This document shows positions 1 to 64,000 of a stretch of DNA of 64,000 nucleotides, piece after piece. The translations under genes and the position numbers were made by a program. Origin of the DNA: Prevotella sp. (GTDB taxonomy: Bacteria; Bacteroidota; Bacteroidia; Bacteroidales; Bacteroidaceae); the NCBI GenBank assembly GCA_017449675.1, contig JAFTFG010000027.1, forward strand, positions 57,949 through 121,948, written 5' to 3'. The stretch's first letter is position 1. Every line of letters begins with the position of its first letter. Below the pieces are notes generated by a model. It did not search any database. It was not told where the DNA came from and saw only the letters and a list, made by a program, of their open reading frames with translations.

Positions 1-469
1 TGACAACCTGAATGAAGTCTGCTGCCGCCATGGGAGCCGGTAGGTCGCCCACAACACCGCTGCCCGCCTCGATTCCCGCTACTGTCTTTTGAGCGAAGAA
101 ACGAGTGTCTGCCAGTCCCAGATGCTCCGCTATCTTCCAGTTGACCCCGTCTTGGGCATTGTCCATATTGGTATGCATCGAGATGACCACGATATCGTGC
201 TTGATGGCCTTGACAACGGTACGTTGCACATCCGTAGCATCCGTGATCTGCTTCAGTCCACGAAACAGCAACGGGTGATGGCTCACGATGAGGTTACACC
301 CCTTCGCGATTGCCTCGTCCACGATGCGCTCGTTGACATCCAGACACAATAATGCCCCTGAAACCTCCGCCTCTGTCAGTCCTACTTGCAGGCCAGCATT
401 ATCCCAACTTTCCTGCAAGGGCAGAGGCGCGAATCGTTCAAGGGCACTCAGCACTTGCTTTATTTTCAC
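1..469 (-). CDS. Nif3-like dinuclear metal-binding protein (partial)
   Basis: Only the first 156 or so codons are present; the gene runs off the left edge. The minus-strand translation carries SHHPLLFRGLK, where the paired histidines are metal ligands in the Nif3/YbgI family (COG0327), then VVISMHTNMDNAQDGVNW, also typical of the family. These proteins form hexameric toroids with two metals per subunit; their substrate is not settled, although some are annotated as GTP cyclohydrolase I type 2 homologues. The start is a GTG at 469-467 preceded by the purine-rich ATAGAAG. No in-frame ATG fits the conserved N-terminus KIKQVLSALERFAPLPLQES better. A promoter box lies at 489-496. The family call is firm, the biochemical role is not. 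Confidence 0.88.
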   Translation of the reverse strand, partial: MKIKQVLSALERFAPLPLQESWDNAGLQVGLTEAEVSGALLCLDVNERIVDEAIAKGCNLIVSHHPLLFRGLKQITDATDVQRTVVKAIKHDIVVISMHTNMDNAQDGVNWKIAEHLGLADTRFFAQKTVAGIEAGSGVVGDLPAPMAAADFIQVV

Positions 470-488
470 GCTTCTATATTGTTTGCTG

Positions 489-520
489 CAAAGGTACGAA
501 ATCTTTTTTAATTAACAAAA
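489..520 (-). promoter_or_regulatory. Promoter of the Nif3-like gene
   Basis: On the minus strand the box TACCTTTG (489-496) sits about 20 nt upstream of the GTG start, with a TTTGTT stretch (about 514-519) at -33 spacing. This is the standard Bacteroidota -33/-7 promoter layout. Confidence 0.6.
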
Positions 521-580
521 AAGACAAGGATATTTAACGTTCTTGACTTCTTCTGTCAAAGCCCTACAGGCTTACGCCGC

Positions 581-599
581 CTCCCCGATTAACGGGGAG
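581..599. terminator. Hairpin downstream of purF-like gene
   Basis: CTCCCCG (581-587) and CGGGGAG (593-599) form a perfect 7-bp stem with a 5-nt loop just past the stop of the PurF-like gene. There is no T-run on either side, so it is a weak terminator candidate. Confidence 0.35.
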
Positions 600-602
600 C
601 GC

Positions 603-2018
603 TCAAACATGACAGTAACTACTACCGTCAAAACAGTGAGTACACAGACGCTCCTTAGGTAATCCTATCGACGCTATCAGGTCTTCCAGGGTGGCAAACT
701 TCACACTCGTCAGTCCGAGTCGGCGACCGATTTCCTGTACCATCCGCTGGTATTCCGGCGTACCAGTCTTCGCATAAGCCTCCAGGTTCTTCTTGTCATC
801 CCCCTCGAAGTCTTTGATGATACGACGGGTGATCAACTCCAGATCACTCTTGGAAGAGGTGAATCCGATATACTTACAGCCATAGACCAGTGGGGGACAG
901 GAGATGCGCACATGCACTTCCTTGGCACCGTTCTCGAAGAAGGTGCGCACATTGTCACGCAACTGGGTGCCACGAACGATGGAGTCGTCGCAGAACACGA
1001 TGCGCTGGTCTTTTAGGATGGCGGGATTGGGAATCAGTTTCATACGTGCCACCAGGTCACGACGGTTCTGGTTACCCGGGGTAAACGAGCGGGGCCACGT
1101 CGGTGTATACTTCAGGACGGCACGCTTGTAAGGAATCTGCTTACCGTGCGAATAGCCCAGTGCCATACCCACCCCCGAGTCGGGAATGCCACACACAAGG
1201 TCGGCAGCCAACTCCTGGTCTTTCTCGCCCATCAGTCGTCCGTTCTTCTCACGCACATACTCTGTATTGATGCCCTCGTAGTCGCTGGCAGGGAAGCCAT
1301 AGTAGACCCAGAGGAACGAGCATATCTGGCAACGGCTCCACGGCTTCTGCATCACCTCGATACCACTGGTACGCAAGCGAACGATCTCACCGGGACCGAT
1401 ATCACGAAGCACCTTATAGTCGAGGTTCGGAAAACTCGTCGTCTCACTCGACACGGCATAGGCACCCTCCTTCTGTCCGATGACGATAGGCGTACGCCCT
1501 AGGAAGTCACGGGCAGCGATGATACCGTCTTCCGTCAGGATCAGCATCGAACAGGAGCCGTCAATCTTCTCGTATACCTTATTAATTCCCTCCACGAAGT
1601 CGTTTCCCATGTTGATCAGCAATGCCACCAACTCTGTCTGGTTGATATTGTTTGCCGACAACTCACTGAAATGCATTCGTTTGGCAAGCAACTCATCGGC
1701 TATCTCTCGCAAGTTATTGATCTTCGCCACCGTCACCACGGCATAGCGTCCCAGATGGGAGTTCACGATGATGGGTTGCGGGTCGGTGTCGCTGATCACG
1801 CCCAGTCCCTGATGCCCGGAGAACGAGTCCAGTTCGTCCTCAAAACGAGAACGGAAATAATGACGTTCCAACGAGTGGATAGAACGGTTGAAACCCCTCT
1901 CCTCATCGAAGGTCACCAGTCCTGCACGCTTGGTTCCTAAATGCGAATTATAATCGGTTCCGTAAAACAAGTCGTTTACGCAATCCTTTGTTGAGATAGT
2001 GCCGAAAAAGCCTCCCAT
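603..2018 (-). CDS. PurF-like amidophosphoribosyltransferase paralogue lacking the catalytic cysteine
   Basis: The 471-residue protein has the two-domain layout of glutamine PRPP amidotransferase: an N-terminal Ntn-hydrolase-type glutaminase domain and a C-terminal type I phosphoribosyltransferase domain with the PRPP loop RIVFCDDSIVRGTQL (about 339-353). True PurF begins Met-Cys, and that Cys2 is the glutaminase nucleophile. Here the protein begins MGGFFG. An in-frame TAA 18 nt upstream of the ATG rules out a longer form with a Met-Cys start. C-terminal Cys residues (CTHCFDGSSYC) are retained. It may use ammonia, have an altered N-terminal activity, or be regulatory. From memory, proteins starting MGGFFG are widespread in Bacteroidota, so this is not a local mutation. 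A promoter box TAATTTTG lies at 2058-2065. Confidence 0.85.
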   Translation of the reverse strand: MGGFFGTISTKDCVNDLFYGTDYNSHLGTKRAGLVTFDEERGFNRSIHSLERHYFRSRFEDELDSFSGHQGLGVISDTDPQPIIVNSHLGRYAVVTVAKINNLREIADELLAKRMHFSELSANNINQTELVALLINMGNDFVEGINKVYEKIDGSCSMLILTEDGIIAARDFLGRTPIVIGQKEGAYAVSSETTSFPNLDYKVLRDIGPGEIVRLRTSGIEVMQKPWSRCQICSFLWVYYGFPASDYEGINTEYVREKNGRLMGEKDQELAADLVCGIPDSGVGMALGYSHGKQIPYKRAVLKYTPTWPRSFTPGNQNRRDLVARMKLIPNPAILKDQRIVFCDDSIVRGTQLRDNVRTFFENGAKEVHVRISCPPLVYGCKYIGFTSSKSDLELITRRIIKDFEGDDKKNLEAYAKTGTPEYQRMVQEIGRRLGLTSVKFATLEDLIASIGLPKERLCTHCFDGSSYCHV

Positions 2019-2057
2019 TTTGTTACCTTTAAATTATTAATACCTTCTTTAGGTCGG

Positions 2058-2065
2058 CAAAATTA
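2058..2065 (-). promoter_or_regulatory. Promoter -7 box of the purF-like gene
   Basis: The minus strand reads TAATTTTG about 40 nt upstream of the ATG at 2018, preceded by a T-rich tract. It is arranged divergently from the box at 2109-2116. Confidence 0.5.
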
Positions 2066-2108
2066 CAAAAAAATCACAGATTATCCATCAACTCTTACAA
2101 TTTTTTTG

Positions 2109-2116
2109 TATTTTTG
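2109..2116 (+). promoter_or_regulatory. Promoter -7 box for the 2134-3641 pair
   Basis: TATTTTTG lies 17 nt before the first ATG of the membrane-protein gene. It fits the Bacteroidota -7 consensus and would serve the two overlapping genes that follow. Confidence 0.55.
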
Positions 2117-2133
2117 TACCGTATTATTGATAA

Positions 2134-2607
2134 ATGTGGGTTATGCCATTCAAACGACAAATTCCATTAGGCCTGCTTCTACTTATCATCGGAGGAATGA
2201 TCTACGTGTCGTTCCGACCCACCTCCCTCCTACTCTTCCACTCGTTAGAGACAATGGGATTGTCGGCAGGAGTCGATGCTTGGCGCAACCTCGTCAGCGG
2301 ATGGCAACCGCATGAGTTCATCGTGTACTCCCTGCCTGGAGGACTGTGGGCTGCCGCCTATATCCTGTTGACGCACGGACTATTAGCATACCAGCCAACC
2401 ACACTACGGGTGGGCATCGCCAGCCTCATCCCCTTGACGGGTATTGGCTCGGAACTGCTCCAGCGATGGGGACTGCTGCCTGGGACGTTCGATATGGCCG
2501 ACCTGCTCTGCTATGCCGCCCCCCTGCTCCTCCTTATTATATATGAAATCATTAAAAACAAAAGTATATGGCAAGTTTCTTTGACCGCTTCACCAGCAAG
2601 CAATTGA
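2134..2607 (+). CDS. Small VanZ-like integral membrane protein
   Basis: The 157-residue protein has four predicted membrane spans: about 12-28 (LGLLLLIIGGMIYVSF), 65-85 (IVYSLPGGLWAAAYILLTH), 93-108 and 120-140. The segment FDMADLLCYAAP resembles the end of VanZ-like domains, where an Asp-rich turn precedes the last helix. The function of VanZ-like proteins outside glycopeptide resistance is unknown. ATG codons at 2134 and 2143 are both possible and both follow the box at 2109-2116. The 3' end overlaps the next gene by 40 nt, so the two are probably co-transcribed. The VanZ link is tentative. Confidence 0.6.
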   Translation: MWVMPFKRQIPLGLLLLIIGGMIYVSFRPTSLLLFHSLETMGLSAGVDAWRNLVSGWQPHEFIVYSLPGGLWAAAYILLTHGLLAYQPTTLRVGIASLIPLTGIGSELLQRWGLLPGTFDMADLLCYAAPLLLLIIYEIIKNKSIWQVSLTASPASN

Positions 2608-3641
2608 CAATTATTATCGTCTGCATCACCGCCTGTTTCCTGACACTGGGCGCATGTACCATGGTTATTGACAACTATGAACCTAACGACAAGGAGAAAA
2701 AACTAGTGTTCGACGACGATGACGACGGCTCCGACGAGGGCGGACGCAAATATAAGTTTGTGGACAAGGACGACCGTGAGGAGGGTGTCGGCAAAGACAG
2801 CATGGTGGTCAACAAGGCGTTGGAGGGCAATCCCTACAAGGAACTCGACGAACTCATCGGACTGGAGGCTGTCAAGGAGGAGGTGCGCTCCCTTGCCAAC
2901 TTCGTGAAGGTGCAGAAGGCACGTAAGGAGAAGGGACTGAAGACACCCAACCTCAACTACCACCTTGTGTTCACGGGTAGCCCCGGTACTGGTAAGACCA
3001 CCGTGGCACGTATCGTGGCTCGTATCTATAAGGACTTGGGTATCCTGAAGAAAGGACACCTCGTGGAGACTGACCGCTCAGGACTCATCGGACAGTATGT
3101 CGGACAGACTGCTCCCCGTGTCAATGCCATGTGCGACTCCGCCCTTGGTGGCGTGCTCTTCATCGACGAGGCGTATGCCCTCACCCAGAGTGAGTCGAAC
3201 AACGACTACGGCTCTGAGGCTGTCGCCACGCTCCTGAAGCGTATGGAGGACGACCGTGACCGCCTCGTGGTCATCGTCGCAGGCTATACCAACGAGATGA
3301 AGAAGTTCATCGACACCAACCCTGGCTTGGAGTCCCGTTTCAACCGCTATATCCATTTCCCCGACTATAGCGCCGACGAACTCTACAAGATCTACCGCAT
3401 GTACCTGAAGAAAAACCAGTACACCATCACCAAGGAGGCAGCCTCCTTCCTGCTAGAGCATCTGGAGCGGAAAGTGGCGATGAAGGACCGTAACTTTGGT
3501 AATGCCCGCTATGTGCGTAACGTCTTCGAGAAAACCATCCAGGCGCAGGCAAACCGCATCGCCAAGGCAGGCAGGGTCTCTGACGAGGAACTGGTGGAGA
3601 TTACCCTGGCCGACATCAAGAATGCGACGAATTCCAGATAG
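2568..3641 (+). CDS. CbbX/SpoVK-type AAA+ ATPase with N-terminal membrane segment
   Basis: The 357-residue protein contains a CbbX/SpoVK-like AAA+ module: Walker A GSPGTGKTT (137-145), Walker B VLFIDEAY (196-203), then an arginine-finger region (ESRFNRYIHFP) and the C-terminal lid. These ATPases remodel protein complexes. Here the module follows a hydrophobic segment (about 12-30) ending LTLGAC, which looks like either a signal anchor or a weak lipobox, and an acidic linker rich in Asp. Arg7 and Lys11 before the segment would favour an N-in/C-out orientation, which is odd for an ATP-dependent enzyme. The gene overlaps the upstream VanZ-like membrane protein gene, so the ATPase may act on it or next to it at the inner membrane. 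The substrate is unknown. Confidence 0.8.
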   Translation: MASFFDRFTSKQLTIIIVCITACFLTLGACTMVIDNYEPNDKEKKLVFDDDDDGSDEGGRKYKFVDKDDREEGVGKDSMVVNKALEGNPYKELDELIGLEAVKEEVRSLANFVKVQKARKEKGLKTPNLNYHLVFTGSPGTGKTTVARIVARIYKDLGILKKGHLVETDRSGLIGQYVGQTAPRVNAMCDSALGGVLFIDEAYALTQSESNNDYGSEAVATLLKRMEDDRDRLVVIVAGYTNEMKKFIDTNPGLESRFNRYIHFPDYSADELYKIYRMYLKKNQYTITKEAASFLLEHLERKVAMKDRNFGNARYVRNVFEKTIQAQANRIAKAGRVSDEELVEITLADIKNATNSR

Positions 3642-3644
3642 CCT

Positions 3645-3677
3645 AATGAAACCTTCAAACGGGTCGTTTGTGGCTTA
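3645..3677. repeat. 33-bp direct repeat, left copy
   Basis: This segment (starts AATGAAACCTTCAAACGG) recurs at 5103-5135 with one mismatch. The two copies bracket the DUF4143 ATPase gene, as expected of a mobile or recombining gene cassette. Confidence 0.75.
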
Positions 3678-3704
3678 CATTCGACCCGTTTGTAAGCCAC
3701 AAAC
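3656..3704. repeat. Interleaved inverted repeats with pseudoknot order
   Basis: Arm A (CAAACGGGTCG, 3656-3666) pairs with 3682-3692. Arm B (GTTTGTGGCTTAC, 3666-3678) pairs with 3692-3704. The order A-B-A'-B' is that of a pseudoknot or of two alternative hairpins. Both arms are perfect (11 and 13 bp). The segment follows the stop of the AAA gene and overlaps the left 33-bp repeat. Confidence 0.7.
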
Positions 3705-3779
3705 ACCTTGAAAGTAAGCCTCAAATTCATGAAACGCTGGCAGTTAAATGATACCATATTAGAGATTTGCATCCTATTA

Positions 3780-3876
3780 AGTGCGACTATTTATAAGTTT
3801 TGCACTCGTTTTAGTGCATTTTTGTAGTTATTTTGCACTAACCATAGTGCGGATTGAAATATTTTTTGTATCTTTG
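3780..3876 (+). promoter_or_regulatory. Promoter with repeated AGTGC/GCACT operator-like sites
   Basis: The -7 box TATCTTTG is at 3869-3876, 26 nt before the ATG. Upstream, AGTGC (3780), TGCACT (3801), AGTGCA (3813), TGCACT (3834) and AGTGC (3846) alternate in orientation. This gives two spaced inverted repeats about 33 bp apart, which looks like binding sites for a dimeric regulator or hairpins in DNA. Confidence 0.55.
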
Positions 3877-3902
3877 CAGTCGAAATACAGCATTAGACAA
3901 TT

Positions 3903-5072
3903 ATGGAAAGATTACAAGCCGCATTTGATAAACTTCTGCGTGAAACGACTTCCACGTTTCATCGCTATATGTACGACCGCATAGACTGGCAGGCACGTAT
4001 CGTAGGACTACTGGGACCTCGCGGAGTGGGCAAAACCACAATGGTGCTGCAATACATCAAGGAGAATCTGCCACGAAAGGAAACGCTCTACGTGGTGGCA
4101 GAAGATTTATATTTCTCAACCCATACGCTGGTTGACTTGGCAGATGCCTTTGCACGTACTGGTGGCAAGCACCTCTTCATCGACGAGATTCACAAGTATA
4201 AAGGATGGTCGCGCGAACTGAAACTTATCTACGACTATCATTCGGAACTGCATGTGTTCTTTACAGGTTCCTCCATTCTTGATATTTCCAAAGGCGTGGC
4301 TGATTTGAGCCGTCGCGTACTTACTTTTGAGATGCAAGGTCTCTCATATCGCGAGTATCTTGCTTTGTTTCACCAGATAGAGTTGCCAACTTACGACCTT
4401 CAGCAGATTCTTGCTCAAGAGGTTGTGCTGCCACGGGGATTCCTACCCCTTCAGTATTTTGCCGACTATCTGAAGCGTGGCTATTATCCGTTTAGTGACG
4501 ATAACTTCGAGCGTTACATCATGCAGGTGGTCAACACCACACTTGAAGTAGATATAGCGCAATATGCCGACCTCACGCCAGCCACCATCAGGAAACTCAA
4601 ACGGCTGTTGGCTATCATTGCACAGGCAGCCCCCTTCAAACCCAACTTCACCCAGATTGGCGGTCAGTTGGAAGTGTCGCGCAATAGCATTGCCGACCTC
4701 TGTGCATGGTTAGAGAAAGCCGGACTCATCGGTCAACTTCGTGACAGTACTGGCGGCATACAAGGGCTTGGCAAGGTGGATAAAGTCTATCTCGACAATC
4801 CTACACTAATCCATGTCTTAGGAAAGGAGAATACAGAAATCGGAACCATCCGCGAAAACTTCTTCTTTAACCAGATGAGAGTTGCCCACGATATTACATC
4901 ATCCCCAGTTTCTGACTTCCTCATTGCAGAGAAATACACCTTTGAGGTTGGTGGCAAGAAGAAAAGGCAGAAGCAGATACAAAGTATCGAGCAAGGCTAT
5001 GTCGTGAAGGACGACATTGAGACGGGCTACGGCAACATCATCCCTCTTTGGCAGTTTGGGCTAACCTACTAA
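3903..5072 (+). CDS. AAA_14/DUF4143 family ATPase
   Basis: The 389-residue protein has an N-terminal AAA_14 domain with Walker A GPRGVGKTT (38-46) and Walker B LFIDEIHK (91-98), a winged-helix-like middle (about 215-275), and a C-terminal DUF4143 region that ends in the nuclease-fold remnant usual for the family. Such ATPases are present in many copies in Bacteroidota and archaea and have no settled role; roles in DNA transactions or toxin-antitoxin-like behaviour have been proposed. The gene is flanked by 33-bp direct repeats and a second shared 16-bp motif (AAATTCATGAAACGCT at 3723 and 5465), and has its own promoter with operator-like sites. It looks like a self-contained acquired cassette. 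Confidence 0.88.
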   Translation: MERLQAAFDKLLRETTSTFHRYMYDRIDWQARIVGLLGPRGVGKTTMVLQYIKENLPRKETLYVVAEDLYFSTHTLVDLADAFARTGGKHLFIDEIHKYKGWSRELKLIYDYHSELHVFFTGSSILDISKGVADLSRRVLTFEMQGLSYREYLALFHQIELPTYDLQQILAQEVVLPRGFLPLQYFADYLKRGYYPFSDDNFERYIMQVVNTTLEVDIAQYADLTPATIRKLKRLLAIIAQAAPFKPNFTQIGGQLEVSRNSIADLCAWLEKAGLIGQLRDSTGGIQGLGKVDKVYLDNPTLIHVLGKENTEIGTIRENFFFNQMRVAHDITSSPVSDFLIAEKYTFEVGGKKKRQKQIQSIEQGYVVKDDIETGYGNIIPLWQFGLTY

Positions 5073-5102
5073 GCAAATATCCTATTTCAAAGTCCTCAAA
5101 TA

Positions 5103-5135
5103 AATGAAGCCTTCAAACGGGTCGTTTGTGGCTTA
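5103..5135. repeat. 33-bp direct repeat, right copy
   Basis: Right-hand partner of 3645-3677, 32 of 33 bases identical. It begins 31 bp past the stop of the DUF4143 ATPase gene. Confidence 0.75.
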
Positions 5136-5311
5136 ATCCCCGATAAACAAAGGGTGCAAGGCACGGGAGTAGATTTTTCAAAATCCTTTTTTATGCGTCA
5201 TTTTATGAAGGTGCCGCTTCCTTGCCACGAAGCCCGTACCTTCGAGGGCAGGAAGTGCCGCCTTCGAGGGTCGGAGGTACGGCCTCCGAAGGGAGGATGT
5301 AGGGGCTTCGT

Positions 5312-5332
5312 CCGTGAGGAGGCTCCTCACGG
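5312..5332. repeat. Perfect 10-bp palindrome plus partial echo
   Basis: CCGTGAGGAG (5312-5321) and CTCCTCACGG (5323-5332) are perfect inverted arms around one base. A near copy of the right half (GGAGGCTCCTTACGG) follows at about 5339-5353. Confidence 0.6.
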
Positions 5333-5674
5333 AAATTAGGAGGCTCCTTACGGAAAACCGCAACCTTATGACAACCTTTTCTTCAAAATTTCAAATAAGG
5401 ATATATACTTAACCGTTCGACCTATGACTATCGGTTCATGTTCTAAAGTGGATCAGCAGTCCCAAATTCATGAAACGCTCCGCATCCCGCGGGTGCCACC
5501 TTACAAGGTGTTCTATACGGGAAACTCTTTATTCCATACGGGGGAGCACTTTGTTCCTGTATCTGGTTACTACCCTAAAGTATCATTCCTTTCAAACGTA
5601 CCCATACCCGGAACGACTCATTCCGATATCTGGAATAATCACGGTAAAAATCAGAGCCTGGCCTTATCTTACAC

Positions 5675-5737
5675 ATCTGCCACCCATCTGCAACACGTAA
5701 ACGCCTGATTATCAAACAGTGTTGCAGAATGGCAGAT
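5675..5737. repeat. Long imperfect inverted repeat
   Basis: ATCTGCCACCCATCTGCAAC (from 5675) is the reverse complement, apart from a 3-nt bulge, of GTGTTGCAGAATGGCAGAT (5719-5737). The loop is about 22 nt. It could be a terminator, a dispersed palindromic element or the end of a small mobile element; there is no T-run. Confidence 0.55.
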
Positions 5738-5771
5738 ATTGCAGAGGATTAAAAAGTTGTAGTAGGCGAAA

Positions 5772-6284
5772 TTAGTCTGATTCCCAAGTTACTAAATCAC
5801 GAGGCAACGCTATAATCTTTAATCGTTCATACCATATACGTGACGAACCTTCAAAGTGCTTCTGGGTATGACCGCTGATAATGTAATAGTTCGCTCGGTA
5901 CTCGTCCATGATTGGTTCTATCAGATTGATTGAACGTATGTCTGCCACAATCTTTTTACTTTTGAGGAAATCCAGTAAACAAACAGTTGCCGTACCTTGC
6001 CCGCATCCCCAATCATATACTTCTACGGGCGAACCGAAAAGCTCCGATGGATTATGAATGCAATTAAAAGCTATATCCAACTTTGCTTTATGCATCTTGC
6101 CAAAACTACGCAGATACATGTTCAGATGGTCATCATCGTCTAATATACCAGTACCCCGCTTAAGGTCATTATACAGTTTGTCAAGCTTCATCTTATCAGT
6201 TGGAAGCTTTGACATCGCTACACTTCTCATCCCCGTGAATGAGATTTGACCTCTTTGTCGGAATATATCAATGAAGTTTGGCAT
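5772..6284 (-). CDS. Short SAM-dependent methyltransferase-like protein (possibly truncated)
   Basis: The 170-residue protein carries a class I methyltransferase motif I, VYDWGCGQGTATV (89-101), and a following acidic strand SINLIEP (motif II position). Only about 70 residues follow motif I, whereas a full Rossmann methyltransferase fold needs roughly 120-150. The C-terminal tail (from YIISGHTQKHFEG onward) does not look like motifs IV-VIII. The gene is therefore either C-terminally truncated or a minimal SAM-binding protein. It starts 2 nt after the stop of the DUF1848 gene, so the two are translationally coupled and driven by one promoter at 7373. Substrate unknown. Confidence 0.65.
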   Translation of the reverse strand: MPNFIDIFRQRGQISFTGMRSVAMSKLPTDKMKLDKLYNDLKRGTGILDDDDHLNMYLRSFGKMHKAKLDIAFNCIHNPSELFGSPVEVYDWGCGQGTATVCLLDFLKSKKIVADIRSINLIEPIMDEYRANYYIISGHTQKHFEGSSRIWYERLKIIALPRDLVTWESD

Positions 6285-6286
6285 AA

Positions 6287-7351
6287 CTATTTCCCAGTTA
6301 TAGTTTCTGACAGTCTATTCTCTTGATGCCGCTTCCAATTTTGCAATGCCAACTCTTTTGTTGAATTGGCATAGCAGTATTCACACAGATGAGGACATGT
6401 GTTATATTCACCAATATCCTTAGAGACCATACACTCACAGAATGGGCGTTGACCTTGATCTTTCTTGTGCTTACTGATGAAGTAATGGTTATGAGGCAAG
6501 AGGATTGCTCCCTCAGGCAACTCTGCTTTACCAAACAATGTCGGAGCCGGAACATCTTCAATCTTTACCTTCATGAAATCCATCAGGTCTTTATCTTCCC
6601 AAGCAAGGCGAGTAATCAGGTCGCCATCTATGCAACGATTGTGATTGATGCCAAATTTCTTTATATCAATCTTCTCACCACAGGTTGCAAGAGTATAACC
6701 CCACTTCTTATTCAGTTCAGCAAGCCGTTCAGCAAACTCCAGCATCTGTGACTCCGTCCATTCATGATAGGGGATATTGCTCTTTTCCAAATTTACTTTG
6801 ACTTTCCGATAATTCAGGATGTCGGCAAAGCTGAAGACAAGTTTCTCTGTATAACCTTGTAACTGGTCTCCAATACGCTCTATCTTGGAGAGTAATGTAT
6901 CAATAGAAATGTCATCAGTCAAGATCAGCGGGTCGAAACGCCAAATCACTCGTCCCTTTCCTAATTTATCTACTAGTTGCTTGAATGTGTCTATACGTTC
7001 CGAAAGTTTTGGCACACCACGCTCTAAGCCTTCCTTCTCGTAATCATTGAGTGTATATTGGATATAGCAACCAATATTTCGTTCTTTTAGATAGTCAATA
7101 TGAGGCAAAAGTGGACGTGGATTCTTCGACCAAAAGACAATGAACCGAGTATTTTTATAAGAAACATAACCCTTCACCCCATTAAATGGATTAGTCCAAG
7201 CAGAATAGCCAACCTTTAGCCGATGGAAGAACCAATTAGCATAAAACGCAGGAATGTCTGTACTCCTGCTTGCAGAGACTATCATTGGCACTTGCATAGA
7301 CACCATTTCTCCGTTCTCCCTTTGCAAATCTTCTTTTTCCCAACCAGCCAT
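6287..7351 (-). CDS. DUF1848 family protein
   Basis: The 354-residue protein begins its core with PMIVSASRSTDIPAFYANWF, the N-terminal signature of DUF1848, and ends with a cysteine cluster CECMVSKDIGEYNTCPHLC followed by EYCYAN. The family resembles radical-SAM/SPL-like TIM barrels and is often annotated as possibly iron-sulfur, but its function is not established. It is the first gene of a two-gene unit with the methyltransferase-like gene downstream (2-nt gap). Its promoter (TATCTTTG, rc of 7373-7380) lies in a 50-bp segment nearly duplicated in front of the phosphoribosyltransferase gene at 9409-9458. The ATG at 7351 follows that promoter by about 20 nt. Confidence 0.85.
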   Translation of the reverse strand: MAGWEKEDLQRENGEMVSMQVPMIVSASRSTDIPAFYANWFFHRLKVGYSAWTNPFNGVKGYVSYKNTRFIVFWSKNPRPLLPHIDYLKERNIGCYIQYTLNDYEKEGLERGVPKLSERIDTFKQLVDKLGKGRVIWRFDPLILTDDISIDTLLSKIERIGDQLQGYTEKLVFSFADILNYRKVKVNLEKSNIPYHEWTESQMLEFAERLAELNKKWGYTLATCGEKIDIKKFGINHNRCIDGDLITRLAWEDKDLMDFMKVKIEDVPAPTLFGKAELPEGAILLPHNHYFISKHKKDQGQRPFCECMVSKDIGEYNTCPHLCEYCYANSTKELALQNWKRHQENRLSETITGK

Positions 7352-7370
7352 TGATTTTTAGTATTAGTAC

Positions 7371-7420
7371 TGCAAAGATACAAAAATATCTGGACAAACA
7401 ATGTAATTAGAGAAAAATTA
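7371..7420 (-). promoter_or_regulatory. Shared promoter segment, copy 1 (DUF1848 unit)
   Basis: Contains the -7 box TATCTTTG (7373-7380 on the minus strand) and a TTGTTTG -33 element (about 7394-7400). The whole 50 bp is about 43/50 identical to 9409-9458 in front of the phosphoribosyltransferase gene, well beyond what the promoter consensus requires. Confidence 0.65.
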
Positions 7421-7450
7421 TATTTCCACAAGCCTTGTGAAAGAAAAGAA

Positions 7451-7520
7451 AAGCCCCTTCTGTCCCCCTTATGAGGAGGAGGATTAGGAATGTTTTCTTA
7501 AATGATGTAAAAGTCTTTGC
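7451..7520. repeat. 70-bp direct repeat, left copy
   Basis: From AAAGCCCCTTCTG to GTAAAAGTCTTTGC. It recurs at about 8507-8577 with only a few substitutions. The copies bracket the RhuM-PLD gene. The left copy provides the TTTGC that may act as the -33 element of that gene. Confidence 0.78.
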
Positions 7521-7584
7521 CATATAGAAATTTTGTTGTACCTTCGCAGACGAGAATAGGAACATCAACTATTCGACTATCATT

Positions 7585-8439
7585 ATGGCACAGGAAGAAA
7601 GACAAACTGGTGAAATCGTATTGTACCAACCTGATGAGACCATCAGGCTGGAAGTGAGGATTGAAAATGAGACCATTTGGCTGACACAGGCTCAAATGGC
7701 GGAGTTGTTCGGCACAGGTCGGCAAGCCATTACAAAACATCTCCAAAATATTTATGAGTGTGATGAATTAAATAAAGAAGCAACAAGTTCCATTTTGGAA
7801 CTAGTTCGAAAGGAAGGAAATAGGCTTGTAAAAAGAAAGATAGAGTTTTACAATCTTGACGCGATTGTCTCTGTTGGTTTTAGGGTGAATACCAAAAGAG
7901 GCATAGAGTTCCGCCAATGGGCAAATAAAGTGCTAAAAGAATATCTGCTGCGTGGTTACGCAGTCAATAATCGTATTGAGCGTTTAGAGAAACGAGTTAC
8001 GAGAACGGAGGAAAAGATTGATTTCTTTGTCCGTACTTCACTTCCACCAGTAGAGGGAATCTTTTACGACGGACAGGTTTTTGATGCATACCGTTTCGCT
8101 TCAGACTTAATCAGAAAGGCTGATAGGCGTATTGTACTGATTGACAATTTTGTGGATGACACGGTGCTGTCGTTGTTGGACAAACGGAAAGAGGGAGTAT
8201 CAGCAACGATATACACCAAATCTATTACTGACCAGTTCCAATTGGATGTCAAACGGCATAACGAGCAATATGCTCCAATAGAGGTGAGGTGTTTCAACAA
8301 GGCTCACGACCGTTTCCTGCTGATTGACGATGAGGTGTATCATATCGGTGCATCCATCAAGGACTTAGGCAAGAAGTGGTTTGCCTTTGCCTTCATGCAT
8401 GACATCATAGCGGATGATTTCATAAGGATGATTAAGTAA
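7585..8439 (+). CDS. RhuM-family protein with C-terminal PLD-like domain
   Basis: The 284-residue protein begins with the RhuM-type module: a helix-turn-helix-like region IWLTQAQMAELFGTGRQAIT (31-50) and FYNLDAIVSVGFRVNTKRG (88-106). A short coiled coil (130-147) leads to a C-terminal domain with HDRFLLID (241-248), an H-x-[K/R]-x4-D motif of phospholipase-D-like folds, preceded by RRIVLIDNFVDD. RhuM was named from a Salmonella pathogenicity island; its activity is unknown and such genes are common cargo of genomic islands. The start follows TACCTTCG (7539-7546). The gene lies between two copies of a 70-bp direct repeat, and the locus looks inserted. Confidence 0.85.
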   Translation: MAQEERQTGEIVLYQPDETIRLEVRIENETIWLTQAQMAELFGTGRQAITKHLQNIYECDELNKEATSSILELVRKEGNRLVKRKIEFYNLDAIVSVGFRVNTKRGIEFRQWANKVLKEYLLRGYAVNNRIERLEKRVTRTEEKIDFFVRTSLPPVEGIFYDGQVFDAYRFASDLIRKADRRIVLIDNFVDDTVLSLLDKRKEGVSATIYTKSITDQFQLDVKRHNEQYAPIEVRCFNKAHDRFLLIDDEVYHIGASIKDLGKKWFAFAFMHDIIADDFIRMIK

Positions 8440-8506
8440 AGTAAAAAAGAAAAAGGGGAAATATTTGGAGGTGTCATATAAACTTCGTACTTTTGAGAAA
8501 TGAAGG

Positions 8507-8577
8507 AAAGCCCCTTCTGCCCCCCTTATGAAGAGGAGGATTAGGAATGTTATCTTAAATGATGTAAAAGTCTTTGC
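8507..8577. repeat. 70-bp direct repeat, right copy
   Basis: Right-hand partner of 7451-7520. It ends about 10 bp before the stop codon of the convergent phosphoribosyltransferase gene. Confidence 0.78.
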
Positions 8578-8587
8578 AGAAATGTTG

Positions 8588-9391
8588 TTACATTGAATCT
8601 GCCATCAAGTCTTTTCTACCTATAAGACTGAAGATGGTGATTTCGTTATCCTCGTTAAGGATACGAAGTGTACGTAAAACTTCGTTAAGCGTTGATCCAC
8701 TAGTGGTTACATCATCAATTACCAAAATGTTCTGCTGGCGAATGGTCGCACATAACTCCTCGTCTGCTTTTGTGGAAAACTTAAGAAACTGCATCATATA
8801 GGGACGGAAGCGACTTTTCTTGACATCCTTGGCAATAGTAAAGTAGTCTTTCTGATGAATCAGGTCAAGCATTTTGAGTATAGAGGCCTTTGCCTCGTGC
8901 TTTTGTGCTTCTGTATAGCGAGGACGTCCATTCTCTAAGACATCATCCAAATAGGCCTCTTGATAGGAATCCATGTCGAATGAAATGTTGGAAGGCAGAG
9001 CCTTTACCAGTTCCATTTTTCTTAATCTGGGCTGAGCAAATCTATAAATGTAGCGAAGCATGTACTGATTAACCCGACTCGACGATTCTGGCATAACCAC
9101 AAGGTCATAGTTATAAAGATTGATTTTCTTATGGAGATTATCTATCGCATTTTTAATAAATTCTGTCAAGTCTGGAGTATTCTGCAAATCATTGGTAAAC
9201 TTGACATATTTAATAAACTCTGTACGTACAGAACTTTCCACTTGTTCAGAGAATTCATAGCCATAATAGAAGCATTTACCGAATGCCTTTACCTGATAAC
9301 CATCACCAGTGAGACTGACAATGTCTTCAGCACCATCATGCTCGAAATCGAACACGAACTTCTTTTCTGTATCGTCGTATGTTACGCCCAT
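8588..9391 (-). CDS. Phosphoribosyltransferase-domain protein
   Basis: The 267-residue protein ends in a type I phosphoribosyltransferase fold with the PRPP-binding loop NILVIDDVTTSGSTLNE (221-237). The N-terminal 130 residues are unassigned; the middle has VVMPESSSRVNQYMLRYI. Its substrate cannot be read from sequence. I place the start at MGVTYDDTEKKF (9391), because a longer reading frame to 9505 would begin upstream of the promoter box TATCTTTG (9411-9418, minus strand). That promoter segment is almost the same as the one before the DUF1848 gene, which suggests the units were acquired together or are co-expressed. ComF-like competence proteins share the loop, but ComF zinc cysteines are absent. 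Confidence 0.8.
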   Translation of the reverse strand: MGVTYDDTEKKFVFDFEHDGAEDIVSLTGDGYQVKAFGKCFYYGYEFSEQVESSVRTEFIKYVKFTNDLQNTPDLTEFIKNAIDNLHKKINLYNYDLVVMPESSSRVNQYMLRYIYRFAQPRLRKMELVKALPSNISFDMDSYQEAYLDDVLENGRPRYTEAQKHEAKASILKMLDLIHQKDYFTIAKDVKKSRFRPYMMQFLKFSTKADEELCATIRQQNILVIDDVTTSGSTLNEVLRTLRILNEDNEITIFSLIGRKDLMADSM

Positions 9392-9408
9392 ATCTTTAAT
9401 AACTCGTC

Positions 9409-9458
9409 TGCAAAGATACAAAAATATCCCAACAAACAATGTGTTTGGAGAAAAATTT
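9409..9458 (-). promoter_or_regulatory. Shared promoter segment, copy 2 (phosphoribosyltransferase)
   Basis: Minus-strand box TATCTTTG at 9411-9418 about 20 nt before the start. The 50-bp segment matches 7371-7420 at about 43 positions. Confidence 0.65.
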
Positions 9459-9516
9459 GTGTGATTGACATGCGTTAATTTATGTGATATATGGGGCGAA
9501 TACAAAAAAATATTTG

Positions 9517-9524
9517 TATATTTG
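9517..9524 (+). promoter_or_regulatory. Promoter -7 box of the aldehyde dehydrogenase gene
   Basis: TATATTTG lies 72 nt before the ATG at 9596, leaving an AT-rich leader of about 65 nt. Confidence 0.55.
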
Positions 9525-9595
9525 CAGTCACCATGACCGAATATGAGTAAACTTATATACTAATCTCAATAACAAATCTAAAACAAACAAGACTT

Positions 9596-11038
9596 ATGAA
9601 AGACTTGAAAATGTACATCAACGGTCAATTCTGCGAGAGTTCCAACGGCAAGTGGATTGACGTGTTGAATCCCTCTACGGAGGAAGTGATCTCCCGTCAG
9701 CCAGAAGGAACCATTGAGGACGTGAACCGTGCCTTGGATGCTGCCCGTGCCGCTCAGAAGGCATGGGGCAAGACACCAGCCATCGAGCGTGCCCAGTATC
9801 TGTTGAAGATGGCGGCAGGCATCAAGGCTCGTGAACAGGAGTTTACGGAGATCATCATGCGTGAACAGGGAAAGACCCGTACATGGGCAAGTATCGAGGT
9901 GGGTGCCACCATCGCCTATTTTGAGTATATGGCATCTTTCGCCCGCCATATCGAGGGCGAGATTATCCCCTCTGACCGTCCTAACGAGACCATCCTGTTG
10001 ACGAAAAAGCCTATAGGAGTGGTGGCAGGCATCCTGCCTTGGAACTTCCCCTTCTTCCTCATCGCCCGTAAGGCCGGTGCGGCTCTGATTGCGGGATGTA
10101 CCATCGTCATCAAGCCCTCACAACTCACACCAGAGAACTGCACGGAGTTTGCCAAGGTCGTTGCCGAGACGGGATTACCCGCTGGTGTCATCAATATCGT
10201 GACGGGCAAGGGCTCTGTCATCGGTAATGAGATGGCAGGAAGTCCGAAGATTGATATTGTCAGCGTGACGGGTTCTGTCAGTGCTGGTGAGAGTATCATG
10301 GCTGCTGCCTCCAAGAACATCACGAAGGTCAGCCTCGAACTAGGTGGTAAGGCTCCTGCCATCGTCTGCAAGGATGCCGACCTGGAGCGTGCGGCACAGT
10401 GGATTGTCGACAGCCGTATCGGCAACAACGGTCAGATCTGTAATAATGCGGAGCGTGTCTACGTACAGAAAGAGGTGAAGGATGCCTTTACGAAGATTCT
10501 CGTCGACAAGATGAAGGCTGTGAAGGTGGGCGACCCCTGCGCCGATGCGTCTGTCGACATGGGTCCTCTCGTAGAGGCTCGTGCCTTGGAGAGTGTCACG
10601 GAGAAGGTGGAGCGTGCTATCAGTCAGGGTGCGAAACTGCTCTGTGGTGGTCAGCGTGTAGGTACGAAGGGCTATTTCTATGCCGCCACCGTTCTCGACG
10701 ACTGCACACAGGATATGGATATCATCCATGAGGAGACCTTTGGTCCCGTCATCCCACTCGTGGAGTTCGACACCATCGACCAAGCGATAGCATGGGCTAA
10801 CGACTGTGAGTACGGTCTTGCCTCCAGCATCTTCACCAAAGACCTCAACATCGCTACTAAGGCATGCCGTGAGTTGGAGTTCGGAGAGACCTATATCAAC
10901 CGTGAGCACTTCGAGGCCATCCAGGGCTTCCACGCCGGTGTGAAGAAATCGGGTATCGGAGGTGCCGACGGCAAGCATGGTGTGGAGGAATACCTTGTCA
11001 CCCATGTGACTTACCTTGACACTTACGAGGACATGTAA
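9596..11038 (+). CDS. aldA: Lactaldehyde/glycolaldehyde dehydrogenase (AldA type)
   Basis: The 480-residue protein is close in length and sequence to E. coli AldA along its whole length, including the C-terminal run YLVTHVTYL. Catalytic residues of the aldehyde dehydrogenase superfamily are all present: Asn150 in ILPWNFPFF, the general base Glu248 in SLELGGKAP, and the nucleophile Cys282 in GQICNNAERV. AldA oxidises L-lactaldehyde to lactate with NAD during fucose and rhamnose breakdown, and also glycolaldehyde. No sugar-degradation genes lie next to it, so the physiological aldehyde is inferred. It is a single-gene unit with its own promoter and a strong terminator at 11056. Cytoplasmic. Confidence 0.9.
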   Translation: MKDLKMYINGQFCESSNGKWIDVLNPSTEEVISRQPEGTIEDVNRALDAARAAQKAWGKTPAIERAQYLLKMAAGIKAREQEFTEIIMREQGKTRTWASIEVGATIAYFEYMASFARHIEGEIIPSDRPNETILLTKKPIGVVAGILPWNFPFFLIARKAGAALIAGCTIVIKPSQLTPENCTEFAKVVAETGLPAGVINIVTGKGSVIGNEMAGSPKIDIVSVTGSVSAGESIMAAASKNITKVSLELGGKAPAIVCKDADLERAAQWIVDSRIGNNGQICNNAERVYVQKEVKDAFTKILVDKMKAVKVGDPCADASVDMGPLVEARALESVTEKVERAISQGAKLLCGGQRVGTKGYFYAATVLDDCTQDMDIIHEETFGPVIPLVEFDTIDQAIAWANDCEYGLASSIFTKDLNIATKACRELEFGETYINREHFEAIQGFHAGVKKSGIGGADGKHGVEEYLVTHVTYLDTYEDM

Positions 11039-11055
11039 GTCTTACCCAATAAAGA

Positions 11056-11082
11056 AATCCCCGTAGGATGACTGCGGGGATT
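11056..11082. terminator. Bidirectional terminator
   Basis: AATCCCCG (11056-11063) pairs with CGGGGATT (11075-11082). T-rich tails follow on both strands. It separates the convergent aldA and nuclease genes. Confidence 0.7.
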
Positions 11083-11086
11083 CTTA

Positions 11087-11863
11087 TTACCAATCAGAAA
11101 GGTCTGCCTTTGCCTCGATGCGGTCCTCCTCATCATCAGGGAGGGCGGAGAAGAAGTCGATACCTGTCATGCGCTCTATCTCGTCAACGGTACGGACAGC
11201 CTCACGCATCGGTTGACTACTATCATCGTTGTTATAGATAAAACCGATAGCGGCAGGATGCTTACCTGTACGTAGCACCACCTTATAGAAAGCCTCAGGT
11301 ACCGTGATACGACGGGCACGGATCCTTCCGATGGTCTTGTGTCTGTCACCCTGTAAGACAGGACCGCAGACGATGTACACACGGTCGTACTTCTGAGCCC
11401 ACGTACGGCAAAGCATCTCCAGATCATTCCAGTCGCCACCATTCAGTTTGTGCGTCTGTGGACAGATATTCGTCATCAGAAAAGACTCCTCCTGTGCCCG
11501 CTGGTTCCATTTATTATCACCGGAGGGACACATATGTCCACGACTATACCCCGACTGCATATAGTCGAATGTGGAGACGGGATCGCCCTTCACCTCATTA
11601 TCCGGATGGAAAGCCACCCCTTTACGCTTGAAACTGCCAGTGACATGATTCCCCGTCAGATACCACGAGACGGCAAGGGGAATGCGCATGGACTCGGAAT
11701 ACCAAGCCTTATAGGCATACCGCTGCAAAGGAGTCGTCTCTGCATCCAGGATAACATCCGTCAGGTTTACTGCCTGTTCTTTACGTTCTGATCTCTGTCC
11801 ACACGACTGGAGACAAAGCAGCATGAAAGCCGCCATGACAAAAATTATTCTCTTCATCATCAA
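11087..11863 (-). CDS. NUC1-type DNA/RNA non-specific endonuclease, lipoprotein
   Basis: The 258-residue protein has a lipoprotein signal (FMLLCLQSC, Cys21) and a NUC1/endonuclease-G-like domain. The active-site block reads SRGHMCPSGD, with Ser where many members have Asp (DRGH), followed by NICPQTHKLNGGDWNDLE, which carries the metal-binding Asn of the beta-beta-alpha-metal fold. It should be anchored in the cell envelope and cut DNA or RNA, perhaps for nutrient nucleotides. The start overlaps the stop of the FetB-like gene by 4 nt (ATGA), so it is the third gene of that operon. A functional link with the transporter is not obvious. Confidence 0.85.
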   Translation of the reverse strand: MMMKRIIFVMAAFMLLCLQSCGQRSERKEQAVNLTDVILDAETTPLQRYAYKAWYSESMRIPLAVSWYLTGNHVTGSFKRKGVAFHPDNEVKGDPVSTFDYMQSGYSRGHMCPSGDNKWNQRAQEESFLMTNICPQTHKLNGGDWNDLEMLCRTWAQKYDRVYIVCGPVLQGDRHKTIGRIRARRITVPEAFYKVVLRTGKHPAAIGFIYNNDDSSQPMREAVRTVDEIERMTGIDFFSALPDDEEDRIEAKADLSDW

Positions 11864-12579
11864 CTCATTCGGGTATAAATATAGATAGAAAGTACCAAGA
11901 CCAGCATGGTACTACACAATGCCGCTGCCGTCATCACTCCCAGGAAGGCGATACCCTGCAGAGGGGTGACACCACCAATCAGCAGTCCGCAGAGCAGGGA
12001 TGGTACAAAGACCAGGCCGACCAGTAGTAGTTGAGACAGTACAGGGGAGAACGAACGGGTGATAGCCTTGGTCAGGAAAGGACGCAACGCCTCCGTCTTC
12101 GTAGCACCATTACCCCGCAGGTATTCATCCAGTTCCTGATGCATACGGCGTTCGAGTACATAGATACTAATACCACGACGGCATACGAAGAGGGCCTCAG
12201 CCTGCAGCATGGTCATCACAGGAATAAACATCGAGGCACCAAACAACGAGTCGGCATCGACCAGCAACAGGACGAGAATACCGATGAGGAAGGTGACCGC
12301 CGTCATACTGACATAGATAGGCACTGACTGCCACCGCTTAGGACAGTAGACTGCCGTAGCCACCGCACCAGTCAGCAGGACCCACAAGATATTCACCCAT
12401 GCCTTGTCCCACAGGAACACGTAATAAAGAAGCAATGCCAGTACCAACAGGGTGATTATCAGTCGCCCGATGACGGTGAATGACTTACGCAGGAAACGAT
12501 GGTCCAAGCGAAAGAGTATGAAGGCCGGCACCAGTAATAGCAAGATACCGATAAGCAGTCGGATGATGGTGATATTCAT
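11860..12579 (-). CDS. FetB-like ABC transporter permease (UPF0014)
   Basis: The 239-residue protein has about seven hydrophobic helices. Its C-terminal half (ATKTEALRPFLTKAITRSFSP, then SLLCGLLIGGVTPLQGIAF) aligns with the UPF0014/FetB family. E. coli FetB with the ATPase FetA is reported to export iron. The gene is the second of three in an overlapping operon (4-nt overlaps on both sides) with a FetA-like ATPase upstream. Located in the inner membrane. Substrate assignment is by family only. Confidence 0.82.
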   Translation of the reverse strand: MNITIIRLLIGILLLLVPAFILFRLDHRFLRKSFTVIGRLIITLLVLALLLYYVFLWDKAWVNILWVLLTGAVATAVYCPKRWQSVPIYVSMTAVTFLIGILVLLLVDADSLFGASMFIPVMTMLQAEALFVCRRGISIYVLERRMHQELDEYLRGNGATKTEALRPFLTKAITRSFSPVLSQLLLVGLVFVPSLLCGLLIGGVTPLQGIAFLGVMTAAALCSTMLVLVLSIYIYTRMS

Positions 12580-13136
12580 AACTGTATCTGATTTTGTAGG
12601 ATTCGTGAATTAACCGCTAATATAGTGACACCCTTTCCTGCTTTCTCCTGTAGCATCGCATCCACCATCCCCATCGTCTCCGCACTGATGAGTCCGGCAG
12701 GTTCATCGATGACCATCAGACGCTTGTCCAGTTGCATCGCATTACTCAATAACAGGAGATAACGCTCGTCAACTGATAATTCCGCCCACCTGCGACCGTC
12801 AGTAGGTACTTTATAGGACATCTCCCCTTTGTTGACACGCAAGCCAAACAGCAGTTCTGAGAGGTCGGCCAGGCTATCATAGTCATCTATGGCCGTCAAC
12901 CGTTGGGGTACATATGCTATCTGCCGACGGAAATAAGGAGCCGACAGCGGAGTCAGCAACTCACCGTCGATACTGATATGTCCGCTTTGGATAGGTATCA
13001 GTCCCAAGACTGCCCGCAGCAGTGTGGTCTTGCCCGATCCTTTTGAACCCGTCAAACATACCAGTTGCCCGTCATCCACCGTCAGTGACAGTGAGTGAAT
13101 CAACGGCTCTATCGTCACATTATGCAGTTCTAACAT
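12576..13136 (-). CDS. FetA-like ABC ATPase, short and degenerate
   Basis: The 186-residue protein starts MLELHNVTIEPL and has Walker A GSKGSGKTT, a Q-loop in YVPQRL and Walker B RLMVIDEP. Its ABC signature is degenerate (LSVDE instead of LSGGQ), the H-loop position reads AVNSRI without the usual His, and it stops right after that, some 35 residues short of E. coli FetA. It may pair with a second active site or be weakly active. The start is set at 13136, since a longer frame from 13160 would begin inside the promoter box TATTTTTG (13150-13157). First gene of the ATPase-permease-nuclease operon. Confidence 0.8.
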   Translation of the reverse strand: MLELHNVTIEPLIHSLSLTVDDGQLVCLTGSKGSGKTTLLRAVLGLIPIQSGHISIDGELLTPLSAPYFRRQIAYVPQRLTAIDDYDSLADLSELLFGLRVNKGEMSYKVPTDGRRWAELSVDERYLLLLSNAMQLDKRLMVIDEPAGLISAETMGMVDAMLQEKAGKGVTILAVNSRILQNQIQL

Positions 13137-13149
13137 CTCTATTTTTGTG

Positions 13150-13157
13150 CAAAAATA
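13150..13157 (-). promoter_or_regulatory. Promoter -7 box of the FetAB-like operon
   Basis: Minus strand TATTTTTG, 13 nt before the ATG of the ATPase gene. It decides between the two possible starts of that gene. Confidence 0.6.
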
Positions 13158-13203
13158 CAAAATAATTATGAACTAGGAACTATGAACTATGAACTTTTTT
13201 TAC

Positions 13204-13211
13204 TACCTTTG
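13204..13211 (+). promoter_or_regulatory. Promoter -7 box overlapping the agmatine deiminase N-terminus
   Basis: TACCTTTG ends only 4 nt before the ATG at 13216. Transcription would start at or just after that ATG, giving a leaderless message, or translation would begin at the ATG at 13237. Confidence 0.55.
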
Positions 13212-13215
13212 TCAC

Positions 13216-14163
13216 ATGAAACAGAACAAGAGACGAATGCTCGCTGAATGGGAGCAACAAAGCGCCATCCAGTTGACAATGCCTAACGAGCATACAGACT
13301 GGGCACCGATCCTGCCTGAGATCATGGCTGTCTATGAGGAAATGAAACGGGAAATCGGGAAACGGGAATCCCTCATCATTGTGGAGGATATTCCCCATAA
13401 CGACACCTGGGCCCGTGATCATGGCTTTATCACTGTGGAGGAGGACGGGAAACTATATCTCCTCGACTTCTGCTTCAACGGCTGGGGTGAGAAATTCCCT
13501 GCTGACCTCGATAACCGCATTAATCGACAACTGTATGAGAAGGGTATCGTAAAGGGGACGTACGAGCCGCATCTGGACTTCGTCCTAGAAGGCGGCAGTA
13601 TTGAGAGTGACGGCAAAGGGACGATATTCACTACAGCCTGTTGCCTGATGGCTCCCCACCGTAACCAGCCGCTGACCCAAGAAGAGATAGAGCAGCGTCT
13701 GAAAGAGTATTTGGGTGCCGAGCGTATCGTATGGCTCCATCACGGCAGTCTCCTGGGGGATGACACCGACGGACATATCGATACCTTGGTACGTATCGCC
13801 CCTAACGACACCTTATTATATACGGGAGCAGACGAGGATCACCCCGGCTTGGTGGAGATGGAGAAGGAACTACGGTGCCTGCGGTCATGCCATGACCGTC
13901 CCTATCGATTACTGAAGTTGCCACTCCCCCGTCCCATCTACGATTGCCAACAGCCAACAGACCGTCTTCCTGCTACCTATGCCAATTACCTCATTATCAA
14001 CGGAGCCGTTCTGGTACCTACCTACGCCCAACCCGACCTTGACGCAGAGGCCATGCAAACCATTGGTAAGGCCTTCCCTGACAGGGAGATAGTGGGGATT
14101 GACTGCCGTGCCGTCATCCGCCAACATGGAAGTTTGCATTGCTGTACGATGCAATACTACTAA
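13216..14163 (+). CDS. aguA: Agmatine deiminase
   Basis: About 315 residues of the peptidyl-arginine-deiminase/porphyromonas-type fold. Conserved blocks are NDTWARDHGF (Asp and Arg of the guanidinium site), FVLEGGSIESDG, DDTDGHIDTLVRI (catalytic His/Asp) and the C-terminal nucleophile in GSLHCCTMQ. The enzyme converts agmatine to N-carbamoylputrescine, and the next enzyme of the route is encoded 0.9 kb away at 15034. A frame extending to 13189 is excluded because the promoter box at 13204-13211 lies inside it. The ATG at 13216 would be leaderless; the ATG at 13237 (MLAEWEQQ) would have a leader of about 20 nt and matches the usual family start. Cytoplasmic polyamine synthesis. Confidence 0.88.
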   Translation: MKQNKRRMLAEWEQQSAIQLTMPNEHTDWAPILPEIMAVYEEMKREIGKRESLIIVEDIPHNDTWARDHGFITVEEDGKLYLLDFCFNGWGEKFPADLDNRINRQLYEKGIVKGTYEPHLDFVLEGGSIESDGKGTIFTTACCLMAPHRNQPLTQEEIEQRLKEYLGAERIVWLHHGSLLGDDTDGHIDTLVRIAPNDTLLYTGADEDHPGLVEMEKELRCLRSCHDRPYRLLKLPLPRPIYDCQQPTDRLPATYANYLIINGAVLVPTYAQPDLDAEAMQTIGKAFPDREIVGIDCRAVIRQHGSLHCCTMQYY

Positions 14164-14184
14164 CCAGTCGGTCTTTTCCTATCA

Positions 14185-14223
14185 AACAACAAAAAAGGAG
14201 TGCATCATGACTGACACACTCCC
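14185..14223 (-). terminator. Terminator of the outer-membrane protein gene
   Basis: On the minus strand GGAGTG and CACTCC form a stem around TGTCAGTCATGATG, followed directly by TTTTTTG. It lies about 40 nt past the stop of the beta-barrel gene. Confidence 0.7.
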
Positions 14224-14264
14224 CATCAGGAAATTTATTTAAATATAATGCTTTTCCTTGTTGA

Positions 14265-14795
14265 TTAGAAGTTGAAGTACAAACCGAAGTCAACAGCAGC
14301 GAGGTCGAGACCTACGTTAACGTTGTTAACTGACTCAGCATTCTTCCACTTAGCAGTGCTCCAACCGAGGTTACCGATGTGAGCAACGAAACTAACCTTC
14401 TCGTTCAGGTTCACAGCAACACCGGGCTTTACGTTGATACCGAAACCATTGGCGCTAGCGTCACCAGCCTTCAGGTAGTCATACTCAACACCACCGTCAA
14501 CGAAGAAGTTAACCTTGTCAAGTTTAACGAAGGTGTAACGAACATAAGGATTCACTACGAACTCGTTCAACTTAGCATCACCCTCTTTGGTGTAAGCATA
14601 ACCAATCTTTACACCTACAGCCCAGTCCTCGTTCAGGTTGTAACCAACCTCAGGAAGAATCTTGAAGGTATTGGTTGTAACATCAGTGTTCTTATTGTTC
14701 TGATACTGGTAACCTACGGTACCACCAACATACCACTGAGCGTTCATTGTTGTTGCCATTGCGATAGCAACGAGAGTCATCATAATCTTTTTCAT
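14265..14795 (-). CDS. Small outer-membrane beta-barrel protein
   Basis: The 176-residue precursor has a signal peptide (MKKIMMTLVAIAMATTMNAQ, cleavage after Ala-Gln) and a mature part of alternating short beta-strands (WYVGGTVGYQYQ, WAVGVKIGYAYT, VNPYVRYTFV, VNFFVDGGVEYDY), ending in VDFGLYFNF with the C-terminal Phe recognised by the BAM machinery. This is the OmpW/OmpA-like eight-stranded barrel type common in Bacteroidota. The function is unknown. Its promoter (TACCTTTG at 14866-14873, minus strand) leaves a leader of about 65 nt with a small CAATT/AATTG hairpin. Codon use is strongly biased, as for abundant proteins. Confidence 0.85.
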   Translation of the reverse strand: MKKIMMTLVAIAMATTMNAQWYVGGTVGYQYQNNKNTDVTTNTFKILPEVGYNLNEDWAVGVKIGYAYTKEGDAKLNEFVVNPYVRYTFVKLDKVNFFVDGGVEYDYLKAGDASANGFGINVKPGVAVNLNEKVSFVAHIGNLGWSTAKWKNAESVNNVNVGLDLAAVDFGLYFNF

Positions 14796-14865
14796 AATCT
14801 TTTTTACTTTTTTGATTAATAATTATCCAAAATACATTTAACTCTTGCAATTCTCAATTGCGCTG

Positions 14866-14873
14866 CAAAGGTA
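14866..14873 (-). promoter_or_regulatory. Promoter -7 box of the beta-barrel protein gene
   Basis: Minus strand TACCTTTG. The predicted leader (about 14860 to 14796) contains CAATTGAGAATTG, a short inverted repeat. Confidence 0.55.
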
Positions 14874-15002
14874 GGAAGTTTTAGGATACCCATCACTGTT
14901 TTCGCACACAATTACACAAAATTTCCCTCTTTCCATGACATAAATCAAGTATTCCTATATATTTTTTAACATTTCTCTGTTTGTATTTCGCTACGTTTAC
15001 AG

Positions 15003-15010
15003 TACCTTTG
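15003..15010 (+). promoter_or_regulatory. Promoter -7 box of the aguB/transporter unit
   Basis: TACCTTTG 24 nt before ATG 15034. The purine-rich GGAAGGAAGAAGA directly precedes the start. Confidence 0.55.
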
Positions 15011-15033
15011 CAAACAAATCGGAAGGAAGAAGA

Positions 15034-15891
15034 ATGATGAAGATAGGTATCATACAACAAAAGAACACGGTAGAGGTCGCAGACAATAAGGCACGCCTTG
15101 CCGAGAAAATAACGGTTCTCGCTCAACAGGGAGCCGAGTTGGTGGTGTTGCAGGAACTGCATAACTCACTATATTTCTGTCAGGAAGAGAATGTCACTAA
15201 CTTCGACTTGGCGGAGCCGATACCAGGTCCTTCCACCACGTTCTTTGGTGAGTTAGCCCGCAAACTAGGCATCGTCATCGTCACCTCCCTCTTTGAGCGT
15301 CGTGCCCCCGGTCTGTATCATAACACAGCCGTAGTACTCGAGAAAGACGGAACGATAGCCGGCAAGTATCGGAAGATGCACATCCCCGATGACCCCGCCT
15401 ACTACGAGAAGTTCTACTTCACTCCCGGTGATTTGGGTTTCCACCCTATCAAGACGTCAGTAGGAATACTCGGTGTCCTCGTATGCTGGGACCAGTGGTA
15501 TCCGGAGGCTGCCCGTCTGATGACACTACAAGGAGCCGAACTGCTCATCTACCCCACTGCCATCGGCTACGACCCCAACGATACTCCTGAGGAACAGGAG
15601 CGGCAGCGTATGGCTTGGCAGACGGTCCAGCGCGGCCATGCCGTAGCAAACGGAGTCCCAGTGATTACCGTCAACCGCGTGGGTATGGAGGATGGTATAC
15701 CTTTCTGGGGTACCTCCTTCGTGGCAGGACCACAGGGAGAACTGCTCTACGAGGCTCCCATGAACCAAGAGGCAGTAACCATTATCGAGGTCGACATGCA
15801 ACGCTCCGAACAGGTGCGCCGCTGGTGGCCCTTCCTCCGTGACAGAAGAATTGACGAATACGGGGATATCACTCAGCGATATCTCGACTAA
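15034..15891 (+). CDS. aguB: N-carbamoylputrescine amidase
   Basis: The 285-residue nitrilase-superfamily protein has the full Glu-Lys-Cys triad: Glu41 in LQELHN, Lys114 in KYRKMHIPDD and Cys151 in VLVCWDQWYPE. The LFERR and PDDPAYYEKFYF blocks match the N-carbamoylputrescine amidases of plants and bacteria, which release putrescine, CO2 and ammonia. With the agmatine deiminase at 13216 it completes the two-step agmatine to putrescine route. ATG codons at 15034 and 15037 are equivalent. The next gene starts directly after its stop, so it is co-transcribed with a transporter. Confidence 0.92.
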   Translation: MMKIGIIQQKNTVEVADNKARLAEKITVLAQQGAELVVLQELHNSLYFCQEENVTNFDLAEPIPGPSTTFFGELARKLGIVIVTSLFERRAPGLYHNTAVVLEKDGTIAGKYRKMHIPDDPAYYEKFYFTPGDLGFHPIKTSVGILGVLVCWDQWYPEAARLMTLQGAELLIYPTAIGYDPNDTPEEQERQRMAWQTVQRGHAVANGVPVITVNRVGMEDGIPFWGTSFVAGPQGELLYEAPMNQEAVTIIEVDMQRSEQVRRWWPFLRDRRIDEYGDITQRYLD

Positions 15892-16809
15892 ATGACATAT
15901 TTCGGAGAACTGATATCCATTGGCGTGGCCTTTTCATGGACGGCCACAGCACTGCTCAGCGAATTTGGCAGTAAAAGATTAGGCAACCTAACGCTGAATG
16001 TGCTTCGCATGGCGTTGGCACTACTGTTTTCTGTGGTACTGTTTTGGGTCGTGGCCGGCTCACCTTTTCCTTCTGTCGGGTCTTTGGAAGCATGTGGATG
16101 GATGCTGCTTTCCGGCTTGGTCGGTTATGTCATTGGCGACTTCTGTCTCTTCCAGTGCTATATCATCATCGGCTCACATTATGGACAGTTGTTTATGACA
16201 CTGGCACCATTGGCAGCGGCATTGATGGCATGGATCACCTTGGGACAGCAGATGGCACCCATGAGTATTGTTGCTATGCTCATTACCCTTATCGGCATCA
16301 GCATCTCCGTGTTAGGTCGTGGTGAGCATCACAGAGTTTCATTGAAGTTACCGCTTAACGGTGTGCTCTTTGCTATTGGTGCCGCTCTCTGCCAGGGAAT
16401 CGGCTTGGTACTAAGCAAGATTGGTATGGATCATTACGAAAGCGATGCAATGCCAGATTGGCTTATTCCGTTCAGTGCCAATTTCCTGCGCTGCATTGCC
16501 GGCATCATCGGTTTCAGTTTCCTGCTATATGTCCGCGAAGGATTCAAGCCCTTGCGTAATACCCTGCACGACCGTAAAGGTCTGACCGCTGCTACTGCCA
16601 CCACTATCTTCGGACCATTTATGGGAGTGGGGTTCTCGCTGATGGCGGTACAATACACGAGTGCCGGCATTGCCTCAACATTGATGGCACTGACGCCCAT
16701 TATTATCATCCTGCCCTCATACTGGCTATTCCATCAGAAGATTACATGGCGTTCCGTCCTCGGTTCCGTTATATCCGTCCTTGGTGTCAGCCTGTTCTTT
16801 CTAGGATAA
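15892..16809 (+). CDS. DMT-superfamily (EamA) transporter
   Basis: The 305-residue protein has ten hydrophobic helices in two EamA repeats (about 1-140 and 155-305). The first contains TATALLSEFGSKR and GYVIGDFCLFQCY; the second ends ITWRSVLGSVISVLGVSLFF. DMT carriers move small metabolites such as amino acids or amines across the inner membrane. The ATG follows the TAA of the amidase gene with no gap, so translation is coupled. That context makes a polyamine-related or nitrogen-containing substrate possible but unproven. Confidence 0.85.
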   Translation: MTYFGELISIGVAFSWTATALLSEFGSKRLGNLTLNVLRMALALLFSVVLFWVVAGSPFPSVGSLEACGWMLLSGLVGYVIGDFCLFQCYIIIGSHYGQLFMTLAPLAAALMAWITLGQQMAPMSIVAMLITLIGISISVLGRGEHHRVSLKLPLNGVLFAIGAALCQGIGLVLSKIGMDHYESDAMPDWLIPFSANFLRCIAGIIGFSFLLYVREGFKPLRNTLHDRKGLTAATATTIFGPFMGVGFSLMAVQYTSAGIASTLMALTPIIIILPSYWLFHQKITWRSVLGSVISVLGVSLFFLG

Positions 16810-16875
16810 TCTATGGGAGATTGGAGGAGTCTAAAGAATTCATGAGATTTTCTTTGAGTAACGGAAAAAAAAATG

Positions 16876-16883
16876 TAATTTTG
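16876..16883 (+). promoter_or_regulatory. Promoter -7 box of glutamine synthetase
   Basis: TAATTTTG 20 nt before ATG 16903, preceded by a run of A residues. Confidence 0.5.
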
Positions 16884-16902
16884 CGGCCAAAATCGTAAAC
16901 TT

Positions 16903-19095
16903 ATGGCAAACAACTTAAGATTTCAAGTCGTAGAAGAGGCTTTCAAGAAAAGAGCCCTTGATGTCAAGGTGCCTGAGGAAAGACCCTCCGAATACTTTGG
17001 CAAGTATGTCTTTAACAAACAGAAGATGTATAAATACCTGCCCAGTAGTGTCTATGCCAAAATGATCGACGTGATGGACAACGGTGCCAGTCTCGACCGC
17101 TCTATTGCTGATGCCGTAGCCGACGGTATGAAGAAATGGGCGATGGAGATGGGTGTAACTCACTATACCCACTGGTTTCAGCCCCTGACAGAGGGTACGG
17201 CTGAGAAGCATGACGCTTTCGTGGAGCACGACGGCAAAGGAGGAATGATAGAGAACTTCTCCGGCAAACTGCTCGTACAACAAGAACCGGATGCCTCCAG
17301 TTTCCCCAACGGCGGTATCAGAAACACGTTCGAGGCACGCGGCTATTCTGCGTGGGATCCTACCAGTCCTGTCTTCATTATCGACGACACCTTGTGTATC
17401 CCCACCATATTTATCGCATATACGGGTGAAGCCCTCGACTATAAGGCTCCCCTACTCCGTGCGCTCCATGCCGTAGGAAAGGCTGCCACTAATGTTTGCC
17501 GTTTCTTCTATGATGATGTCCATAAGGTACAGGTGAACCTTGGTTGGGAACAAGAATATTTCCTCGTTGACGAAGGCCTCTATTCCGCCCGTCCCGATCT
17601 GTTGATGACAGGACGTACACTGATGGGACATGAGAGTGCCAAGAACCAACAGATGGACGACCACTATTTTGGAACAATCCCCGACCGTGTGCAGGCCTTC
17701 ATGAAAGACCTGGAGATACAAGCCCTGGAACTGGCTATTCCAGTAAAGACCCGCCATAACGAGGTGGCTCCCAACCAGTTTGAACTGGCGCCCATCTTCG
17801 AGGAGTGCAACTTGGCCGTCGACCATAACATGCTTCTCATGTCACTGATGAAGAAGGTGGCTCGCAACCATGGCTTCCGCGTACTGCTGCACGAAAAACC
17901 CTTCGATGGCATCAATGGAAGCGGAAAGCATAATAACTGGAGCCTGTCGGCAGACAACGGTGTATTGTTACATGCACCTGGCAAGACCCCGGAGGAGAAC
18001 CTGCGCTTCGTGACATTCATCGTAGAGACACTGATGGCCGTACATCGTCATAACGGACTGCTCAAAGCCTCTATCATGTCAGCCACCAATGCCCATCGTC
18101 TCGGTGGTAACGAGGCTCCCCCTGCTATCATCAGTTCGTTTCTGGGTACCCAACTCACAGAACTCCTTGACCATATCGAACAGTCGGATAAGAACGAACT
18201 CTTCAACCTGAAGGGCAAACAGGGTATGGAGATTGACATTCCCCAGATTCCCGACCTTATCGTTGACAATACCGACCGTAACCGTACGTCACCTTTCGCC
18301 TTCACAGGTAACCGTTTTGAGTTCCGTGCACCAGGTTCCAGTGTCAACTGTGCCTCAGCCATGATCGCCCTGAATGCCGCTATGGCAGAAGCCCTCAACT
18401 CATTCCAGGAGCGTGTTGATGCCAAGATGACCGCCGGTGAGAACAAGGTCAGTGCTATCTTGGAAGTGCTGAAAGACGATATCAAGACCTGCAAACCCAT
18501 CCGTTTCGACGGCAACGGCTATTCTGAGGAATGGGTAGAGGAAGCCGCTCGTCGCGGGCTGGATGTTGAGAAGTCATGCCCCGTTATCTTCGAGCACTAC
18601 CTCGACGAGTCGAGCGTACAGATGTTCGAATCGACCAAGGTCATGAACAAGAAAGAGTTGGAAGCACGTAATGAGGTGAAATGGGAGACCTATGTCAAAA
18701 CAGTACAGATAGAGGCCCGTGTGTTAGGTGATCTGGCCATGAACCATATCATCCCTGTGTCGACGCACTACCAGTCACAACTCATCAAGAATGTACAGGG
18801 CATGAAGGATGTCTTCGCCTATGATAAAGCCGAACGGCTCTCTGCCCGTAATGTGAAACTCATCGAAGAGATTGCAGGTCGCACAGAACAGATTGAACAA
18901 CTGGTAGAGGAACTGACAGATGCCCGTCGCGTGGCTAACCGCATTGAGAATATCCATGAGCGAGCCATCCAATATCACGACACGGTATGTCCCAAGATGG
19001 AAGCCATCCGCTATGAGATCGACAAGTTGGAACTGATCGTAGAGGATGGTCTCTGGACCCTTCCCAAATACCGCGAACTGTTATTCATCAGATAA
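16903..19095 (+). CDS. glnN: Type III glutamine synthetase
   Basis: The 730-residue length is characteristic of GSIII, the glutamine synthetase of Bacteroidota, which is much longer than GSI (about 470). Blocks visible are WFQPLTEGTAEKHDAF, the metal-ligand region NLGWEQEYFLVD, KTRHNEVAPNQFELAPI, the ATP-binding stretch NGSGKHNNWS and TGNRFEFRAPGSS. The enzyme makes glutamine from glutamate, ammonia and ATP in the cytoplasm and is the main ammonium-assimilation route here. It is a single-gene unit with its own promoter and a very strong terminator at 19102. No uridylylation or adenylylation partners are next to it. Confidence 0.95.
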   Translation: MANNLRFQVVEEAFKKRALDVKVPEERPSEYFGKYVFNKQKMYKYLPSSVYAKMIDVMDNGASLDRSIADAVADGMKKWAMEMGVTHYTHWFQPLTEGTAEKHDAFVEHDGKGGMIENFSGKLLVQQEPDASSFPNGGIRNTFEARGYSAWDPTSPVFIIDDTLCIPTIFIAYTGEALDYKAPLLRALHAVGKAATNVCRFFYDDVHKVQVNLGWEQEYFLVDEGLYSARPDLLMTGRTLMGHESAKNQQMDDHYFGTIPDRVQAFMKDLEIQALELAIPVKTRHNEVAPNQFELAPIFEECNLAVDHNMLLMSLMKKVARNHGFRVLLHEKPFDGINGSGKHNNWSLSADNGVLLHAPGKTPEENLRFVTFIVETLMAVHRHNGLLKASIMSATNAHRLGGNEAPPAIISSFLGTQLTELLDHIEQSDKNELFNLKGKQGMEIDIPQIPDLIVDNTDRNRTSPFAFTGNRFEFRAPGSSVNCASAMIALNAAMAEALNSFQERVDAKMTAGENKVSAILEVLKDDIKTCKPIRFDGNGYSEEWVEEAARRGLDVEKSCPVIFEHYLDESSVQMFESTKVMNKKELEARNEVKWETYVKTVQIEARVLGDLAMNHIIPVSTHYQSQLIKNVQGMKDVFAYDKAERLSARNVKLIEEIAGRTEQIEQLVEELTDARRVANRIENIHERAIQYHDTVCPKMEAIRYEIDKLELIVEDGLWTLPKYRELLFIR

Positions 19096-19101
19096 ATGAT
19101 T

Positions 19102-19131
19102 AAGAAGCCCCGCTGATTGGCGGGGCTTCTT
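19102..19131. terminator. Strong bidirectional terminator
   Basis: AAGAAGCCCCGC (19102-19113) and GCGGGGCTTCTT (19120-19131) form a 12-bp stem with a 6-nt loop. It serves glnN and the convergent peptidase gene, whose stop is directly adjacent. Confidence 0.88.
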
Positions 19132-19713
19132 TTATGCGTCAGGTTTCTCGAAATGCTGGTAGTCCTTGACAGTACGCCAGTCACCTCCCCACTTAAAACC
19201 GTGTCGGATAAACAGGCGGTAACAGAGGTCGTCCTTCGTGATTTTATAGGCGAACTTCTTGTTACGATTCACATAAGGCTTTCCCGTTGAAGGCTGAATG
19301 AGTATCGTACCGTCTTTCTTTCTCCGCACACAGGGATTATACAGCGGATTGATGTCGATAGCCAGTCCCCGGGCATGGTTCGACAGTTTCTTACTACCCT
19401 CCACTACCCTGTAGCAGTAACAGGAAGTATTGTTGGCACGCATCGACTGCTCATCGTCATCGCCATACTCAGAGATAGGACGGATGCGCTCGATAGGATA
19501 TCGTGCCTCATAGAGAGCAGAGAAAATCTCTTGCAGGTCCTTGGAGATCCGTTTATTACAGATGAGAAGCCCCACCTGTGTCTGTCCCTGCCCGTCAATA
19601 TGCTTCACTCGCAGGGTATCGAGGGTAATCCCTGCAGGTTGGGACCATGCTGCCAAAGCCACCATCAGCATCACCCATGAGATAGAAAGTCGTATACTCG
19701 TCATTGTCACCAT
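19132..19713 (-). CDS. M15-family (VanY-like) D-alanyl-D-alanine carboxypeptidase, exported
   Basis: The 193-residue precursor has an N-terminal signal (ISWVMLMVALAAWSQ). The zinc site of M15 peptidases is present: SNHARGLAIDINPLYNP (His and Asp ligands) and GGDWRTVKDYQHFEKP (catalytic Asp and third ligand His). Such enzymes trim peptidoglycan stem peptides in the periplasm. Start codons at 19713 and 19704 are both possible after the promoter box TATCTTTG (19729-19736, minus strand); the second gives a more usual leader length. The gene lies downstream of an orphan cobalamin riboswitch but is separated from it by a terminator and has its own promoter. Confidence 0.85.
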   Translation of the reverse strand: MVTMTSIRLSISWVMLMVALAAWSQPAGITLDTLRVKHIDGQGQTQVGLLICNKRISKDLQEIFSALYEARYPIERIRPISEYGDDDEQSMRANNTSCYCYRVVEGSKKLSNHARGLAIDINPLYNPCVRRKKDGTILIQPSTGKPYVNRNKKFAYKITKDDLCYRLFIRHGFKWGGDWRTVKDYQHFEKPDA

Positions 19714-19728
19714 CTATAAAAATCTTTG

Positions 19729-19736
19729 CAAAGATA
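19729..19736 (-). promoter_or_regulatory. Promoter -7 box of the M15 peptidase gene
   Basis: Minus strand TATCTTTG, 16 nt before the upstream ATG. It lies beyond the riboswitch-associated terminator, so the gene can be expressed on its own. Confidence 0.55.
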
Positions 19737-19777
19737 CCATTTTTATCGCAATCAACCACCAAAACCCACATAAATTT

Positions 19778-19812
19778 AAAAAGGGGAGTTGTTGTCTCAC
19801 GACAAGCCCCCC
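19778..19812 (-). terminator. Terminator downstream of the cobalamin riboswitch
   Basis: On the minus strand a hairpin with stem GGGG..TTGTC / GACAA..CCCC and a GTGA loop is followed by TTTTT (rc of 19778-19782). It would end the riboswitch transcript about 340 nt from its start. Confidence 0.6.
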
Positions 19813-19951
19813 TGTAAACTTATATAATAATACACGTATACACCACACGGAAGAGCCGTAGATGACATTGCTCATCTGCCCTATCCCATCACCACAAAAA
19901 TTCTCGTGCGCCCAATACCCTTTCATCGAGAGCATTTGACTTTTCATCAAA

Positions 19952-20118
19952 AAGGCTGGTCTTCAGACTTTCCTCCACTCCCAGACACCTTCTCACCCAA
20001 GTGGGCAATGGCTTGACAGAATCACTCTCTTGTCTAGGAGCCATAATGGAGTTCACTGCTGCGGGACAGTCGGAGATTCTCACTCCAGTTCCCAATTAAT
20101 CGCGGCTAAGCGAACCTT
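19952..20118 (-). promoter_or_regulatory. Cobalamin riboswitch
   Basis: Read on the minus strand, the segment has the class I cobalamin aptamer landmarks in order: GGGAACTGGAGTGAGAATCT, then CTGTCCCGCAGCAGTGAACT (B12 box region), AAGCCATTGCCCAC, and GGAAAGTCTGAAGACCAGCC closing the aptamer. A promoter box TAACTTTG lies just upstream (20127-20134, minus strand). These RNAs bind adenosyl- or methylcobalamin and usually switch off btuB or corrinoid-uptake and synthesis genes. No such gene follows: the next 170 nt end in a terminator and then comes a peptidase gene with its own promoter. The aptamer call is firm; the target is unknown. Confidence 0.9.
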
Positions 20119-20126
20119 TTCGTCGG

Positions 20127-20134
20127 CAAAGTTA
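20127..20134 (-). promoter_or_regulatory. Promoter -7 box of the riboswitch transcript
   Basis: Minus strand TAACTTTG directly before the aptamer, preceded by a T-rich stretch. Confidence 0.55.
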
Positions 20135-20209
20135 CAAAAAAATTCGAATCAAAAGGCATAAAAGGCAAATTAATTTATAATCTTTTCGTTTAATCGAAAT
20201 TTTCCATTA

Positions 20210-20217
20210 TCTTTGCA
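20210..20217 (+). promoter_or_regulatory. Promoter -7 box of serine acetyltransferase
   Basis: TATCTTTG 22 nt before ATG 20240. It is divergent from the riboswitch promoter. Confidence 0.6.
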
Positions 20218-20239
20218 AGCACTAAACTAGCAAAAGACA

Positions 20240-21157
20240 ATGGAAAAGAGTACAAATGAGATACTACTGAAGAATGTAGCCCTTCTGTCGAAGCAGACCC
20301 GGCAGGAGATTGACATGATGCCTGCCGTAGAAGCCCCCTTGCCTTCGGTGTTACAGGTAAAACAGATTGTGGCCTTGGTAAAGAGCATCATCTTCCCGGA
20401 TTATTTCAACAAACGACAGTCTGATGAGACCATCCGTTCGTATAACATCGGAGTACACATGGAAGAACTGTTTGGCCTGCTCGTCAAGCAAATAGCCCAT
20501 GGTCTGCAGTTCTGCGAAGACTGCGAAGCCATCCAGACCAAGCAGAAGGTATACGAGGAAGCCGAGAAACTCGCCTTGGAGTTTATCAATGAACTGCCGG
20601 AGATCAAACGACTCTTATACACTGACGTACAGGCTATGTTTGAAAACGACCCTGCCGCCCCCAACTATGGTGAGGTCATCTTCTGCTACCCTGTGATGAA
20701 TGCGATGACACATTATCGCATCGCCCATAAGTTGCATGAACTACAGGTACCCGTCATCCCCCGTATCATTACGGAGCAGGCTCATTCCAAGACCGGTATA
20801 GACATCCATCCGGGAGCCACCATCGGTGAGTATTTCGCCATTGATCACGGTACGGGTGTGGTGATTGGTGAGACATGTATCATCGGTAACCATGTGACCC
20901 TCTATCAGGGTGTGACTCTGGGAGCGAAGAGTTTCAAATATGATGAGAACGGCAATATGCTGAATGTACCACGCCATCCTATTATAGAGGATTACGTCAC
21001 GGTATACTCCAATGCCTCTATCCTTGGGCGCATCACCATCGGCCACAATAGTGTGATTGGCGGTAACATCTGGGTCACCCACGACGTACCACCCTACTCT
21101 CGCATCCAGCAGTCGAAGGCTGTGGATGCCTCATTCAGCGGAGGATTAGGAATATAA
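20240..21157 (+). CDS. Serine O-acetyltransferase
   Basis: The 305-residue protein has an alpha-helical N-terminal half (1-170) and a left-handed beta-helix built from hexapeptide repeats: GIDIHPGATIGEYFAIDHGT, GVVIGETCIIGNHVTLYQGV, then SILGRITIGHNSVIGGNIWV. DHGT with the catalytic Asp-His is typical of CysE/EpsC. It transfers acetyl from acetyl-CoA to serine, the first step of cysteine synthesis. It is the long form common in Bacteroidota. Monocistronic, closed by the terminator at 21159. It is divergent from a cobalamin riboswitch, but a regulatory link is not evident. Confidence 0.92.
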   Translation: MEKSTNEILLKNVALLSKQTRQEIDMMPAVEAPLPSVLQVKQIVALVKSIIFPDYFNKRQSDETIRSYNIGVHMEELFGLLVKQIAHGLQFCEDCEAIQTKQKVYEEAEKLALEFINELPEIKRLLYTDVQAMFENDPAAPNYGEVIFCYPVMNAMTHYRIAHKLHELQVPVIPRIITEQAHSKTGIDIHPGATIGEYFAIDHGTGVVIGETCIIGNHVTLYQGVTLGAKSFKYDENGNMLNVPRHPIIEDYVTVYSNASILGRITIGHNSVIGGNIWVTHDVPPYSRIQQSKAVDASFSGGLGI

Positions 21158-21158
21158 T

Positions 21159-21189
21159 AAAAAAGAGAGGACCGGAGTCCTCTCTTTTT
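21159..21189. terminator. Bidirectional terminator
   Basis: AAAAAGAGAGGAC and GTCCTCTCTTTTT form a perfect long stem around CGGA. It serves the serine acetyltransferase gene and the convergent lipoprotein gene. Confidence 0.85.
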
Positions 21190-21703
21190 ATTTAAACTCT
21201 TCCTTGGAGACTTCTTTCGCACCTCCATCATCAGCGACAGAACGCATATAGGAAATCTTCACCAGATCGAAGGTGGCAATCGGAGTACCGTCATAGGCAT
21301 CATCGAAGTAGCCACGGAAGCGTGTGGTCCTGCCTACATCATAAATCTCATAATCTCGGATAACGATCTCATAACCATCATCATAATAGATGTGTATTCT
21401 TCCGTTCCGCACCACCCAGTCGAAATAATAACGTGTATAATACCTCGTCTCACGGTTGCGGTCTATCTGGTAGCCCGTACCACCTCGGGAGAAATCACCC
21501 TCCTGATAGAAACATATCTCTGTATCATAGATATCCCCAACCAGTCCATAACGGTCGTAGTAGTAGTCACCGATGACAGTACCCGACCATATGCCGTCAA
21601 GATCCCATGCCAACTGCTCATCTTCAGTCATACAACTCGTCACCGTTGTCATTGTCAGCACTGCCGTGAGTGCCATCATCGTGTAGGTAAAAAATTTCTT
21701 CAT
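21188..21703 (-). CDS. Lipoprotein of unknown function
   Basis: The 171-residue protein has a lipoprotein signal ending TTVTSC (Cys24). The mature part is rich in Tyr, Asp and Arg with alternating beta-type segments (WSGTVIGDYYYDRYG, TRYYFDWVVRNGRIHIYYDD, TTRFRGYFDDAYDGT), reminiscent of small lipocalin-like or beta-barrel domains. I do not recognise a specific family. The promoter box TACCTTTG at 21731-21738 (minus strand) precedes the ATG by about 28 nt. Monocistronic. Confidence 0.75.
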   Translation of the reverse strand: MKKFFTYTMMALTAVLTMTTVTSCMTEDEQLAWDLDGIWSGTVIGDYYYDRYGLVGDIYDTEICFYQEGDFSRGGTGYQIDRNRETRYYTRYYFDWVVRNGRIHIYYDDGYEIVIRDYEIYDVGRTTRFRGYFDDAYDGTPIATFDLVKISYMRSVADDGGAKEVSKEEFK

Positions 21704-22016
21704 GATCGTCGTATTTTAAGTTCTTGTTGCAAAGGTAAGGAAAATATCCCGCCCATGCAAGTGGAATTTCCTATAATTAGATAGGGATTTGCCTATTCTA
21801 CATGAGAAAAAAGATGTTTAACAACATAATTTGAGAAATTTGTCAAGAAAACGCATGGCTGTTTCAAGAATATGGCGTATCTTTACATCACCAAAGAAAA
21901 CAACTACTGACAACATATATACTAATAGGTAAATTACATAAATTTCTTTTCCATTATTAATACTATCATTAGGATAATAAAAAAGCGGCACGGTTGTGAA
22001 ACCCTGCCGCTTCTGT
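21704..22016. other. AT-rich intergenic stretch
   Basis: It contains the lipoprotein promoter (21731-21738) at the left and the MFS terminator (21983-22012) at the right. Between them I see no gene and no clear structure; a minus-strand reading frame at 21818-22051 only shadows the end of the MFS gene. Confidence 0.5.
21983..22012 (-). terminator. Terminator of the AmpG-like permease gene
   Basis: AAGCGGCA (21983-21990) pairs with TGCCGCTT (22005-22012), with an inner GGTT/AACC pairing. On the minus strand it is followed by TTTTTT. Confidence 0.78.
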
Positions 22017-23300
22017 TTATTCCTGCTGCTCTTCCGCATGTTTCTTACCAAAACCAGGATCTATCTCCAGGAATGCCGTCACCAGATAGGTCAGTGTACA
22101 GGCAGCAATCACTATCAGGAAGAATACTTGATACCCCACTGCCTCCTGTAAGGCTCCTGCACACAAACCCGGCAGCATCATCGACAGAGCCATGAAGGCT
22201 GTACACAAAGCATAGTGGGATGTCTTATGCGCTCCCTGACTATAATATATAAGGTAAAGCATATAGGCAGAGAAACCGAAACCATAACCAAACTGTTCAA
22301 TAAAGACACAGACATTAATCACCAACAGATTGGAGGGTAACACATAAGACAGATAGACATAGACCAAATCTGGCAGTGTGATAGCCATCACCATCGGCCA
22401 TAGCCAGCGTTTCAGTCCGTCTCGTGCAGCGGCCATCCCACCCAGGATACCTCCTAAGGTCAGACCAATGACCCCTACCGTTCCCTGGACGAGACCATAC
22501 TCGCCATCGGACAATCCCAATCCACCATTATGGGGAGCATCCACCAGGAACAATGCCGACACTTTGGCCAACAGACCTTCCGGCATCCGGTAGAATAGCA
22601 TGAAACAGATACCTATCACTACCTGCGGTTTCTCAAAGAAGGTCTCCACTGTCTGCTTGAATTCCCCTGCGATCTCCCCTACCGACTTTTTCGTTTTCTC
22701 ACCGTCCTCCCGGGGTTTGGGTAATGCCCAGTTATGGTAGAGGAACAAGGCTATAAACAGACCCGCCATCAGATAGAACACCAGACTCCAGGAGTAACGG
22801 ATGCTACGTGTCAACACCTGCAAGGCTCCCGCCAGTCCCACCAACAGTCCTGAAGAGAAGATGGTGGCAATACGATAGAAGGTGGAACGGATACCCACAA
22901 AATATGCTTGGTCATGCTGGTCGAGTCCCAACATATAGAAACCATCAGCGGCAATGTCATGGGTAGCGCTACTAAATGCCATGAGCCAGAAGAAAGCCAG
23001 TGATCCCTGCAGCCACCAAGGCCCCGGAATCGTGAAGGCCACACCCGCCAATGCAGCACCAATCAACAACTGCATAGTGATGATCCACCAACGCTTGGAC
23101 TTCAACATATCCACAAACGGACTCCAGAGGGGTTTGATAACCCAAGGCAGATAAAGCCAGGATGTATACAGCGTGATATCGGTATTCGACAATCCCAGAC
23201 GTTTATACATGATCAGCGAGATGGTCATGACAGCCACATAAGGAACACCTTCAGCAAAATATAGAGTGGGAACCCAGGCCCACGGAGTTCTTTTTTTCAT
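22017..23300 (-). CDS. AmpG-like MFS transporter
   Basis: The 427-residue protein has 12 predicted helices and begins TPWAWVPTLYFAEGVPYVAV, matching the AmpG (muropeptide permease) branch of the MFS, with SNTDITLYTSWLYLPWVIKP and DIAADGFYM further on. AmpG imports GlcNAc-anhydroMurNAc peptides for cell-wall recycling. It lies 5 nt after the stop of a large gene whose C-terminus is a SpoIID domain, a peptidoglycan-associated domain, which supports a wall-recycling role. Inner membrane. Exact substrate inferred from family. Confidence 0.82.
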   Translation of the reverse strand: MKKRTPWAWVPTLYFAEGVPYVAVMTISLIMYKRLGLSNTDITLYTSWLYLPWVIKPLWSPFVDMLKSKRWWIITMQLLIGAALAGVAFTIPGPWWLQGSLAFFWLMAFSSATHDIAADGFYMLGLDQHDQAYFVGIRSTFYRIATIFSSGLLVGLAGALQVLTRSIRYSWSLVFYLMAGLFIALFLYHNWALPKPREDGEKTKKSVGEIAGEFKQTVETFFEKPQVVIGICFMLFYRMPEGLLAKVSALFLVDAPHNGGLGLSDGEYGLVQGTVGVIGLTLGGILGGMAAARDGLKRWLWPMVMAITLPDLVYVYLSYVLPSNLLVINVCVFIEQFGYGFGFSAYMLYLIYYSQGAHKTSHYALCTAFMALSMMLPGLCAGALQEAVGYQVFFLIVIAACTLTYLVTAFLEIDPGFGKKHAEEQQE

Positions 23301-23305
23301 GATGC

Positions 23306-26300
23306 TTAATATATCTTCTTGATTTCTGCGCCACGATAGTAGTGCAACAATATCTCATCATATTTATATCCCTGCTGTCCCATCACAGCAGCACCGATCT
23401 GGCAGAGTCCCACACCGTGTCCCCACCCTTTTCCATGCAGGCGGAAACCCGTTGCCGTCTTCTCCACGTCAAAGGCGGAACTATACAAATGGCTCTCACT
23501 AAGGGCACGGCGGATCTCCAGTTCCTTGCCAATAGTGAATGTTTTCTTAGTACCCACTATCTTCAGTTTCCAGATACGTCCGCTCTTACCCCGCTCCAGA
23601 GGAACCAGGTCGGTAATATCCCCAAAGTCATCCTTCAAGTTCTCTTTGACAAGACGGGACAACTCTTCCGTCGTATATTCCACCGTCCAGCGGTAGAAGT
23701 CATTCGTCTCCTGATCATAGTCATTAAGGACCTGAGAGAGCACCGCCTTGTCATTGGTATTACAGAAAGGATCAGCGACAGATACCAGATAAGGCTTGGG
23801 AGTATCCTCCCAGCAATACTGGAATTCCTCCGTCACTCCACCGCAACATTTCGAGAAACGTGCATCACATATCTCATCCCCATAGCAGAGAATCCGTCCG
23901 CGAGTAGCCTTCAAAGCCTGCTCCACCGCATTACTGGTCTGCTTGGTGATACCTTGATAGCGCTGACAGTGATCATCGGCACAGACATCAAAGATCGTAT
24001 GATCTTCACGGTCATACCATCGTATCAACTCGTCATCTTTCTTGATAAACGAGAAGAAACCGTCACGCTTCTCACCGCTCTCCTCCCTGCGTTTCATCTG
24101 GGCCAACAGCCAGGAACGGCTGATGACCGCATGCGCCTTCAACAGTTCCAGTCCTGCCGTAGCCTTCATCTCACTGGAGATCACACTAGCCAGATACTGT
24201 TCCACCGGCAGTTGGTTGATTGCGGTGATCTTATCAGCCTCAACGACCAACCGTAATGTACCTAGGAAGACCTGTGTCTCCTTGCGCTCCCAATGGAAAT
24301 TAACACCGATTGTGACATCATGCAGAGAGAACGACGCTGTCGCAGACTGAGGCAGGAAGGTTAACTCCCGATATTGCATACCGCGCCAAAGAATACCACC
24401 CTCAGAGAACTCCACCGTCTGTTCCCCCTTGATGAGTTCTCCTTTTGCCATATAAGGTGCATTCAACTCAAATGCAATCTTCTGTCCACTGACAATACCC
24501 ACCGTCACGTCAGGTTGTTTTGAGATAACCGGTGACATGACCGATGAGGCACCTTTCATCTTGTCAATAACCATCTGCACCTGCTCCGGGGTGAGAGACA
24601 CTTCTTGATAGATACCCAGAGCCACCTCTGGGGTGATCTTCCGGAAGTCCTCCTCACGAGGGGTGATGATCAAGCCTCCCATATCTACGGCACCCGGACT
24701 GATGATATACTGTTGCTCACCGTCTGCCGTATAACAGTCGGGGCGGTGTTTCTTTCTGGGCAATACCACACTGAGCGTGGTCTCCCCCTGTCGCCACACG
24801 ATGACATTCATCATAGGCTCTGTCTCCCCCTCACGCTGAGGAAGACTATCATAGAGACGCTTAAACAAAGCCTCGTCTGTTTCCACGGAATGACTACGTA
24901 TCAGGAAAGCAGCCGACGGATAATCAGCGACATACCAGATACCATTGTCATCATCCTCTTTGATTACCTCTACGAGATTACGACTCAGTCGCTGCCATGC
25001 ACGTTGTATCGGCAGGATATTGGAACTGACAGCCTGTAAATGGGCATGATCCGGAGCAGATGCTCCACAAAGAGGACCATTATATAAGATGGTAAGACCG
25101 GGCGAACTGGTTGCCAGCCGATGCATCTCGGCATACATAGGCAGGATTGCCTGAGGTTTATGCTTGAGTGTCGGCAGCGTGTAATGGAACGGTAAGATAG
25201 GGAAAGGATTTACCAACAGTTCGTAGTCTTTATCTATCACACGGTGTATCTGTTCTTGAGGACGGTTCCCCGCACAGAGGAAACAAGGGCGCTCTGACAA
25301 TGTACGGACATCTATCTTTGCACCAGTAGAACGGATACGGGCTGGATTCCACTGTACCTCCACCTCAATACCGTCACCTATCAGTTCACGATACTCCACA
25401 GTCGCCAGATCACGGTAGCGCTGACGCACCTCATCCCATGTACACATCTGACGGTCGAAGAAACGGATCCATGACGACAGGCTCATCTTTGAACCGGTTC
25501 TAGTATTCATCTGCTGACGGGCTTTCACCTCCATCGTACGCAGACGATCCTTATAGAGGTTGTTGGCATTAATCTTCTCCACAGAGAGGGCTGCATCAGA
25601 ATTACCACCCCAGCGCCTGCAAAGATAAAGTTCTGTATAGATACGTCCAATACGGTAGTTGCGGGAGAAGATCAGTCCAAGGGCATAGTCTTCGCCATAA
25701 GAGGTGTTAGGAAACTGTACCTGACGAAGTATGGGGGTAAAAAAGGCTCGTGGTGCTCCCAAGCCGTTAATACGCAAGGCGTTATTCGGCCCGTTCTCAT
25801 CCGTCCATTCTTTATGGGCTATTAGTCCGGGGGGTAACGTGTTCAAGTCAAAATCACACATCCGATAAGATCCGATCACCATAGCAGCCTTTTGCTTATA
25901 GAATGCATCGACTATCGTCTGCAAAGTCTTAGGCGATGAATAAAGGTCGTCGGAATCCAGTTGCACTGCGAAGCGTCCGCAATACCGGCTGTTGACCGCT
26001 TCGTTCCAACAGCCGCCGATACCCAGGTCGCGGCGTTCTGGCACGATGACATATAGTTTGTCGCTATGGCATAGCGACAGGCTGGACAGGATATCGTCTG
26101 TTCCGTCTGTGGAGTGATTGTCGACCACGATGACGTTGTATTTAAAATTGGCCTTCTGGGAGAGTGCACTCTCTACAGCATCCCGAATAGTCTTTACACG
26201 ATTAAAGACAGGTATCACGACGGAGGCTTCTATCTCAAAATCCTGCTCACTGAAATCAACGTCCTGATACTGCCCGGTATCTACCAATGCGCCAATCTGC

Positions 26301-26974
26301 CGAAGGTGTGCGGTACAGGCCTGTTCCATCTCTATCTGCACCTCACGGTTGGCGGGATTCACATAATCAAACTGTTTCACACCGGAAGCGCGCAGATCGG
26401 TCTCCTCCTCTGTATAGAGGTATTCGTCGAGATGGAACAACGTCCCTTCCCTACTCAGGAACAAGCGTAAATCGTAGAAACCCGCCCACCGATAGTCACG
26501 CTCACGGTCCGTAGTGGCATATTTATGGAGAAGTGAGGTCTGGATAAGCATGAGACTGCCAAAGTCAAAGTCATCACGCAACGACCCTTCCTGATAGTCA
26601 ATCACGGGATGTGCCTTACGCATCCCCTGCTCCATCTGCCAACGGTCACTATACACCATCACCACCTTGGCATCCTCAGCCACCAGCAACATACGCTCCA
26701 AGGCAGTATTACCCAAAGAGATCGGTGTCGGCTTCATGCTCAACAACAAATAGGGGGCTACGGCATGCTCTGCCACACGCATCACGAAATCACTGCTTTG
26801 AAGACTGTCCGTCACTACCCAAGAACAATCTCGGGGAGGCTCGGCTGCTGCCAGTTCTTCCTTTACCAGTAAAAAGATATGTCGAACAGAAGTGCTCTTA
26901 CGTAACTGCTCTATCGTTTCCGCTATATCAGCGACTGACTGACAGGAGAGGAAACAATCCATTTTCTGTCTCAT
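23306..26974 (-). CDS. Three-domain protein: GT2 glycosyltransferase, DUF4922/GalT-like, SpoIID/LytB
   Basis: This is a 1222-residue fusion. Residues 248-480 are a family 2 glycosyltransferase (SVVIPVFNRVKTIRDAVES; DxD-type QLDSDDLY at 338-345). Residues about 520-870 resemble DUF4922, a GalT/Ap4A-phosphorylase-like fold of the HIT superfamily, with Cys564-x2-Cys567 and the active-site triad region HAHLQ (643-647). Residues about 900-1222 are a SpoIID/LytB domain (KAHAVISRSW; GKGWGHGVGLCQIGA). SpoIID proteins are normally exported lytic transglycosylases or amidase enhancers, yet no signal peptide is visible here. The gene precedes an AmpG-like permease by 5 nt. The promoter TACCTTTG is at 27005-27012 (minus strand). 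It may process recycled wall fragments, but this is inference. Confidence 0.82.
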   Translation of the reverse strand: MRQKMDCFLSCQSVADIAETIEQLRKSTSVRHIFLLVKEELAAAEPPRDCSWVVTDSLQSSDFVMRVAEHAVAPYLLLSMKPTPISLGNTALERMLLVAEDAKVVMVYSDRWQMEQGMRKAHPVIDYQEGSLRDDFDFGSLMLIQTSLLHKYATTDRERDYRWAGFYDLRLFLSREGTLFHLDEYLYTEEETDLRASGVKQFDYVNPANREVQIEMEQACTAHLRQIGALVDTGQYQDVDFSEQDFEIEASVVIPVFNRVKTIRDAVESALSQKANFKYNVIVVDNHSTDGTDDILSSLSLCHSDKLYVIVPERRDLGIGGCWNEAVNSRYCGRFAVQLDSDDLYSSPKTLQTIVDAFYKQKAAMVIGSYRMCDFDLNTLPPGLIAHKEWTDENGPNNALRINGLGAPRAFFTPILRQVQFPNTSYGEDYALGLIFSRNYRIGRIYTELYLCRRWGGNSDAALSVEKINANNLYKDRLRTMEVKARQQMNTRTGSKMSLSSWIRFFDRQMCTWDEVRQRYRDLATVEYRELIGDGIEVEVQWNPARIRSTGAKIDVRTLSERPCFLCAGNRPQEQIHRVIDKDYELLVNPFPILPFHYTLPTLKHKPQAILPMYAEMHRLATSSPGLTILYNGPLCGASAPDHAHLQAVSSNILPIQRAWQRLSRNLVEVIKEDDDNGIWYVADYPSAAFLIRSHSVETDEALFKRLYDSLPQREGETEPMMNVIVWRQGETTLSVVLPRKKHRPDCYTADGEQQYIISPGAVDMGGLIITPREEDFRKITPEVALGIYQEVSLTPEQVQMVIDKMKGASSVMSPVISKQPDVTVGIVSGQKIAFELNAPYMAKGELIKGEQTVEFSEGGILWRGMQYRELTFLPQSATASFSLHDVTIGVNFHWERKETQVFLGTLRLVVEADKITAINQLPVEQYLASVISSEMKATAGLELLKAHAVISRSWLLAQMKRREESGEKRDGFFSFIKKDDELIRWYDREDHTIFDVCADDHCQRYQGITKQTSNAVEQALKATRGRILCYGDEICDARFSKCCGGVTEEFQYCWEDTPKPYLVSVADPFCNTNDKAVLSQVLNDYDQETNDFYRWTVEYTTEELSRLVKENLKDDFGDITDLVPLERGKSGRIWKLKIVGTKKTFTIGKELEIRRALSESHLYSSAFDVEKTATGFRLHGKGWGHGVGLCQIGAAVMGQQGYKYDEILLHYYRGAEIKKIY

Positions 26975-27064
26975 AAAATCCTGCTATTGAATGATTATTA
27001 GCCACAAAGGTACAACTTTTTCCTTAAAACTCAAATAAAATTTGGTTTTCTTCTCACTTATTCG

Positions 27065-27072
27065 TAATTTTG
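27065..27072 (+). promoter_or_regulatory. Promoter -7 box immediately before rlmN
   Basis: TAATTTTG ends 5 nt before ATG 27078. It excludes the longer reading frame from 27042 and implies a leaderless or near-leaderless transcript. Confidence 0.55.
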
Positions 27073-27077
27073 CACTC

Positions 27078-28133
27078 ATGTTAGCAAAAAAGAGACTACT
27101 GGGCATGACACCAACGGAGTTGAAAGACATCGTTGTGGATCTGGGGATGCCTGCTTTCACGGCAAAGCAGATAGCCCAATGGTTATATGAGAAACATGTC
27201 CATAGCATTGAGGAGATGACGAATCTCTCGAAACAGAACCGACAACGACTCTCTGAAGCATATGAGGTAGGTATCATGGCTCCCGTTGACTGTCAGCACA
27301 GCAAGGACGGAACCATCAAATACCTGTTCCCTGTTGAAACAGACAAAGGCCAACAGTCAAAGGCCAACAGCACTCATTTCGTTGAGACCGTCTTCATTCC
27401 CGATCACGACAGGGCCACCCTCTGTGTATCTTGTCAAGTAGGCTGTAAGATGAACTGTCTGTTCTGTCAGACAGGAAAACAGGGGTGGAACGGTAATCTG
27501 ACGGTGGCAGATATCCTCAACCAAATACACGCACTACCGGAGAGAGACGCTCTGACGAATATCGTATTCATGGGACAAGGTGAACCCATGGACAACTTGG
27601 ATGCCGTACTACAGGCCTGTGAGATCCTGACCGCTCCGTGGGGGCATCAATGGAGTCCTAAACGTATCACGGTGAGTTCGGTAGGGGTCCGTGGAAGACT
27701 CAAACGTTTCCTGGACGAGAGCGACTGCCATATCGCCATCTCGATGCACTCCCCACTGCATGAGCAGCGACAACAGTTGATGCCTGCCGAGAAAGCCATG
27801 TCAATAGCCGAGACGGTGGAACTGCTGAAACAATATGATTTCACCCATCAACGCAGGTGTTCCTTCGAATACATCTGTTTTGGAGGACTTAACGACTCTC
27901 CTGTCTACGGACGTGAGATTGTCAAACTGTTAGAAGGACTGGAGTGTCGCGTCAATCTTATCCGATTCCACGAGATACCGGATGTCGACCTGCCCTCCTC
28001 CAACGAGAAACGGATGGAAGCCCTGCGTGACTATCTGACACATCACGGTATCACCACCACGATTCGTGCCAGCCGAGGACAAGACATCCTAGCCGCCTGC
28101 GGCCTGCTAAGCACTGCCAAGCAGTCGCAGTAA
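27078..28133 (+). CDS. rlmN: 23S rRNA/tRNA adenine-C2 methyltransferase RlmN
   Basis: About 351 residues starting MLAKKRLLGMTPTELKDIV. The radical SAM cluster motif CQVGCKMNCLFC (CxxxCxxC) and the RlmN/Cfr blocks NIVFMGQGEPMDN, RITVSSVGVRG and AISMHSP are all present, as is the C-terminal RASRGQDILAACGLL, whose cysteine forms the methylated intermediate. RlmN methylates C2 of A2503 in 23S rRNA and A37 of some tRNAs. An unusual insertion (TDKGQQSKANS) encoded by two copies of AAAGGCCAACAG sits before THFVETVF. The start at 27078 is chosen because of the promoter box ending 27072. Confidence 0.93.
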   Translation: MLAKKRLLGMTPTELKDIVVDLGMPAFTAKQIAQWLYEKHVHSIEEMTNLSKQNRQRLSEAYEVGIMAPVDCQHSKDGTIKYLFPVETDKGQQSKANSTHFVETVFIPDHDRATLCVSCQVGCKMNCLFCQTGKQGWNGNLTVADILNQIHALPERDALTNIVFMGQGEPMDNLDAVLQACEILTAPWGHQWSPKRITVSSVGVRGRLKRFLDESDCHIAISMHSPLHEQRQQLMPAEKAMSIAETVELLKQYDFTHQRRCSFEYICFGGLNDSPVYGREIVKLLEGLECRVNLIRFHEIPDVDLPSSNEKRMEALRDYLTHHGITTTIRASRGQDILAACGLLSTAKQSQ

Positions 28134-28175
28134 AAGAATCTCGGAATATCGAAATATCGAAATATTAAAAACAAT

Positions 28176-29285
28176 ATGGAAGAAAGAATGATTCGCGTGG
28201 CTATCACGCAAGGAGATACGAACGGAGTGGGTTGTGAGGTGATCCTCAAGACCTTCGCCGATCCTGAGATGTTTGATCTATGTACCCCGATTGTTTACGG
28301 CTCACCAAAGGTGTTGGCCTACCATCGGAAGGCACTGAATCTGGAGACAAACTTCAGCATTATCCATTCCGCTGAGGAAGCAAGAGATGGCAGACTGAAT
28401 GTGCTGACCTGTTTTGACGATGAGGTGAAGATTGAACTAGGACAACCCTCTGAGGAAGCCGGGCAGGCTGCGTATAAGGCACTCGACCGTGCGATGACCG
28501 ACTATCGGGCTGGACTCTATGACGTATTGGTCACTGCTCCTATCAATAAAGCGACCATCCAGAGCCCGGGCTTCCATTTTCCCGGTCATACAGAATTTAT
28601 TGAGACCTGTGTGGGCGATGGCAACAAGGCTCTGATGATCTTGATGAACGAGAATCTACGTGTAGCCTTGGTGACTACCCATTTACCTATCAAGGATATC
28701 TCGAAGGCAATTACCCAAAAGGCTATCGTAGAGAAGGCAACAATCTTCCATAAGAGCCTGAAACGTGACTTCCGCATCTCCAATCCCCGTATTGCAGTAC
28801 TCTCGCTAAACCCACATGCCGGTGACAACGGACTACTGGGCTCTGAAGAGCAGGATATCATCAAACCTGCTATCGACGAACTGGAGTCGAAAGGTATTCA
28901 GGCCTTCGGTCCTTATGCGGCTGACGGTTTCTTCGGAACGAATGCCTATGACTATTTTGATGGTGTACTTGCCATGTATCATGACCAGGGACTGGCTCCC
29001 TTCAAGACCATCGCCTTGGAGAGCGGTGTCAACTTCACGGCAGGACTACCAATCGTCCGCACCTCTCCAGATCATGGGACAGCATACGATATCGCAGGAC
29101 AAGGGAAGGCTGACGAGAACTCCTTCCGCCAGGCCGTCTATACAGCCATCGATGTCTTCCGTAACCGTATCAACTATGATGAGCCGTTGCAGAACCCGCT
29201 TCCGAAACTCTTCCATGAGAAAAGGGATGACAGCGAGAAGGTGCGCTTTGCTATTCCTAAGGCAAAAGACCAGGCGGAAAGTTAA
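28176..29285 (+). CDS. pdxA: 4-hydroxythreonine-4-phosphate dehydrogenase
   Basis: The 369-residue protein matches PdxA along its length: AITQGDTNGVGCEVILK, VTAPINKATIQ, FPGHTEFI (metal His), LSLNPHAGDNGLLG and MYHDQGLAPFK (His and Asp metal ligands), and TSPDHGTAYDIAG. It oxidises 4-phosphohydroxy-threonine in the DXP-dependent route to pyridoxal phosphate. ATG codons at 28176 and 28188 are both plausible; the second is preceded by GGAAGAAAGA. It follows rlmN by 42 nt on the same strand; the gap holds a short ATATCGAA tandem repeat. Cytoplasmic. Confidence 0.92.
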   Translation: MEERMIRVAITQGDTNGVGCEVILKTFADPEMFDLCTPIVYGSPKVLAYHRKALNLETNFSIIHSAEEARDGRLNVLTCFDDEVKIELGQPSEEAGQAAYKALDRAMTDYRAGLYDVLVTAPINKATIQSPGFHFPGHTEFIETCVGDGNKALMILMNENLRVALVTTHLPIKDISKAITQKAIVEKATIFHKSLKRDFRISNPRIAVLSLNPHAGDNGLLGSEEQDIIKPAIDELESKGIQAFGPYAADGFFGTNAYDYFDGVLAMYHDQGLAPFKTIALESGVNFTAGLPIVRTSPDHGTAYDIAGQGKADENSFRQAVYTAIDVFRNRINYDEPLQNPLPKLFHEKRDDSEKVRFAIPKAKDQAES

Positions 29286-29324
29286 TTTTCTGCCAAAGTA
29301 TGCCATTATGTCAGATTTTCTTCG

Positions 29325-29332
29325 TACCTTTG
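29325..29332 (+). promoter_or_regulatory. Promoter -7 box of the sigma54-activator operon
   Basis: TACCTTTG 15 nt before ATG 29348. Confidence 0.6.
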
Positions 29333-29347
29333 CAGCCCATCGGCTAA

Positions 29348-30562
29348 ATGAAGAGTTCGGAACTACAGAACATCAAACAGCGTTACAGTATCGTAGGTAA
29401 CTGCGAGGCTTTGAACCATGCGCTGGATGTCGCCCTACAGGTGGCACCCACTGACTTGAGTGTGCTTATTGTAGGAGAAAGCGGTGTCGGTAAGGAAATT
29501 ATTCCACGTGTCATTCATGACAATTCGCCCCGTAAACGGGAGAAATATTTTGCCATCAACTGTGGCTCCATCCCTGAGGGCACCATCGATAGTGAGTTGT
29601 TCGGACACGTGAAAGGCTCGTTTACCGGTGCCATCAACGATTCTCCCGGATATTTCGGAGTGGCTAACAAAGGAACGTTGTTCCTGGACGAGGTGGGCGA
29701 ACTGCCACTGGCTACTCAAGCACGACTGCTACGCGTGCTGGAGACCGGTGAGTATATTCCCGTAGGTGCTACCGAAGTACGTAAGACGGATGTACGAATC
29801 GTGGCTGCCACTAACGTCAATATCCGACAGGCTATCAGCGAAGGACGATTCCGTGAGGATCTCTATTATCGTCTGAACTCCATACCCATTCAGATTCCGC
29901 CATTACGTGAACGCGGAGAGGACATCGTACTCCTTTTCCGTCTCTTCGCCATGCAGATGGCAGAGAAATACAGGATGGACAAAGTGGTCCTGACTGAAGA
30001 TGCCAAACAGATGCTGATGCGATACAAATGGCCAGGCAACGTGCGCCAACTGAAAAATATCACAGAACAGATCAGTATTCTTAGCACGGAACGGGAAATC
30101 ACACCAGAGATTCTCGCCCACTTCATCCCACAGGATCAGGAGACCACCCAACTGGCTACCATTCATAGTGAGGGAGACCACTCGTTTGAGAATGAACGAG
30201 AGATTCTCTACAAGATTCTCTTCGAGTTACGCAGCAATGTCAATGACATGCGACGGGAGGTGAGTAATCTGAAGAAACAGATAGAGGATGTACAGACAGC
30301 ACCGGCTACGGCTATCCCGACAACACAACTCGCCCCCATCCAGCCGATCCAACCTATCACCACAGCGGAAGACGCAGTGGCTGAGGAATACGTGGAACCT
30401 GTCAGAGAACCTGAGAACCTCAACCTTGACGCATGGAGTCGTCAGGCATTGGAGAAAGCACTGGAGCGGAATGGCGGTAACCGCAAGAAGGCCGCCTTGG
30501 AATTGGGAATCAGTGACCGTACCCTATATCGTAGACTGAAACAATATGGACTGGACAAATAG
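29348..30562 (+). CDS. Sigma54-dependent transcriptional activator without receiver domain
   Basis: The 404-residue protein has a sigma54 activator AAA+ domain from residue 15: Walker A GESGVGKE, the sigma54-contact loop as GSFTGA (canonical GAFTGA), Walker B GTLFLDEVGE, and the arginine finger region REDLYYRLNSIPIQIPPLRER. A Pro/Thr-rich linker (about 320-350) leads to a Fis-type HTH (LGISDRTLYRRLKQYGL). There is no N-terminal sensor domain, so activity must be controlled by level or partner. The 3' end overlaps the LptE gene by 17 nt. The order activator-LptE-TPR-SecG recurs, to my knowledge, across Bacteroidales. Confidence 0.92.
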   Translation: MKSSELQNIKQRYSIVGNCEALNHALDVALQVAPTDLSVLIVGESGVGKEIIPRVIHDNSPRKREKYFAINCGSIPEGTIDSELFGHVKGSFTGAINDSPGYFGVANKGTLFLDEVGELPLATQARLLRVLETGEYIPVGATEVRKTDVRIVAATNVNIRQAISEGRFREDLYYRLNSIPIQIPPLRERGEDIVLLFRLFAMQMAEKYRMDKVVLTEDAKQMLMRYKWPGNVRQLKNITEQISILSTEREITPEILAHFIPQDQETTQLATIHSEGDHSFENEREILYKILFELRSNVNDMRREVSNLKKQIEDVQTAPATAIPTTQLAPIQPIQPITTAEDAVAEEYVEPVREPENLNLDAWSRQALEKALERNGGNRKKAALELGISDRTLYRRLKQYGLDK

Positions 30563-31067
30563 ACATATCAAACTCGTCATGATGATGGCAGCCATGCTGA
30601 TGATCACTGCCTGCTCAGTGAGTTATAAGTTCAATGGGGCCAGCATTGACTATACCAAGACGAAGACAATCCAGATCAGTGACTTCCCCATCCGATCCAG
30701 TTATGTGTGGGGACCGATGGGACCGATGTTCAACAACCAGTTGAAAGACGAGTTTGCTAATCATACCCGCCTACAACAGGTACGTCGTAACGGTGACCTA
30801 AAGATTGAGGGTGAGATCACCCAATATCAACAGCGCAACAAATCAGTGTCCGCCGAGGGCTACTCTGCCCAGACAGAACTCTCCATGACCGTCAATGTGC
30901 GCTTCACCAACAACGTCAATCATAACGAGGATTTTGAGCGCCAGTTTACGGCGACTTCAACATACGAGACAACGCAGTCTCTGAACTCCGTACAGGAGGA
31001 ACTCGTAACACAAATGGTCAAAGACCTGTGTGAACAGATATTCAACGCCACAGTGGCAAACTGGTAA
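30546..31067 (+). CDS. LptE-like LPS-assembly lipoprotein
   Basis: The 173-residue protein has a lipoprotein signal ending MLMITAC (Cys23) followed by SVSYKFNGASIDYTKTKTI, the typical N-terminus of Bacteroidota LptE-family proteins. Mature beta-strands include GDLKIEGEITQYQQ and ELSMTVNVRFTNN. LptE plugs and helps fold LptD in the outer membrane for lipopolysaccharide delivery. The gene overlaps the upstream activator gene and lies 8 nt before the next gene, so it is part of a four-gene operon ending in secG. Confidence 0.85.
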   Translation: MDWTNRHIKLVMMMAAMLMITACSVSYKFNGASIDYTKTKTIQISDFPIRSSYVWGPMGPMFNNQLKDEFANHTRLQQVRRNGDLKIEGEITQYQQRNKSVSAEGYSAQTELSMTVNVRFTNNVNHNEDFERQFTATSTYETTQSLNSVQEELVTQMVKDLCEQIFNATVANW

Positions 31068-31075
31068 TAGAAGAG

Positions 31076-31828
31076 ATGGATTTGGTAGAACTGATAAACC
31101 ACCCCGAACGAATGGATCGCGACACACTCTATGAGTTGCGGTCTACATTGGCTCTTCACCCCTACTTCCAGACCGTTCGGCTGTTGATGCTCCACAACCT
31201 CTATGTGTTGCACGATGCCACCTTTGATGAAGAATTAAGACGGGCGGCTGTCTATATCACAGACCGCAAGAACCTCTTTAATATGGTGGAGGCGGCTCAT
31301 TATCAACTCAGGCAAACGGCTAACAGCAAACGGCTAACAGCCAACAGCCAGGACGAAAATCGGACGATGGCACTCATCGACACCTTTCTCGACTCTATCC
31401 CTGCAGAGAATAACGCAGGGACTTCTCCCAAGAGCAAACGCCGACCGACTCCCAAAGACGCTACCGTCGACTATGTCGCCTATCTGCTTGAGAGCGAAGG
31501 AAGCAATGCCCTGGAAGACACGCCACAGATGCAAGGACAGGATCTCATCGACCACTTCCTGCACGAAGAGCAAGGACGGATCCTACTTAATGACTTCAAA
31601 GAGGAAGACAGCCAAGAAACCGTTCCTGTGGTGGAAGAAGAACCGGCTGAGGAGGAATATTTCACAGAAACCTTGGCTCGTATCTATATCAAACAAGGAC
31701 GCTATCAAAAGGCACTGGATATTATCCAGAGACTCAGTAGCAACTTCCCTGAGAAAAATGCATATTTTGCCGACCAAATCAGATTCTTAGAGAAATTAAT
31801 CATAAATAGTAATAAAAAACAAAAGTAA
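31076..31828 (+). CDS. TPR-like conserved protein
   Basis: The 250-residue protein has an N-terminal helical region (MDLVELINHPERMDRDTLYE), an acidic middle, and a C-terminal TPR-like pair of helices (TETLARIYIKQGRYQKALDIIQRLSSNFPEKNAYF). No signal peptide. Function unknown, but the position between lptE and secG appears conserved in Bacteroidales. Residues about 82-92 (ANSKRLTANSQ) are encoded by a run of ACGGCTAACAGC-like repeats that looks like an in-frame insertion. Cytoplasmic, or peripheral to the Sec/Lpt machinery. Confidence 0.75.
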   Translation: MDLVELINHPERMDRDTLYELRSTLALHPYFQTVRLLMLHNLYVLHDATFDEELRRAAVYITDRKNLFNMVEAAHYQLRQTANSKRLTANSQDENRTMALIDTFLDSIPAENNAGTSPKSKRRPTPKDATVDYVAYLLESEGSNALEDTPQMQGQDLIDHFLHEEQGRILLNDFKEEDSQETVPVVEEEPAEEEYFTETLARIYIKQGRYQKALDIIQRLSSNFPEKNAYFADQIRFLEKLIINSNKKQK

Positions 31829-31829
31829 A

Positions 31830-32234
31830 ATGTACACATTATTTGTAATTCTTATCGTGATTGCAGCCATACTGATGATCGGTATCGTGCTGATTCAAGA
31901 GTCAAAGGGTGGCGGTCTGTCATCCAGTTTCGCCAACTACAACCAGATTGGCGGTGTCCGCAAGACCACTGACTTTGTAGAGAAAGCCACATGGGGACTT
32001 GCCATTGCTATGGTACTCTTCAGTGTTGTATGCGCATGGGTTGCCCCCACTGCCAGCACAGAGGGTTCTGTTATGGAGAACTATCAGGCTCCTGCCACCA
32101 ATCCTAACAACCTGCCAGGCTTTGGTGCCAGCCAGACCAAGGATGCCGCCGCACCTGCTGCTGAAGGTACTACTCCTGCCGCACCCGCTACTCCTGCTGA
32201 TGCTCCTAAGGCACCTGCACAGCCTGCGAAGTAA
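31830..32234 (+). CDS. secG: Preprotein translocase subunit SecG
   Basis: The 134-residue protein has two membrane helices (3-22 and 54-72) with the SecG signature between them: VLIQESKGGGLSSSF and TTDFVEKATWGLAI. The C-terminal tail is a long Pro/Ala-rich stretch typical of Bacteroidota SecG. It stimulates SecYE-driven export in the inner membrane. The ATG is 1 nt after the stop of the TPR gene. It is the last gene of the sigma54-activator operon. A 13-bp inverted repeat follows at 32253. Confidence 0.93.
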   Translation: MYTLFVILIVIAAILMIGIVLIQESKGGGLSSSFANYNQIGGVRKTTDFVEKATWGLAIAMVLFSVVCAWVAPTASTEGSVMENYQAPATNPNNLPGFGASQTKDAAAPAAEGTTPAAPATPADAPKAPAQPAK

Positions 32235-32252
32235 AGAAAATGCAAAAAAGTG

Positions 32253-32285
32253 CGTGATTTATTTGGCCAATTCAAATAAATCACG
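32253..32285. repeat. 13-bp perfect inverted repeat between secG and tRNA-His
   Basis: CGTGATTTATTTG (32253-32265) and CAAATAAATCACG (32273-32285) with a 7-nt loop. It directly abuts the tRNA promoter box at 32286 and overlaps its likely -33 region, so it could be a terminator for secG or an operator. Confidence 0.65.
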
Positions 32286-32293
32286 TACCTTTG
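32286..32293 (+). promoter_or_regulatory. Promoter -7 box of tRNA-His
   Basis: TACCTTTG 30 nt before the tRNA 5' end. Confidence 0.65.
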
Positions 32294-32322
32294 CATCCGA
32301 TTTGAAAAGGACAATGCACGAT

Positions 32323-32397
32323 GGTGCCCGTAGTTCAGTTGGTTAGAGCGTCAGATTGTGGTTCTGAATGTCGACGGTTCGAGTCCGTCCGGGCACC
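32323..32397 (+). tRNA. tRNA-His (GTG)
   Basis: The sequence folds as a tRNA: acceptor GTGCCCG/CGGGCAC, anticodon arm TCAGA-TTGTGGT-TCTGA with anticodon GTG at 32358-32360, and T arm with GGTTCGAGTCC. The extra G at 32323 opposite C32397 is the G-1 mark of tRNA-His. The CCA end is not fully encoded. Followed by a terminator that is duplicated. Confidence 0.95.
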
Positions 32398-32403
32398 CAA
32401 AAG

Positions 32404-32437
32404 GAGACATCGCTGAAAAGCAATGTCTCTTTTTTTT
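32404..32437 (+). terminator. tRNA-His terminator, first copy
   Basis: Stem GAGACATCGCT/AGCAATGTCTC with a GAAA loop, then eight T. A second copy is at 32468-32499. Confidence 0.8.
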
Positions 32438-32467
32438 GTGAGCAGTGCAAAACGGCACCCCCAAAAG

Positions 32468-32499
32468 GAGACATCGCTGAAAAGCAATGTCTCTTTTTT
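32468..32499 (+). terminator. tRNA-His terminator, second copy
   Basis: Same hairpin as 32404-32437, followed by six T. Confidence 0.75.
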
Positions 32500-32509
32500 G
32501 TGAGCAGTG

Positions 32510-32688
32510 CCGTTGCCTCATGCAGGGAATGGTGATGCGGAAGAAGGTGCGCTCTTCGTCTGTAACGACGATAGCGCGATGTGAACCATTAGCCTTCAGC
32601 ACATTCTGAATAGTGGGAATACCAGTGCTTCATCCTTCTGTCATCTCTAACTCCTTCAGATACTCCCCCAAACGACGGAACAGACGAC
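32510..32688 (-). pseudogene. Remnant of a Schlafen/AlbA-type ATP-binding protein C-terminus
   Basis: On the minus strand one frame reads LFRRLGEYLKELEMTEG, then a TGA in place of an Arg codon, then STGIPTIQNVLKANGS and TDEERTFFRITIPC. This is the typical C-terminal winged-helix end of Schlafen-like AlbA/AAA_4 proteins (usual form EGRGTGIPTI). The 5' part is missing and is replaced by the DUF4357-like segment of the neighbouring frame. It is deletion debris at the edge of the defence island. Confidence 0.7.
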
Positions 32689-32822
32689 TTGGCGATGATG
32701 CTACCCTTTAAGACTGTGAAGCCATTGGTATCATAAAAGCCTTTTGCATCCTCATTCAGTACAAACGTATTTAAAACCTTTGCTTCTGCCATTGCTTTGG
32801 ATAAATCGTCAAGTCGTGACAT
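32589..32822 (-). pseudogene. DUF4357-like fragment fused out of frame to gene debris
   Basis: The 77-residue frame begins MSRLDDLSKAMAEAKVLNTF and then FVLNEDAKGFYDTNGFTVLK GS, which resembles DUF4357, a small domain often found at the C-terminus of restriction-associated GIY-YIG or related proteins. After SSVPSF (about 32685) it enters the Schlafen remnant in the wrong frame and ends. It begins 6 nt after the YhcG gene stop, so it could still be expressed as the last cistron of the operon. Probably a broken gene. Confidence 0.55.
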
Positions 32823-32828
32823 AAACTA

Positions 32829-34004
32829 TTATTGATTATCTTTGGTATTTGTGCAGTCAGCGCCTGCACAATTATTACTATATTCATTTAATTTGGTTTC
32901 AATCTCCTCTATAGTGGGTATAACACCTTCAAGTTTCTCTGGGTAGAACTTCTCAAGTTCATATTCAGATATTCCTATAGGCTGACTGCTCGACTCCAAT
33001 GCATATTGAGCCTGAGTATTGTCCTTGCTACGGCAAATAAGAAGACCAATTGTTGGATTGTCTTTTTCCTCTTCACGCAATTGGTGATTTACGGCTACGA
33101 TGTAACTACCAATTTGTCCGATATCTGCAGACGTGAACTTCCCAATCTTCACTTCAATCACCACATAGCAACGAAGCCGCAGGTTATAAAACAGCAAGTC
33201 TATGAAATTCTCTGTGTGTCCAACCTGCAACCTGTATTCTCTGCCAACATACGCAAAGCCAGTACCCAACTCAACCAGAAAATCTGTGATGTTCTTTAGT
33301 AACGCTAATTTCAACTCTGTTTCATTGTGGTGTTTCGTAATACCTGCAAATGCAAAGTTGTAGGGGTCTTTCATTATTTCCTGAGTCAAATCGCTGTCAG
33401 GTGTCGGAAGAATGGATTTGAAATTGGTGATCGCTTTTCCCTGACGTTCATAGAGTCCTGTGTCTATCCAGTTTAGAAGGAGTGAACGACTCCACCCATT
33501 TTCCAATGTTTGGCTGATATAGAATAGGGCTTTGTTTACATCACCCTTCACCTTGTCCATGATTAATTTATGATGGCCCCAAGGTACATTGAATATCGGA
33601 GATAATTCTTGTAGTGGAAATGAAGCCTGTATTTCGCCCTCAACTTGGGGGCAAATTGAGGTGACAGATGTTTCATTTAATTTGCCCTCAAGTTGGGGGT
33701 AAATTACAACAGACTTAGAATAAAGAAGATAGAAGCGTCTGCAATACCTTAAATTGGTGGCCGACAATCCCTCTGCTGTGGGCATTTCTCTCTTTAAGTC
33801 TATGCTGAGTTGGTTGATGACACTTTCACCCCACCTTTCTTCAACGTGCATCTCTACGATATCTCGTCCCAGCATAAAGTTATACATCAATTGCTCTGTA
33901 TTCACTTTGATAGCCGCCTTGACCTGACTTTGGCGGTAGCGCACGACAAGGGCTTTCACCCATTGCTTATAATCCTTATCCAGTATGCTTATTGATTTAT
34001 CCAT
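32829..34004 (-). CDS. YhcG-type (DUF1016) PD-(D/E)XK nuclease-domain protein
   Basis: The 391-residue protein has the DUF1016 N-terminal helical domain (to about 170; LSATNLRYCRRFYLLY) and a C-terminal PD-(D/E)XK domain with Asp269 in NFIDLLFYN and Glu284-x-Lys286 in VVIEVKIGKF, followed by the helix ADIGQIGSY. YhcG-like proteins are nuclease-like and frequently sit beside type I restriction genes and mobile elements; their role is unproven. A small internal duplication (PQLEGKL / PQVEGEI, about 103-124) is visible. It lies 24 nt after the large R-M gene and is co-transcribed with it. Confidence 0.87.
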   Translation of the reverse strand: MDKSISILDKDYKQWVKALVVRYRQSQVKAAIKVNTEQLMYNFMLGRDIVEMHVEERWGESVINQLSIDLKREMPTAEGLSATNLRYCRRFYLLYSKSVVIYPQLEGKLNETSVTSICPQVEGEIQASFPLQELSPIFNVPWGHHKLIMDKVKGDVNKALFYISQTLENGWSRSLLLNWIDTGLYERQGKAITNFKSILPTPDSDLTQEIMKDPYNFAFAGITKHHNETELKLALLKNITDFLVELGTGFAYVGREYRLQVGHTENFIDLLFYNLRLRCYVVIEVKIGKFTSADIGQIGSYIVAVNHQLREEEKDNPTIGLLICRSKDNTQAQYALESSSQPIGISEYELEKFYPEKLEGVIPTIEEIETKLNEYSNNCAGADCTNTKDNQ

Positions 34005-34028
34005 ATTATATATAATTCTATTGCGATA

Positions 34029-37000
34029 TTATTGGGCTATGACACACTTAAACATACCAATTGTCCGATATGTTGAATCAGCATCCAGCACAATGGTCTC
34101 GTATTCGTCGTTCAATGGAATAAGTTCTATCTTTTCATGCTCCCGTGTGCCGTCTTCATAATGTTTCCATACACTATGATATTTTTTAATAGTGCACTCA
34201 TCGTCAATTCCATCACATTCTGCCAGCACGATATCACCTTCACGTGTACCTCCTGCCTGATTATACCACTCAAACACACAGATGTCTCCATCTTTTATAT
34301 CTGGATACATAGAGTTACCCTTGGCATGAACTGCAAAATGACGCTTGGGGTCAGGCGTGAATCCGCTTCCTGATGCATCAACCCAGCCTTCTTCATCAGG
34401 TTGGTCTTCACCTTCAAATTTGCCACAGGCGGCACGGAGTGTATAGAGAGGGACGCAACCTTCGCGATATTCGGGAAGAACAAGAATTTTGGATTCTTCT
34501 TCAATTTCGACAGGGGTATGTCCTACTGTCTGTTCGTCATCTTCAATTAATTCACGATGCAGAACAGCCTTTTTGCGAGCAGAGGCTTCGTCACAAATTG
34601 TCTTAAGGGATAATATCTCGCTTTCAATTGTTTCAATTTTATCAACAATATTCTTTTGCTCTGATAATGTGGGAAGCGGGAACTCCAAATCATTCAACAT
34701 GGATTGATTAAGATTAGGCATCGTAAGTCCAATACTCTTACCTAAAATTGATAACTGCAAATCATCACCCACGTACAAATGCAAAAAGAATTTTGGGAGT
34801 ATTTTATCGCTTTTTAGACGTATAAAAAACGAGCCTGTCCCACATAAACAATTCTTGTCACTCGCTGTTATTATAGCACATTTGCTCAGATCACCACGTC
34901 TGGCAATTATTATGTCGTTCTCTTGCAATTTATACCTGCTTAAACGCTCGGCAGTCTTTTTTGATATTCTTGAAATCTTATCGTAACTGACGCTATTTGT
35001 TATTATGTCTTGTGGATTTATTAAACAATATTCACCTCCGGATATATATTCTTCTTTGTGAATCATTGTACCAAACGGACCTGTCGAGATTGAATTTGCA
35101 ATATCCCTCAACCTTGCTTTTCTTCCTTTTACGCTGGCCACTATTCCTTTTATATTCTCTTGCAATTCTGCAATCTTCTCTTTTGCATCCTGCACCTCTG
35201 CATCAATCTTCTGACATTCTGCAACAATTTTTTGCTGTATTGAGCCTGATGGATAAGGTATGTTGATTTTTGCGAGGTTAGACCTGTTTAATCCACCTTG
35301 TGCAGAACCTGTTATATTCGACCTCAACAAATCCTGCCCAAATGCAGAATGTAGGTAGAAAAACAAATATTCCTGTGTGGTTTTATTTCCACACCGTATA
35401 ACAAAAACATGTTCATTGACCATTGCTTTTTGTCCATCTAACTCATCTCTGACGATGGCCACTTTACCTGTCAGTGCCCCATCTTTACAAATCAACAAAT
35501 CTCCCTTCTGAAGTTTTCCCCTTTCTGCTCTTTCAAAAAACTCGATTGGAACATATTTGGGCTCAGACAGATTAAGAAATCCACTACTATTGTCAATGTG
35601 TTCTCCACCTAATGACAATACTCCACTTGTTATATTTCCAACTCCACCAGTTGGACGAGAGCCAGTCTCAATAGTAGAAGCGATTTCTGCAAACGCTTTC
35701 AACGGCCATTTAAATGCGACTTTTACTAAATCCCTTTCAATTTCCGTCTTAACCGCCAAGTTAAAGGCTGTTCTATCAAATTTTATTAAGTCGGTCAATC
35801 TTGCATGTTGCAATAGTCCATTCGTATATTCTAATTTAGGCTGGACACTGTTGTTTACTTTTACGCCAAAAGAGAATTTATTGCAACAGTCTATCATATG
35901 TTTCCTTAGTGCATATGAATATTTTGTAACGTCATTATCGTCGCTAGGATTATAAAGAGGCGTTTCAATGTATTTTATCGAATTGATGGCTTGAACGATT
36001 TCAGTGTCTTTATCGTCATCATCGTCTGAGGTTTCCGTTTCCTGTATGTTACTTGTCAGGTACTTGATACCTTCATCGCCTTTGCGGTTGCTCCAGTCAT
36101 AGCCCAAGAATTTGACGACCTCTGCCTTGTTACTCTTGTTGTCAACCTTTTCAGGCGGGGATTGCAAAATGGCAACGATATTATTTTCCGTCTGAATATA
36201 GACGTTAAGTTTTTTGCATTCAATGTCTTTGGCAAAAACAATGAACTGTCTTCTATATTCAGTTTCTTCAAGTTGCTTGTAATCGCTACTTGAAAGGAAA
36301 AGAGTAAACTGCTTTTTGTATTCCTTTGAATTTTCCTTTAAGCCTTCTCTGAAATATCTCGATTTGGCAAACCATTCTTTTTGAAGGCTTTTGCTTATGC
36401 TGCTCTTTTTAAAGTTAGAGGTATAGTCTTTGAACACATCGGTTTCTTTAAGGTTATCCCCAAGCATATTATCCTGCATAAAGGCAAAGTATTCGTCTTT
36501 GGGATAGCCCTGCTTTTGTATGTATGAATCTATCGCACCGCTGGTGGTATACTGGGTGTAATCTTTTTTGTCCATGAAAGTGTGGAGCAACCCTTCCGAG
36601 TTTTTCTTTACCTTTTGGGCAAAAAGGATAACGGTGTTTGTTCCTGTTGAACCAAATGTGCGACTGTTCATCACAGCAATTGCTAGGATATTGAAATTCG
36701 CGAAAATGATTTCACGTGTTTTAGTGTAAATGTTCTCGTTGCTCAACAGAGAACTTGGAAGGACTATGCCCATCAGACCATCTTTCTTCAAGAAATGCTG
36801 TGCACGCTCTACAAAGAAGCACTCAATCGACCTATTTGTGGAGTATGCTTTTTCTTCGACAGTCTTTGCAAGTTCAAATTGATCACGATCTTTTTGCTCC
36901 ATCGTATTCAAGAATCCTTTCACGCTGTAGGGTGGGTTGGCAATAATACAGTCAAAAGACTCTTTGTCAAACCCTTGATAGCGCACATCCATTGTGTTGA

Positions 37001-38582
37001 TATGACTCAGTGAGTCCTTAAAGACGATGCGGGAATCCTGACTGCCGTTGATGATAGTAGCGATTTTTGCAACTTGGCTCAAAGTCTGACTTTTCTCAAT
37101 ACCGTAAATCTTAGCCTTGGGGTAATGTTTTACGAACTCCGTCAGGAAATGACCGGCACCACAGGCGTAATCCAGCACCTTCACCTTGTCTGTATTAGGG
37201 AACTGAGGTAAAGAGTTGATGATAAAGTTTACAATTGGAAGTGGCGTAAAGAACTGCCCTTCCGTCTGGTGCACGTTTTTGGAAAGAAGACCTTCAAACA
37301 GGTCACCAAAGAAATGGTTGGTCTCGCTTGAACTCAGATTAATATCTTGTATAAGAGCAGCTATCTTGATAAGAATCTGGAAGTTCATTTCAAATTCTTC
37401 CCTGTTCTCCACATCAATGAAGTTGAACTTCTTGATGTTGTAAAACTTCATTTCTTCAAACAGTTCCTTGATGCCTGCAAAAAGTCCATTGGTAACAAGA
37501 GATCGACCTGTATCTTCAAAAATCTGCTTGATATCTTCCTCGTCCTTGTTTACAACCTCCACATTAAAGAGTTGCTGCTTTCCCTGCTGGTACAATTTCA
37601 ACAGTCGGTTGCAGTATTCCTTTGGCGTGTCACGGGCTATTCCCTTATAATAAAACTGTAGGTCATCAGGATTGTTGAGTTCGTCGGTAATCTTACAGAG
37701 GAACAAATCGATAAGGATGTAGAACGAGTGCTCAAAATCTGTGATGGCATGATTCCTCAATATCGTTGCAAACTCATGGTATATGGGACGTATCTCTGCA
37801 TGTGATAGCCCTTTCAAATCGTTGATTGTATATTTGAGTTTGCCAACAGAATAAGCCGCAATGTCGTCTTCGAAAAGACCTTTTGTCTCGAAGGACTTTC
37901 CGTAAGTCAGATTCCATACCTCAAAATATTTCCCCTGGGCTTCTGCAAATGAAATTGGATCTTCAAGTTCTTTGAGACGTCTATCATTATCCTTAAGTGT
38001 GATAATGTGGTTTTTAAGAATTATTTCGTCTTCTTCAAAGTTCGCCGCAAAAAGAGCCAAGTTTTGACATGGTTCCATAACACGCACTAGCGGAGCAAGA
38101 TAACTGAACAACTGTCCACCATCTTTTTGCATCAAGTTCCATTCTTTGCTAAACTCAGTACCATAAGTTTTGTTTTCTATCAGAACAAGAGGATTATACT
38201 CTTTATCAAAAACAAGAATGTCACCGTATGAAGGTTTGTTGACATGTCCTACTCTGAACGCAGGTTCAAAGACAATATGCTTGGGGGCATATCCTTTTTT
38301 AAGCAAGAGATGAACACAGACCAAACAAACAAAATTCTCGTTTGCGCTAAAGTTCAAGGTCGTATCCCTGTGGATTACAAACCCCTTTGCAGGATTATCT
38401 TTTGAAGGGAATTCGCCTTCCTTGAAAGAATGATCGATGGGGACATACGTGATTTTCTGAGTATCGAAATTTACTTCAATACTTGCGCCCTGCTGATACT
38501 CTCTTCTATATATATTGCCATTTTTTGTGAATCCGAAATCCGGGTGAACCAAAAGGACCGCTAAATTGTCTTTTGTAATCAT
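34029..38582 (-). CDS. All-in-one restriction-modification protein with C-terminal S24 (LexA/UmuD) autoprotease
   Basis: This is a 1517-residue fusion. An N-terminal PD-(D/E)XK-like nuclease: Asp121 in YGDILVFD, Glu136-x-Lys138 in LVLIENKT. Then an HsdM-like N6-adenine methylase: TEGQFFTPLPIV (440-451), SAM motif VLDYACGAGHF (469-479), catalytic NPPY (549-552). Two HsdS-type regions follow, about 955-1115 and 1150-1305, each ending in a coiled coil (1116-1150, 1306-1345). The C-terminus (about 1370-1517) is an S24 peptidase: AHAKGNSMYPDIKDGD with Ser1424, TIKKY with Lys1466, and AACG with Cys1386-Gly1387 where UmuD is cleaved. It probably methylates and cuts DNA as one chain, like type IIG/type I hybrids. 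The protease part is unusual. It sits within the Fic-GIYYIG-RM-YhcG operon. Confidence 0.88.
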   Translation of the reverse strand: MITKDNLAVLLVHPDFGFTKNGNIYRREYQQGASIEVNFDTQKITYVPIDHSFKEGEFPSKDNPAKGFVIHRDTTLNFSANENFVCLVCVHLLLKKGYAPKHIVFEPAFRVGHVNKPSYGDILVFDKEYNPLVLIENKTYGTEFSKEWNLMQKDGGQLFSYLAPLVRVMEPCQNLALFAANFEEDEIILKNHIITLKDNDRRLKELEDPISFAEAQGKYFEVWNLTYGKSFETKGLFEDDIAAYSVGKLKYTINDLKGLSHAEIRPIYHEFATILRNHAITDFEHSFYILIDLFLCKITDELNNPDDLQFYYKGIARDTPKEYCNRLLKLYQQGKQQLFNVEVVNKDEEDIKQIFEDTGRSLVTNGLFAGIKELFEEMKFYNIKKFNFIDVENREEFEMNFQILIKIAALIQDINLSSSETNHFFGDLFEGLLSKNVHQTEGQFFTPLPIVNFIINSLPQFPNTDKVKVLDYACGAGHFLTEFVKHYPKAKIYGIEKSQTLSQVAKIATIINGSQDSRIVFKDSLSHINTMDVRYQGFDKESFDCIIANPPYSVKGFLNTMEQKDRDQFELAKTVEEKAYSTNRSIECFFVERAQHFLKKDGLMGIVLPSSLLSNENIYTKTREIIFANFNILAIAVMNSRTFGSTGTNTVILFAQKVKKNSEGLLHTFMDKKDYTQYTTSGAIDSYIQKQGYPKDEYFAFMQDNMLGDNLKETDVFKDYTSNFKKSSISKSLQKEWFAKSRYFREGLKENSKEYKKQFTLFLSSSDYKQLEETEYRRQFIVFAKDIECKKLNVYIQTENNIVAILQSPPEKVDNKSNKAEVVKFLGYDWSNRKGDEGIKYLTSNIQETETSDDDDDKDTEIVQAINSIKYIETPLYNPSDDNDVTKYSYALRKHMIDCCNKFSFGVKVNNSVQPKLEYTNGLLQHARLTDLIKFDRTAFNLAVKTEIERDLVKVAFKWPLKAFAEIASTIETGSRPTGGVGNITSGVLSLGGEHIDNSSGFLNLSEPKYVPIEFFERAERGKLQKGDLLICKDGALTGKVAIVRDELDGQKAMVNEHVFVIRCGNKTTQEYLFFYLHSAFGQDLLRSNITGSAQGGLNRSNLAKINIPYPSGSIQQKIVAECQKIDAEVQDAKEKIAELQENIKGIVASVKGRKARLRDIANSISTGPFGTMIHKEEYISGGEYCLINPQDIITNSVSYDKISRISKKTAERLSRYKLQENDIIIARRGDLSKCAIITASDKNCLCGTGSFFIRLKSDKILPKFFLHLYVGDDLQLSILGKSIGLTMPNLNQSMLNDLEFPLPTLSEQKNIVDKIETIESEILSLKTICDEASARKKAVLHRELIEDDEQTVGHTPVEIEEESKILVLPEYREGCVPLYTLRAACGKFEGEDQPDEEGWVDASGSGFTPDPKRHFAVHAKGNSMYPDIKDGDICVFEWYNQAGGTREGDIVLAECDGIDDECTIKKYHSVWKHYEDGTREHEKIELIPLNDEYETIVLDADSTYRTIGMFKCVIAQ

Positions 38583-38598
38583 TATATGGAATCTTTAC

Positions 38599-39249
38599 TT
38601 ATCCGATGCTTTCCTTTTCTTTCCTAATATCATCCAGCACCTTCCCGTTATACGAGAAATACTTGGCACCTTGGTAGGCACCAGAGGGAGTGCGGCGGTC
38701 TTCGGGCATGAATGTGCCGACGAAGGGGGAGAGTTTATAAATTCGGCCTTCGTATTCGATGCTGTCATCAGAAGCGACCTTTACGACAAGACCCGTTGGG
38801 TCAAACGTAACCTGTTCGCCAATCTTGATGCCACACATAGAGAATTTAAAACGAGGGCGCTTCACCTCTCGTTTCTGATGTTCTTTGTGCTCATTTTCTG
38901 AGATGGGCTTGTTATCCTCATAGAGTGTTACCTCTGCATCGTCTATCGTCATTGCGATATCACGGAAGATGTCGAGGGCAATCTGTGGGGCAACATTGAA
39001 GAACTCACGATTCTGACGGATACGCAAATCGGTAAGGCGGTCAATGGTTTTATGCACCAACTTCTCAACCTCATTGTATTTCGTTGTCTTCATCGTGGCA
39101 AAGATCTCGAAGGGCAGAGGTACTGCCGTATTGTCGAGTTCCTTACTTCGCACATCCACAGGGCGGCTACTCTTGCCAATCTTCACCCAGTCTTCACGGA
39201 AACTGGGATTGGTTAGTATGTAAACATAGCCAGGTTCTTTGTTTGCCAT
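38599..39249 (-). CDS. GIY-YIG nuclease-family protein (T5orf172-like)
   Basis: The 216-residue protein begins GYVYILTNPSFREDWVKIGK, a GIY-YIG/T5orf172 domain (to about 95), with the conserved Arg and later Glu (NREFFNV). A charged linker is followed by a second small domain (about 130-205; CGIKIGEQVTFDPTG, IYKLSPFVGTFMPEDR, YQGAKYFSYNGK) that resembles RAMA-type restriction-associated modules, though I am unsure of the exact family. It lies 16 nt upstream of the R-M gene and 26 nt after the fic gene, so it is part of the operon. It may be a second nuclease or a DNA-reading accessory. Confidence 0.78.
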   Translation of the reverse strand: MANKEPGYVYILTNPSFREDWVKIGKSSRPVDVRSKELDNTAVPLPFEIFATMKTTKYNEVEKLVHKTIDRLTDLRIRQNREFFNVAPQIALDIFRDIAMTIDDAEVTLYEDNKPISENEHKEHQKREVKRPRFKFSMCGIKIGEQVTFDPTGLVVKVASDDSIEYEGRIYKLSPFVGTFMPEDRRTPSGAYQGAKYFSYNGKVLDDIRKEKESIG

Positions 39250-39268
39250 ATCTATTCTAACTTATTGT

Positions 39269-39300
39269 TTTTCTATTACTTAACTTCCCAATGACCAGTT
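39269..39300. repeat. 32-bp direct repeat, copy in the fic 3' end
   Basis: The last codons of fic and its stop (minus-strand GHWEVK-stop). A near copy (30 of 32) lies beyond the fic promoter at 40404-40435. Confidence 0.72.
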
Positions 39301-40307
39301 TTGTTGCTACCTACTCTGACTATCAGTCCTTGATTCTTCAATTCGCCAAGACGACGTTTGATGGTAGCCTCTGATACGCCAAGTCTCGATGCGTATTCAG
39401 CATAGTTGAGTGTGCCATCCTTGGCAACGATCTGATATAGTTGTTGTTTTATCGGGTCAGAAATGGAATTTATCGGGTCAGAAGGAGTCGTTATCGGGTC
39501 AGAAGATTGTGATTTCTTATATTCCTCAATCTCTTTATTGATATTCCTGATATGCTCTTCCAACATAAAGGATCGGAATGGAGCAAGCGAATCCTGCTCT
39601 CGAGAATCAACCAGAGCCTGGATATATTCCGCTTTATCCTCCTTAATGATTTTTACAGGAACTAAACCAAATTCGTATTGCAGATGGTTCATTATCAAGC
39701 GAGACATACGTCCGTTACCATCCACCCACGGATGAATGGTCACCAACTGATAGTGGGCATCAAAACTTAACAGATATTTGGCTATCTCATCGTCTGTCTG
39801 GAGTAATTGACGGCGATGCTCGTTTAGTTGCTGACAGAACTCCTCTAACTTCACAGGAACTTTCTGAAAATTCATATACGAGCGACCGCCAATGCCAGCC
39901 GTCACACCCACCAAACGCAAGTCACCTTTTGACGCATCAAAAACTCCTTGTGCCGTATTGTAGATTCCACCAGTATTCTTCATCACAACCGCAGACATAT
40001 CTTTCAGCATATCAATTGAGAAGTCCTTGTGCTTGTGAGCCAACCGCATAGAATATTCGTAGGCTGCTTTCAGGTCGATATTCATCATTTGTTCCTGTAT
40101 ACTTCGCCCTTTGGCAGAGATGCCTTCATCAAACAACAACTGGTTTTCTATCTCCGTTACCGTCGATCCTTCTATTGCCGTAGAGTGGGTAATCAGAGAA
40201 TAGAGATAGAACTTCTGGTAGTCTATCTGCTCCGCTATACCCAGAGAACGGTATTCGTCCAAAGTCCTAAGAAGTATTTCTGCCAATTTTTGTTGATTGT
40301 TCGACAT
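39276..40307 (-). CDS. Fic-domain protein with N-terminal inhibitory motif and C-terminal winged helix
   Basis: The 343-residue protein has the Fic core IHPWVDGNGRMSRL (191-204), which transfers AMP to protein targets, and an N-terminal inhibitory helix motif STAIEG (42-47) of the [S/T]xxxE[G/N] type, making it a class II self-inhibited Fic. A linker of three DPI repeats (SDPITTPSDPINSISDPIK, from three TCGGGTCAGA-type DNA repeats) leads to a winged-helix domain (about 298-343). The start is 40307; a longer TTG-initiated frame begins inside the promoter box at 40329-40336. It is the first gene of the restriction operon. Its 3' end is duplicated at 40404-40435. Confidence 0.9.
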   Translation of the reverse strand: MSNNQQKLAEILLRTLDEYRSLGIAEQIDYQKFYLYSLITHSTAIEGSTVTEIENQLLFDEGISAKGRSIQEQMMNIDLKAAYEYSMRLAHKHKDFSIDMLKDMSAVVMKNTGGIYNTAQGVFDASKGDLRLVGVTAGIGGRSYMNFQKVPVKLEEFCQQLNEHRRQLLQTDDEIAKYLLSFDAHYQLVTIHPWVDGNGRMSRLIMNHLQYEFGLVPVKIIKEDKAEYIQALVDSREQDSLAPFRSFMLEEHIRNINKEIEEYKKSQSSDPITTPSDPINSISDPIKQQLYQIVAKDGTLNYAEYASRLGVSEATIKRRLGELKNQGLIVRVGSNKTGHWEVK

Positions 40308-40328
40308 ATATCTATGATTATTTTGGTA

Positions 40329-40336
40329 CAAAAATA
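40329..40336 (-). promoter_or_regulatory. Promoter -7 box of the fic-R-M operon
   Basis: Minus strand TATTTTTG, 21 nt before the fic ATG at 40307. It would drive fic, the GIY-YIG gene, the R-M gene and yhcG. Confidence 0.6.
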
Positions 40337-40343
40337 CAAAAAA

Positions 40344-40369
40344 GGTAGCAAAGGGACCTCTTTACTACC
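40344..40369. terminator. Terminator between the efflux and restriction operons
   Basis: GGTAGCAAAG and CTTTACTACC (9 of 10 paired) flank GGACCT. Both strands then run into T-rich tracts. It lies downstream of the minus-strand ABC operon and upstream of the fic promoter. Confidence 0.6.
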
Positions 40370-40403
40370 ATCTTTTTTGTATCTTTTAGCAATAGGGTAT
40401 TGC

Positions 40404-40435
40404 TTTTCTACTACTTAACTTCCCAATGACCACTT
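40404..40435. repeat. 32-bp direct repeat, orphan fic 3' end
   Basis: On the minus strand it encodes SGHWEV(V)-stop like the fic C-terminus but has no gene in front of it. It is a relic of a second fic-type gene or a recombination footprint. Confidence 0.7.
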
Positions 40436-40440
40436 ACTAA

Positions 40441-41487
40441 TCACCTATTCTTCCGATAACTCTTCACTGCCCATAGTCCCATGAAGGCAGAGATGGCAAG
40501 GAGCGCATACACCTGATGGGCGATACTCTGGAACGTACCACCCCTTACGAAGATAGTACGGATGGCATCGATGAAGTAATGCATGGGGTTGACATAAGTG
40601 GTCAGATAGGCCCATGACGGCATGGAGCGTGTAGGGGTAAAGAGTCCGCTAAGCAACATCAGACATACCACGAAGAACCACATGACCAGCATAGCCTGTT
40701 GCATGGTATCACTGTAGTTGGAAATGATCAACCCCAATGATGAGAAGAAGAGGGCCAACAGTACGGCCAACAGATATACCAGTCCTAACGGTCCCTGACA
40801 GGTGATCCCATAGACAGCCCATGACAATAGCAGACAGACAGTAAGTACGAGTAGGCCGATGACCCAATACGGGATGAGTTTCGCCAGGATAAAAGCCCAT
40901 TTCGAGACAGGTGTCACGTTTATCTGTTCGATGGTACCCATCTCCTTCTCCCCCACGATATTCAAGGCAGGCAGGAAGCCACAGAGCATCATCATCAGAA
41001 TACCCATCAGTGCAGGAATCATAAACACCTTGTATTCCTGGTGTTTGTTATACAAGAGGTGAGTGGTGAGAGAGGTATGGTGAGAGGCAAGAGAGATGTC
41101 AGAGGAGACTATCTGACTGAGGTAGCCGCTGCCTATTGCCCCTTTGGTACCATTGACCGCATTGGCAGCAATGAGATAGCGGCCGTCCTTGATTTCCACG
41201 ATGATGTCCGCACGACTCTTCTCTACATCCTCCAAGGCATCGGCATAGGTCGCCTTCTGACCGTTGAAGACAAAGTAGTTACTCGCCTCTATACGATGCA
41301 CGAACTGTTGCGACAGTGTGGTACGGTCGTGATCTACCACGTCTACCACGATATTCTTCACCTCCTGGTTCATCACCCACGGCATCACACACATGATGAC
41401 AACAGGGAAGATGAAGATGATTTTCGGCATAAACGCATTACGCCGTATCTGTAGCAGTTCCTTTTGGATGAGATAGCGTAGTGTCAT
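40441..41487 (-). CDS. ABC-2 type transporter permease (second of pair)
   Basis: The 348-residue protein has an N-terminal helix (21-40), a large extracytoplasmic domain (about 45-160) and five C-terminal helices, the ABC-2 exporter layout of YhhJ/YbhR. The motif NIVGEKEMGTIEQINVTPVSKW is the family's amphipathic coupling segment. It overlaps the preceding permease gene by 4 nt and is the last gene of the five-gene efflux operon. Substrate unknown; relatives export drugs or bile-salt-like compounds. Confidence 0.88.
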   Translation of the reverse strand: MTLRYLIQKELLQIRRNAFMPKIIFIFPVVIMCVMPWVMNQEVKNIVVDVVDHDRTTLSQQFVHRIEASNYFVFNGQKATYADALEDVEKSRADIIVEIKDGRYLIAANAVNGTKGAIGSGYLSQIVSSDISLASHHTSLTTHLLYNKHQEYKVFMIPALMGILMMMLCGFLPALNIVGEKEMGTIEQINVTPVSKWAFILAKLIPYWVIGLLVLTVCLLLSWAVYGITCQGPLGLVYLLAVLLALFFSSLGLIISNYSDTMQQAMLVMWFFVVCLMLLSGLFTPTRSMPSWAYLTTYVNPMHYFIDAIRTIFVRGGTFQSIAHQVYALLAISAFMGLWAVKSYRKNR

Positions 41488-42545
41488 AGAGTAAGCCGTT
41501 TGTTAAAGTTCTTAAGAGCAAGGAGCAACAATAGTATCGTCATGCCACTGAGTACAGCAACCTCAGGCAGTACCTCACGGATGCCGACACCCATGATCAT
41601 CAGTTTTCGCATGGCCTGAATATAGTAGCGAGGAGGTATCACCGCCGAGATCCATTGCAGGATTTGCGGCATCGACTCCACAGGGAAGAGCATACCCGAG
41701 AGCATGACGGTAGGTAAGAGGAGTACCATCGCCGAGACGAGCAAGGCCACGAACTGTGTCTGTGCGATATTCGATATCAGCAGTCCCAGAGACAGAGCCA
41801 ACAAGATATAGAGTAACGACACGGCCACGATCCAGAACAGAGACCCCGCCAAGGGTACGTCAAGTACCGTGAATGACATGGTGAGGATGACGACAAGTAC
41901 CAAGAAGGCTTGCAAGAGATAAGGTACCGCCTTCGCTACGATGATCATCAGCGGTTGGACAGGAAACACGAGCAGGACCTCCATGGTGCCCCGTTCCTTC
42001 TCACGGACGATAGATACCGAAGTCATCATCGCACAGATGAGTAGCAGCAGCATACCCATGATGGCCGGTACGAAGTTATAAGCCGACTTCATACGAGGGT
42101 TATAGAGCATTTTCACGTGGATCCTTGACGATGTCCCATTGGCGATAACTTGTTGAGCATATGATGTCCATTGCTGTGCCATATTCGGGTCGGATCCGTC
42201 TACAATCAACTGGATACCGCTCCGCTTAGCAGCGAAGTCAGGGGCGAACACCACAGCCATGTCAGCCTTCTGACTGCGTATCAACCATTCAGCCTCCTTG
42301 GGAGTCCCTACGGTAGCGATGACGGTGAAATATTCCGAAGCCGCCAAACGGTCGACAGCCACCTGTGTCAGATGATCCATCTGGGAGGTAACCGCCACCG
42401 TACGCACATTCCTCACATCGTTGGTGATGGCGAAGCCGAAGAGTAGCATCAGCACTACAGGCATGCCAAAGAGAATAAGCATCGTACGCTTGTCGCGTAG
42501 GATGTGCTTTGCTTCTTTGATGACGAAACTCACGAACTGTTTCAT
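41484..42545 (-). CDS. ABC-2 type transporter permease (first of pair)
   Basis: The 353-residue protein has the same topology as its neighbour: an N-terminal helix (TMLILFGMPVVLMLLFGFAI), a periplasmic domain and five helices, with SIVREKERGTMEVLLVFPVQP as coupling segment. The two presumably form a heterodimer driven by the double ATPase encoded upstream. The 64-nt gap before it holds a 16-bp tandem repeat (42554-42604). Located in the inner membrane. Confidence 0.88.
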   Translation of the reverse strand: MKQFVSFVIKEAKHILRDKRTMLILFGMPVVLMLLFGFAITNDVRNVRTVAVTSQMDHLTQVAVDRLAASEYFTVIATVGTPKEAEWLIRSQKADMAVVFAPDFAAKRSGIQLIVDGSDPNMAQQWTSYAQQVIANGTSSRIHVKMLYNPRMKSAYNFVPAIMGMLLLLICAMMTSVSIVREKERGTMEVLLVFPVQPLMIIVAKAVPYLLQAFLVLVVILTMSFTVLDVPLAGSLFWIVAVSLLYILLALSLGLLISNIAQTQFVALLVSAMVLLLPTVMLSGMLFPVESMPQILQWISAVIPPRYYIQAMRKLMIMGVGIREVLPEVAVLSGMTILLLLLALKNFNKRLTL

Positions 42546-42553
42546 TTTTCTTT

Positions 42554-42604
42554 CGATATTGCGATATAACGATATTGCGATATAACGATATTACGATATT
42601 ACGA
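42554..42604. repeat. Tandem CGATATTGCGATATAA repeat
   Basis: Two perfect 16-bp units (42554-42569, 42570-42585) and a degenerate continuation, located between the ABC ATPase stop and the permease start. It would sit in the message just before the permease start and may affect its translation. Confidence 0.75.
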
Positions 42605-42609
42605 CATTG

Positions 42610-44079
42610 TTAGTCCGACGAGCGTGTTGCCTGACGGGCCAGGTAAGTAAACACATGATCCATATCCGGTTGATTCAACGTACGTTTCAGTTCCTCGGGA
42701 GTCCCCATCGCACTGATCTTACCATCCACCATGATTGAGATACGGTCACAGTATTCCGCCTCATCCATATAATGCGTAGTGACGAATACCGTGATACCTC
42801 GTGCGGCAGCCTCGTAGATCAGTTCCCAGAACTGCCGACGTGTAGCCGGGTCTACGCCACCCGTCGGTTCATCAAGGAACACCACTCCAGGCTCGTGGAA
42901 GATAGATACAGAGAAGGCCAGTTTCTGTTTCCACCCCAACGGCAACGAGCCCACCAGGTCATCCTTATGCTCCTCGAACTGTAACTGTTTCAGAAGCGTG
43001 TCCGTCTTTGTCTTGATCTCCTCCTCCTTCATACCATAGATACCTGCGAAGAGCCGGATATTCTCCGCAACGGTCAGGTCTTCGTAGAGAGAGAACTTCT
43101 GTGACATATAACCGATATGCCGTTTAATCTGCTCGTATTCCGTCCGGATATCATAGCCACAGACCCGTCCAGTACCACTGGTCGGCTGGTTCAGACCCGT
43201 CAGCATATGCATGGCCGTCGTCTTACCCGCACCGTTAGCCCCCAGGAATCCGAAGATTTCCCCTTTCTTCACACTGAACGAAATATCATCGACAGCGTGG
43301 AAGTCGCCAAAGGCCTTCACCAGATGCTCCACCTCAATGACGTTTTGCTCCGTTTGCTGCGACCATGTCGCAGCAGAATGAACAATAGGTGGAGGATTGA
43401 AGATAGCGGAGAAGCGGTCGAGGATGATGTCAGGCTTATCGATGCCCATGAGTTGTCCTTCACGTAAGAAAGCCACACGTTCACACTGGCGTACCTCATC
43501 GAGATAAGGAGTGGAGGCCAGGATTGTGATACCACGCTCTTTCAGCGTAGACAACATCTCCCAGAACTCCTTACGAGAGACAGGGTCGACACCCGTAGTA
43601 GGTTCATCGAGGAAAAGAACACTAGGTTGATGGACGAGGGCGCAGGAGAGAGCCAGTTTCTGTTTCATACCCCCCGACAGAGCCCCCGCCTTACGGTCAT
43701 GGAAGCGTTCTATCTGCGAGTAGATGGCCTTAATACTGTCGTAGCCCTCCTCCACCGTCGTACCGAAGAGGGTGGCAAAAAACTCCAGGTTCTCCCTCAC
43801 CGTCAAGTCCTGATAGAGAGAGAACCTACCCGGCATATACCCTACTCTTCTGCGTATCTCCTTCATCTGGTGCACCACGTCAAAGCCGTCGACCGAAGCC
43901 GTCCCCGTATCAGGTAACAGCAGGGTACAGAGGATGCGGAACAACGAGGTCTTACCAGCACCGTCAGGGCCGATCAGTCCGAAGACCTCCCCTTTCTCCA
44001 CAGAGAGCGACACGTCCTGTAGTGCCTTCACCCTGCCGTATGACTTCGATATATGACTAACCTCTATGGCGTACATCAC
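42610..44079 (-). CDS. Double ATP-binding ABC transporter protein (YhiH/YbhF type)
   Basis: The 489-residue protein contains two complete ABC ATPase domains. NBD1 (about 4-235): Walker A GPDGAGKTS, signature ALSGGMKQKL, Walker B VLFLDEPTTGVDP. NBD2 (about 247-480): GANGAGKTT, signature SLPLGWKQKL (LPLGW form, usual for this branch), VVFLDEPTGGVDP and switch His in FVTTHYMDEAE. Twin ATPases of this type pair with two ABC-2 permeases and a HlyD protein in tripartite exporters. It lies 22 nt after the HlyD gene. Cytoplasmic face of the inner membrane. Confidence 0.93.
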   Translation of the reverse strand: MMYAIEVSHISKSYGRVKALQDVSLSVEKGEVFGLIGPDGAGKTSLFRILCTLLLPDTGTASVDGFDVVHQMKEIRRRVGYMPGRFSLYQDLTVRENLEFFATLFGTTVEEGYDSIKAIYSQIERFHDRKAGALSGGMKQKLALSCALVHQPSVLFLDEPTTGVDPVSRKEFWEMLSTLKERGITILASTPYLDEVRQCERVAFLREGQLMGIDKPDIILDRFSAIFNPPPIVHSAATWSQQTEQNVIEVEHLVKAFGDFHAVDDISFSVKKGEIFGFLGANGAGKTTAMHMLTGLNQPTSGTGRVCGYDIRTEYEQIKRHIGYMSQKFSLYEDLTVAENIRLFAGIYGMKEEEIKTKTDTLLKQLQFEEHKDDLVGSLPLGWKQKLAFSVSIFHEPGVVFLDEPTGGVDPATRRQFWELIYEAAARGITVFVTTHYMDEAEYCDRISIMVDGKISAMGTPEELKRTLNQPDMDHVFTYLARQATRSSD

Positions 44080-44101
44080 CAGGAACTCTTTTTACCAGGA
44101 A

Positions 44102-44992
44102 CTAAAACTTTACCTCCCCATACATACCGATCTTCACATAGCCGTCATTACGGATGGCCACCTTGAGCGCATAGACCAGGTCAGCCCGCTCGTCATCCGT
44201 CAGGATGGTCTTGGGCGTGAACTCCGAACGGCTACTGATCCATGATACCGTACCACTATACTCCTTCTTCTGGTCGTTACCATAGTCAGCGAACACCTTT
44301 ACCTGCTGTCCTACCTTGATATGCTGCAACTGAGCCGAGGTGACATAGGCACGGATAAACATCTGTTCCGTATCAGCAATCTTGAACAACGGCTTACCGA
44401 CGGCCACGAACTCTCCCTGTTCCACATACTTTTCCAGTACCGTTCCCTTGACGGGTGTCGTCACATGACACTTACGCAACTGGTCGTAGAGTTGGTTCAC
44501 CTGTACGTCGATGGTAGACTGTTGTGAGTTCAGTGTCGACAACTGGATATTGAGAGTGGAAACCTGTGCCTCCAACTGTTTCTGTAATACCTGCACCTGA
44601 CTGGTGGCATCATCGAGCATCTTACTCGGTGCTGCCCCGTCAGCCACCAGTTCCTTGTAGCGCTGCTGGTCCTGACGAGCCTTCGCCAACTGCTGACGTG
44701 TGGCGGCAATCTGCTTCTCCATATCAGGTTTCTGACTCTGATAGACCGTCTTCGTTGCCCCCATCTGCTGAATCTTCAGCCACAACTGGGTCGTATCCAC
44801 CAGTCCCACCTCCTGACCGTATGCCAGTGAGTCGCCCTCACTGACACTGAAACGCAACAGTGTACCGCTCTGCTCTGCTGATACCGTCGTCTCCGTAGCC
44901 TCGAAGGTTCCTGTGGCATCATACTCCTTCTCGTTATTCCCGCAAGATGCCAGTATCAGGATGGCACTTGCTATCGTCATGAACTTCTTCAT
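44102..44992 (-). CDS. HlyD-family membrane fusion lipoprotein
   Basis: The 296-residue protein has a lipoprotein signal (ILILASCG, Cys17), a biotinyl-lipoyl half motif (TGTFEATETTVSAEQSGTLL), a long coiled-coil hairpin (about 75-165, rich in Gln and Leu) and the second lipoyl half with a beta-barrel (VTTPVKGTVLEKYVEQGEFV). It bridges the inner-membrane ABC pump and the TolC-type channel encoded directly upstream (5-nt gap). The order TolC-HlyD-ATPase-permeases gives a complete efflux system. Confidence 0.92.
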   Translation of the reverse strand: MKKFMTIASAILILASCGNNEKEYDATGTFEATETTVSAEQSGTLLRFSVSEGDSLAYGQEVGLVDTTQLWLKIQQMGATKTVYQSQKPDMEKQIAATRQQLAKARQDQQRYKELVADGAAPSKMLDDATSQVQVLQKQLEAQVSTLNIQLSTLNSQQSTIDVQVNQLYDQLRKCHVTTPVKGTVLEKYVEQGEFVAVGKPLFKIADTEQMFIRAYVTSAQLQHIKVGQQVKVFADYGNDQKKEYSGTVSWISSRSEFTPKTILTDDERADLVYALKVAIRNDGYVKIGMYGEVKF

Positions 44993-44997
44993 ATCGC

Positions 44998-46281
44998 TTA
45001 TTGATTGGTTGTATACTTCAGGTCATAAACTGCCTTTAACAGTTCTATCTCATGGATGGTCTGCTGCACACGTGCGGCATTCTCCGCATTGATCTCCCTC
45101 ACCAGGTCGTTCACATCGATAATACCATGTGAGAGTTTCGACTCAGCCGCCTTCCGAATACTGCTACGCAAGGTGATGATCTCCTCATCGTCAGCCATCA
45201 GTTTCCGATAGCGGGTGATATCCTCATGCTGTTGGATCTGCTCCAACCGGTTATTAAAGAGGAACATGTCCCGTTGCACCTGAAGGGACGACCGTTGGGT
45301 ATGGAGGGTGGCCTTGTCGTTCTTGCGGGTGTAGAGGGCCCCGATATTCCAGGTGAGGCGAGCCCCGATGATTCCATTCAACGACCAACGATGACGCATC
45401 ATGTCCTCAAACATATTCAACCCGGGATAGCCATAATAGCCTTGGGCAAAGACCCCTAACTTGGGCATCAGGGCCGCATCAAGGGCCTTCTCCTGGGCAT
45501 TGGCAAGGCGCAGTTGCGCTTCAATCGCCTTCAGTTCGGGACGCTGCCCTGCTTGTTGCTGTGTCACCGCAACAGGCAGGACAGGCTTCTCTGCCTGTCT
45601 CACCTCGATGCCACAGAACACGGAGAGCATCCGCTGCAACGCCTGTCGTTGCGACTCCAGCCCCGTTTTCTGCTGTATCACGTTCAACCGCTCCGCCTTC
45701 ACACTGAGGTAGTCGCTCTCAGCAGCAGTACCCCCCTTCAACATCGAAGCCAGTTTCTGCTCGTTCTGTGCCAACAACTCCTGCAAATCCTTGTTCAACG
45801 TGATCTGCTCGTCGATGAGCAATAGTCCGAAGTACATCTCATTCACACGCTTGCGCACCTTATAGATATCTACCTCGGTCTGGGCCTCCTGAACCTTTCC
45901 CTGCTGGCGTGCTATCTCCTTCTGACTGTTGATAGCACCACCATCGAAGAGGGTCTGCTGTATGTCAATACCCACACGGTACTGGTCTTTCCTCAAGCCC
46001 TTCAGGTCGACACCCATAGTCTGCAACATCGTCTGCATCTGTTCCGGCCATGCGGCGACATCACTCTGATAGGTAGCCTGTGCCGATGCCGACACCTGCG
46101 GCAGCCAGCCCTTGCTGATATTACTCACCGTCAGGTCGGTGGTCTTACCAATCAACTCATACTGTCGTATCAACGGATAGTTACGCTCCGCAGCCTCCTG
46201 ACACTCTTGTAGTGTCTGGGCCATCAGTGTGACCAGAAAGACCTTTGAAAACAAAAAGAAGATAAGCGCTCGTTTCATCAT
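44998..46281 (-). CDS. TolC-family outer-membrane efflux protein
   Basis: The 427-residue precursor starts with a signal peptide (MMKRALIFFLFSKVFLVTLM then AQ) and shows the duplicated helical-hairpin pattern of TolC-type channels (QECQEAAERNYPLIRQYELI; GQRPELKAIEAQLRLANAQE). It forms the outer-membrane exit duct. First gene of the operon; its promoter TATCTTTG (46307-46314, minus strand) faces the promoter of the AraC-type regulator gene at 46412-46419, and both share TATCTTTGCATCGT. Confidence 0.9.
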   Translation of the reverse strand: MMKRALIFFLFSKVFLVTLMAQTLQECQEAAERNYPLIRQYELIGKTTDLTVSNISKGWLPQVSASAQATYQSDVAAWPEQMQTMLQTMGVDLKGLRKDQYRVGIDIQQTLFDGGAINSQKEIARQQGKVQEAQTEVDIYKVRKRVNEMYFGLLLIDEQITLNKDLQELLAQNEQKLASMLKGGTAAESDYLSVKAERLNVIQQKTGLESQRQALQRMLSVFCGIEVRQAEKPVLPVAVTQQQAGQRPELKAIEAQLRLANAQEKALDAALMPKLGVFAQGYYGYPGLNMFEDMMRHRWSLNGIIGARLTWNIGALYTRKNDKATLHTQRSSLQVQRDMFLFNNRLEQIQQHEDITRYRKLMADDEEIITLRSSIRKAAESKLSHGIIDVNDLVREINAENAARVQQTIHEIELLKAVYDLKYTTNQ

Positions 46282-46306
46282 GTTAAGATATTAACTATTG
46301 ACGATG

Positions 46307-46419
46307 CAAAGATAAGGTTTTTGAATGGACTTTCTACTATCCTTCTTAATATAAAAATGTTCTTTTTGTACGATTTATGGATAAAAAGGCAGATTTCATT
46401 GGATATTTCATTATCTTTG
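46307..46419. promoter_or_regulatory. Divergent promoter region of efflux operon and AraC regulator
   Basis: The minus box TATCTTTG at 46307-46314 drives the efflux operon; the plus box TATCTTTG at 46412-46419 drives the regulator. Both are followed by CATCGT, so the two start regions are near mirror images. The regulator probably binds between them. Confidence 0.55.
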
Positions 46420-46445
46420 CATCGTATTAACAGACGAAACCGCCT

Positions 46446-47345
46446 ATGAACAAGTCACCCAAACTGATGGACTTCTCCAAGATGCAAGACATCTTCAGTC
46501 CTACTCCTGCAGAGATACGCGAACATCTTTATATAGACAATCATATCGCCATCATCCATAGTAGTCCTAAAGTGTTTAAGTTGATGATGCAGCAGAACCC
46601 TCCTTTCATCATCAACGACCACCGCTTAGGGATTATCGTGAGAGGAGAGATCAAGGCGATTATCAATCTGGTGGAGAAGAGGATTATTGCCGGTATGCTG
46701 TTGTTCATCGGTCCTGGTACGATCATCACACCCTTGGAAATTTCACCCGACTTACAAATCTTCGGCTTTGGCATCGCCAACGACTTCCCACTACCCTTCC
46801 CGCCGGGACAGGTTCCACCAGCCTTCAACGGACAGGTGCGTGACTTCCAACTGCCTGTGGAGGAGAATGACATCACGATGGCACGGCAAATCTTAGAGAC
46901 CATCTGGCAACTCGTCCACCAGAAAGACTATAACCCCAAGACGCTCGGCAGTCTTGTTGCCGCTCAGATGCAGCATTACAACGGGGCCTACCAACAGCAC
47001 TTCGACAATATCCAGAACACGCAATCACGAGAACAGACCATCTTCGACCGTTTTATCTACCTCATCAACCAACACGCCACACAGGAGCATCAGATCCGTT
47101 TCTATGCCGATAAGATGTGTCTCACAGAGCGTTACCTCGGCACGGTCATCCGTCAGGCAAGTGGGACGACGGCAAAGGAATGGATTGACCGCTCCCTCCT
47201 CAACCATATCAAGGCGGAACTCCGCCATACCGACAAGTCTGTCGCCCAGATAGCCGAGGAGATGAACTTCCCTAATCCCTCCTTCTTCTCCAAGTACTTC
47301 AAGCGCCTCACGAATATGACCCCTGCTGAGTTCAGAGGAATCTAA
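46446..47345 (+). CDS. AraC-family transcriptional regulator
   Basis: The 299-residue protein has an N-terminal ligand-sensing region (about 30-170) and a C-terminal double HTH (about 200-297): HQIRFYADKMCLTERYLGTV for the first helix pair, then KSVAQIAEEMNFPNPSFFSK YFKR and TPAEFRGI, the standard AraC ending. It is transcribed divergently from the efflux operon, which suggests it controls that operon in response to an exported compound. Cytoplasmic. Starts 27 nt after its promoter box. Confidence 0.9.
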   Translation: MNKSPKLMDFSKMQDIFSPTPAEIREHLYIDNHIAIIHSSPKVFKLMMQQNPPFIINDHRLGIIVRGEIKAIINLVEKRIIAGMLLFIGPGTIITPLEISPDLQIFGFGIANDFPLPFPPGQVPPAFNGQVRDFQLPVEENDITMARQILETIWQLVHQKDYNPKTLGSLVAAQMQHYNGAYQQHFDNIQNTQSREQTIFDRFIYLINQHATQEHQIRFYADKMCLTERYLGTVIRQASGTTAKEWIDRSLLNHIKAELRHTDKSVAQIAEEMNFPNPSFFSKYFKRLTNMTPAEFRGI

Positions 47346-47428
47346 TTTCCACTTAACATTGATCCCCCTCATGCGTTAATAATACAGTAGAGAGCATCGC
47401 TCGGACAGCCCTCAAAAGACAGAAAAGA

Positions 47429-47929
47429 ATGACGCGACAAGCATTTGAACAGATAGCCCTGACATGGCGCCCCCGGATGATAGAGGTGGGACGACAGTTC
47501 TTTGGCGACGACGATATCGCCGAGGACATCGCTCAGGAAGCCCTGTTACGACTATGGCTGTTACGAGAACGGATTGACGAGACGACACATCCTGAGGCAT
47601 TGGCACTGCGTATCACCAAGAACCTGTGTGTCAGTGAGTGGCGCAAGCAAAAGGTCAGACAAACGGTCGTCCCCCTGCACGAACCCGCTGTCGAAGAGAG
47701 CGTCAGCCAACACCTCACGGAAGACGAGGAGATCAGGCGACTGCGACAGGCCGTACAGCGACTGACTCCCACAGAGCAACGACTGTTCCGGATGCGTCAT
47801 GAGTTAGAGATGAACCTCACGGAGATCACCGCCGTCACGGGTATCGCACCCCGCTCAATCAGTGCGATGCTCAGTACGGCCAAACGAAAACTACTGTACA
47901 TGCTAACAAAGAAAGGAGACAAGATATGA
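47429..47929 (+). CDS. ECF-type RNA polymerase sigma factor
   Basis: The 166-residue protein has region 2 (WRPRMIEVGRQFFGDDDIAE then DIAQEALLRLWLL) and region 4 (LTPTEQRLFRMRHELEMNLT, then APRSISAMLSTAKRKLLYML), the sigma-70 ECF layout without region 3. It would direct RNA polymerase to a stress or envelope regulon. It overlaps the next gene (a membrane protein with anti-sigma layout) by 4 nt, and the MG2 protein gene follows with another 4-nt overlap, so these three form an operon. Confidence 0.93.
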   Translation: MTRQAFEQIALTWRPRMIEVGRQFFGDDDIAEDIAQEALLRLWLLRERIDETTHPEALALRITKNLCVSEWRKQKVRQTVVPLHEPAVEESVSQHLTEDEEIRRLRQAVQRLTPTEQRLFRMRHELEMNLTEITAVTGIAPRSISAMLSTAKRKLLYMLTKKGDKI

Positions 47930-48561
47930 GACAACTGATCAACAGATTCCTACAGGAGAAAACCACGCAGGACGAGGAGCACCTGATCGCACAGATGCTT
48001 CAGCGGCAGCAAGAGGAACAGAATATGGAGCAGTGGTTGACGGAAGACGAGACAACCACCTATGACCTGATTGTAGGACAACGCCAGGCACAGCGCAGGA
48101 GTCGGAGATGGGCTGTGGCTGCCGTGATTACCGTCATACTGGCAGCGGGAGCCGTCATCCTATGGCCGCAGGAAGAACTCTCTGACGACCATGACCGTAT
48201 CGCCTTTGAACAAAGGATGACCGTGCGACAGGATACGACCACCGTACCATCGTCCGCTATTATCAACAGTCCTTCCACCCCTGTCCTCGCTCAAAAAAGC
48301 ACTCCTGAGAGGACACTGCCGAAGGCCGTAGCCAAGTCACCAGACACGATAGACAGTCTACAATACTATATCACTCGTCTGGAACAGGAACTGGCACAGG
48401 TAAAAGACAGCAACTATACGGCCAAAGCCGAACAGATCATCCATGCGGATGCCCGTCTGCAACGACTGGTACAGCGCATCATGATCGGTGAGATCACCAA
48501 GACCGACGAATCGATGGAGGCCATCAATCATATCCACGAAACAGAGGAGGGACAACCATGA
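47926..48561 (+). CDS. Single-pass membrane protein, probable anti-sigma factor
   Basis: The 211-residue protein has a cytoplasmic N-terminus of about 60 residues (MRQLINRFLQEKTTQDEEHL), a membrane helix (62-80, WAVAAVITVILAAGAVILW) and a periplasmic part ending in a coiled coil (about 145-175, LQYYITRLEQELAQV). This is the usual layout for anti-sigma factors, but a canonical zinc ASD motif is missing. Position directly after the ECF sigma gene with a 4-nt overlap supports the role. No sequence-specific family recognised. Confidence 0.7.
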   Translation: MRQLINRFLQEKTTQDEEHLIAQMLQRQQEEQNMEQWLTEDETTTYDLIVGQRQAQRRSRRWAVAAVITVILAAGAVILWPQEELSDDHDRIAFEQRMTVRQDTTTVPSSAIINSPSTPVLAQKSTPERTLPKAVAKSPDTIDSLQYYITRLEQELAQVKDSNYTAKAEQIIHADARLQRLVQRIMIGEITKTDESMEAINHIHETEEGQP

Positions 48562-50834
48562 GACAGTTACTATTCACACTGATGTTCCTGCTGGTCCTCA
48601 ACAGTCATGCCCAGCAGACGGGTTCGTATAGTGAGTTACAGGCCAAGGTACAACTCATGAAGGAGAAATATACTGGTAGGAAGACCCCTAGCGACCAGGC
48701 TATCACCGTCGTCCTCCAGAAACTGTGTGACGACTATCAGGGACGACTGACCCCACAACAGCATAGACTGCTGACGGCGGAGTTGACTGCCATGAAGACC
48801 CAGACGACGGACAAGCGTCAACAGCAACTGATAGAGCAGGCACTACAGTCACTGCGCAGCAAGAGTGACACACTGGATATCGAACAGCGCATCCTGGACT
48901 ACTATGCCCGTGTGCCACAGGAACAACTATACCTCCATACGGACAAGCCCTACTATGTTCCCGGTGATACGGTATGGTTCCGGGCCCATCTGGTGGACGG
49001 TGTCACCCATACGCCTATCAGTCGCTCTCGTTATGTCTATGTCGAACTGTTGGATCATCAGGCTGACACCCTGGTGCAACGCATCATCGTGAGGTGTGAC
49101 AGTGATGGTGTCTTCGCCAACAACATCACCCTACCCCGCCACCTACAGGTAGGCGACTATACCCTGGCGGCCTATACCCAATGGATGCGCAACTTCTCCG
49201 CTACGGACTTCTTCTACAAAACAATAAGGGTTACGGGTCATCCCATAGAAGGAAACGACTTGTTCCAAGTAAGGGAACAACCTGTTCCAAGTAAGGGAAC
49301 AACCCGTTCCCTAGTAGGGGACAACCCGCTCCAAGCAAGGGAACGTCAAGGAAGGTTACTGATACAGTATGCTACGGACGATTACGCCCCCCTTTCCTGT
49401 ATACTCTATGGCAGCGGAAACCTGATGGTGACAGACTACACACCAGGTAAGGTACTGCGTATCGACAGTCATTCCCTGCGGCCGGGGAGTATCAGTATCG
49501 CCATGATCCAACGGGAGACTGGTGAGATTATCGCAGAGAATCAAATCCGTATCGAGGGTACTGCTCCGCAAGTGAGTATCACGGGCGAGGCCCATACCCA
49601 GAACGAGCCGATAGACCTCCATATCGACCTTGCGGATAGTGACGGCACACCGCTCTATGGACATTTCTCACTGAGTGTCACCGACTATGACGTGGTGAAG
49701 CCTGACACGCTACAGTCAGCCATCGACCAGTATCTCAGAGACCATGAGAGTGCCTACCCGCTCAGTGATATGCTCCATAGTAAATACCCCCGCATAGACT
49801 ATAGTTTCCAGACCTCTCAGACCATCTCAGGCACCATCCGGGGAACCATCTTCAAGAAGGTGAAGCATCCCCAACTGATGCTGGTACGTCCCAGTACGGG
49901 ATTCCGTGAGACCTTCGAACTGGGTGACAGTAGCCGGTTTACCATCAACGGCCTCGATTTCGCTGACGGTACGAGTTATGTCCTGGAAGCCATGCGCAGG
50001 TCGGGAAGTACCAGTTTGATCCAACTGGATATCGACCCGGTTATCTACCCCACCTTACATCCGACGTACAATCTTCACCGTTCATCGTTCACAATTCCTG
50101 AGGGCTTTGCAAAACAGGCCCAGGAGCAGGTGATGTACGGTAGTGTGGATCGTGAGATAGAACTTCCTGAAGTGGTGAAAGAGAAGAAACGCCATCACAA
50201 ACCCACTAACCTGATGGGTGTCCCACCCTTCCGTGCCTTCTACGACGACGACCCGATGCTGAACAATTTCCACTCCATGGAGATTCTGCTCAGCACCTTG
50301 GGCATCCCCGTCTATCACGATGCGGAAGGCGAACTGCGAATCAGATACCGCCCAGGCAGCATCACGACATCAAAGCGCAGCCCCGTCATCTTCATCGATG
50401 AGTTCCGCAGTAATGTGGAGGAATTGCTGATGCTGCAACCTGCCACCATCGAGTCTATCGAGTGGTTCGACCATGTCGGTGCTGCCAACATGACCATCTA
50501 CGGCTGGAATGTCTCTACCAGTGGGCTGTTGCTGGTTCGTCAGAAACCAGGCCTGCATGGTAAGATATTCCGTCCGCTCTCGATGGCCACCGTACAGCAA
50601 CAAGGTTGGAAGCCTAACGTGGAATTCTACTCCCCACAGTACACCGACCCGTCGGCCAAGACGCGTCCCGACCACCGTACCACGCTTTATTGGACTCCGA
50701 AGTTGACCACCGACAGCGACGGCCATGCCACCGTCCGTTTCTATGCCTCTGACATTTCCAAGCGTTACCTCGTCACCCTCGAAGGTGTCAGCGACGACGG
50801 AATAATTGTGCGAAAACAGACAATCATTGAATAA
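48558..50834 (+). CDS. MG2-domain surface protein, first paralogue
   Basis: The 758-residue precursor has a signal peptide (MRQLLFTLMFLLVLNSHAQ), a helical region (20-115), and an alpha-2-macroglobulin MG2-like domain (QLYLHTDKPYYVPGDTVWFR, YVELLDHQADTLVQRI, GDYTLAAYTQWMRNF). Further beta domains follow (SITGEAHTQNEPIDL, LSVTDYDVVKPD), and the C-terminus VRFYASDISKRYLVTLEGVS resembles macroglobulin ending domains. It is probably a periplasmic or outer-membrane protein, and in Bacteroidota such proteins often resemble TonB-plug or SusC-associated proteins. Residues about 235-258 come from a tandem DNA repeat around GTTCC-AGTAAGGGAAC (49261-49345). Co-transcribed with the sigma factor. Confidence 0.8.
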   Translation: MRQLLFTLMFLLVLNSHAQQTGSYSELQAKVQLMKEKYTGRKTPSDQAITVVLQKLCDDYQGRLTPQQHRLLTAELTAMKTQTTDKRQQQLIEQALQSLRSKSDTLDIEQRILDYYARVPQEQLYLHTDKPYYVPGDTVWFRAHLVDGVTHTPISRSRYVYVELLDHQADTLVQRIIVRCDSDGVFANNITLPRHLQVGDYTLAAYTQWMRNFSATDFFYKTIRVTGHPIEGNDLFQVREQPVPSKGTTRSLVGDNPLQARERQGRLLIQYATDDYAPLSCILYGSGNLMVTDYTPGKVLRIDSHSLRPGSISIAMIQRETGEIIAENQIRIEGTAPQVSITGEAHTQNEPIDLHIDLADSDGTPLYGHFSLSVTDYDVVKPDTLQSAIDQYLRDHESAYPLSDMLHSKYPRIDYSFQTSQTISGTIRGTIFKKVKHPQLMLVRPSTGFRETFELGDSSRFTINGLDFADGTSYVLEAMRRSGSTSLIQLDIDPVIYPTLHPTYNLHRSSFTIPEGFAKQAQEQVMYGSVDREIELPEVVKEKKRHHKPTNLMGVPPFRAFYDDDPMLNNFHSMEILLSTLGIPVYHDAEGELRIRYRPGSITTSKRSPVIFIDEFRSNVEELLMLQPATIESIEWFDHVGAANMTIYGWNVSTSGLLLVRQKPGLHGKIFRPLSMATVQQQGWKPNVEFYSPQYTDPSAKTRPDHRTTLYWTPKLTTDSDGHATVRFYASDISKRYLVTLEGVSDDGIIVRKQTIIE

Positions 50835-50841
50835 TATTGAC

Positions 50842-50849
50842 TACCTTTG
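50842..50849 (+). promoter_or_regulatory. Promoter -7 box directly before the second MG2 gene
   Basis: TACCTTTG ends 5 nt before ATG 50855. This gives an internal promoter with a leaderless transcript, and argues against a TTG-initiated start at 50837. Confidence 0.5.
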
Positions 50850-50854
50850 TACCG

Positions 50855-53557
50855 ATGAAACGACTGCTACACCTTATAATATTTATAGGAGCACTACTTC
50901 CTGCTGCCGCACAGACCATTGTCCGGGATGCCAATGACGGCCAGCCCGTAGTTCAGGCCTCCGTCTACGACGAGCAAGGCAAAATCATTGGCGTGACCGA
51001 TGCCGACGGACGGTTGCCCGACGTAGCCGACAGCAAGACCATTCGTCTGACACATATAGTTTATCGCCCTCTGGATGTGCAGGTTGAACAAATAGGGCGT
51101 GAGTTGCGAATGCAACCGGTGACCTACTCCCTCAAGCCTGTGGTGGTGGAAAGTAAGAAAGATGCCTACTGTCTGAAGTTGAGGTGCTATTATCGTCAAT
51201 ATATGGTCAATGGCAAAGGAACCGTAGATGAACTACCACCTGTGGTGAGTTTTGTAGATGGTCTTTGCAACCTGTATATATTCACCGATGACTACAAGAC
51301 AACCCGACGAGTGCAGTTAACCAAACGTCAGGTTGTCTCCAACGACATGGAGACGGGTATGACGGCCGAGGAACTGCCTGGAATTACCATTCACGCTCTT
51401 CCTGCACGCTATTTAGAGGCGATAGACAAGTCGCCCTATACCTTTCAGCAGGATAGCATTCGCCATGTAGTAACTACCACTTTTAGTGCACTTTATCCTG
51501 ACAGGAACCGTCCAGTAAGGTTAAACATTCTGGATAGTCATAGCAAGTACCAGACTGTGGCAGCCCCCTCTATGGTGAAGAACCTGCATCAGGCAGTACA
51601 CCGTCTGGGACCTTATGCTAAGGTGTCACAAGGTGATTTGCTGGCCTATAGTGAAGTCCGACAGTTGAAGGGCACCATGAAGCAGCGAGGGCATGAAAAG
51701 TATGCTATGAACCTCTGGTTGTTCGACGAATACTTTCCTGTTGAAGCCGAGTTTATCACCAAGCAAGAGTACAAGGCTGAACAGAAGAGCCAATCCCAAA
51801 TAATGTCTCCAGAGGAAATAGACCGCTATATAGACGAGCAGCATATTCCCGAACTTAGCAGTGACATACAACTGAAACTCGAAATGACACGCAAGCGGCA
51901 GCAGAAAAAGGTACAAGTGTCTTCTATAGGCAATTATAAGGATGTGCCACAGGAGCACATCTATCTGCAGACCGACAAGCCGTATTATGCTGCAGGTGAT
52001 ACGGTGTGGTTCCGTGCCCATTTGTTGGATGCAGCATCCAACGTGCCCGTCAAGCACTCACGGTTCGTCTATGTCGAGTTGCACGACCAGCAGGCTGACA
52101 CCTTGATGCAACGGCTGATGATACGCAGCGACGAAGACGGCGTGTTTGCCAATGCCCTGCTGCTGCCTAAAGACCTGCAAGGTGGCATCTACACGCTGGT
52201 GGCCTACACCCAGTGGATGCGCAACTTCGGTGCAGAACGTTTCTGTTACCAGCCGCTGACGATAGTGGGAGGACAACGTGTACGAGGACATCGGTTGCCA
52301 GAGAAGATCCTCTCCCAATACGATGCGGAAGTCAGTATCAGTGGGAGAGCGGTCACAGAAAGGGCTCCTGTCACACTGGATATTGATGTTCGTGACCCCA
52401 ATGGACAACCGTTGCACGGCATCTATGCGCTCTCTGTCACCGACTACGACGTGGTGAAACCCGACAGTCTGTTTGGGGACATCCGTCAAAATCTGTTGCG
52501 CCAACAACTCAGCCATCATGCGGACACCCTCCACAGCATCACCTTCCCCATCCAGACAGAGCAACTGATAACAGGCTGCGTCAAAGGCAGCCTCGGTCAG
52601 CGCATCAAGAATCCGCACCTGTTAGTGGTCAACAGCCGGACAGGACAGCGATGGGAGTTTGAACTGGGCGACAGTTCACGCTTTGCCGTAGCCGTAGACA
52701 ATCCTAACGGTACCACCTTCCAACTGGAGGGCACACGGCGCAGTGGAAAGACTGCCTTCGTAGAACTACAGATCGACTCGTTGACCTTCCCCAAGGTAAA
52801 ACTACCCCATTACCAGTTGACATCGTCGACGACCGACATCAATGCCTTCGTCACCCAGTCGCAGATGCAGCAGATGTACACCCGGGCAGGCTACATTGAA
52901 CTGCCCGAAGTGGAGAAGGTGGGTAAGAAACCTAAGGCACAACGGGAAAACGTCATGGGAATTGAGGCGCTACGCGGCATACCTGCGGGCGACCCGCGAC
53001 TGGAACGTGCACCGACTGTTGCCGCCCAGTTAGCCATGCTCGGTCTCTATGCCACCTTTGTGGACGGCGTTGGCATCATCCCGTTTACGAAGGTATATGT
53101 AGACAATATCGTAGAGGAAGACCATGACTACGTGCTCAACCTGCCGGCAACCGACATCAAGTCCATCGAACTGTTCCCCAAGGAAAATGCCATCAACGGC
53201 ATGTTTGGCGTCCGCCCAACCCCAGACGGCCATGTGCCCGGCGTGCTGTTCATTTTCCTGAAGGACGGCTCAGAGATTGTCCATTCCCGGGTTGCCCGCC
53301 CGCTGTCCTTTGTCTCCGTCCGGCAGTTAGGCTACGAGCAGCCTGTCGAGTTCTACTCGCCGCAGTATACTAATCAAGAGAGCACTCGCCCTGACCATCG
53401 CACCACGCTCTATTGGAATCCCAAGGTCATGACGGATGCCGATGGTCATGCTAAAGTACGTTTCTATGCCTCCGACATCTCCAAGCGTTACCTCGTCACC
53501 CTCGAAGGAGTCAGTGACGATGGGACGGTCATCAGGAAACAAACAGTTATCGAATGA
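50855..53557 (+). CDS. MG2-domain surface protein, second paralogue, with CarboxypepD-like N-terminal domain
   Basis: About 900 residues starting MKRLLHLIIFIGALLPAAAQ (signal peptide). A carboxypeptidase-regulatory-like domain comes first (TIVRDANDGQPVVQASVYDE, DADGRLPDVADSKTIRLTHI). The rest parallels the upstream gene: HIYLQTDKPYYAAGDTVWFR, RFVYVELHDQQADTLMQRL, LSVTDYDVVKPDSL, and the nearly identical C-terminus RFYASDISKRYLVTLEGVS. It is a paralogue formed by tandem duplication, with a longer N-terminus. It starts 20 nt after the previous stop and has its own promoter box, so it may be expressed independently of the sigma operon. Exported; function unknown. Confidence 0.8.
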   Translation: MKRLLHLIIFIGALLPAAAQTIVRDANDGQPVVQASVYDEQGKIIGVTDADGRLPDVADSKTIRLTHIVYRPLDVQVEQIGRELRMQPVTYSLKPVVVESKKDAYCLKLRCYYRQYMVNGKGTVDELPPVVSFVDGLCNLYIFTDDYKTTRRVQLTKRQVVSNDMETGMTAEELPGITIHALPARYLEAIDKSPYTFQQDSIRHVVTTTFSALYPDRNRPVRLNILDSHSKYQTVAAPSMVKNLHQAVHRLGPYAKVSQGDLLAYSEVRQLKGTMKQRGHEKYAMNLWLFDEYFPVEAEFITKQEYKAEQKSQSQIMSPEEIDRYIDEQHIPELSSDIQLKLEMTRKRQQKKVQVSSIGNYKDVPQEHIYLQTDKPYYAAGDTVWFRAHLLDAASNVPVKHSRFVYVELHDQQADTLMQRLMIRSDEDGVFANALLLPKDLQGGIYTLVAYTQWMRNFGAERFCYQPLTIVGGQRVRGHRLPEKILSQYDAEVSISGRAVTERAPVTLDIDVRDPNGQPLHGIYALSVTDYDVVKPDSLFGDIRQNLLRQQLSHHADTLHSITFPIQTEQLITGCVKGSLGQRIKNPHLLVVNSRTGQRWEFELGDSSRFAVAVDNPNGTTFQLEGTRRSGKTAFVELQIDSLTFPKVKLPHYQLTSSTTDINAFVTQSQMQQMYTRAGYIELPEVEKVGKKPKAQRENVMGIEALRGIPAGDPRLERAPTVAAQLAMLGLYATFVDGVGIIPFTKVYVDNIVEEDHDYVLNLPATDIKSIELFPKENAINGMFGVRPTPDGHVPGVLFIFLKDGSEIVHSRVARPLSFVSVRQLGYEQPVEFYSPQYTNQESTRPDHRTTLYWNPKVMTDADGHAKVRFYASDISKRYLVTLEGVSDDGTVIRKQTVIE

Positions 53558-54512
53558 GCGATAACAAGGTATCACCAGGATATTTCAGGAGCAGACGGAA
53601 GAAATTACGTTGACCGGACATCACCTCATACAGGATGAAGGATCCCTTTTCTTCATCAGAAGCGAATGGCAGTGCCTCCTGCGCCAGTCCGAAGACCTCC
53701 TGCATCACCCACATGACTCCCTGCGAGAAGCCAAGCATGCCGAACGTATCCATGATCTTCGCATAATCCACCTTCGTCGTCTGTTCATGGGCCGCCATGC
53801 GTTTGAGTGCAAAGAAATAATCCATCAGTTCACGCAAGGAAACACCCTCATAAAGGAACTTCCAATAAAGACTGACCAGCAGATAAACCACATTCAACTC
53901 TGCCGAAGGACGTGTCAGTTCACCGTCTTTGACATACAGAGCCTTACGATTCTTCTCAAACCAACGTTTCAGCACCTTGTTCTTCATAGGATTCCTGCCA
54001 ATACCCAGACGGTAGTGAAGATGCACCGCCATATCATCCCATACCTGAACAGACAACATACGACGGTCACTGGCCACCAGTTCCTGCCCCGTACGCTTCA
54101 CAAAAGCCATCAACTCCTCAAGACTACCATTGGCATAGATATCAATACCGTCAGGCTCACGTAACATATGCAGCGTCTCACCATAATCACAGGCCGCCCC
54201 CTGCCCTGCCAGTATACTTGACTTAAAACTCTTCTCGGCCAGACGCTGCTGCACCTTCACACACCGTTCGTTGAGGATGTTATTACGTTCCTCTATGAGT
54301 TCTGCCTCTGACATCCAGTCGATGGCAAGGTCCTGCGGTGCCCTCAGTCCAAACTCAAATAATAGTTGCACACCACGATAGCAGACACCCACCAGATGCT
54401 GTTGGCAAGCCATCTCATACAATTGCTGCCACTCCTCAGGTTCAGGTCCTCGGCTCAGACAGTCCAGTTGTCCTGTAGAGACCTGTATTAACTCAAAAAA
54501 CAGTTTATCCAT
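53547..54512 (-). CDS. Putative nucleotidyltransferase (NTP_transf_5 type)
   Basis: The 321-residue protein resembles the uncharacterised nucleotidyltransferase family PF14907: a helical N-terminus, KSSILAGQGAACDYGETLHM where the nucleotide-binding Gly-rich loop would be, REPDGIDIYA as the metal-binding Asp-x-Asp motif, and VHLHYRLG downstream. The usual DxD is DGID here. Such proteins are often linked to polysaccharide or surface-modification genes. It is convergent with the second MG2 gene, and their 3' ends overlap by 11 nt. Cytoplasmic. Substrate unknown. Confidence 0.72.
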   Translation of the reverse strand: MDKLFFELIQVSTGQLDCLSRGPEPEEWQQLYEMACQQHLVGVCYRGVQLLFEFGLRAPQDLAIDWMSEAELIEERNNILNERCVKVQQRLAEKSFKSSILAGQGAACDYGETLHMLREPDGIDIYANGSLEELMAFVKRTGQELVASDRRMLSVQVWDDMAVHLHYRLGIGRNPMKNKVLKRWFEKNRKALYVKDGELTRPSAELNVVYLLVSLYWKFLYEGVSLRELMDYFFALKRMAAHEQTTKVDYAKIMDTFGMLGFSQGVMWVMQEVFGLAQEALPFASDEEKGSFILYEVMSGQRNFFRLLLKYPGDTLLSLIR

Positions 54513-54612
54513 AGTTATCGGTTCGTTCCTTAGGCCACAAAGATACGACGAAATAAGAAGAAAACCAAATAAAATTTGATTTTTCTCATTTGGGATTTAG
54601 CAGAAATTTATA

Positions 54613-54620
54613 TACCTTTG
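54613..54620 (+). promoter_or_regulatory. Promoter -7 box of the phosphatase/TPR-AraC unit
   Basis: TACCTTTG 21 nt before ATG 54642. Confidence 0.6.
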
Positions 54621-54641
54621 TCCCCGAATAATATCTGACAC

Positions 54642-55127
54642 ATGAAACCGAAAAAGATACTCTTTATCTGTTTGGGTAACATCTGTCGCTCCCCGGCGGC
54701 AGAAGGTATCATGCAACAATTGGTAGACGAACAAGGCCTCAGCGACCATTTCCTCATCGACTCAGCCGCCATAGGCCCTTGGCATATCGGAGACCTGCCA
54801 GACAGTAGGATGCGACGGTGTGGTGCCAAACATGGCTACACCTTCAACAATCGTGCCCGTCAGTTCTCTGCCGATGACTTTGACCACTTCGACCTGATCA
54901 TCGGTATGGATCACGACAACCTGCGTGCCATCCGTTCGAAGGCTCGCTCTACTGCTGACGAGACAAAGATACATCTGATGGCCGACTACCTGCGCCATCA
55001 TCCCAACCAGTCGACCATCCCCGATCCTTATTATGGCATAGAGCGTGATTTTGAACTGGTCATCGAATTGTTGGAGGATGCCTGTCAAGGATTATTAGAC
55101 GAACTCAAAACAAACACCATACAATGA
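54642..55127 (+). CDS. Low-molecular-weight protein tyrosine phosphatase
   Basis: The 161-residue protein has the P-loop CLGNICRSPAAEG (C-x5-R-S) near the N-terminus and the general acid in IPDPYYG, both in the expected places of LMW-PTPs. These enzymes dephosphorylate tyrosine, for example on Wzc-type polysaccharide kinases, and in some bacteria arginine. No kinase gene is adjacent. The ATG follows the promoter box TACCTTTG at 54613. It overlaps the next gene, a TPR-AraC regulator, by 4 nt, so the phosphatase and the regulator are co-expressed. Confidence 0.93.
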   Translation: MKPKKILFICLGNICRSPAAEGIMQQLVDEQGLSDHFLIDSAAIGPWHIGDLPDSRMRRCGAKHGYTFNNRARQFSADDFDHFDLIIGMDHDNLRAIRSKARSTADETKIHLMADYLRHHPNQSTIPDPYYGIERDFELVIELLEDACQGLLDELKTNTIQ

Positions 55128-56635
55128 AAGCCCTTATCTTGTCACTATGCCTCTTCGTGTCAGTTGGTATGTTTGCCGACAACCAGAAAGCGGAACAATT
55201 ATACGAGGCTGCTGATGCCGCCTATGCCGAACAGGACTATCAAAAAGCGGCGAAACTGGCCAAAGAGACACTGCCCCTGAGCAGGGGAACGGAATTGGAG
55301 GCTGACTGCCTGAACTTACTCGCCATCATCCATGTCCGTCTCTCTGACTATGACGATGCGGCAAAATATGCCAAGGAATGCTATGCACTGGACGAGAAGA
55401 CAGGCGACCCCGACATCATGTCGTCGAGCCTCAACACCCTTGCGGGAATCTATATGGGTGCCAACCAACCCATGGAGGCGGAAAAATACATACTGAAAGG
55501 TATCGAACTGGCAGAGAAGGCAAACAACCCAGGGCGTATGGCTATCCTGCAGGCAATGGCATCGGAGGTATACCATGCCCAAGGCAACGACCAGAAGGCA
55601 CTGCCCTATATCGAGAAGGCTTATGAGATAGACAAACAGGCAGGCAACGAACCTCGTGCCAAGGTCAGGCTTGCTCAGAAGGCCTCCATCCTCATCGGAC
55701 TGCACCAGTACCAAGAGGCAGAAAAAGTACTGAAAGAGGTCATTCCCTTCCTCCGCCAGACACCTGACCGCCAGTCGTTAGGTATCGCCTGTAATAAGAT
55801 GGGTATGGCATTGTTTTCCCAACAACGTGAAGCGGAGGCACTGCCTTACTATCAGGAGGCCGCAGATATCTTCATGCAACTGGGTGACCCTTATAATGAG
55901 GTACATGCACGCAGAGGACTCTATGAGGCACTATGGAAGAGTAATCCTGACGAGGCGAAACATCAACTCGACCGTTTCAACGACCTGAAAGACTCTATCT
56001 ACAACAAGACATCAGCAGAGACACTGGCTCGCTATAATGCTGAGTTCGGCAATGACTGGCTGCAGATAGAGAACCACGAGCAGCGACGTGACAAACTCTG
56101 GGCTATCACGATAGCCGTCATCCTCGCCCTCCTTGCCGTAGGTATCTGGTGGATGATGCGCAGAAGACAGCAACGACAGGCACGTATCAACCAAGAACTA
56201 CAGGAGCATATCCATGACTTACAGGAGAAATACAATGCCCTTAACGAGCATTACGATAATGCCATCGCCACCAGTACAAAGGAAGATGCAGACGAACTCA
56301 ACGCCGCTGACCGTGATTTCTTGGAGAATACCGTGAATATCATCAATGAACTGATACTCACTGGACATATCGATGCCAACCATGTCGCAGACCGACTGGG
56401 CATGAGTCTCTTCCAGTTCCGCCAGCGACTGACGGCATTGACAGAGGAAACCCCACAGTCATTCATCCAGAATGTCCGCATGCGCAGGGCTCGCCACCTG
56501 CTTGACAACCATCCGGAGATGAACATCAGCGAGATAGCGACCCTCTGTGCCTATAATGACACGCCCAACTTCACCCGTGCCTTCAAGAAGAAATTCGGAG
56601 TAACTCCCACGCAATACCTGGAGCGAAAGGAGTAG
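55124..56635 (+). CDS. Membrane-anchored TPR sensor with AraC-type DNA-binding domain
   Basis: The 503-residue protein has a signal sequence (MKALILSLCLFVSVGMFAD), about seven TPR-like helix pairs (20-310), a membrane helix (about 327-344, LWAITIAVILALLAVGIWWM) followed by basic residues, a coiled coil (350-390) and a C-terminal AraC HTH (about 400-503; HVADRLGMSLFQFRQRLTAL, NISEIATLCAYNDTPNFTRA FKKKFG). The layout places the TPRs in the periplasm and the HTH in the cytoplasm, a one-component transmembrane regulator as in hybrid systems of Bacteroidota but without kinase. It may control the exported-protein genes that follow. Confidence 0.88.
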   Translation: MKALILSLCLFVSVGMFADNQKAEQLYEAADAAYAEQDYQKAAKLAKETLPLSRGTELEADCLNLLAIIHVRLSDYDDAAKYAKECYALDEKTGDPDIMSSSLNTLAGIYMGANQPMEAEKYILKGIELAEKANNPGRMAILQAMASEVYHAQGNDQKALPYIEKAYEIDKQAGNEPRAKVRLAQKASILIGLHQYQEAEKVLKEVIPFLRQTPDRQSLGIACNKMGMALFSQQREAEALPYYQEAADIFMQLGDPYNEVHARRGLYEALWKSNPDEAKHQLDRFNDLKDSIYNKTSAETLARYNAEFGNDWLQIENHEQRRDKLWAITIAVILALLAVGIWWMMRRRQQRQARINQELQEHIHDLQEKYNALNEHYDNAIATSTKEDADELNAADRDFLENTVNIINELILTGHIDANHVADRLGMSLFQFRQRLTALTEETPQSFIQNVRMRRARHLLDNHPEMNISEIATLCAYNDTPNFTRAFKKKFGVTPTQYLERKE

Positions 56636-56693
56636 ATTAGACAAAATGATAAGATTACTTGACGAAATGATAACAGCGTTTTGCCTATTTCGT

Positions 56694-56701
56694 CGTACCT
56701 T
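56694..56701 (+). promoter_or_regulatory. Promoter -7 box before the 56743 gene
   Basis: TACCTTTG (about 56694-56701), about 40 nt before the ATG. Confidence 0.55.
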
Positions 56702-56742
56702 TGCCCGCAAATAAATGTATTAACCATTAAAAACGAGAAGAA

Positions 56743-57432
56743 ATGACAAGCAAATCAATGACAAAAACGGTATTGGCACTATTGATTGCCTTTGGTGTAC
56801 AGACAACGGCATCAGCCCAGTTTGGTAATGTACTGAACAGAGCGAAATGGTCGGCAAGATCAAAGGTAGAGAGCAAGGTCGACCAAGCAATTGACAAAGT
56901 CATCGACAAGGGTATTGACAAGGCTACAGACGCTGCGAAAGGCATCCTTGCCTTCTGTGTCTATGGTGTCCTGTATAAGACGGAAAAAATGCAGGAACTT
57001 CAAAAGAACTATCAAGAAGGAGGAGTCGGTGGATACACCATGACACGAACAACTGTTACAACTTCCGGCGGCAACAGTTCCTCTGGCGAAGCAATTCTGT
57101 ATAAAGGTGGAAGTATCTTCGGAAAACTCAAAAACGACGGTACCGTTATCATCAACGGCTCTAATAAAGGTCAGATTCGCTCCAACGGTAGCATATACGT
57201 CGGTGGCAGCAACGTTGGGACCCTTCGCTCTAATGGTGACGTGCTGAAGAGCGGTTCTATTATCGGGAATATTGACAGCAACGGTAATGTGCGTATCAAA
57301 GGCAGCATCGTGGGTAAGGTCGAGTCTAATGGTGATGTCCGCAAGAGCGGTAGTATCATCGGTAAGGCTAAGAACATGACCAATTTGCGTCATGTTGCCA
57401 TCGTCTACTTCTTCGGGTTCTATCAGTTTTAA
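56743..57432 (+). CDS. Exported repeat protein, possible beta-solenoid
   Basis: The 229-residue precursor has a signal peptide (MTKTVLALLIAFGVQTTASA, cleaved before QFGN), a helical segment (about 30-70) with IDKVIDKGIDKATDA, and a C-terminal array of about 11-residue repeats from residue 118: GSIFGKLKNDG, GSNKGQIRSNG, GSNVGTLRSNG, GSIIGNIDSNG, GSIVGKVESNG, GSIIGKA. The regular Gly/Asn-Gly spacing suggests a narrow beta-solenoid like a bactofilin or a phage spike. No named family recognised. It starts a series of exported proteins. Confidence 0.68.
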   Translation: MTSKSMTKTVLALLIAFGVQTTASAQFGNVLNRAKWSARSKVESKVDQAIDKVIDKGIDKATDAAKGILAFCVYGVLYKTEKMQELQKNYQEGGVGGYTMTRTTVTTSGGNSSSGEAILYKGGSIFGKLKNDGTVIINGSNKGQIRSNGSIYVGGSNVGTLRSNGDVLKSGSIIGNIDSNGNVRIKGSIVGKVESNGDVRKSGSIIGKAKNMTNLRHVAIVYFFGFYQF

Positions 57433-57467
57433 AACATCGCATTATTAATATACAAAGTAACAAAACA

Positions 57468-58241
57468 ATGAAGAAAGCACTATTTAGTTTCGCCATCGCA
57501 GTCGTAGCAACGGCATTGGTAGCCTGCGGCAACAAACAGAAAAACAACGGTCAGTCCGTTGACAGTGTGAGCGCAGAGAAAGCAGTTACGACTGTGGCAG
57601 AAGTTGATGGAGAGCACAATGATGAAGATGCTGACGGGGACGAGCCTAGCGGCATCACGTTTATCAGAAACATCTGGGCGGACGGCATAGAGCATGGCGG
57701 AGGCAGGATTCAGATAGGACTGCGTGACATCAAGGATGACATCAACCGCTTTGCCGTGGCTTTCTGCCGTACTTATCCGTCAATTGAAACCAACAAAGAG
57801 TTGAGAGACTATTTTATCGACCCCAGCCTGTTTAAGAAAGACCTGTACAAGGTCGAGAGCAGTCCTCGTAGTGGTTATGTCCGTTGTATGATGGCGACAG
57901 AACAATTCTCACAGACAGAGGCATGCTACTGGAATCGCAAGAACGGTCATAAACTGGTGGCAATCTATATGGCTGACAACCATGAGGATGAGACGGAGAG
58001 CGAACAACTTGTCGTTTTCTTCGACTACGACCCTGCTACAGACATGATGACCGCAGAACCCGCTCTGACAAAAATGATTGAAGAGCGTGTCAAGGACTAC
58101 AGCACTTATACCGTCCAACTGCCCAAAGAAGGCAAGGACATCGAGGTTATCGGTCACATCATCGACGTGGAGAACGACTATGCAGATAACAAAATGATGA
58201 AACTCTTATGGAACGGAACAACGTTCAAATGGGGGGATTAA
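57468..58241 (+). CDS. Lipoprotein of unknown function
   Basis: The 257-residue protein has a lipoprotein signal ending ATALVACG (Cys20), an acidic low-complexity linker (about 25-60) and a globular part with WADGIEHGGGRIQIGLRDIK, FFDYDPATDMM and VENDYADNKMMKLLWNG. I do not recognise a family. It follows the repeat protein by 35 nt on the same strand and is probably co-transcribed with it. Confidence 0.68.
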   Translation: MKKALFSFAIAVVATALVACGNKQKNNGQSVDSVSAEKAVTTVAEVDGEHNDEDADGDEPSGITFIRNIWADGIEHGGGRIQIGLRDIKDDINRFAVAFCRTYPSIETNKELRDYFIDPSLFKKDLYKVESSPRSGYVRCMMATEQFSQTEACYWNRKNGHKLVAIYMADNHEDETESEQLVVFFDYDPATDMMTAEPALTKMIEERVKDYSTYTVQLPKEGKDIEVIGHIIDVENDYADNKMMKLLWNGTTFKWGD

Positions 58242-58316
58242 CAGGCAAAAAGTTACCATTTGGAACATTTTAACAACAATTTGGGAGAAGAAAGCAGGTA
58301 TTTTAAACCATTTTTT

Positions 58317-58324
58317 CGTACCTT
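58317..58324 (+). promoter_or_regulatory. Promoter -7 box before the TMEM43 gene
   Basis: TACCTTTG (about 58317-58324) leaves a leader of about 50 nt before ATG 58380. Confidence 0.55.
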
Positions 58325-58379
58325 TGCAACCAGAGACCTAAACATTAACATTAAATAACAACAAATCAGAGAAAGTATT

Positions 58380-59816
58380 ATGGCTTATCAAGAAGTGACA
58401 ACCACAGGTTATGGAACGCGCGTAGGACGCTCGTTCAAAAGTATTGGTACCGGTTTTATTCTCTTTTGTGCCGCTACAGCATTGCTGTGGTGGAATGAGG
58501 GACGTGCCGTGAAGACTGCAAAAATGCTAGAAGAGGCTGGTGGTGCCTGGGTGGAGATGCCCAACCCCGGCAAGATTGACAAAAATCTGGATGGTGAATT
58601 GGTTTGCGGTACCGCAATGGCCACCACTGAGGACTCACTGATCGACAATCAGTTTGGTGTCGGTTCCAAGGCGATTGCCTTGAAGCGCAAGGTAGAGTAT
58701 TATCAATGGGTAGAGCATTCTGAGAGCCACAGCGAGGACAAACTCGGTGGTAAGGAAGTGACGACCACGACCTATACGTATAGTCAGGAATGGGTTTCCA
58801 GTCCCGTACAGTCCAGTCAGTTCAAGGATCCTGCCTATCAGAACAAGAACATGGTACTGACCACTGTCGAGGATCAGGAACAATGGGCAGAGAACGTCAA
58901 CTTTGGTGCCTACAAACTCAACGAGAGTCTGATTCACAGTATTTCTTCTCGTGAGGCTATGGAACTGGCAATCAGCGAAAACCTGCTGACACAGTTTGAC
59001 AAGGCGACCAAGGCTGCTTACGAGCGTTTCTACGGTGTACAGCAACCTGCACAGCCCGTTCAGCCTACCCAGAATGTCGTTCTCTCTGACTCTGCAAAGG
59101 CTGTGGCCGATTCGTTGAAAGCCGTCTCAGATTCTATTCAGGCTGTTACCGACAGTATCATGAAGCATGCTGAGAACAAAAAGGACTTTGAGTATGTACA
59201 TCAGGCCGGTAACGTATTATATTATGGTAAGGTGCCCGGTTCTCCTCAAGTAGGTGATGTCCGTGTGACCTTCGAGAAGATTGTCCCTGCCAAGGTTACT
59301 GTCATGTCTGTTGTCGACGGAGACAGTTTCAAGCCTTTCAAAGCCAAGAACGGCAAACGTTTCCAGACCCTTGTGATGGGTAAGAAGACTGGTGATGAGA
59401 TTATTGAGGACGCTCAGGATGCCAACAGTATGTGGACTTGGGTATTCCGTATCCTTGGTATTTTCCTCGTAGTCACTGCTCTGAAGATGATCTTCGGTTT
59501 CCTGAGCATGATACTGAAGGTGGTTCCGTTCCTCTCCAGCATCATGGGCTTCGGTGTTGGTATCATCTGCTGGGTCATCGGTGTGGCATGGTCACTGATC
59601 GTGATTGCCCTGGCATGGCTGTTCTATCGTCCTATTCTTGCCATCTGCCTGATTGCTATCGCAGGCTTCCTGGTATGGGTATTTGCCTTCAAGGGTAAGG
59701 ACAAGTTAAAGGAGTTGGCAGCCAAGGCCTCTGCCAAGAATGCGCCACAACCCGCTGCCGTAGTTCCTACTGAGCCTGCCGCTCCGACGACTCCTACAGA
59801 CAACATAGAAGCATAA
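58380..59816 (+). CDS. TMEM43-family membrane protein
   Basis: The 478-residue protein has the TMEM43 layout: a short N-terminus, a membrane helix (about 22-40, GTGFILFCAATALLWW) followed by NEGRAVKTAKMLEEAGGAWV, a large domain with the ALKRKVEYYQWVEHSES block, then a cluster of three helices near the C-terminus (WVFRILGIFLVVTALKMIFG, FGVGIICWVIGVAWSLIVIA, PILAICLIAIAGFLVWVFAF) and a Pro/Ala tail. Human TMEM43 is an inner nuclear membrane protein; the role of the bacterial members is unknown. A Gln/Ala-rich coiled stretch (about 225-275) is inserted in the large domain. The next gene starts 2 nt after its stop. Confidence 0.88.
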   Translation: MAYQEVTTTGYGTRVGRSFKSIGTGFILFCAATALLWWNEGRAVKTAKMLEEAGGAWVEMPNPGKIDKNLDGELVCGTAMATTEDSLIDNQFGVGSKAIALKRKVEYYQWVEHSESHSEDKLGGKEVTTTTYTYSQEWVSSPVQSSQFKDPAYQNKNMVLTTVEDQEQWAENVNFGAYKLNESLIHSISSREAMELAISENLLTQFDKATKAAYERFYGVQQPAQPVQPTQNVVLSDSAKAVADSLKAVSDSIQAVTDSIMKHAENKKDFEYVHQAGNVLYYGKVPGSPQVGDVRVTFEKIVPAKVTVMSVVDGDSFKPFKAKNGKRFQTLVMGKKTGDEIIEDAQDANSMWTWVFRILGIFLVVTALKMIFGFLSMILKVVPFLSSIMGFGVGIICWVIGVAWSLIVIALAWLFYRPILAICLIAIAGFLVWVFAFKGKDKLKELAAKASAKNAPQPAAVVPTEPAAPTTPTDNIEA

Positions 59817-59818
59817 AT

Positions 59819-61723
59819 ATGAGACATCTTATTCTATCGATAATTCTGTGCCTGTGTGCCTCTGGTATACAGGCACAGAACGCTGATAACCTTACGAGAC
59901 AGAAGGTTCAGCCCATCAATATGATTCTGGACTCCGACTTCGGCAGTTCCACAGACGACCTGTTTGCCTTGATGATGCTCCATCATTATATCGATGATGG
60001 ACTGGTTGACCTGAAAGGTATCATCGTAGACCGTGAGGGTGAGAAGAATGCAGGTATCGTGGATATCTTCAACAACTACTACGGCCATCCCGACATCCCC
60101 GTAGGACTGGAGCGCAACGGTGTGAAGAACCCTCGTTGCTTTATACCTTATAACGGTATCTGCGACCTGAAGGATGCACAAGGACAGCCTCTCTTCAAGC
60201 GCACCCTCGATGCCAACAAGTTACCTGACGGCTATAAACTCTACCGTAAACTGCTCAGTAAGGCAGAAGACAACTCCATCGTAGTAGTTGCCATCGGTTT
60301 TGCCACGACCCTCTCCCAACTCTTTGAGTCCGGGGCTGACGAGTATTCCCAACTCAGCGGTCTGGAACTCTTCAAACAGAAGGTGAAGGCGGTCTATATC
60401 CAATCAGGACGTTTCGAAGCCGGCGACAGCCTCAGCGGCTATAATATGCGTGCTGCCTCCAAGCAATCAGCGATCTTCTATAGCAAACTTCCCGAGAAGG
60501 TAGACCTCATCATGTCACCCAGTAATATCGGAGACAAGATGAACTACCTGCCGCAAGACGTACTGGTAGACCTTTCTTATACGGACTGGAACCCCATCAA
60601 GGCTGTGTATACCAACTACACCTGTGATACTGGTCAGCGCATGTGGGACACCAATTGTCTGGTGAATGCCGTTTTGGGGGATAACGAATATCATCTCTCG
60701 CCTCGCGGCTGGGTGACCTTCGTTGACAAGGGGGAGATGTCGGAGATGCTCTTCAAACCAGATCCCAATGGTAATGCCCGTTACCAGATGCCTGGTGACA
60801 GTTATTACTTCCAGGAGAAACTGATGGATATCCGTCGACATAACCGTATCAACAGATATCCCTCACGTCTGACGATCGAGGCTCCCCAACCTACCCTGCT
60901 CAGCAGTGCTGCCACAGCATGGGCCAAGCCACGTATTGGACTACTCATCGACAAGTATCTGGCGACTGCCGGTAACAAACTCGATCCCGATGAGTTCCGC
61001 ACCGTCTTCCAACCCATCGGCTATTATGGCGGTAATGTAACAGCATACCGAGAGGCAGAGAAAATGGTGGTAGACTCCCTGTATACCATCATGCTCGACC
61101 GTGCCGTACGACATGGCAAGAACACCCTTACAATCATTACCGGTGCCCCTGGCAGTGGTAAGAGTACTGCAGCCCGCCAATTGAACCTGAAGAACGAAGG
61201 ACTGGTCTATGATGCTGCCCTGTCAGGTGGTACCGCACGCCTGGAGAAAGTCATCAGTCGTGCCAAGGCAAAGGGTCTCAATAAAATCACTGTGATGCTC
61301 GTCTATAATGATATTCTCACCAGTTTTACGAACTCCATCAACCGTGGCAAGAACACCAACCGTTTCTGTACGGTCGATTATATGCTACAGTCGTTTAGCG
61401 ATAACAAGGGAAAATTGGAGTGGTTACAGAAACAACATCCCGAGATTACCATCATCCCTGTGACCTGTGAGGGCAATAAAGGACCTCGTAAGATAAGCAT
61501 TGAAGAGGCGCTAAAATGGGATTATGACGTATCGGAAGAGGAAGTCAACCAAATGTTGTCGACTCTCCTTGATGTTGTCAACAGTGGTGAACTCTGGGAG
61601 CAACAACTGCCTTCTCTCGTAGGCGACCTCTCTGCTATTCCTAACCTCAGTACGAGAAATAAGAAACTCGCCAACGAGATCAACACTCGTGTAGAGGAGT
61701 TGTTGCATAACTATAGAAACTAA
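59819..61723 (+). CDS. Exported nucleoside-hydrolase-like domain fused to a P-loop (Zeta-toxin-like) kinase domain
   Basis: The 634-residue protein has a signal peptide (MRHLILSIILCLCASGIQAQ). An inosine-uridine nucleoside hydrolase-type domain spans about 30-330, with the calcium/ribose signature ILDSDFGSSTDDLFAL (Asp38, Asp40, Asp46, Asp47). The C-terminal 200 residues hold a P-loop TIITGAPGSGKSTAARQ (438-454), followed by VYDAALSGGTARLEKVISRA and VMLVYNDILTSFTNS, as in Zeta-toxin/AAA_33 kinases. Both domains in an exported protein are unexpected because the periplasm lacks ATP. It is coupled to the TMEM43 gene (2-nt gap) and to a following membrane protein (5 nt). Function unknown. Confidence 0.82.
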   Translation: MRHLILSIILCLCASGIQAQNADNLTRQKVQPINMILDSDFGSSTDDLFALMMLHHYIDDGLVDLKGIIVDREGEKNAGIVDIFNNYYGHPDIPVGLERNGVKNPRCFIPYNGICDLKDAQGQPLFKRTLDANKLPDGYKLYRKLLSKAEDNSIVVVAIGFATTLSQLFESGADEYSQLSGLELFKQKVKAVYIQSGRFEAGDSLSGYNMRAASKQSAIFYSKLPEKVDLIMSPSNIGDKMNYLPQDVLVDLSYTDWNPIKAVYTNYTCDTGQRMWDTNCLVNAVLGDNEYHLSPRGWVTFVDKGEMSEMLFKPDPNGNARYQMPGDSYYFQEKLMDIRRHNRINRYPSRLTIEAPQPTLLSSAATAWAKPRIGLLIDKYLATAGNKLDPDEFRTVFQPIGYYGGNVTAYREAEKMVVDSLYTIMLDRAVRHGKNTLTIITGAPGSGKSTAARQLNLKNEGLVYDAALSGGTARLEKVISRAKAKGLNKITVMLVYNDILTSFTNSINRGKNTNRFCTVDYMLQSFSDNKGKLEWLQKQHPEITIIPVTCEGNKGPRKISIEEALKWDYDVSEEEVNQMLSTLLDVVNSGELWEQQLPSLVGDLSAIPNLSTRNKKLANEINTRVEELLHNYRN

Positions 61724-61728
61724 ATCGG

Positions 61729-62373
61729 ATGAAACACAAAACACTATATATCACCCTTGGTGTATGTGCTATATTGGTTCTTGTAGGCTATGAGGCTTGC
61801 AAGAACCTCTTTCAACCTTTGGATAAGGATGGTATGGTATATGAGGATACCCTAAAGGCAGAGATGCTTGACGGTCCAAGCATGGAATACCAACCTACGG
61901 AGCATGACCAGAAGATGAATGTCATGATTGGTGTTAGAAACTTCGTCGACAGTGTCTATAACAAGGAAATCCGCAAAGTGGTGAATGACAAAGGAGAGCA
62001 TGGTTCTGACATTAATTTCGATGAGATGTTCGCTTCCAAGGCATGGCAAAAGACGGTCGCCGCCATCATCGACAAAGACAGGGGTATCGACGGTATTGGT
62101 TTCTTCGACCACGACTACTGGTTGATGTCGCAAGACATCGTTGAGTCGTTCTATGCCTCAGATATCAAGGTGGAGAATATCGTGACGGGGGACAATCCCT
62201 CTGCTGATGCCGTCCTTCAACTACACCGTAATGACGACATAGCCAACCTACGTCTTCATATCATCTGGGAGGATAACAGTTGGAAGGTGGATAACATGAT
62301 CGACTTCTCGCCGATGATGGGGAATAAAGCCTTTAACTACCGTGAACGAATGAAAGAATATCTGGAAGAATAA
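61729..62373 (+). CDS. Membrane-anchored protein of unknown function (DUF3828-like)
   Basis: The 214-residue protein has one N-terminal hydrophobic segment (6-22, LYITLGVCAILVLVGYEAC), which may be a signal anchor or a weak lipobox (VGYEAC). The rest is a globular domain with FVDSVYNKEIRKVV, DGIGFFDHDYWLMSQD and LRLHIIWEDNSWKVDNMID, resembling DUF3828/YbjP-type domains of small periplasmic proteins. It lies 5 nt after the nucleoside-hydrolase fusion and 5 nt before the next lipoprotein gene, so it is part of one operon. Confidence 0.68.
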   Translation: MKHKTLYITLGVCAILVLVGYEACKNLFQPLDKDGMVYEDTLKAEMLDGPSMEYQPTEHDQKMNVMIGVRNFVDSVYNKEIRKVVNDKGEHGSDINFDEMFASKAWQKTVAAIIDKDRGIDGIGFFDHDYWLMSQDIVESFYASDIKVENIVTGDNPSADAVLQLHRNDDIANLRLHIIWEDNSWKVDNMIDFSPMMGNKAFNYRERMKEYLEE

Positions 62374-62378
62374 TAACT

Positions 62379-63869
62379 ATGAAGAAACTTATAATTCTTG
62401 CCATCTGTATGATGGCTATGACCATTGGTTGTAAGAACAAAGGACAAACCGCTGACGCTGATGCCGACTCCACTGTAGTAGATAGTGTATTGGCGGAGTT
62501 GAACGACACCACTCCCCTACCCATGTTCCTCTATTATATGAATCCGCAGTATATGCAGACCGTCTACTGGACGGACATCAAGGAGCCAAAGAAAGACGAG
62601 GATAATGCCAACTACTTCAACGAGATACATACCAGTTGGTCGCTACAAGACATGTCTCGTCGCAATGCTGCAGACTATACGAAGATGCTCGTGGGTGAGA
62701 AGTGGGTAGACATCAAGTACATAGGTGAAGTCCTCAAGAACCCTGACGGCGAGGAAATGTATGGAGGAGAACTGCACAGTCGCACTTCCATTCCCTCTCC
62801 AGGACTCAAATATGCTTTAGTCAATTCGAAAGATGCCCTTAAGAAGGACTATAACTACGGTGAGTTCTATCTCATTGTCCATCAAGACTATCTCACATCC
62901 CGCAAGATGTTGAAATGTGAGTATCTGCAAAGTGAGAAGCCACTACCTCAGACCGTTATCAAGAAGATGGAGCAGAAATACAACATGAAAGCCAAGCACT
63001 CTCAACTCTGCGCTAAGATTGACGGACGCTATAGTCAGGGCTACATCCAGTTTATCGGCGAGTATAAAAATGCGCCCAAGGATAATAATCGCGACTATAA
63101 GAAAGCATTGGCACTAGAAGTGATTGTCAAGGGTGACAGCATCTTTACCGAGGAGGTCATAGGCTACTACGACGAGGAGTCAAAAACATGCACGTGGAAT
63201 GCAGACGATGGCGGCGACTACTGTTCTGTGGGCATCCATGCTGCATTCGAAGGTCCTCAAGGTCTGGAAATCTGCTATGAGCGAGGAGCCCCAGAAAGCC
63301 GTACTGTCGGAATCTGGTTCCTGCGTAACGGTGAAATCATTAATCAGCAATACGAGTGCTATCATGCGATGGTTGACGAGCAGACACCCCTCTGGAAGAA
63401 GGACATCGCCCAGATGCAGAAGTTATTCCAAAATAGTTTGAAGGGCAATAAGAATCCTTTGACTAAGTATCAGTTCCTTTATCTTGACGATGACAATGTA
63501 GAGGAGATATGGATGCGTACCGAGGATAACAGACGAGGTGCCGTCTTCACCTTCAAGGACAGGAAACCACAATTGATAGCGACGGAAGACGAGAAGTCGA
63601 CACTCACTTTTATCTCTGAGAAAGGGAAGGGATGCGTCAAGGTCACCCATGAGGAGGGCAACTTCACCTCGATGAAACTCTTTATTCTGAAAGGTAGTCA
63701 GGTGGTGGAACGCTTTGCCTTGCAGGACTTAGACGGTGAGATTACCGATGCCGAACTGAACGGTAAGACACTCACCAAATGGGAGGCTGCCGATTATCTA
63801 GACAAAACGCCATCCGAAGTATATGACACTGGTAATTATTTCATCAATATTGATAAGGAAAAGTTTTAG
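62379..63869 (+). CDS. Large lipoprotein of unknown function
   Basis: The 496-residue protein has a lipoprotein signal (MKKLIILAICMMAMTIGC, Cys18) and a short acidic stretch. The rest looks like a beta-rich globular protein: an N-terminal region (TPLPMFLYYMNPQYMQTVYW), a middle with IDGRYSQGYIQFIGEYKNAP and EEVIGYYDEESKTCTWNADD (DUF-like repeat of strand-turn-strand), and a C-terminal region (FLYLDDDNVEEIWMRTEDN) similar to integrin-alpha-like FG-GAP repeats. No family recognised. Last gene of the TMEM43 operon; an IS begins 27 nt after its stop. Confidence 0.68.
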   Translation: MKKLIILAICMMAMTIGCKNKGQTADADADSTVVDSVLAELNDTTPLPMFLYYMNPQYMQTVYWTDIKEPKKDEDNANYFNEIHTSWSLQDMSRRNAADYTKMLVGEKWVDIKYIGEVLKNPDGEEMYGGELHSRTSIPSPGLKYALVNSKDALKKDYNYGEFYLIVHQDYLTSRKMLKCEYLQSEKPLPQTVIKKMEQKYNMKAKHSQLCAKIDGRYSQGYIQFIGEYKNAPKDNNRDYKKALALEVIVKGDSIFTEEVIGYYDEESKTCTWNADDGGDYCSVGIHAAFEGPQGLEICYERGAPESRTVGIWFLRNGEIINQQYECYHAMVDEQTPLWKKDIAQMQKLFQNSLKGNKNPLTKYQFLYLDDDNVEEIWMRTEDNRRGAVFTFKDRKPQLIATEDEKSTLTFISEKGKGCVKVTHEEGNFTSMKLFILKGSQVVERFALQDLDGEITDAELNGKTLTKWEAADYLDKTPSEVYDTGNYFINIDKEKF

Positions 63870-63896
63870 TATCTTTACAACATCAAAATCAATGTT

Positions 63897-64000
63897 ATGC
63901 AAAGATACCACTTTCGCCCGTATTCACCAAATCAAATGGTTCTTTTTCCGCAAAGAATTGACAAAGACATAGCGGAGGACGATCCAGTCCGCCTGATCAG
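63897..64000 (+). mobile_element. IS1182-family transposase, N-terminal fragment
   Basis: The partial frame reads MQRYHFRPYSPNQMVLFPQR, then IDKDIAEDDPVRLI. This is the usual N-terminus of IS1182/IS5-group transposases (NQ-x-LFP ... IPEDHPVR). The gene continues off the right edge, so intactness cannot be judged. The terminal inverted repeat would lie between 63870 and 63896. It directly abuts the TMEM43 operon. Confidence 0.82.

Follow-up and report, generated by a model that had tools for sequence, protein, structure and literature searches.

Genes and domains at the locus

The window, a stretch of 64,000 nucleotides from a Prevotella sp. contig, contains a 1517-residue ORF that a first-pass annotation had described as a single-chain restriction-modification (R-M) enzyme carrying a LexA/UmuD-type autoprotease domain (Table 1). 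Pfam analysis of the ORF supported this description, identifying an N6_Mtase domain (8e-32), Methylase_S in two stretches (2e-29) and Peptidase_S24 at residues 1383-1509 (5e-13; 49.1 bits vs a cut-off of 23.3), while no HTH family was among its matches. The PADLOC model for Type IIG enzymes, PDLC03624, matched residues 1-1345 over model positions 1-1269 of 1271 (1e-248), which places the S24 part beyond a complete IIG enzyme. Since the Pfam match of the N-terminal region was below its cut-off, we assigned the nuclease from the PADLOC model and from D121, E136 and K138, which were conserved in all 13 relatives whose alignment was usable (that of L064, a 14th, was not); the same region had weak similarity to RM.BsaXI. 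Judged by sequence, a single chain thus holds the nuclease, N6 methylase and specificity domains of a Type IIG enzyme.

Table 1. Features of the R-M locus in window coordinates
Feature	Position	Strand	Remarks
DUF1016/YhcG PDDEXK nuclease gene	32829..34004	-	24 bp downstream of 1517-aa ORF; possible same operon
Type IIG R-M enzyme with C-terminal S24 tail	34029..38582	-	1517 aa, ATG start
N-terminal nuclease region, aa 1-390	37413..38582	-	HSDR_N_2-like, weak (E 0.001, below cut-off)
PD-(D/E)XK-like stretch D121...E136-N-K138	38169..38222	-	alignment of relatives; codons rechecked
N6-adenine methylase domain, aa 422-665	36588..37319	-	Pfam; NPPY starts at 549
First target recognition domain, ~aa 959-1147	35142..35708	-	Pfam Methylase_S, PADLOC
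Second target recognition domain, aa 1157-1324	34611..35114	-	Pfam
Linker between IIG body end and tail, aa 1346-1375	34458..34547	-	tail-less relatives stop at 1345
S24 autoprotease tail, aa 1376-1517	34032..34457	-	Pfam, tail profile, structure model, LexA alignment
Predicted self-cleavage site Cys1386-Gly1387	34422..34427	-	faces Ala84-Gly85 of a LexA chain
Catalytic Ser1424 (in SMYP)	34311..34313	-	faces LexA SM Ser in alignment
Catalytic Lys1466 (in TIKKY, starts 1464)	34185..34187	-	faces LexA TVK Lys
T5orf172 gene	38599..39249	-	16 bp upstream of 1517-aa ORF; Pfam
Fic gene with winged HTH	39276..40331	-	26 bp upstream of T5orf172; possible same operon

The same IIG-S24 fusion was found in four other Bacteroidales, L066 (1484 aa), L068 (1517 aa), L070 (Prevotella aff. 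ruminicola Tc2-24; 1491 aa) and L074 (1518 aa), confirming that the fusion in 34029-38582 is genuine. Among the five proteins, mean identity was 92% in the nuclease region, 38% in the variable first target recognition domain (955-1117), 45% in the variable second (1157-1307) and 51% in the linker (1349-1375). Three tail-less IIG relatives terminated at the equivalent of residue 1345. Cleavage at the predicted site would therefore release a complete enzyme with 41 further residues, and would not take about 131 residues from the specificity half as had been proposed; any "off" effect would require that the product be destroyed or that tail-mediated assembly be lost. In L070, L074 and L064, too, a T5orf172 gene preceded the tailed system (87-93% amino acid identity); none was found in L066 or L068. 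A scan for direct repeats that might mark island ends turned up short repeats and, beside tRNA-His, a duplicated 43-nt hairpin, but nothing else.

Residues, fold and constraint of the S24 tail

NPPY at 549, C1386-G1387, S1424 and K1466 lie where the first-pass annotation had placed them, and we rechecked the codons of the last three. A profile built from 56 tails and searched against the PDB matched 19 sequences at E<=0.001, every one of them LexA or UmuD. The structure model of residues 1365-1517 had a pLDDT of 90.6, with the minimum (64) at model residues 21-30, the block that holds the cut site; a second model, of residues 940-1517, was poor (pLDDT 48.6) and was left out of the conclusions. 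The ORF scored 25.5 bits against TIGR00498, the NCBIfam model for LexA (cut-off 110.95), and is therefore not LexA proper, but its Ser-Lys pair and upstream Ala/Cys-Gly site are those of a putative S24 peptidase.

Among all aligned tails the cleavage Gly was present in 102/104, the Ser in 104/104 and the Lys in 103/104, with a Gly-to-Ser spacing of 34-38. A motif-blind sample of 24 tails retained [A/C]-G, Ser and Lys in every case. The cleavage Gly was missing in two Omnitrophota tails, L120 and L127, both of which keep Ser and Lys. We calculated dN/dS values of 0.04-0.13 in 10 of the 11 tail pairs that gave a finite value, and in these sequence comparisons the tails are under purifying selection.

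Homologous tails on other enzymes and their hosts

Homologous tails were found at the end of Type I HsdR subunits (a common bearer in this set), a Type ISP enzyme and a Type III Res, and also on S subunits adjoining N6-methylases, a MutH-like enzyme, an HNH enzyme and SLFN (SLFN-g3) and DUF3427 helicases. The idea that the tail is limited to this one enzyme was therefore rejected, since it occurs on several restriction-enzyme classes and on defence-type helicases. Five loci had a separate methylase that Pfam confirmed (L072, L073, L085, L115 and L140), and in all of them the tail was on the restriction polypeptide. A single clade for the IIG tails was rejected (AU p 0.003) and similar tails were found on unrelated enzymes; as far as their phylogeny goes, tails have been exchanged between unrelated restriction enzymes.

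We searched 25 tail genomes, out of the genomes of 80 loci. RecA was present in 24 and ClpX in all 25, and none of the 25 had a LexA above the NCBIfam cut-off. The assembly from which the window comes gave no RecA, but as a draft in 30 contigs, 54% complete, it is uninformative on this point. A comparison of tails within genomes was dropped because the window tail had a single match in 23 of the 25; in G1121 the matches were the two halves of one broken tail, and G1120 had three. Plasmid records gave one match (32%, Halomonas) and phage records none. Viral contigs accounted for 25 loci, including an HsdR-like enzyme (L040) and an unknown 388-aa protein (L039) with the tail, and no close relative of the whole 1517-aa protein was confirmed in them.

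A possible built-in switch

These observations suggest that the LexA-like tail gives R-M enzymes a built-in, damage-triggered immunity switch. From them we infer cleavage, its trigger and the direction, off or on, in which the enzyme would be switched. The reading we favour, on which we are close to evenly divided, is built-in restriction alleviation. When RecA-ssDNA filaments form, they would stimulate the tail to cut itself at Cys1386-Gly1387 and so release an intact R-M body, whose new C-terminus, ...YTLRAAC, resembles that of cleaved LexA. ClpXP would recognise this end as it does that of cleaved LexA and destroy the enzyme, so that restriction would stop while repair or conjugative entry exposes unmethylated sites. 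Alleviation would then be hard-wired into the enzyme and the LexA regulon would be unnecessary. Passages in two papers place C-degrons next to the cleavage site of LexA-like proteins (PMC5742171, PMC10584840), and parts of a third describe degradation of HsdR by ClpXP as a known form of restriction alleviation (PMC11109961). On the other hand, plasmid-induced alleviation of EcoKI was independent of LexA cleavage (PMC11109961), and the R-M tails mostly have AAC up to the cut where LexA has VAA, which makes recognition of the cleaved tail by ClpX a guess. Without a working degron the product, which would resemble a natural complete enzyme, would stay active or might be activated, and loss of a IIG enzyme or an S subunit would end methylation too. 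More tentatively, the horizontally swapped tail may be a general self-destruct control of immunity, by which RecA filaments would remove DNA-cutting enzymes at the protein level in seemingly LexA-less bacteria; its bearers would include Type I, ISP, IIG, IIB-like, II and III restriction enzymes and SLFN/DUF3427 helicases.

UmuD is activated by cleavage, and a tail dimer might likewise keep the enzyme latent until damage or phage ssDNA frees an active form. The completeness of the tail-less relatives ending at 1345, which makes the cleaved product look like a normal enzyme, and the tails on SLFN-g3 and DUF3427 helicases are consistent with this, but we consider it rather unlikely, reasoning that restriction should act at DNA entry, ahead of damage signalling, and that R-M enzymes activated during damage would be a danger to a host whose DNA has unmethylated sites. 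It is also unlikely that self-cleavage answers a signal other than RecA, such as dimer concentration, a phage protein, the T5orf172 product or the enzyme's own DNA binding. The lack of a LexA above the NCBIfam cut-off in the 25 tail genomes and the T5orf172 gene kept beside the system in the window and three other loci speak for such a signal, as does LexA-like IrvR, described in part of PMC7101444 as exempt from RecA control; RecA in nearly all tail genomes and the match of the tail profile to LexA and UmuD alone in the PDB at E<=0.001 speak against it. S24 domains dimerise and restriction enzymes often need two copies to cut, so a non-cleaving fold might only dimerise or tether them, as the Gly-less L120 and L127 would allow. 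This we regard as very unlikely, because dimerising alone would not demand that Gly, the P1 Ala/Cys, Ser and Lys be co-conserved on unrelated enzymes, as they are throughout the motif-blind sample. An artefact (sequencing error, frameshift, misassembly or chance fusion), to which the draft state of the assembly might point, is for practical purposes ruled out by the four independent copies and by purifying selection on the tails.

Comparison with known systems

A literature search by title and opening lines of abstracts, with word searches inside several papers, found no description of a restriction enzyme fused to an S24/LexA-type autoprotease tail, in line with the first-pass annotation, which knew of no R-M system with such a switch. 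For few enzymes is it understood how R-M systems spare hosts in which repair has left sites unmethylated. If self-cleavage and destruction hold, one autoprotease tail on several R-M classes would answer this question for many enzymes and make it testable via one point mutant, and the co-protease role of RecA in gene regulation would extend to controlling immunity directly.

The tail shares with LexA, UmuD and CI (peptidase S24) the Ser-Lys pair and an [A/C]-G site 34-38 residues before the Ser. Their partner is an HTH repressor or a polymerase subunit, whereas here the domain forms the C-terminal end of long enzymes and its partner is a restriction enzyme. Like Type IIG enzymes (PDLC03624; solved relative RM.BsaXI), the ORF carries the nuclease, the N6 methylase and a pair of recognition domains on a single chain, but it has 172 extra residues with the autoprotease domain. 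Alleviation of EcoKI by ClpXP, in the account given in parts of PMC11109961, likewise controls a restriction polypeptide by proteolysis when DNA is damaged; there the translocating complex is the target of a host protease, whereas here the trigger would lie inside the enzyme. C protein-REase fusions likewise join a regulator to a restriction enzyme, but in PMC3850674 the control is transcriptional and no form other than the full-length fusion was seen, while the switch predicted here would be post-translational.

Architecture and kinship of the tailed enzyme

The window enzyme matched the Pfam families N6_Mtase, Methylase_S (two stretches) and Peptidase_S24, and its residues 1-1345 gave a near end-to-end match to the PADLOC Type IIG model. 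The Pfam nuclease match was below the cut-off; the nuclease residues D121, E136 and K138 were conserved in 13 of 13 usable relatives (14 tried). The residues named in the first-pass annotation were all at their assigned positions when the ORF was rechecked, and its assignment of the S24 domain (the tail, residues 1376-1517) to the UmuD/LexA type was supported. A profile built from 56 tails matched 19 PDB sequences at E<=0.001, every one LexA or UmuD; the window tail alone gave a weak LexA match (best E 0.002). LexA has an Ala-Gly cleavage site, a Ser and a Lys, each with an aligned counterpart in the tail: C1386-G1387 faced Ala84-Gly85 of the LexA chain, SM lay on SM and TIKK on TVKR. The AlphaFold model of residues 1365-1517 had a pLDDT of 90.6, with a low-confidence block (pLDDT 64; model residues 21-30, window residues 1385-1394) holding the cut site. 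By homology, the tail is a LexA/UmuD-type domain.

From a scan of one genome per species with the tail alignment, in which 290 stretches were confirmed, we retained the 80 best. Four full-length homologues among these 80 (L066, L068, L070 and L074) had the identical architecture, which ruled out an artefactual fusion such as the sequencing error considered earlier. Mean identity among the five IIG-S24 enzymes was 92% in the nuclease region, 98% in the methylase and 76% in the tail, and 38% and 45% in the recognition domains TRD1 and TRD2; the tail is kept and the recognition domains are variable. We also inspected the longest ORF in six relatives without the tail. In three of the six (L166, L167 and L168) the alignment reached window residue 1345 and ended there, L166 being 73% identical across residues 77-935, while in L169, L170 and L174 it extended only up to 849-1015, two of these three running off their locus. 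The tail is thus, judged from these alignments, an add-on to a complete enzyme. Since L166-L168 end at 1345, a cut at 1386/1387 would free a natural-looking enzyme with a 41-residue stub; the body would stay whole, and the proposal that cleavage removes residues from the specificity half was not borne out.

Conservation and selection

Conservation in the 80 loci is partly selected, because the patterns used to find them include the cleavage or Ser motif. In a motif-blind sample (24 non-window matches from 788 genome slots, some genomes counted in both searches), [A/C]-G, Ser and Lys were present in 24/24 tails. Across 104 aligned tails Gly was found in 102, Ser in 104 and Lys in 103; the residue preceding the Gly was Cys in 78 tails and Ala in the other 26. 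This count is separate from 23 viral loci (L041-L063), apparent HTH repressors by a Pfam check on L042 only, and from L012, L018 and L026, which were under the row cut-off of the alignment and were inspected separately. Two Omnitrophota tails (L120 and L127) retained Ser and Lys and had AVAT, without the cleavage Gly, making them candidate natural non-cleaving forms. The reading frame of the HsdR-S24 gene of L085 was disrupted ~85 residues into the tail. The tails are under selection: dS was finite in 11 of 12 tail pairs, and dN/dS was 0.04-0.13 in 10 of these 11, the ratios being rough in the three of ten with dS > 1. The near-identical pair L081/L082 gave 0.24.

Bearers and exchange of the tail

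Classed by BLAST to Pfam-named examples, the bearers among the best 80 of 290 were 34 SLFN-g3 helicases, 14 HsdR, 10 S subunits, 4 IIG, one each of Type III Res, MutH-like (presumably of the Sau3AI type) and HNH, and 15 others. In this last group L135 is a Type ISP enzyme, L116 a NOV_C protein and L109 an ordinary HTH repressor. Tailed DUF3427 helicases were present among the genome matches. No stand-alone methylase was recognised as a bearer by BLAST or Pfam among these 80, the Pfam scan covering the 15 others except L087, L107, L127, L131, L134, L141 and L142. Beside ten HsdR-tailed genes tested, the neighbour was an N6-methylase in three, an S subunit in five and neither in two (L105 and L095). 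At the loci with a Pfam-confirmed separate methylase (L072, L073, L085, L115 with a C5-methylase, and the Type III locus L140), the tail was on the restriction polypeptide in each, the L073 bearer being identified by BLAST. Wherever polypeptides could be distinguished, the tail was placed on the cutting one; L115 is seemingly a Type II system whose nuclease alone is tailed. In 6/6 S-tailed loci tested the upstream partner was an N6-methylase protein of 668-890 aa. We read these partners as probable fused nuclease-methylases of the IIB/BcgI type, with a nuclease match in L064 (HSDR_N_2, above cut-off) and L067 (VRR_NUC, below cut-off) only.

The sole block common to L066 (IIG) and L069 (S) was 575 bp at 87% identity, comprising the linker end, the tail and ~45 bp past the stop. 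L100 (HNH) and L115 (MutH-like) had the tail and >2 kb downstream in common and not the enzyme. Between L064 and the window (30001-44000), sharing was limited to the tail and the T5orf172 gene upstream. A quick tree of 103 tails required 26 label changes. A careful tree was built from 31 rows, picked after the quick tree. AU tests on it rejected a single clade for the IIG tails (p 0.003) and for the S tails (p 0.004) and were borderline for the HsdR tails (p 0.0499). The tail is evidently portable between enzymes.

Coordinates of features in the window and in loci of other genomes
Sequence	Feature	Position	Strand	Details
Window	IIG-S24 enzyme ORF	34029-38582	minus	1517 aa
Window	Head-to-tail cluster: Fic-HTH, T5orf172, IIG-S24, DUF1016/YhcG	32829-40331	minus	gaps 16-26 bp
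Window	tRNA-His near cluster	32324-32398		
Window	38-bp repeat	39263-39300 and 40398-40435		92% identity
Window	43-nt hairpin	32396-32438 and 32460-32502		98%
L085	Frame disruption in tail	near 7237		
L115	C5-methylase, MutH-like enzyme with S24 tail, 444-aa gene, Vsr	4105-9328		
L135	Type ISP restriction enzyme with terminal S24 tail	1766-7426		1886-aa ORF

Host context and proposed switch

We searched 25 tail genomes, drawn from the 80 genomes with loci (best 80 of 290). RecA was found in 24/25 and ClpX in 25/25, and the tail was the sole S24 match in 6/25. LexA above the cut-off (110.95 bits) was found in 0/25; sub-cut-off matches (<=89 bits) occurred in 20/25, mostly UmuD-sized ORFs or the tails themselves, with a possible LexA-like protein among them in G1114 (191 aa; positions 24-202). 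Because of these weaker matches, and because control genomes reached the cut-off in only 6 of 9 having any match, the absence of LexA from tail genomes is likely, not proven. The window's own assembly (54% complete) showed no RecA and only the S24 domain of the window enzyme.

We infer that RecA would trigger self-cleavage of the tail and that cleavage would switch restriction off. DNA repair in a cell exposes unmethylated sites, which is one of three reasons for favouring, by analogy, the off direction. The other two are that C-degrons of LexA-like proteins sit directly at the cut (PMC5742171 and PMC10584840) and that destruction of HsdR by ClpXP is an established restriction alleviation (PMC11109961). 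Plasmid-induced alleviation is, in the same source, independent of LexA cleavage. That cleavage activates the enzyme is rather unlikely; we keep this reading because the cleaved product resembles the normal enzyme and AAC ends are not proven as degrons.

The separate components are already known; their combination was not found in the literature. The first-pass annotation knew of no R-M system with a built-in autoprotease switch, and a search for autoprotease tails on restriction enzymes likewise found no such work within its coverage, subscription papers and bioRxiv being largely outside it. Word searches returned no passage on an S24/LexA-tailed restriction enzyme from a 2025 R-M review (PMC12707154) or from PMC10853773, PMC11090510 and PMC3874165.

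Genomic neighbourhood

The Fic-HTH to DUF1016/YhcG cluster was compact and island-like. A 38-bp repeat flanked the Fic gene on both sides, and its outer copy may be a remnant of the end of a second Fic gene. Right after tRNA-His lay a terminator-like hairpin in tandem duplicate.
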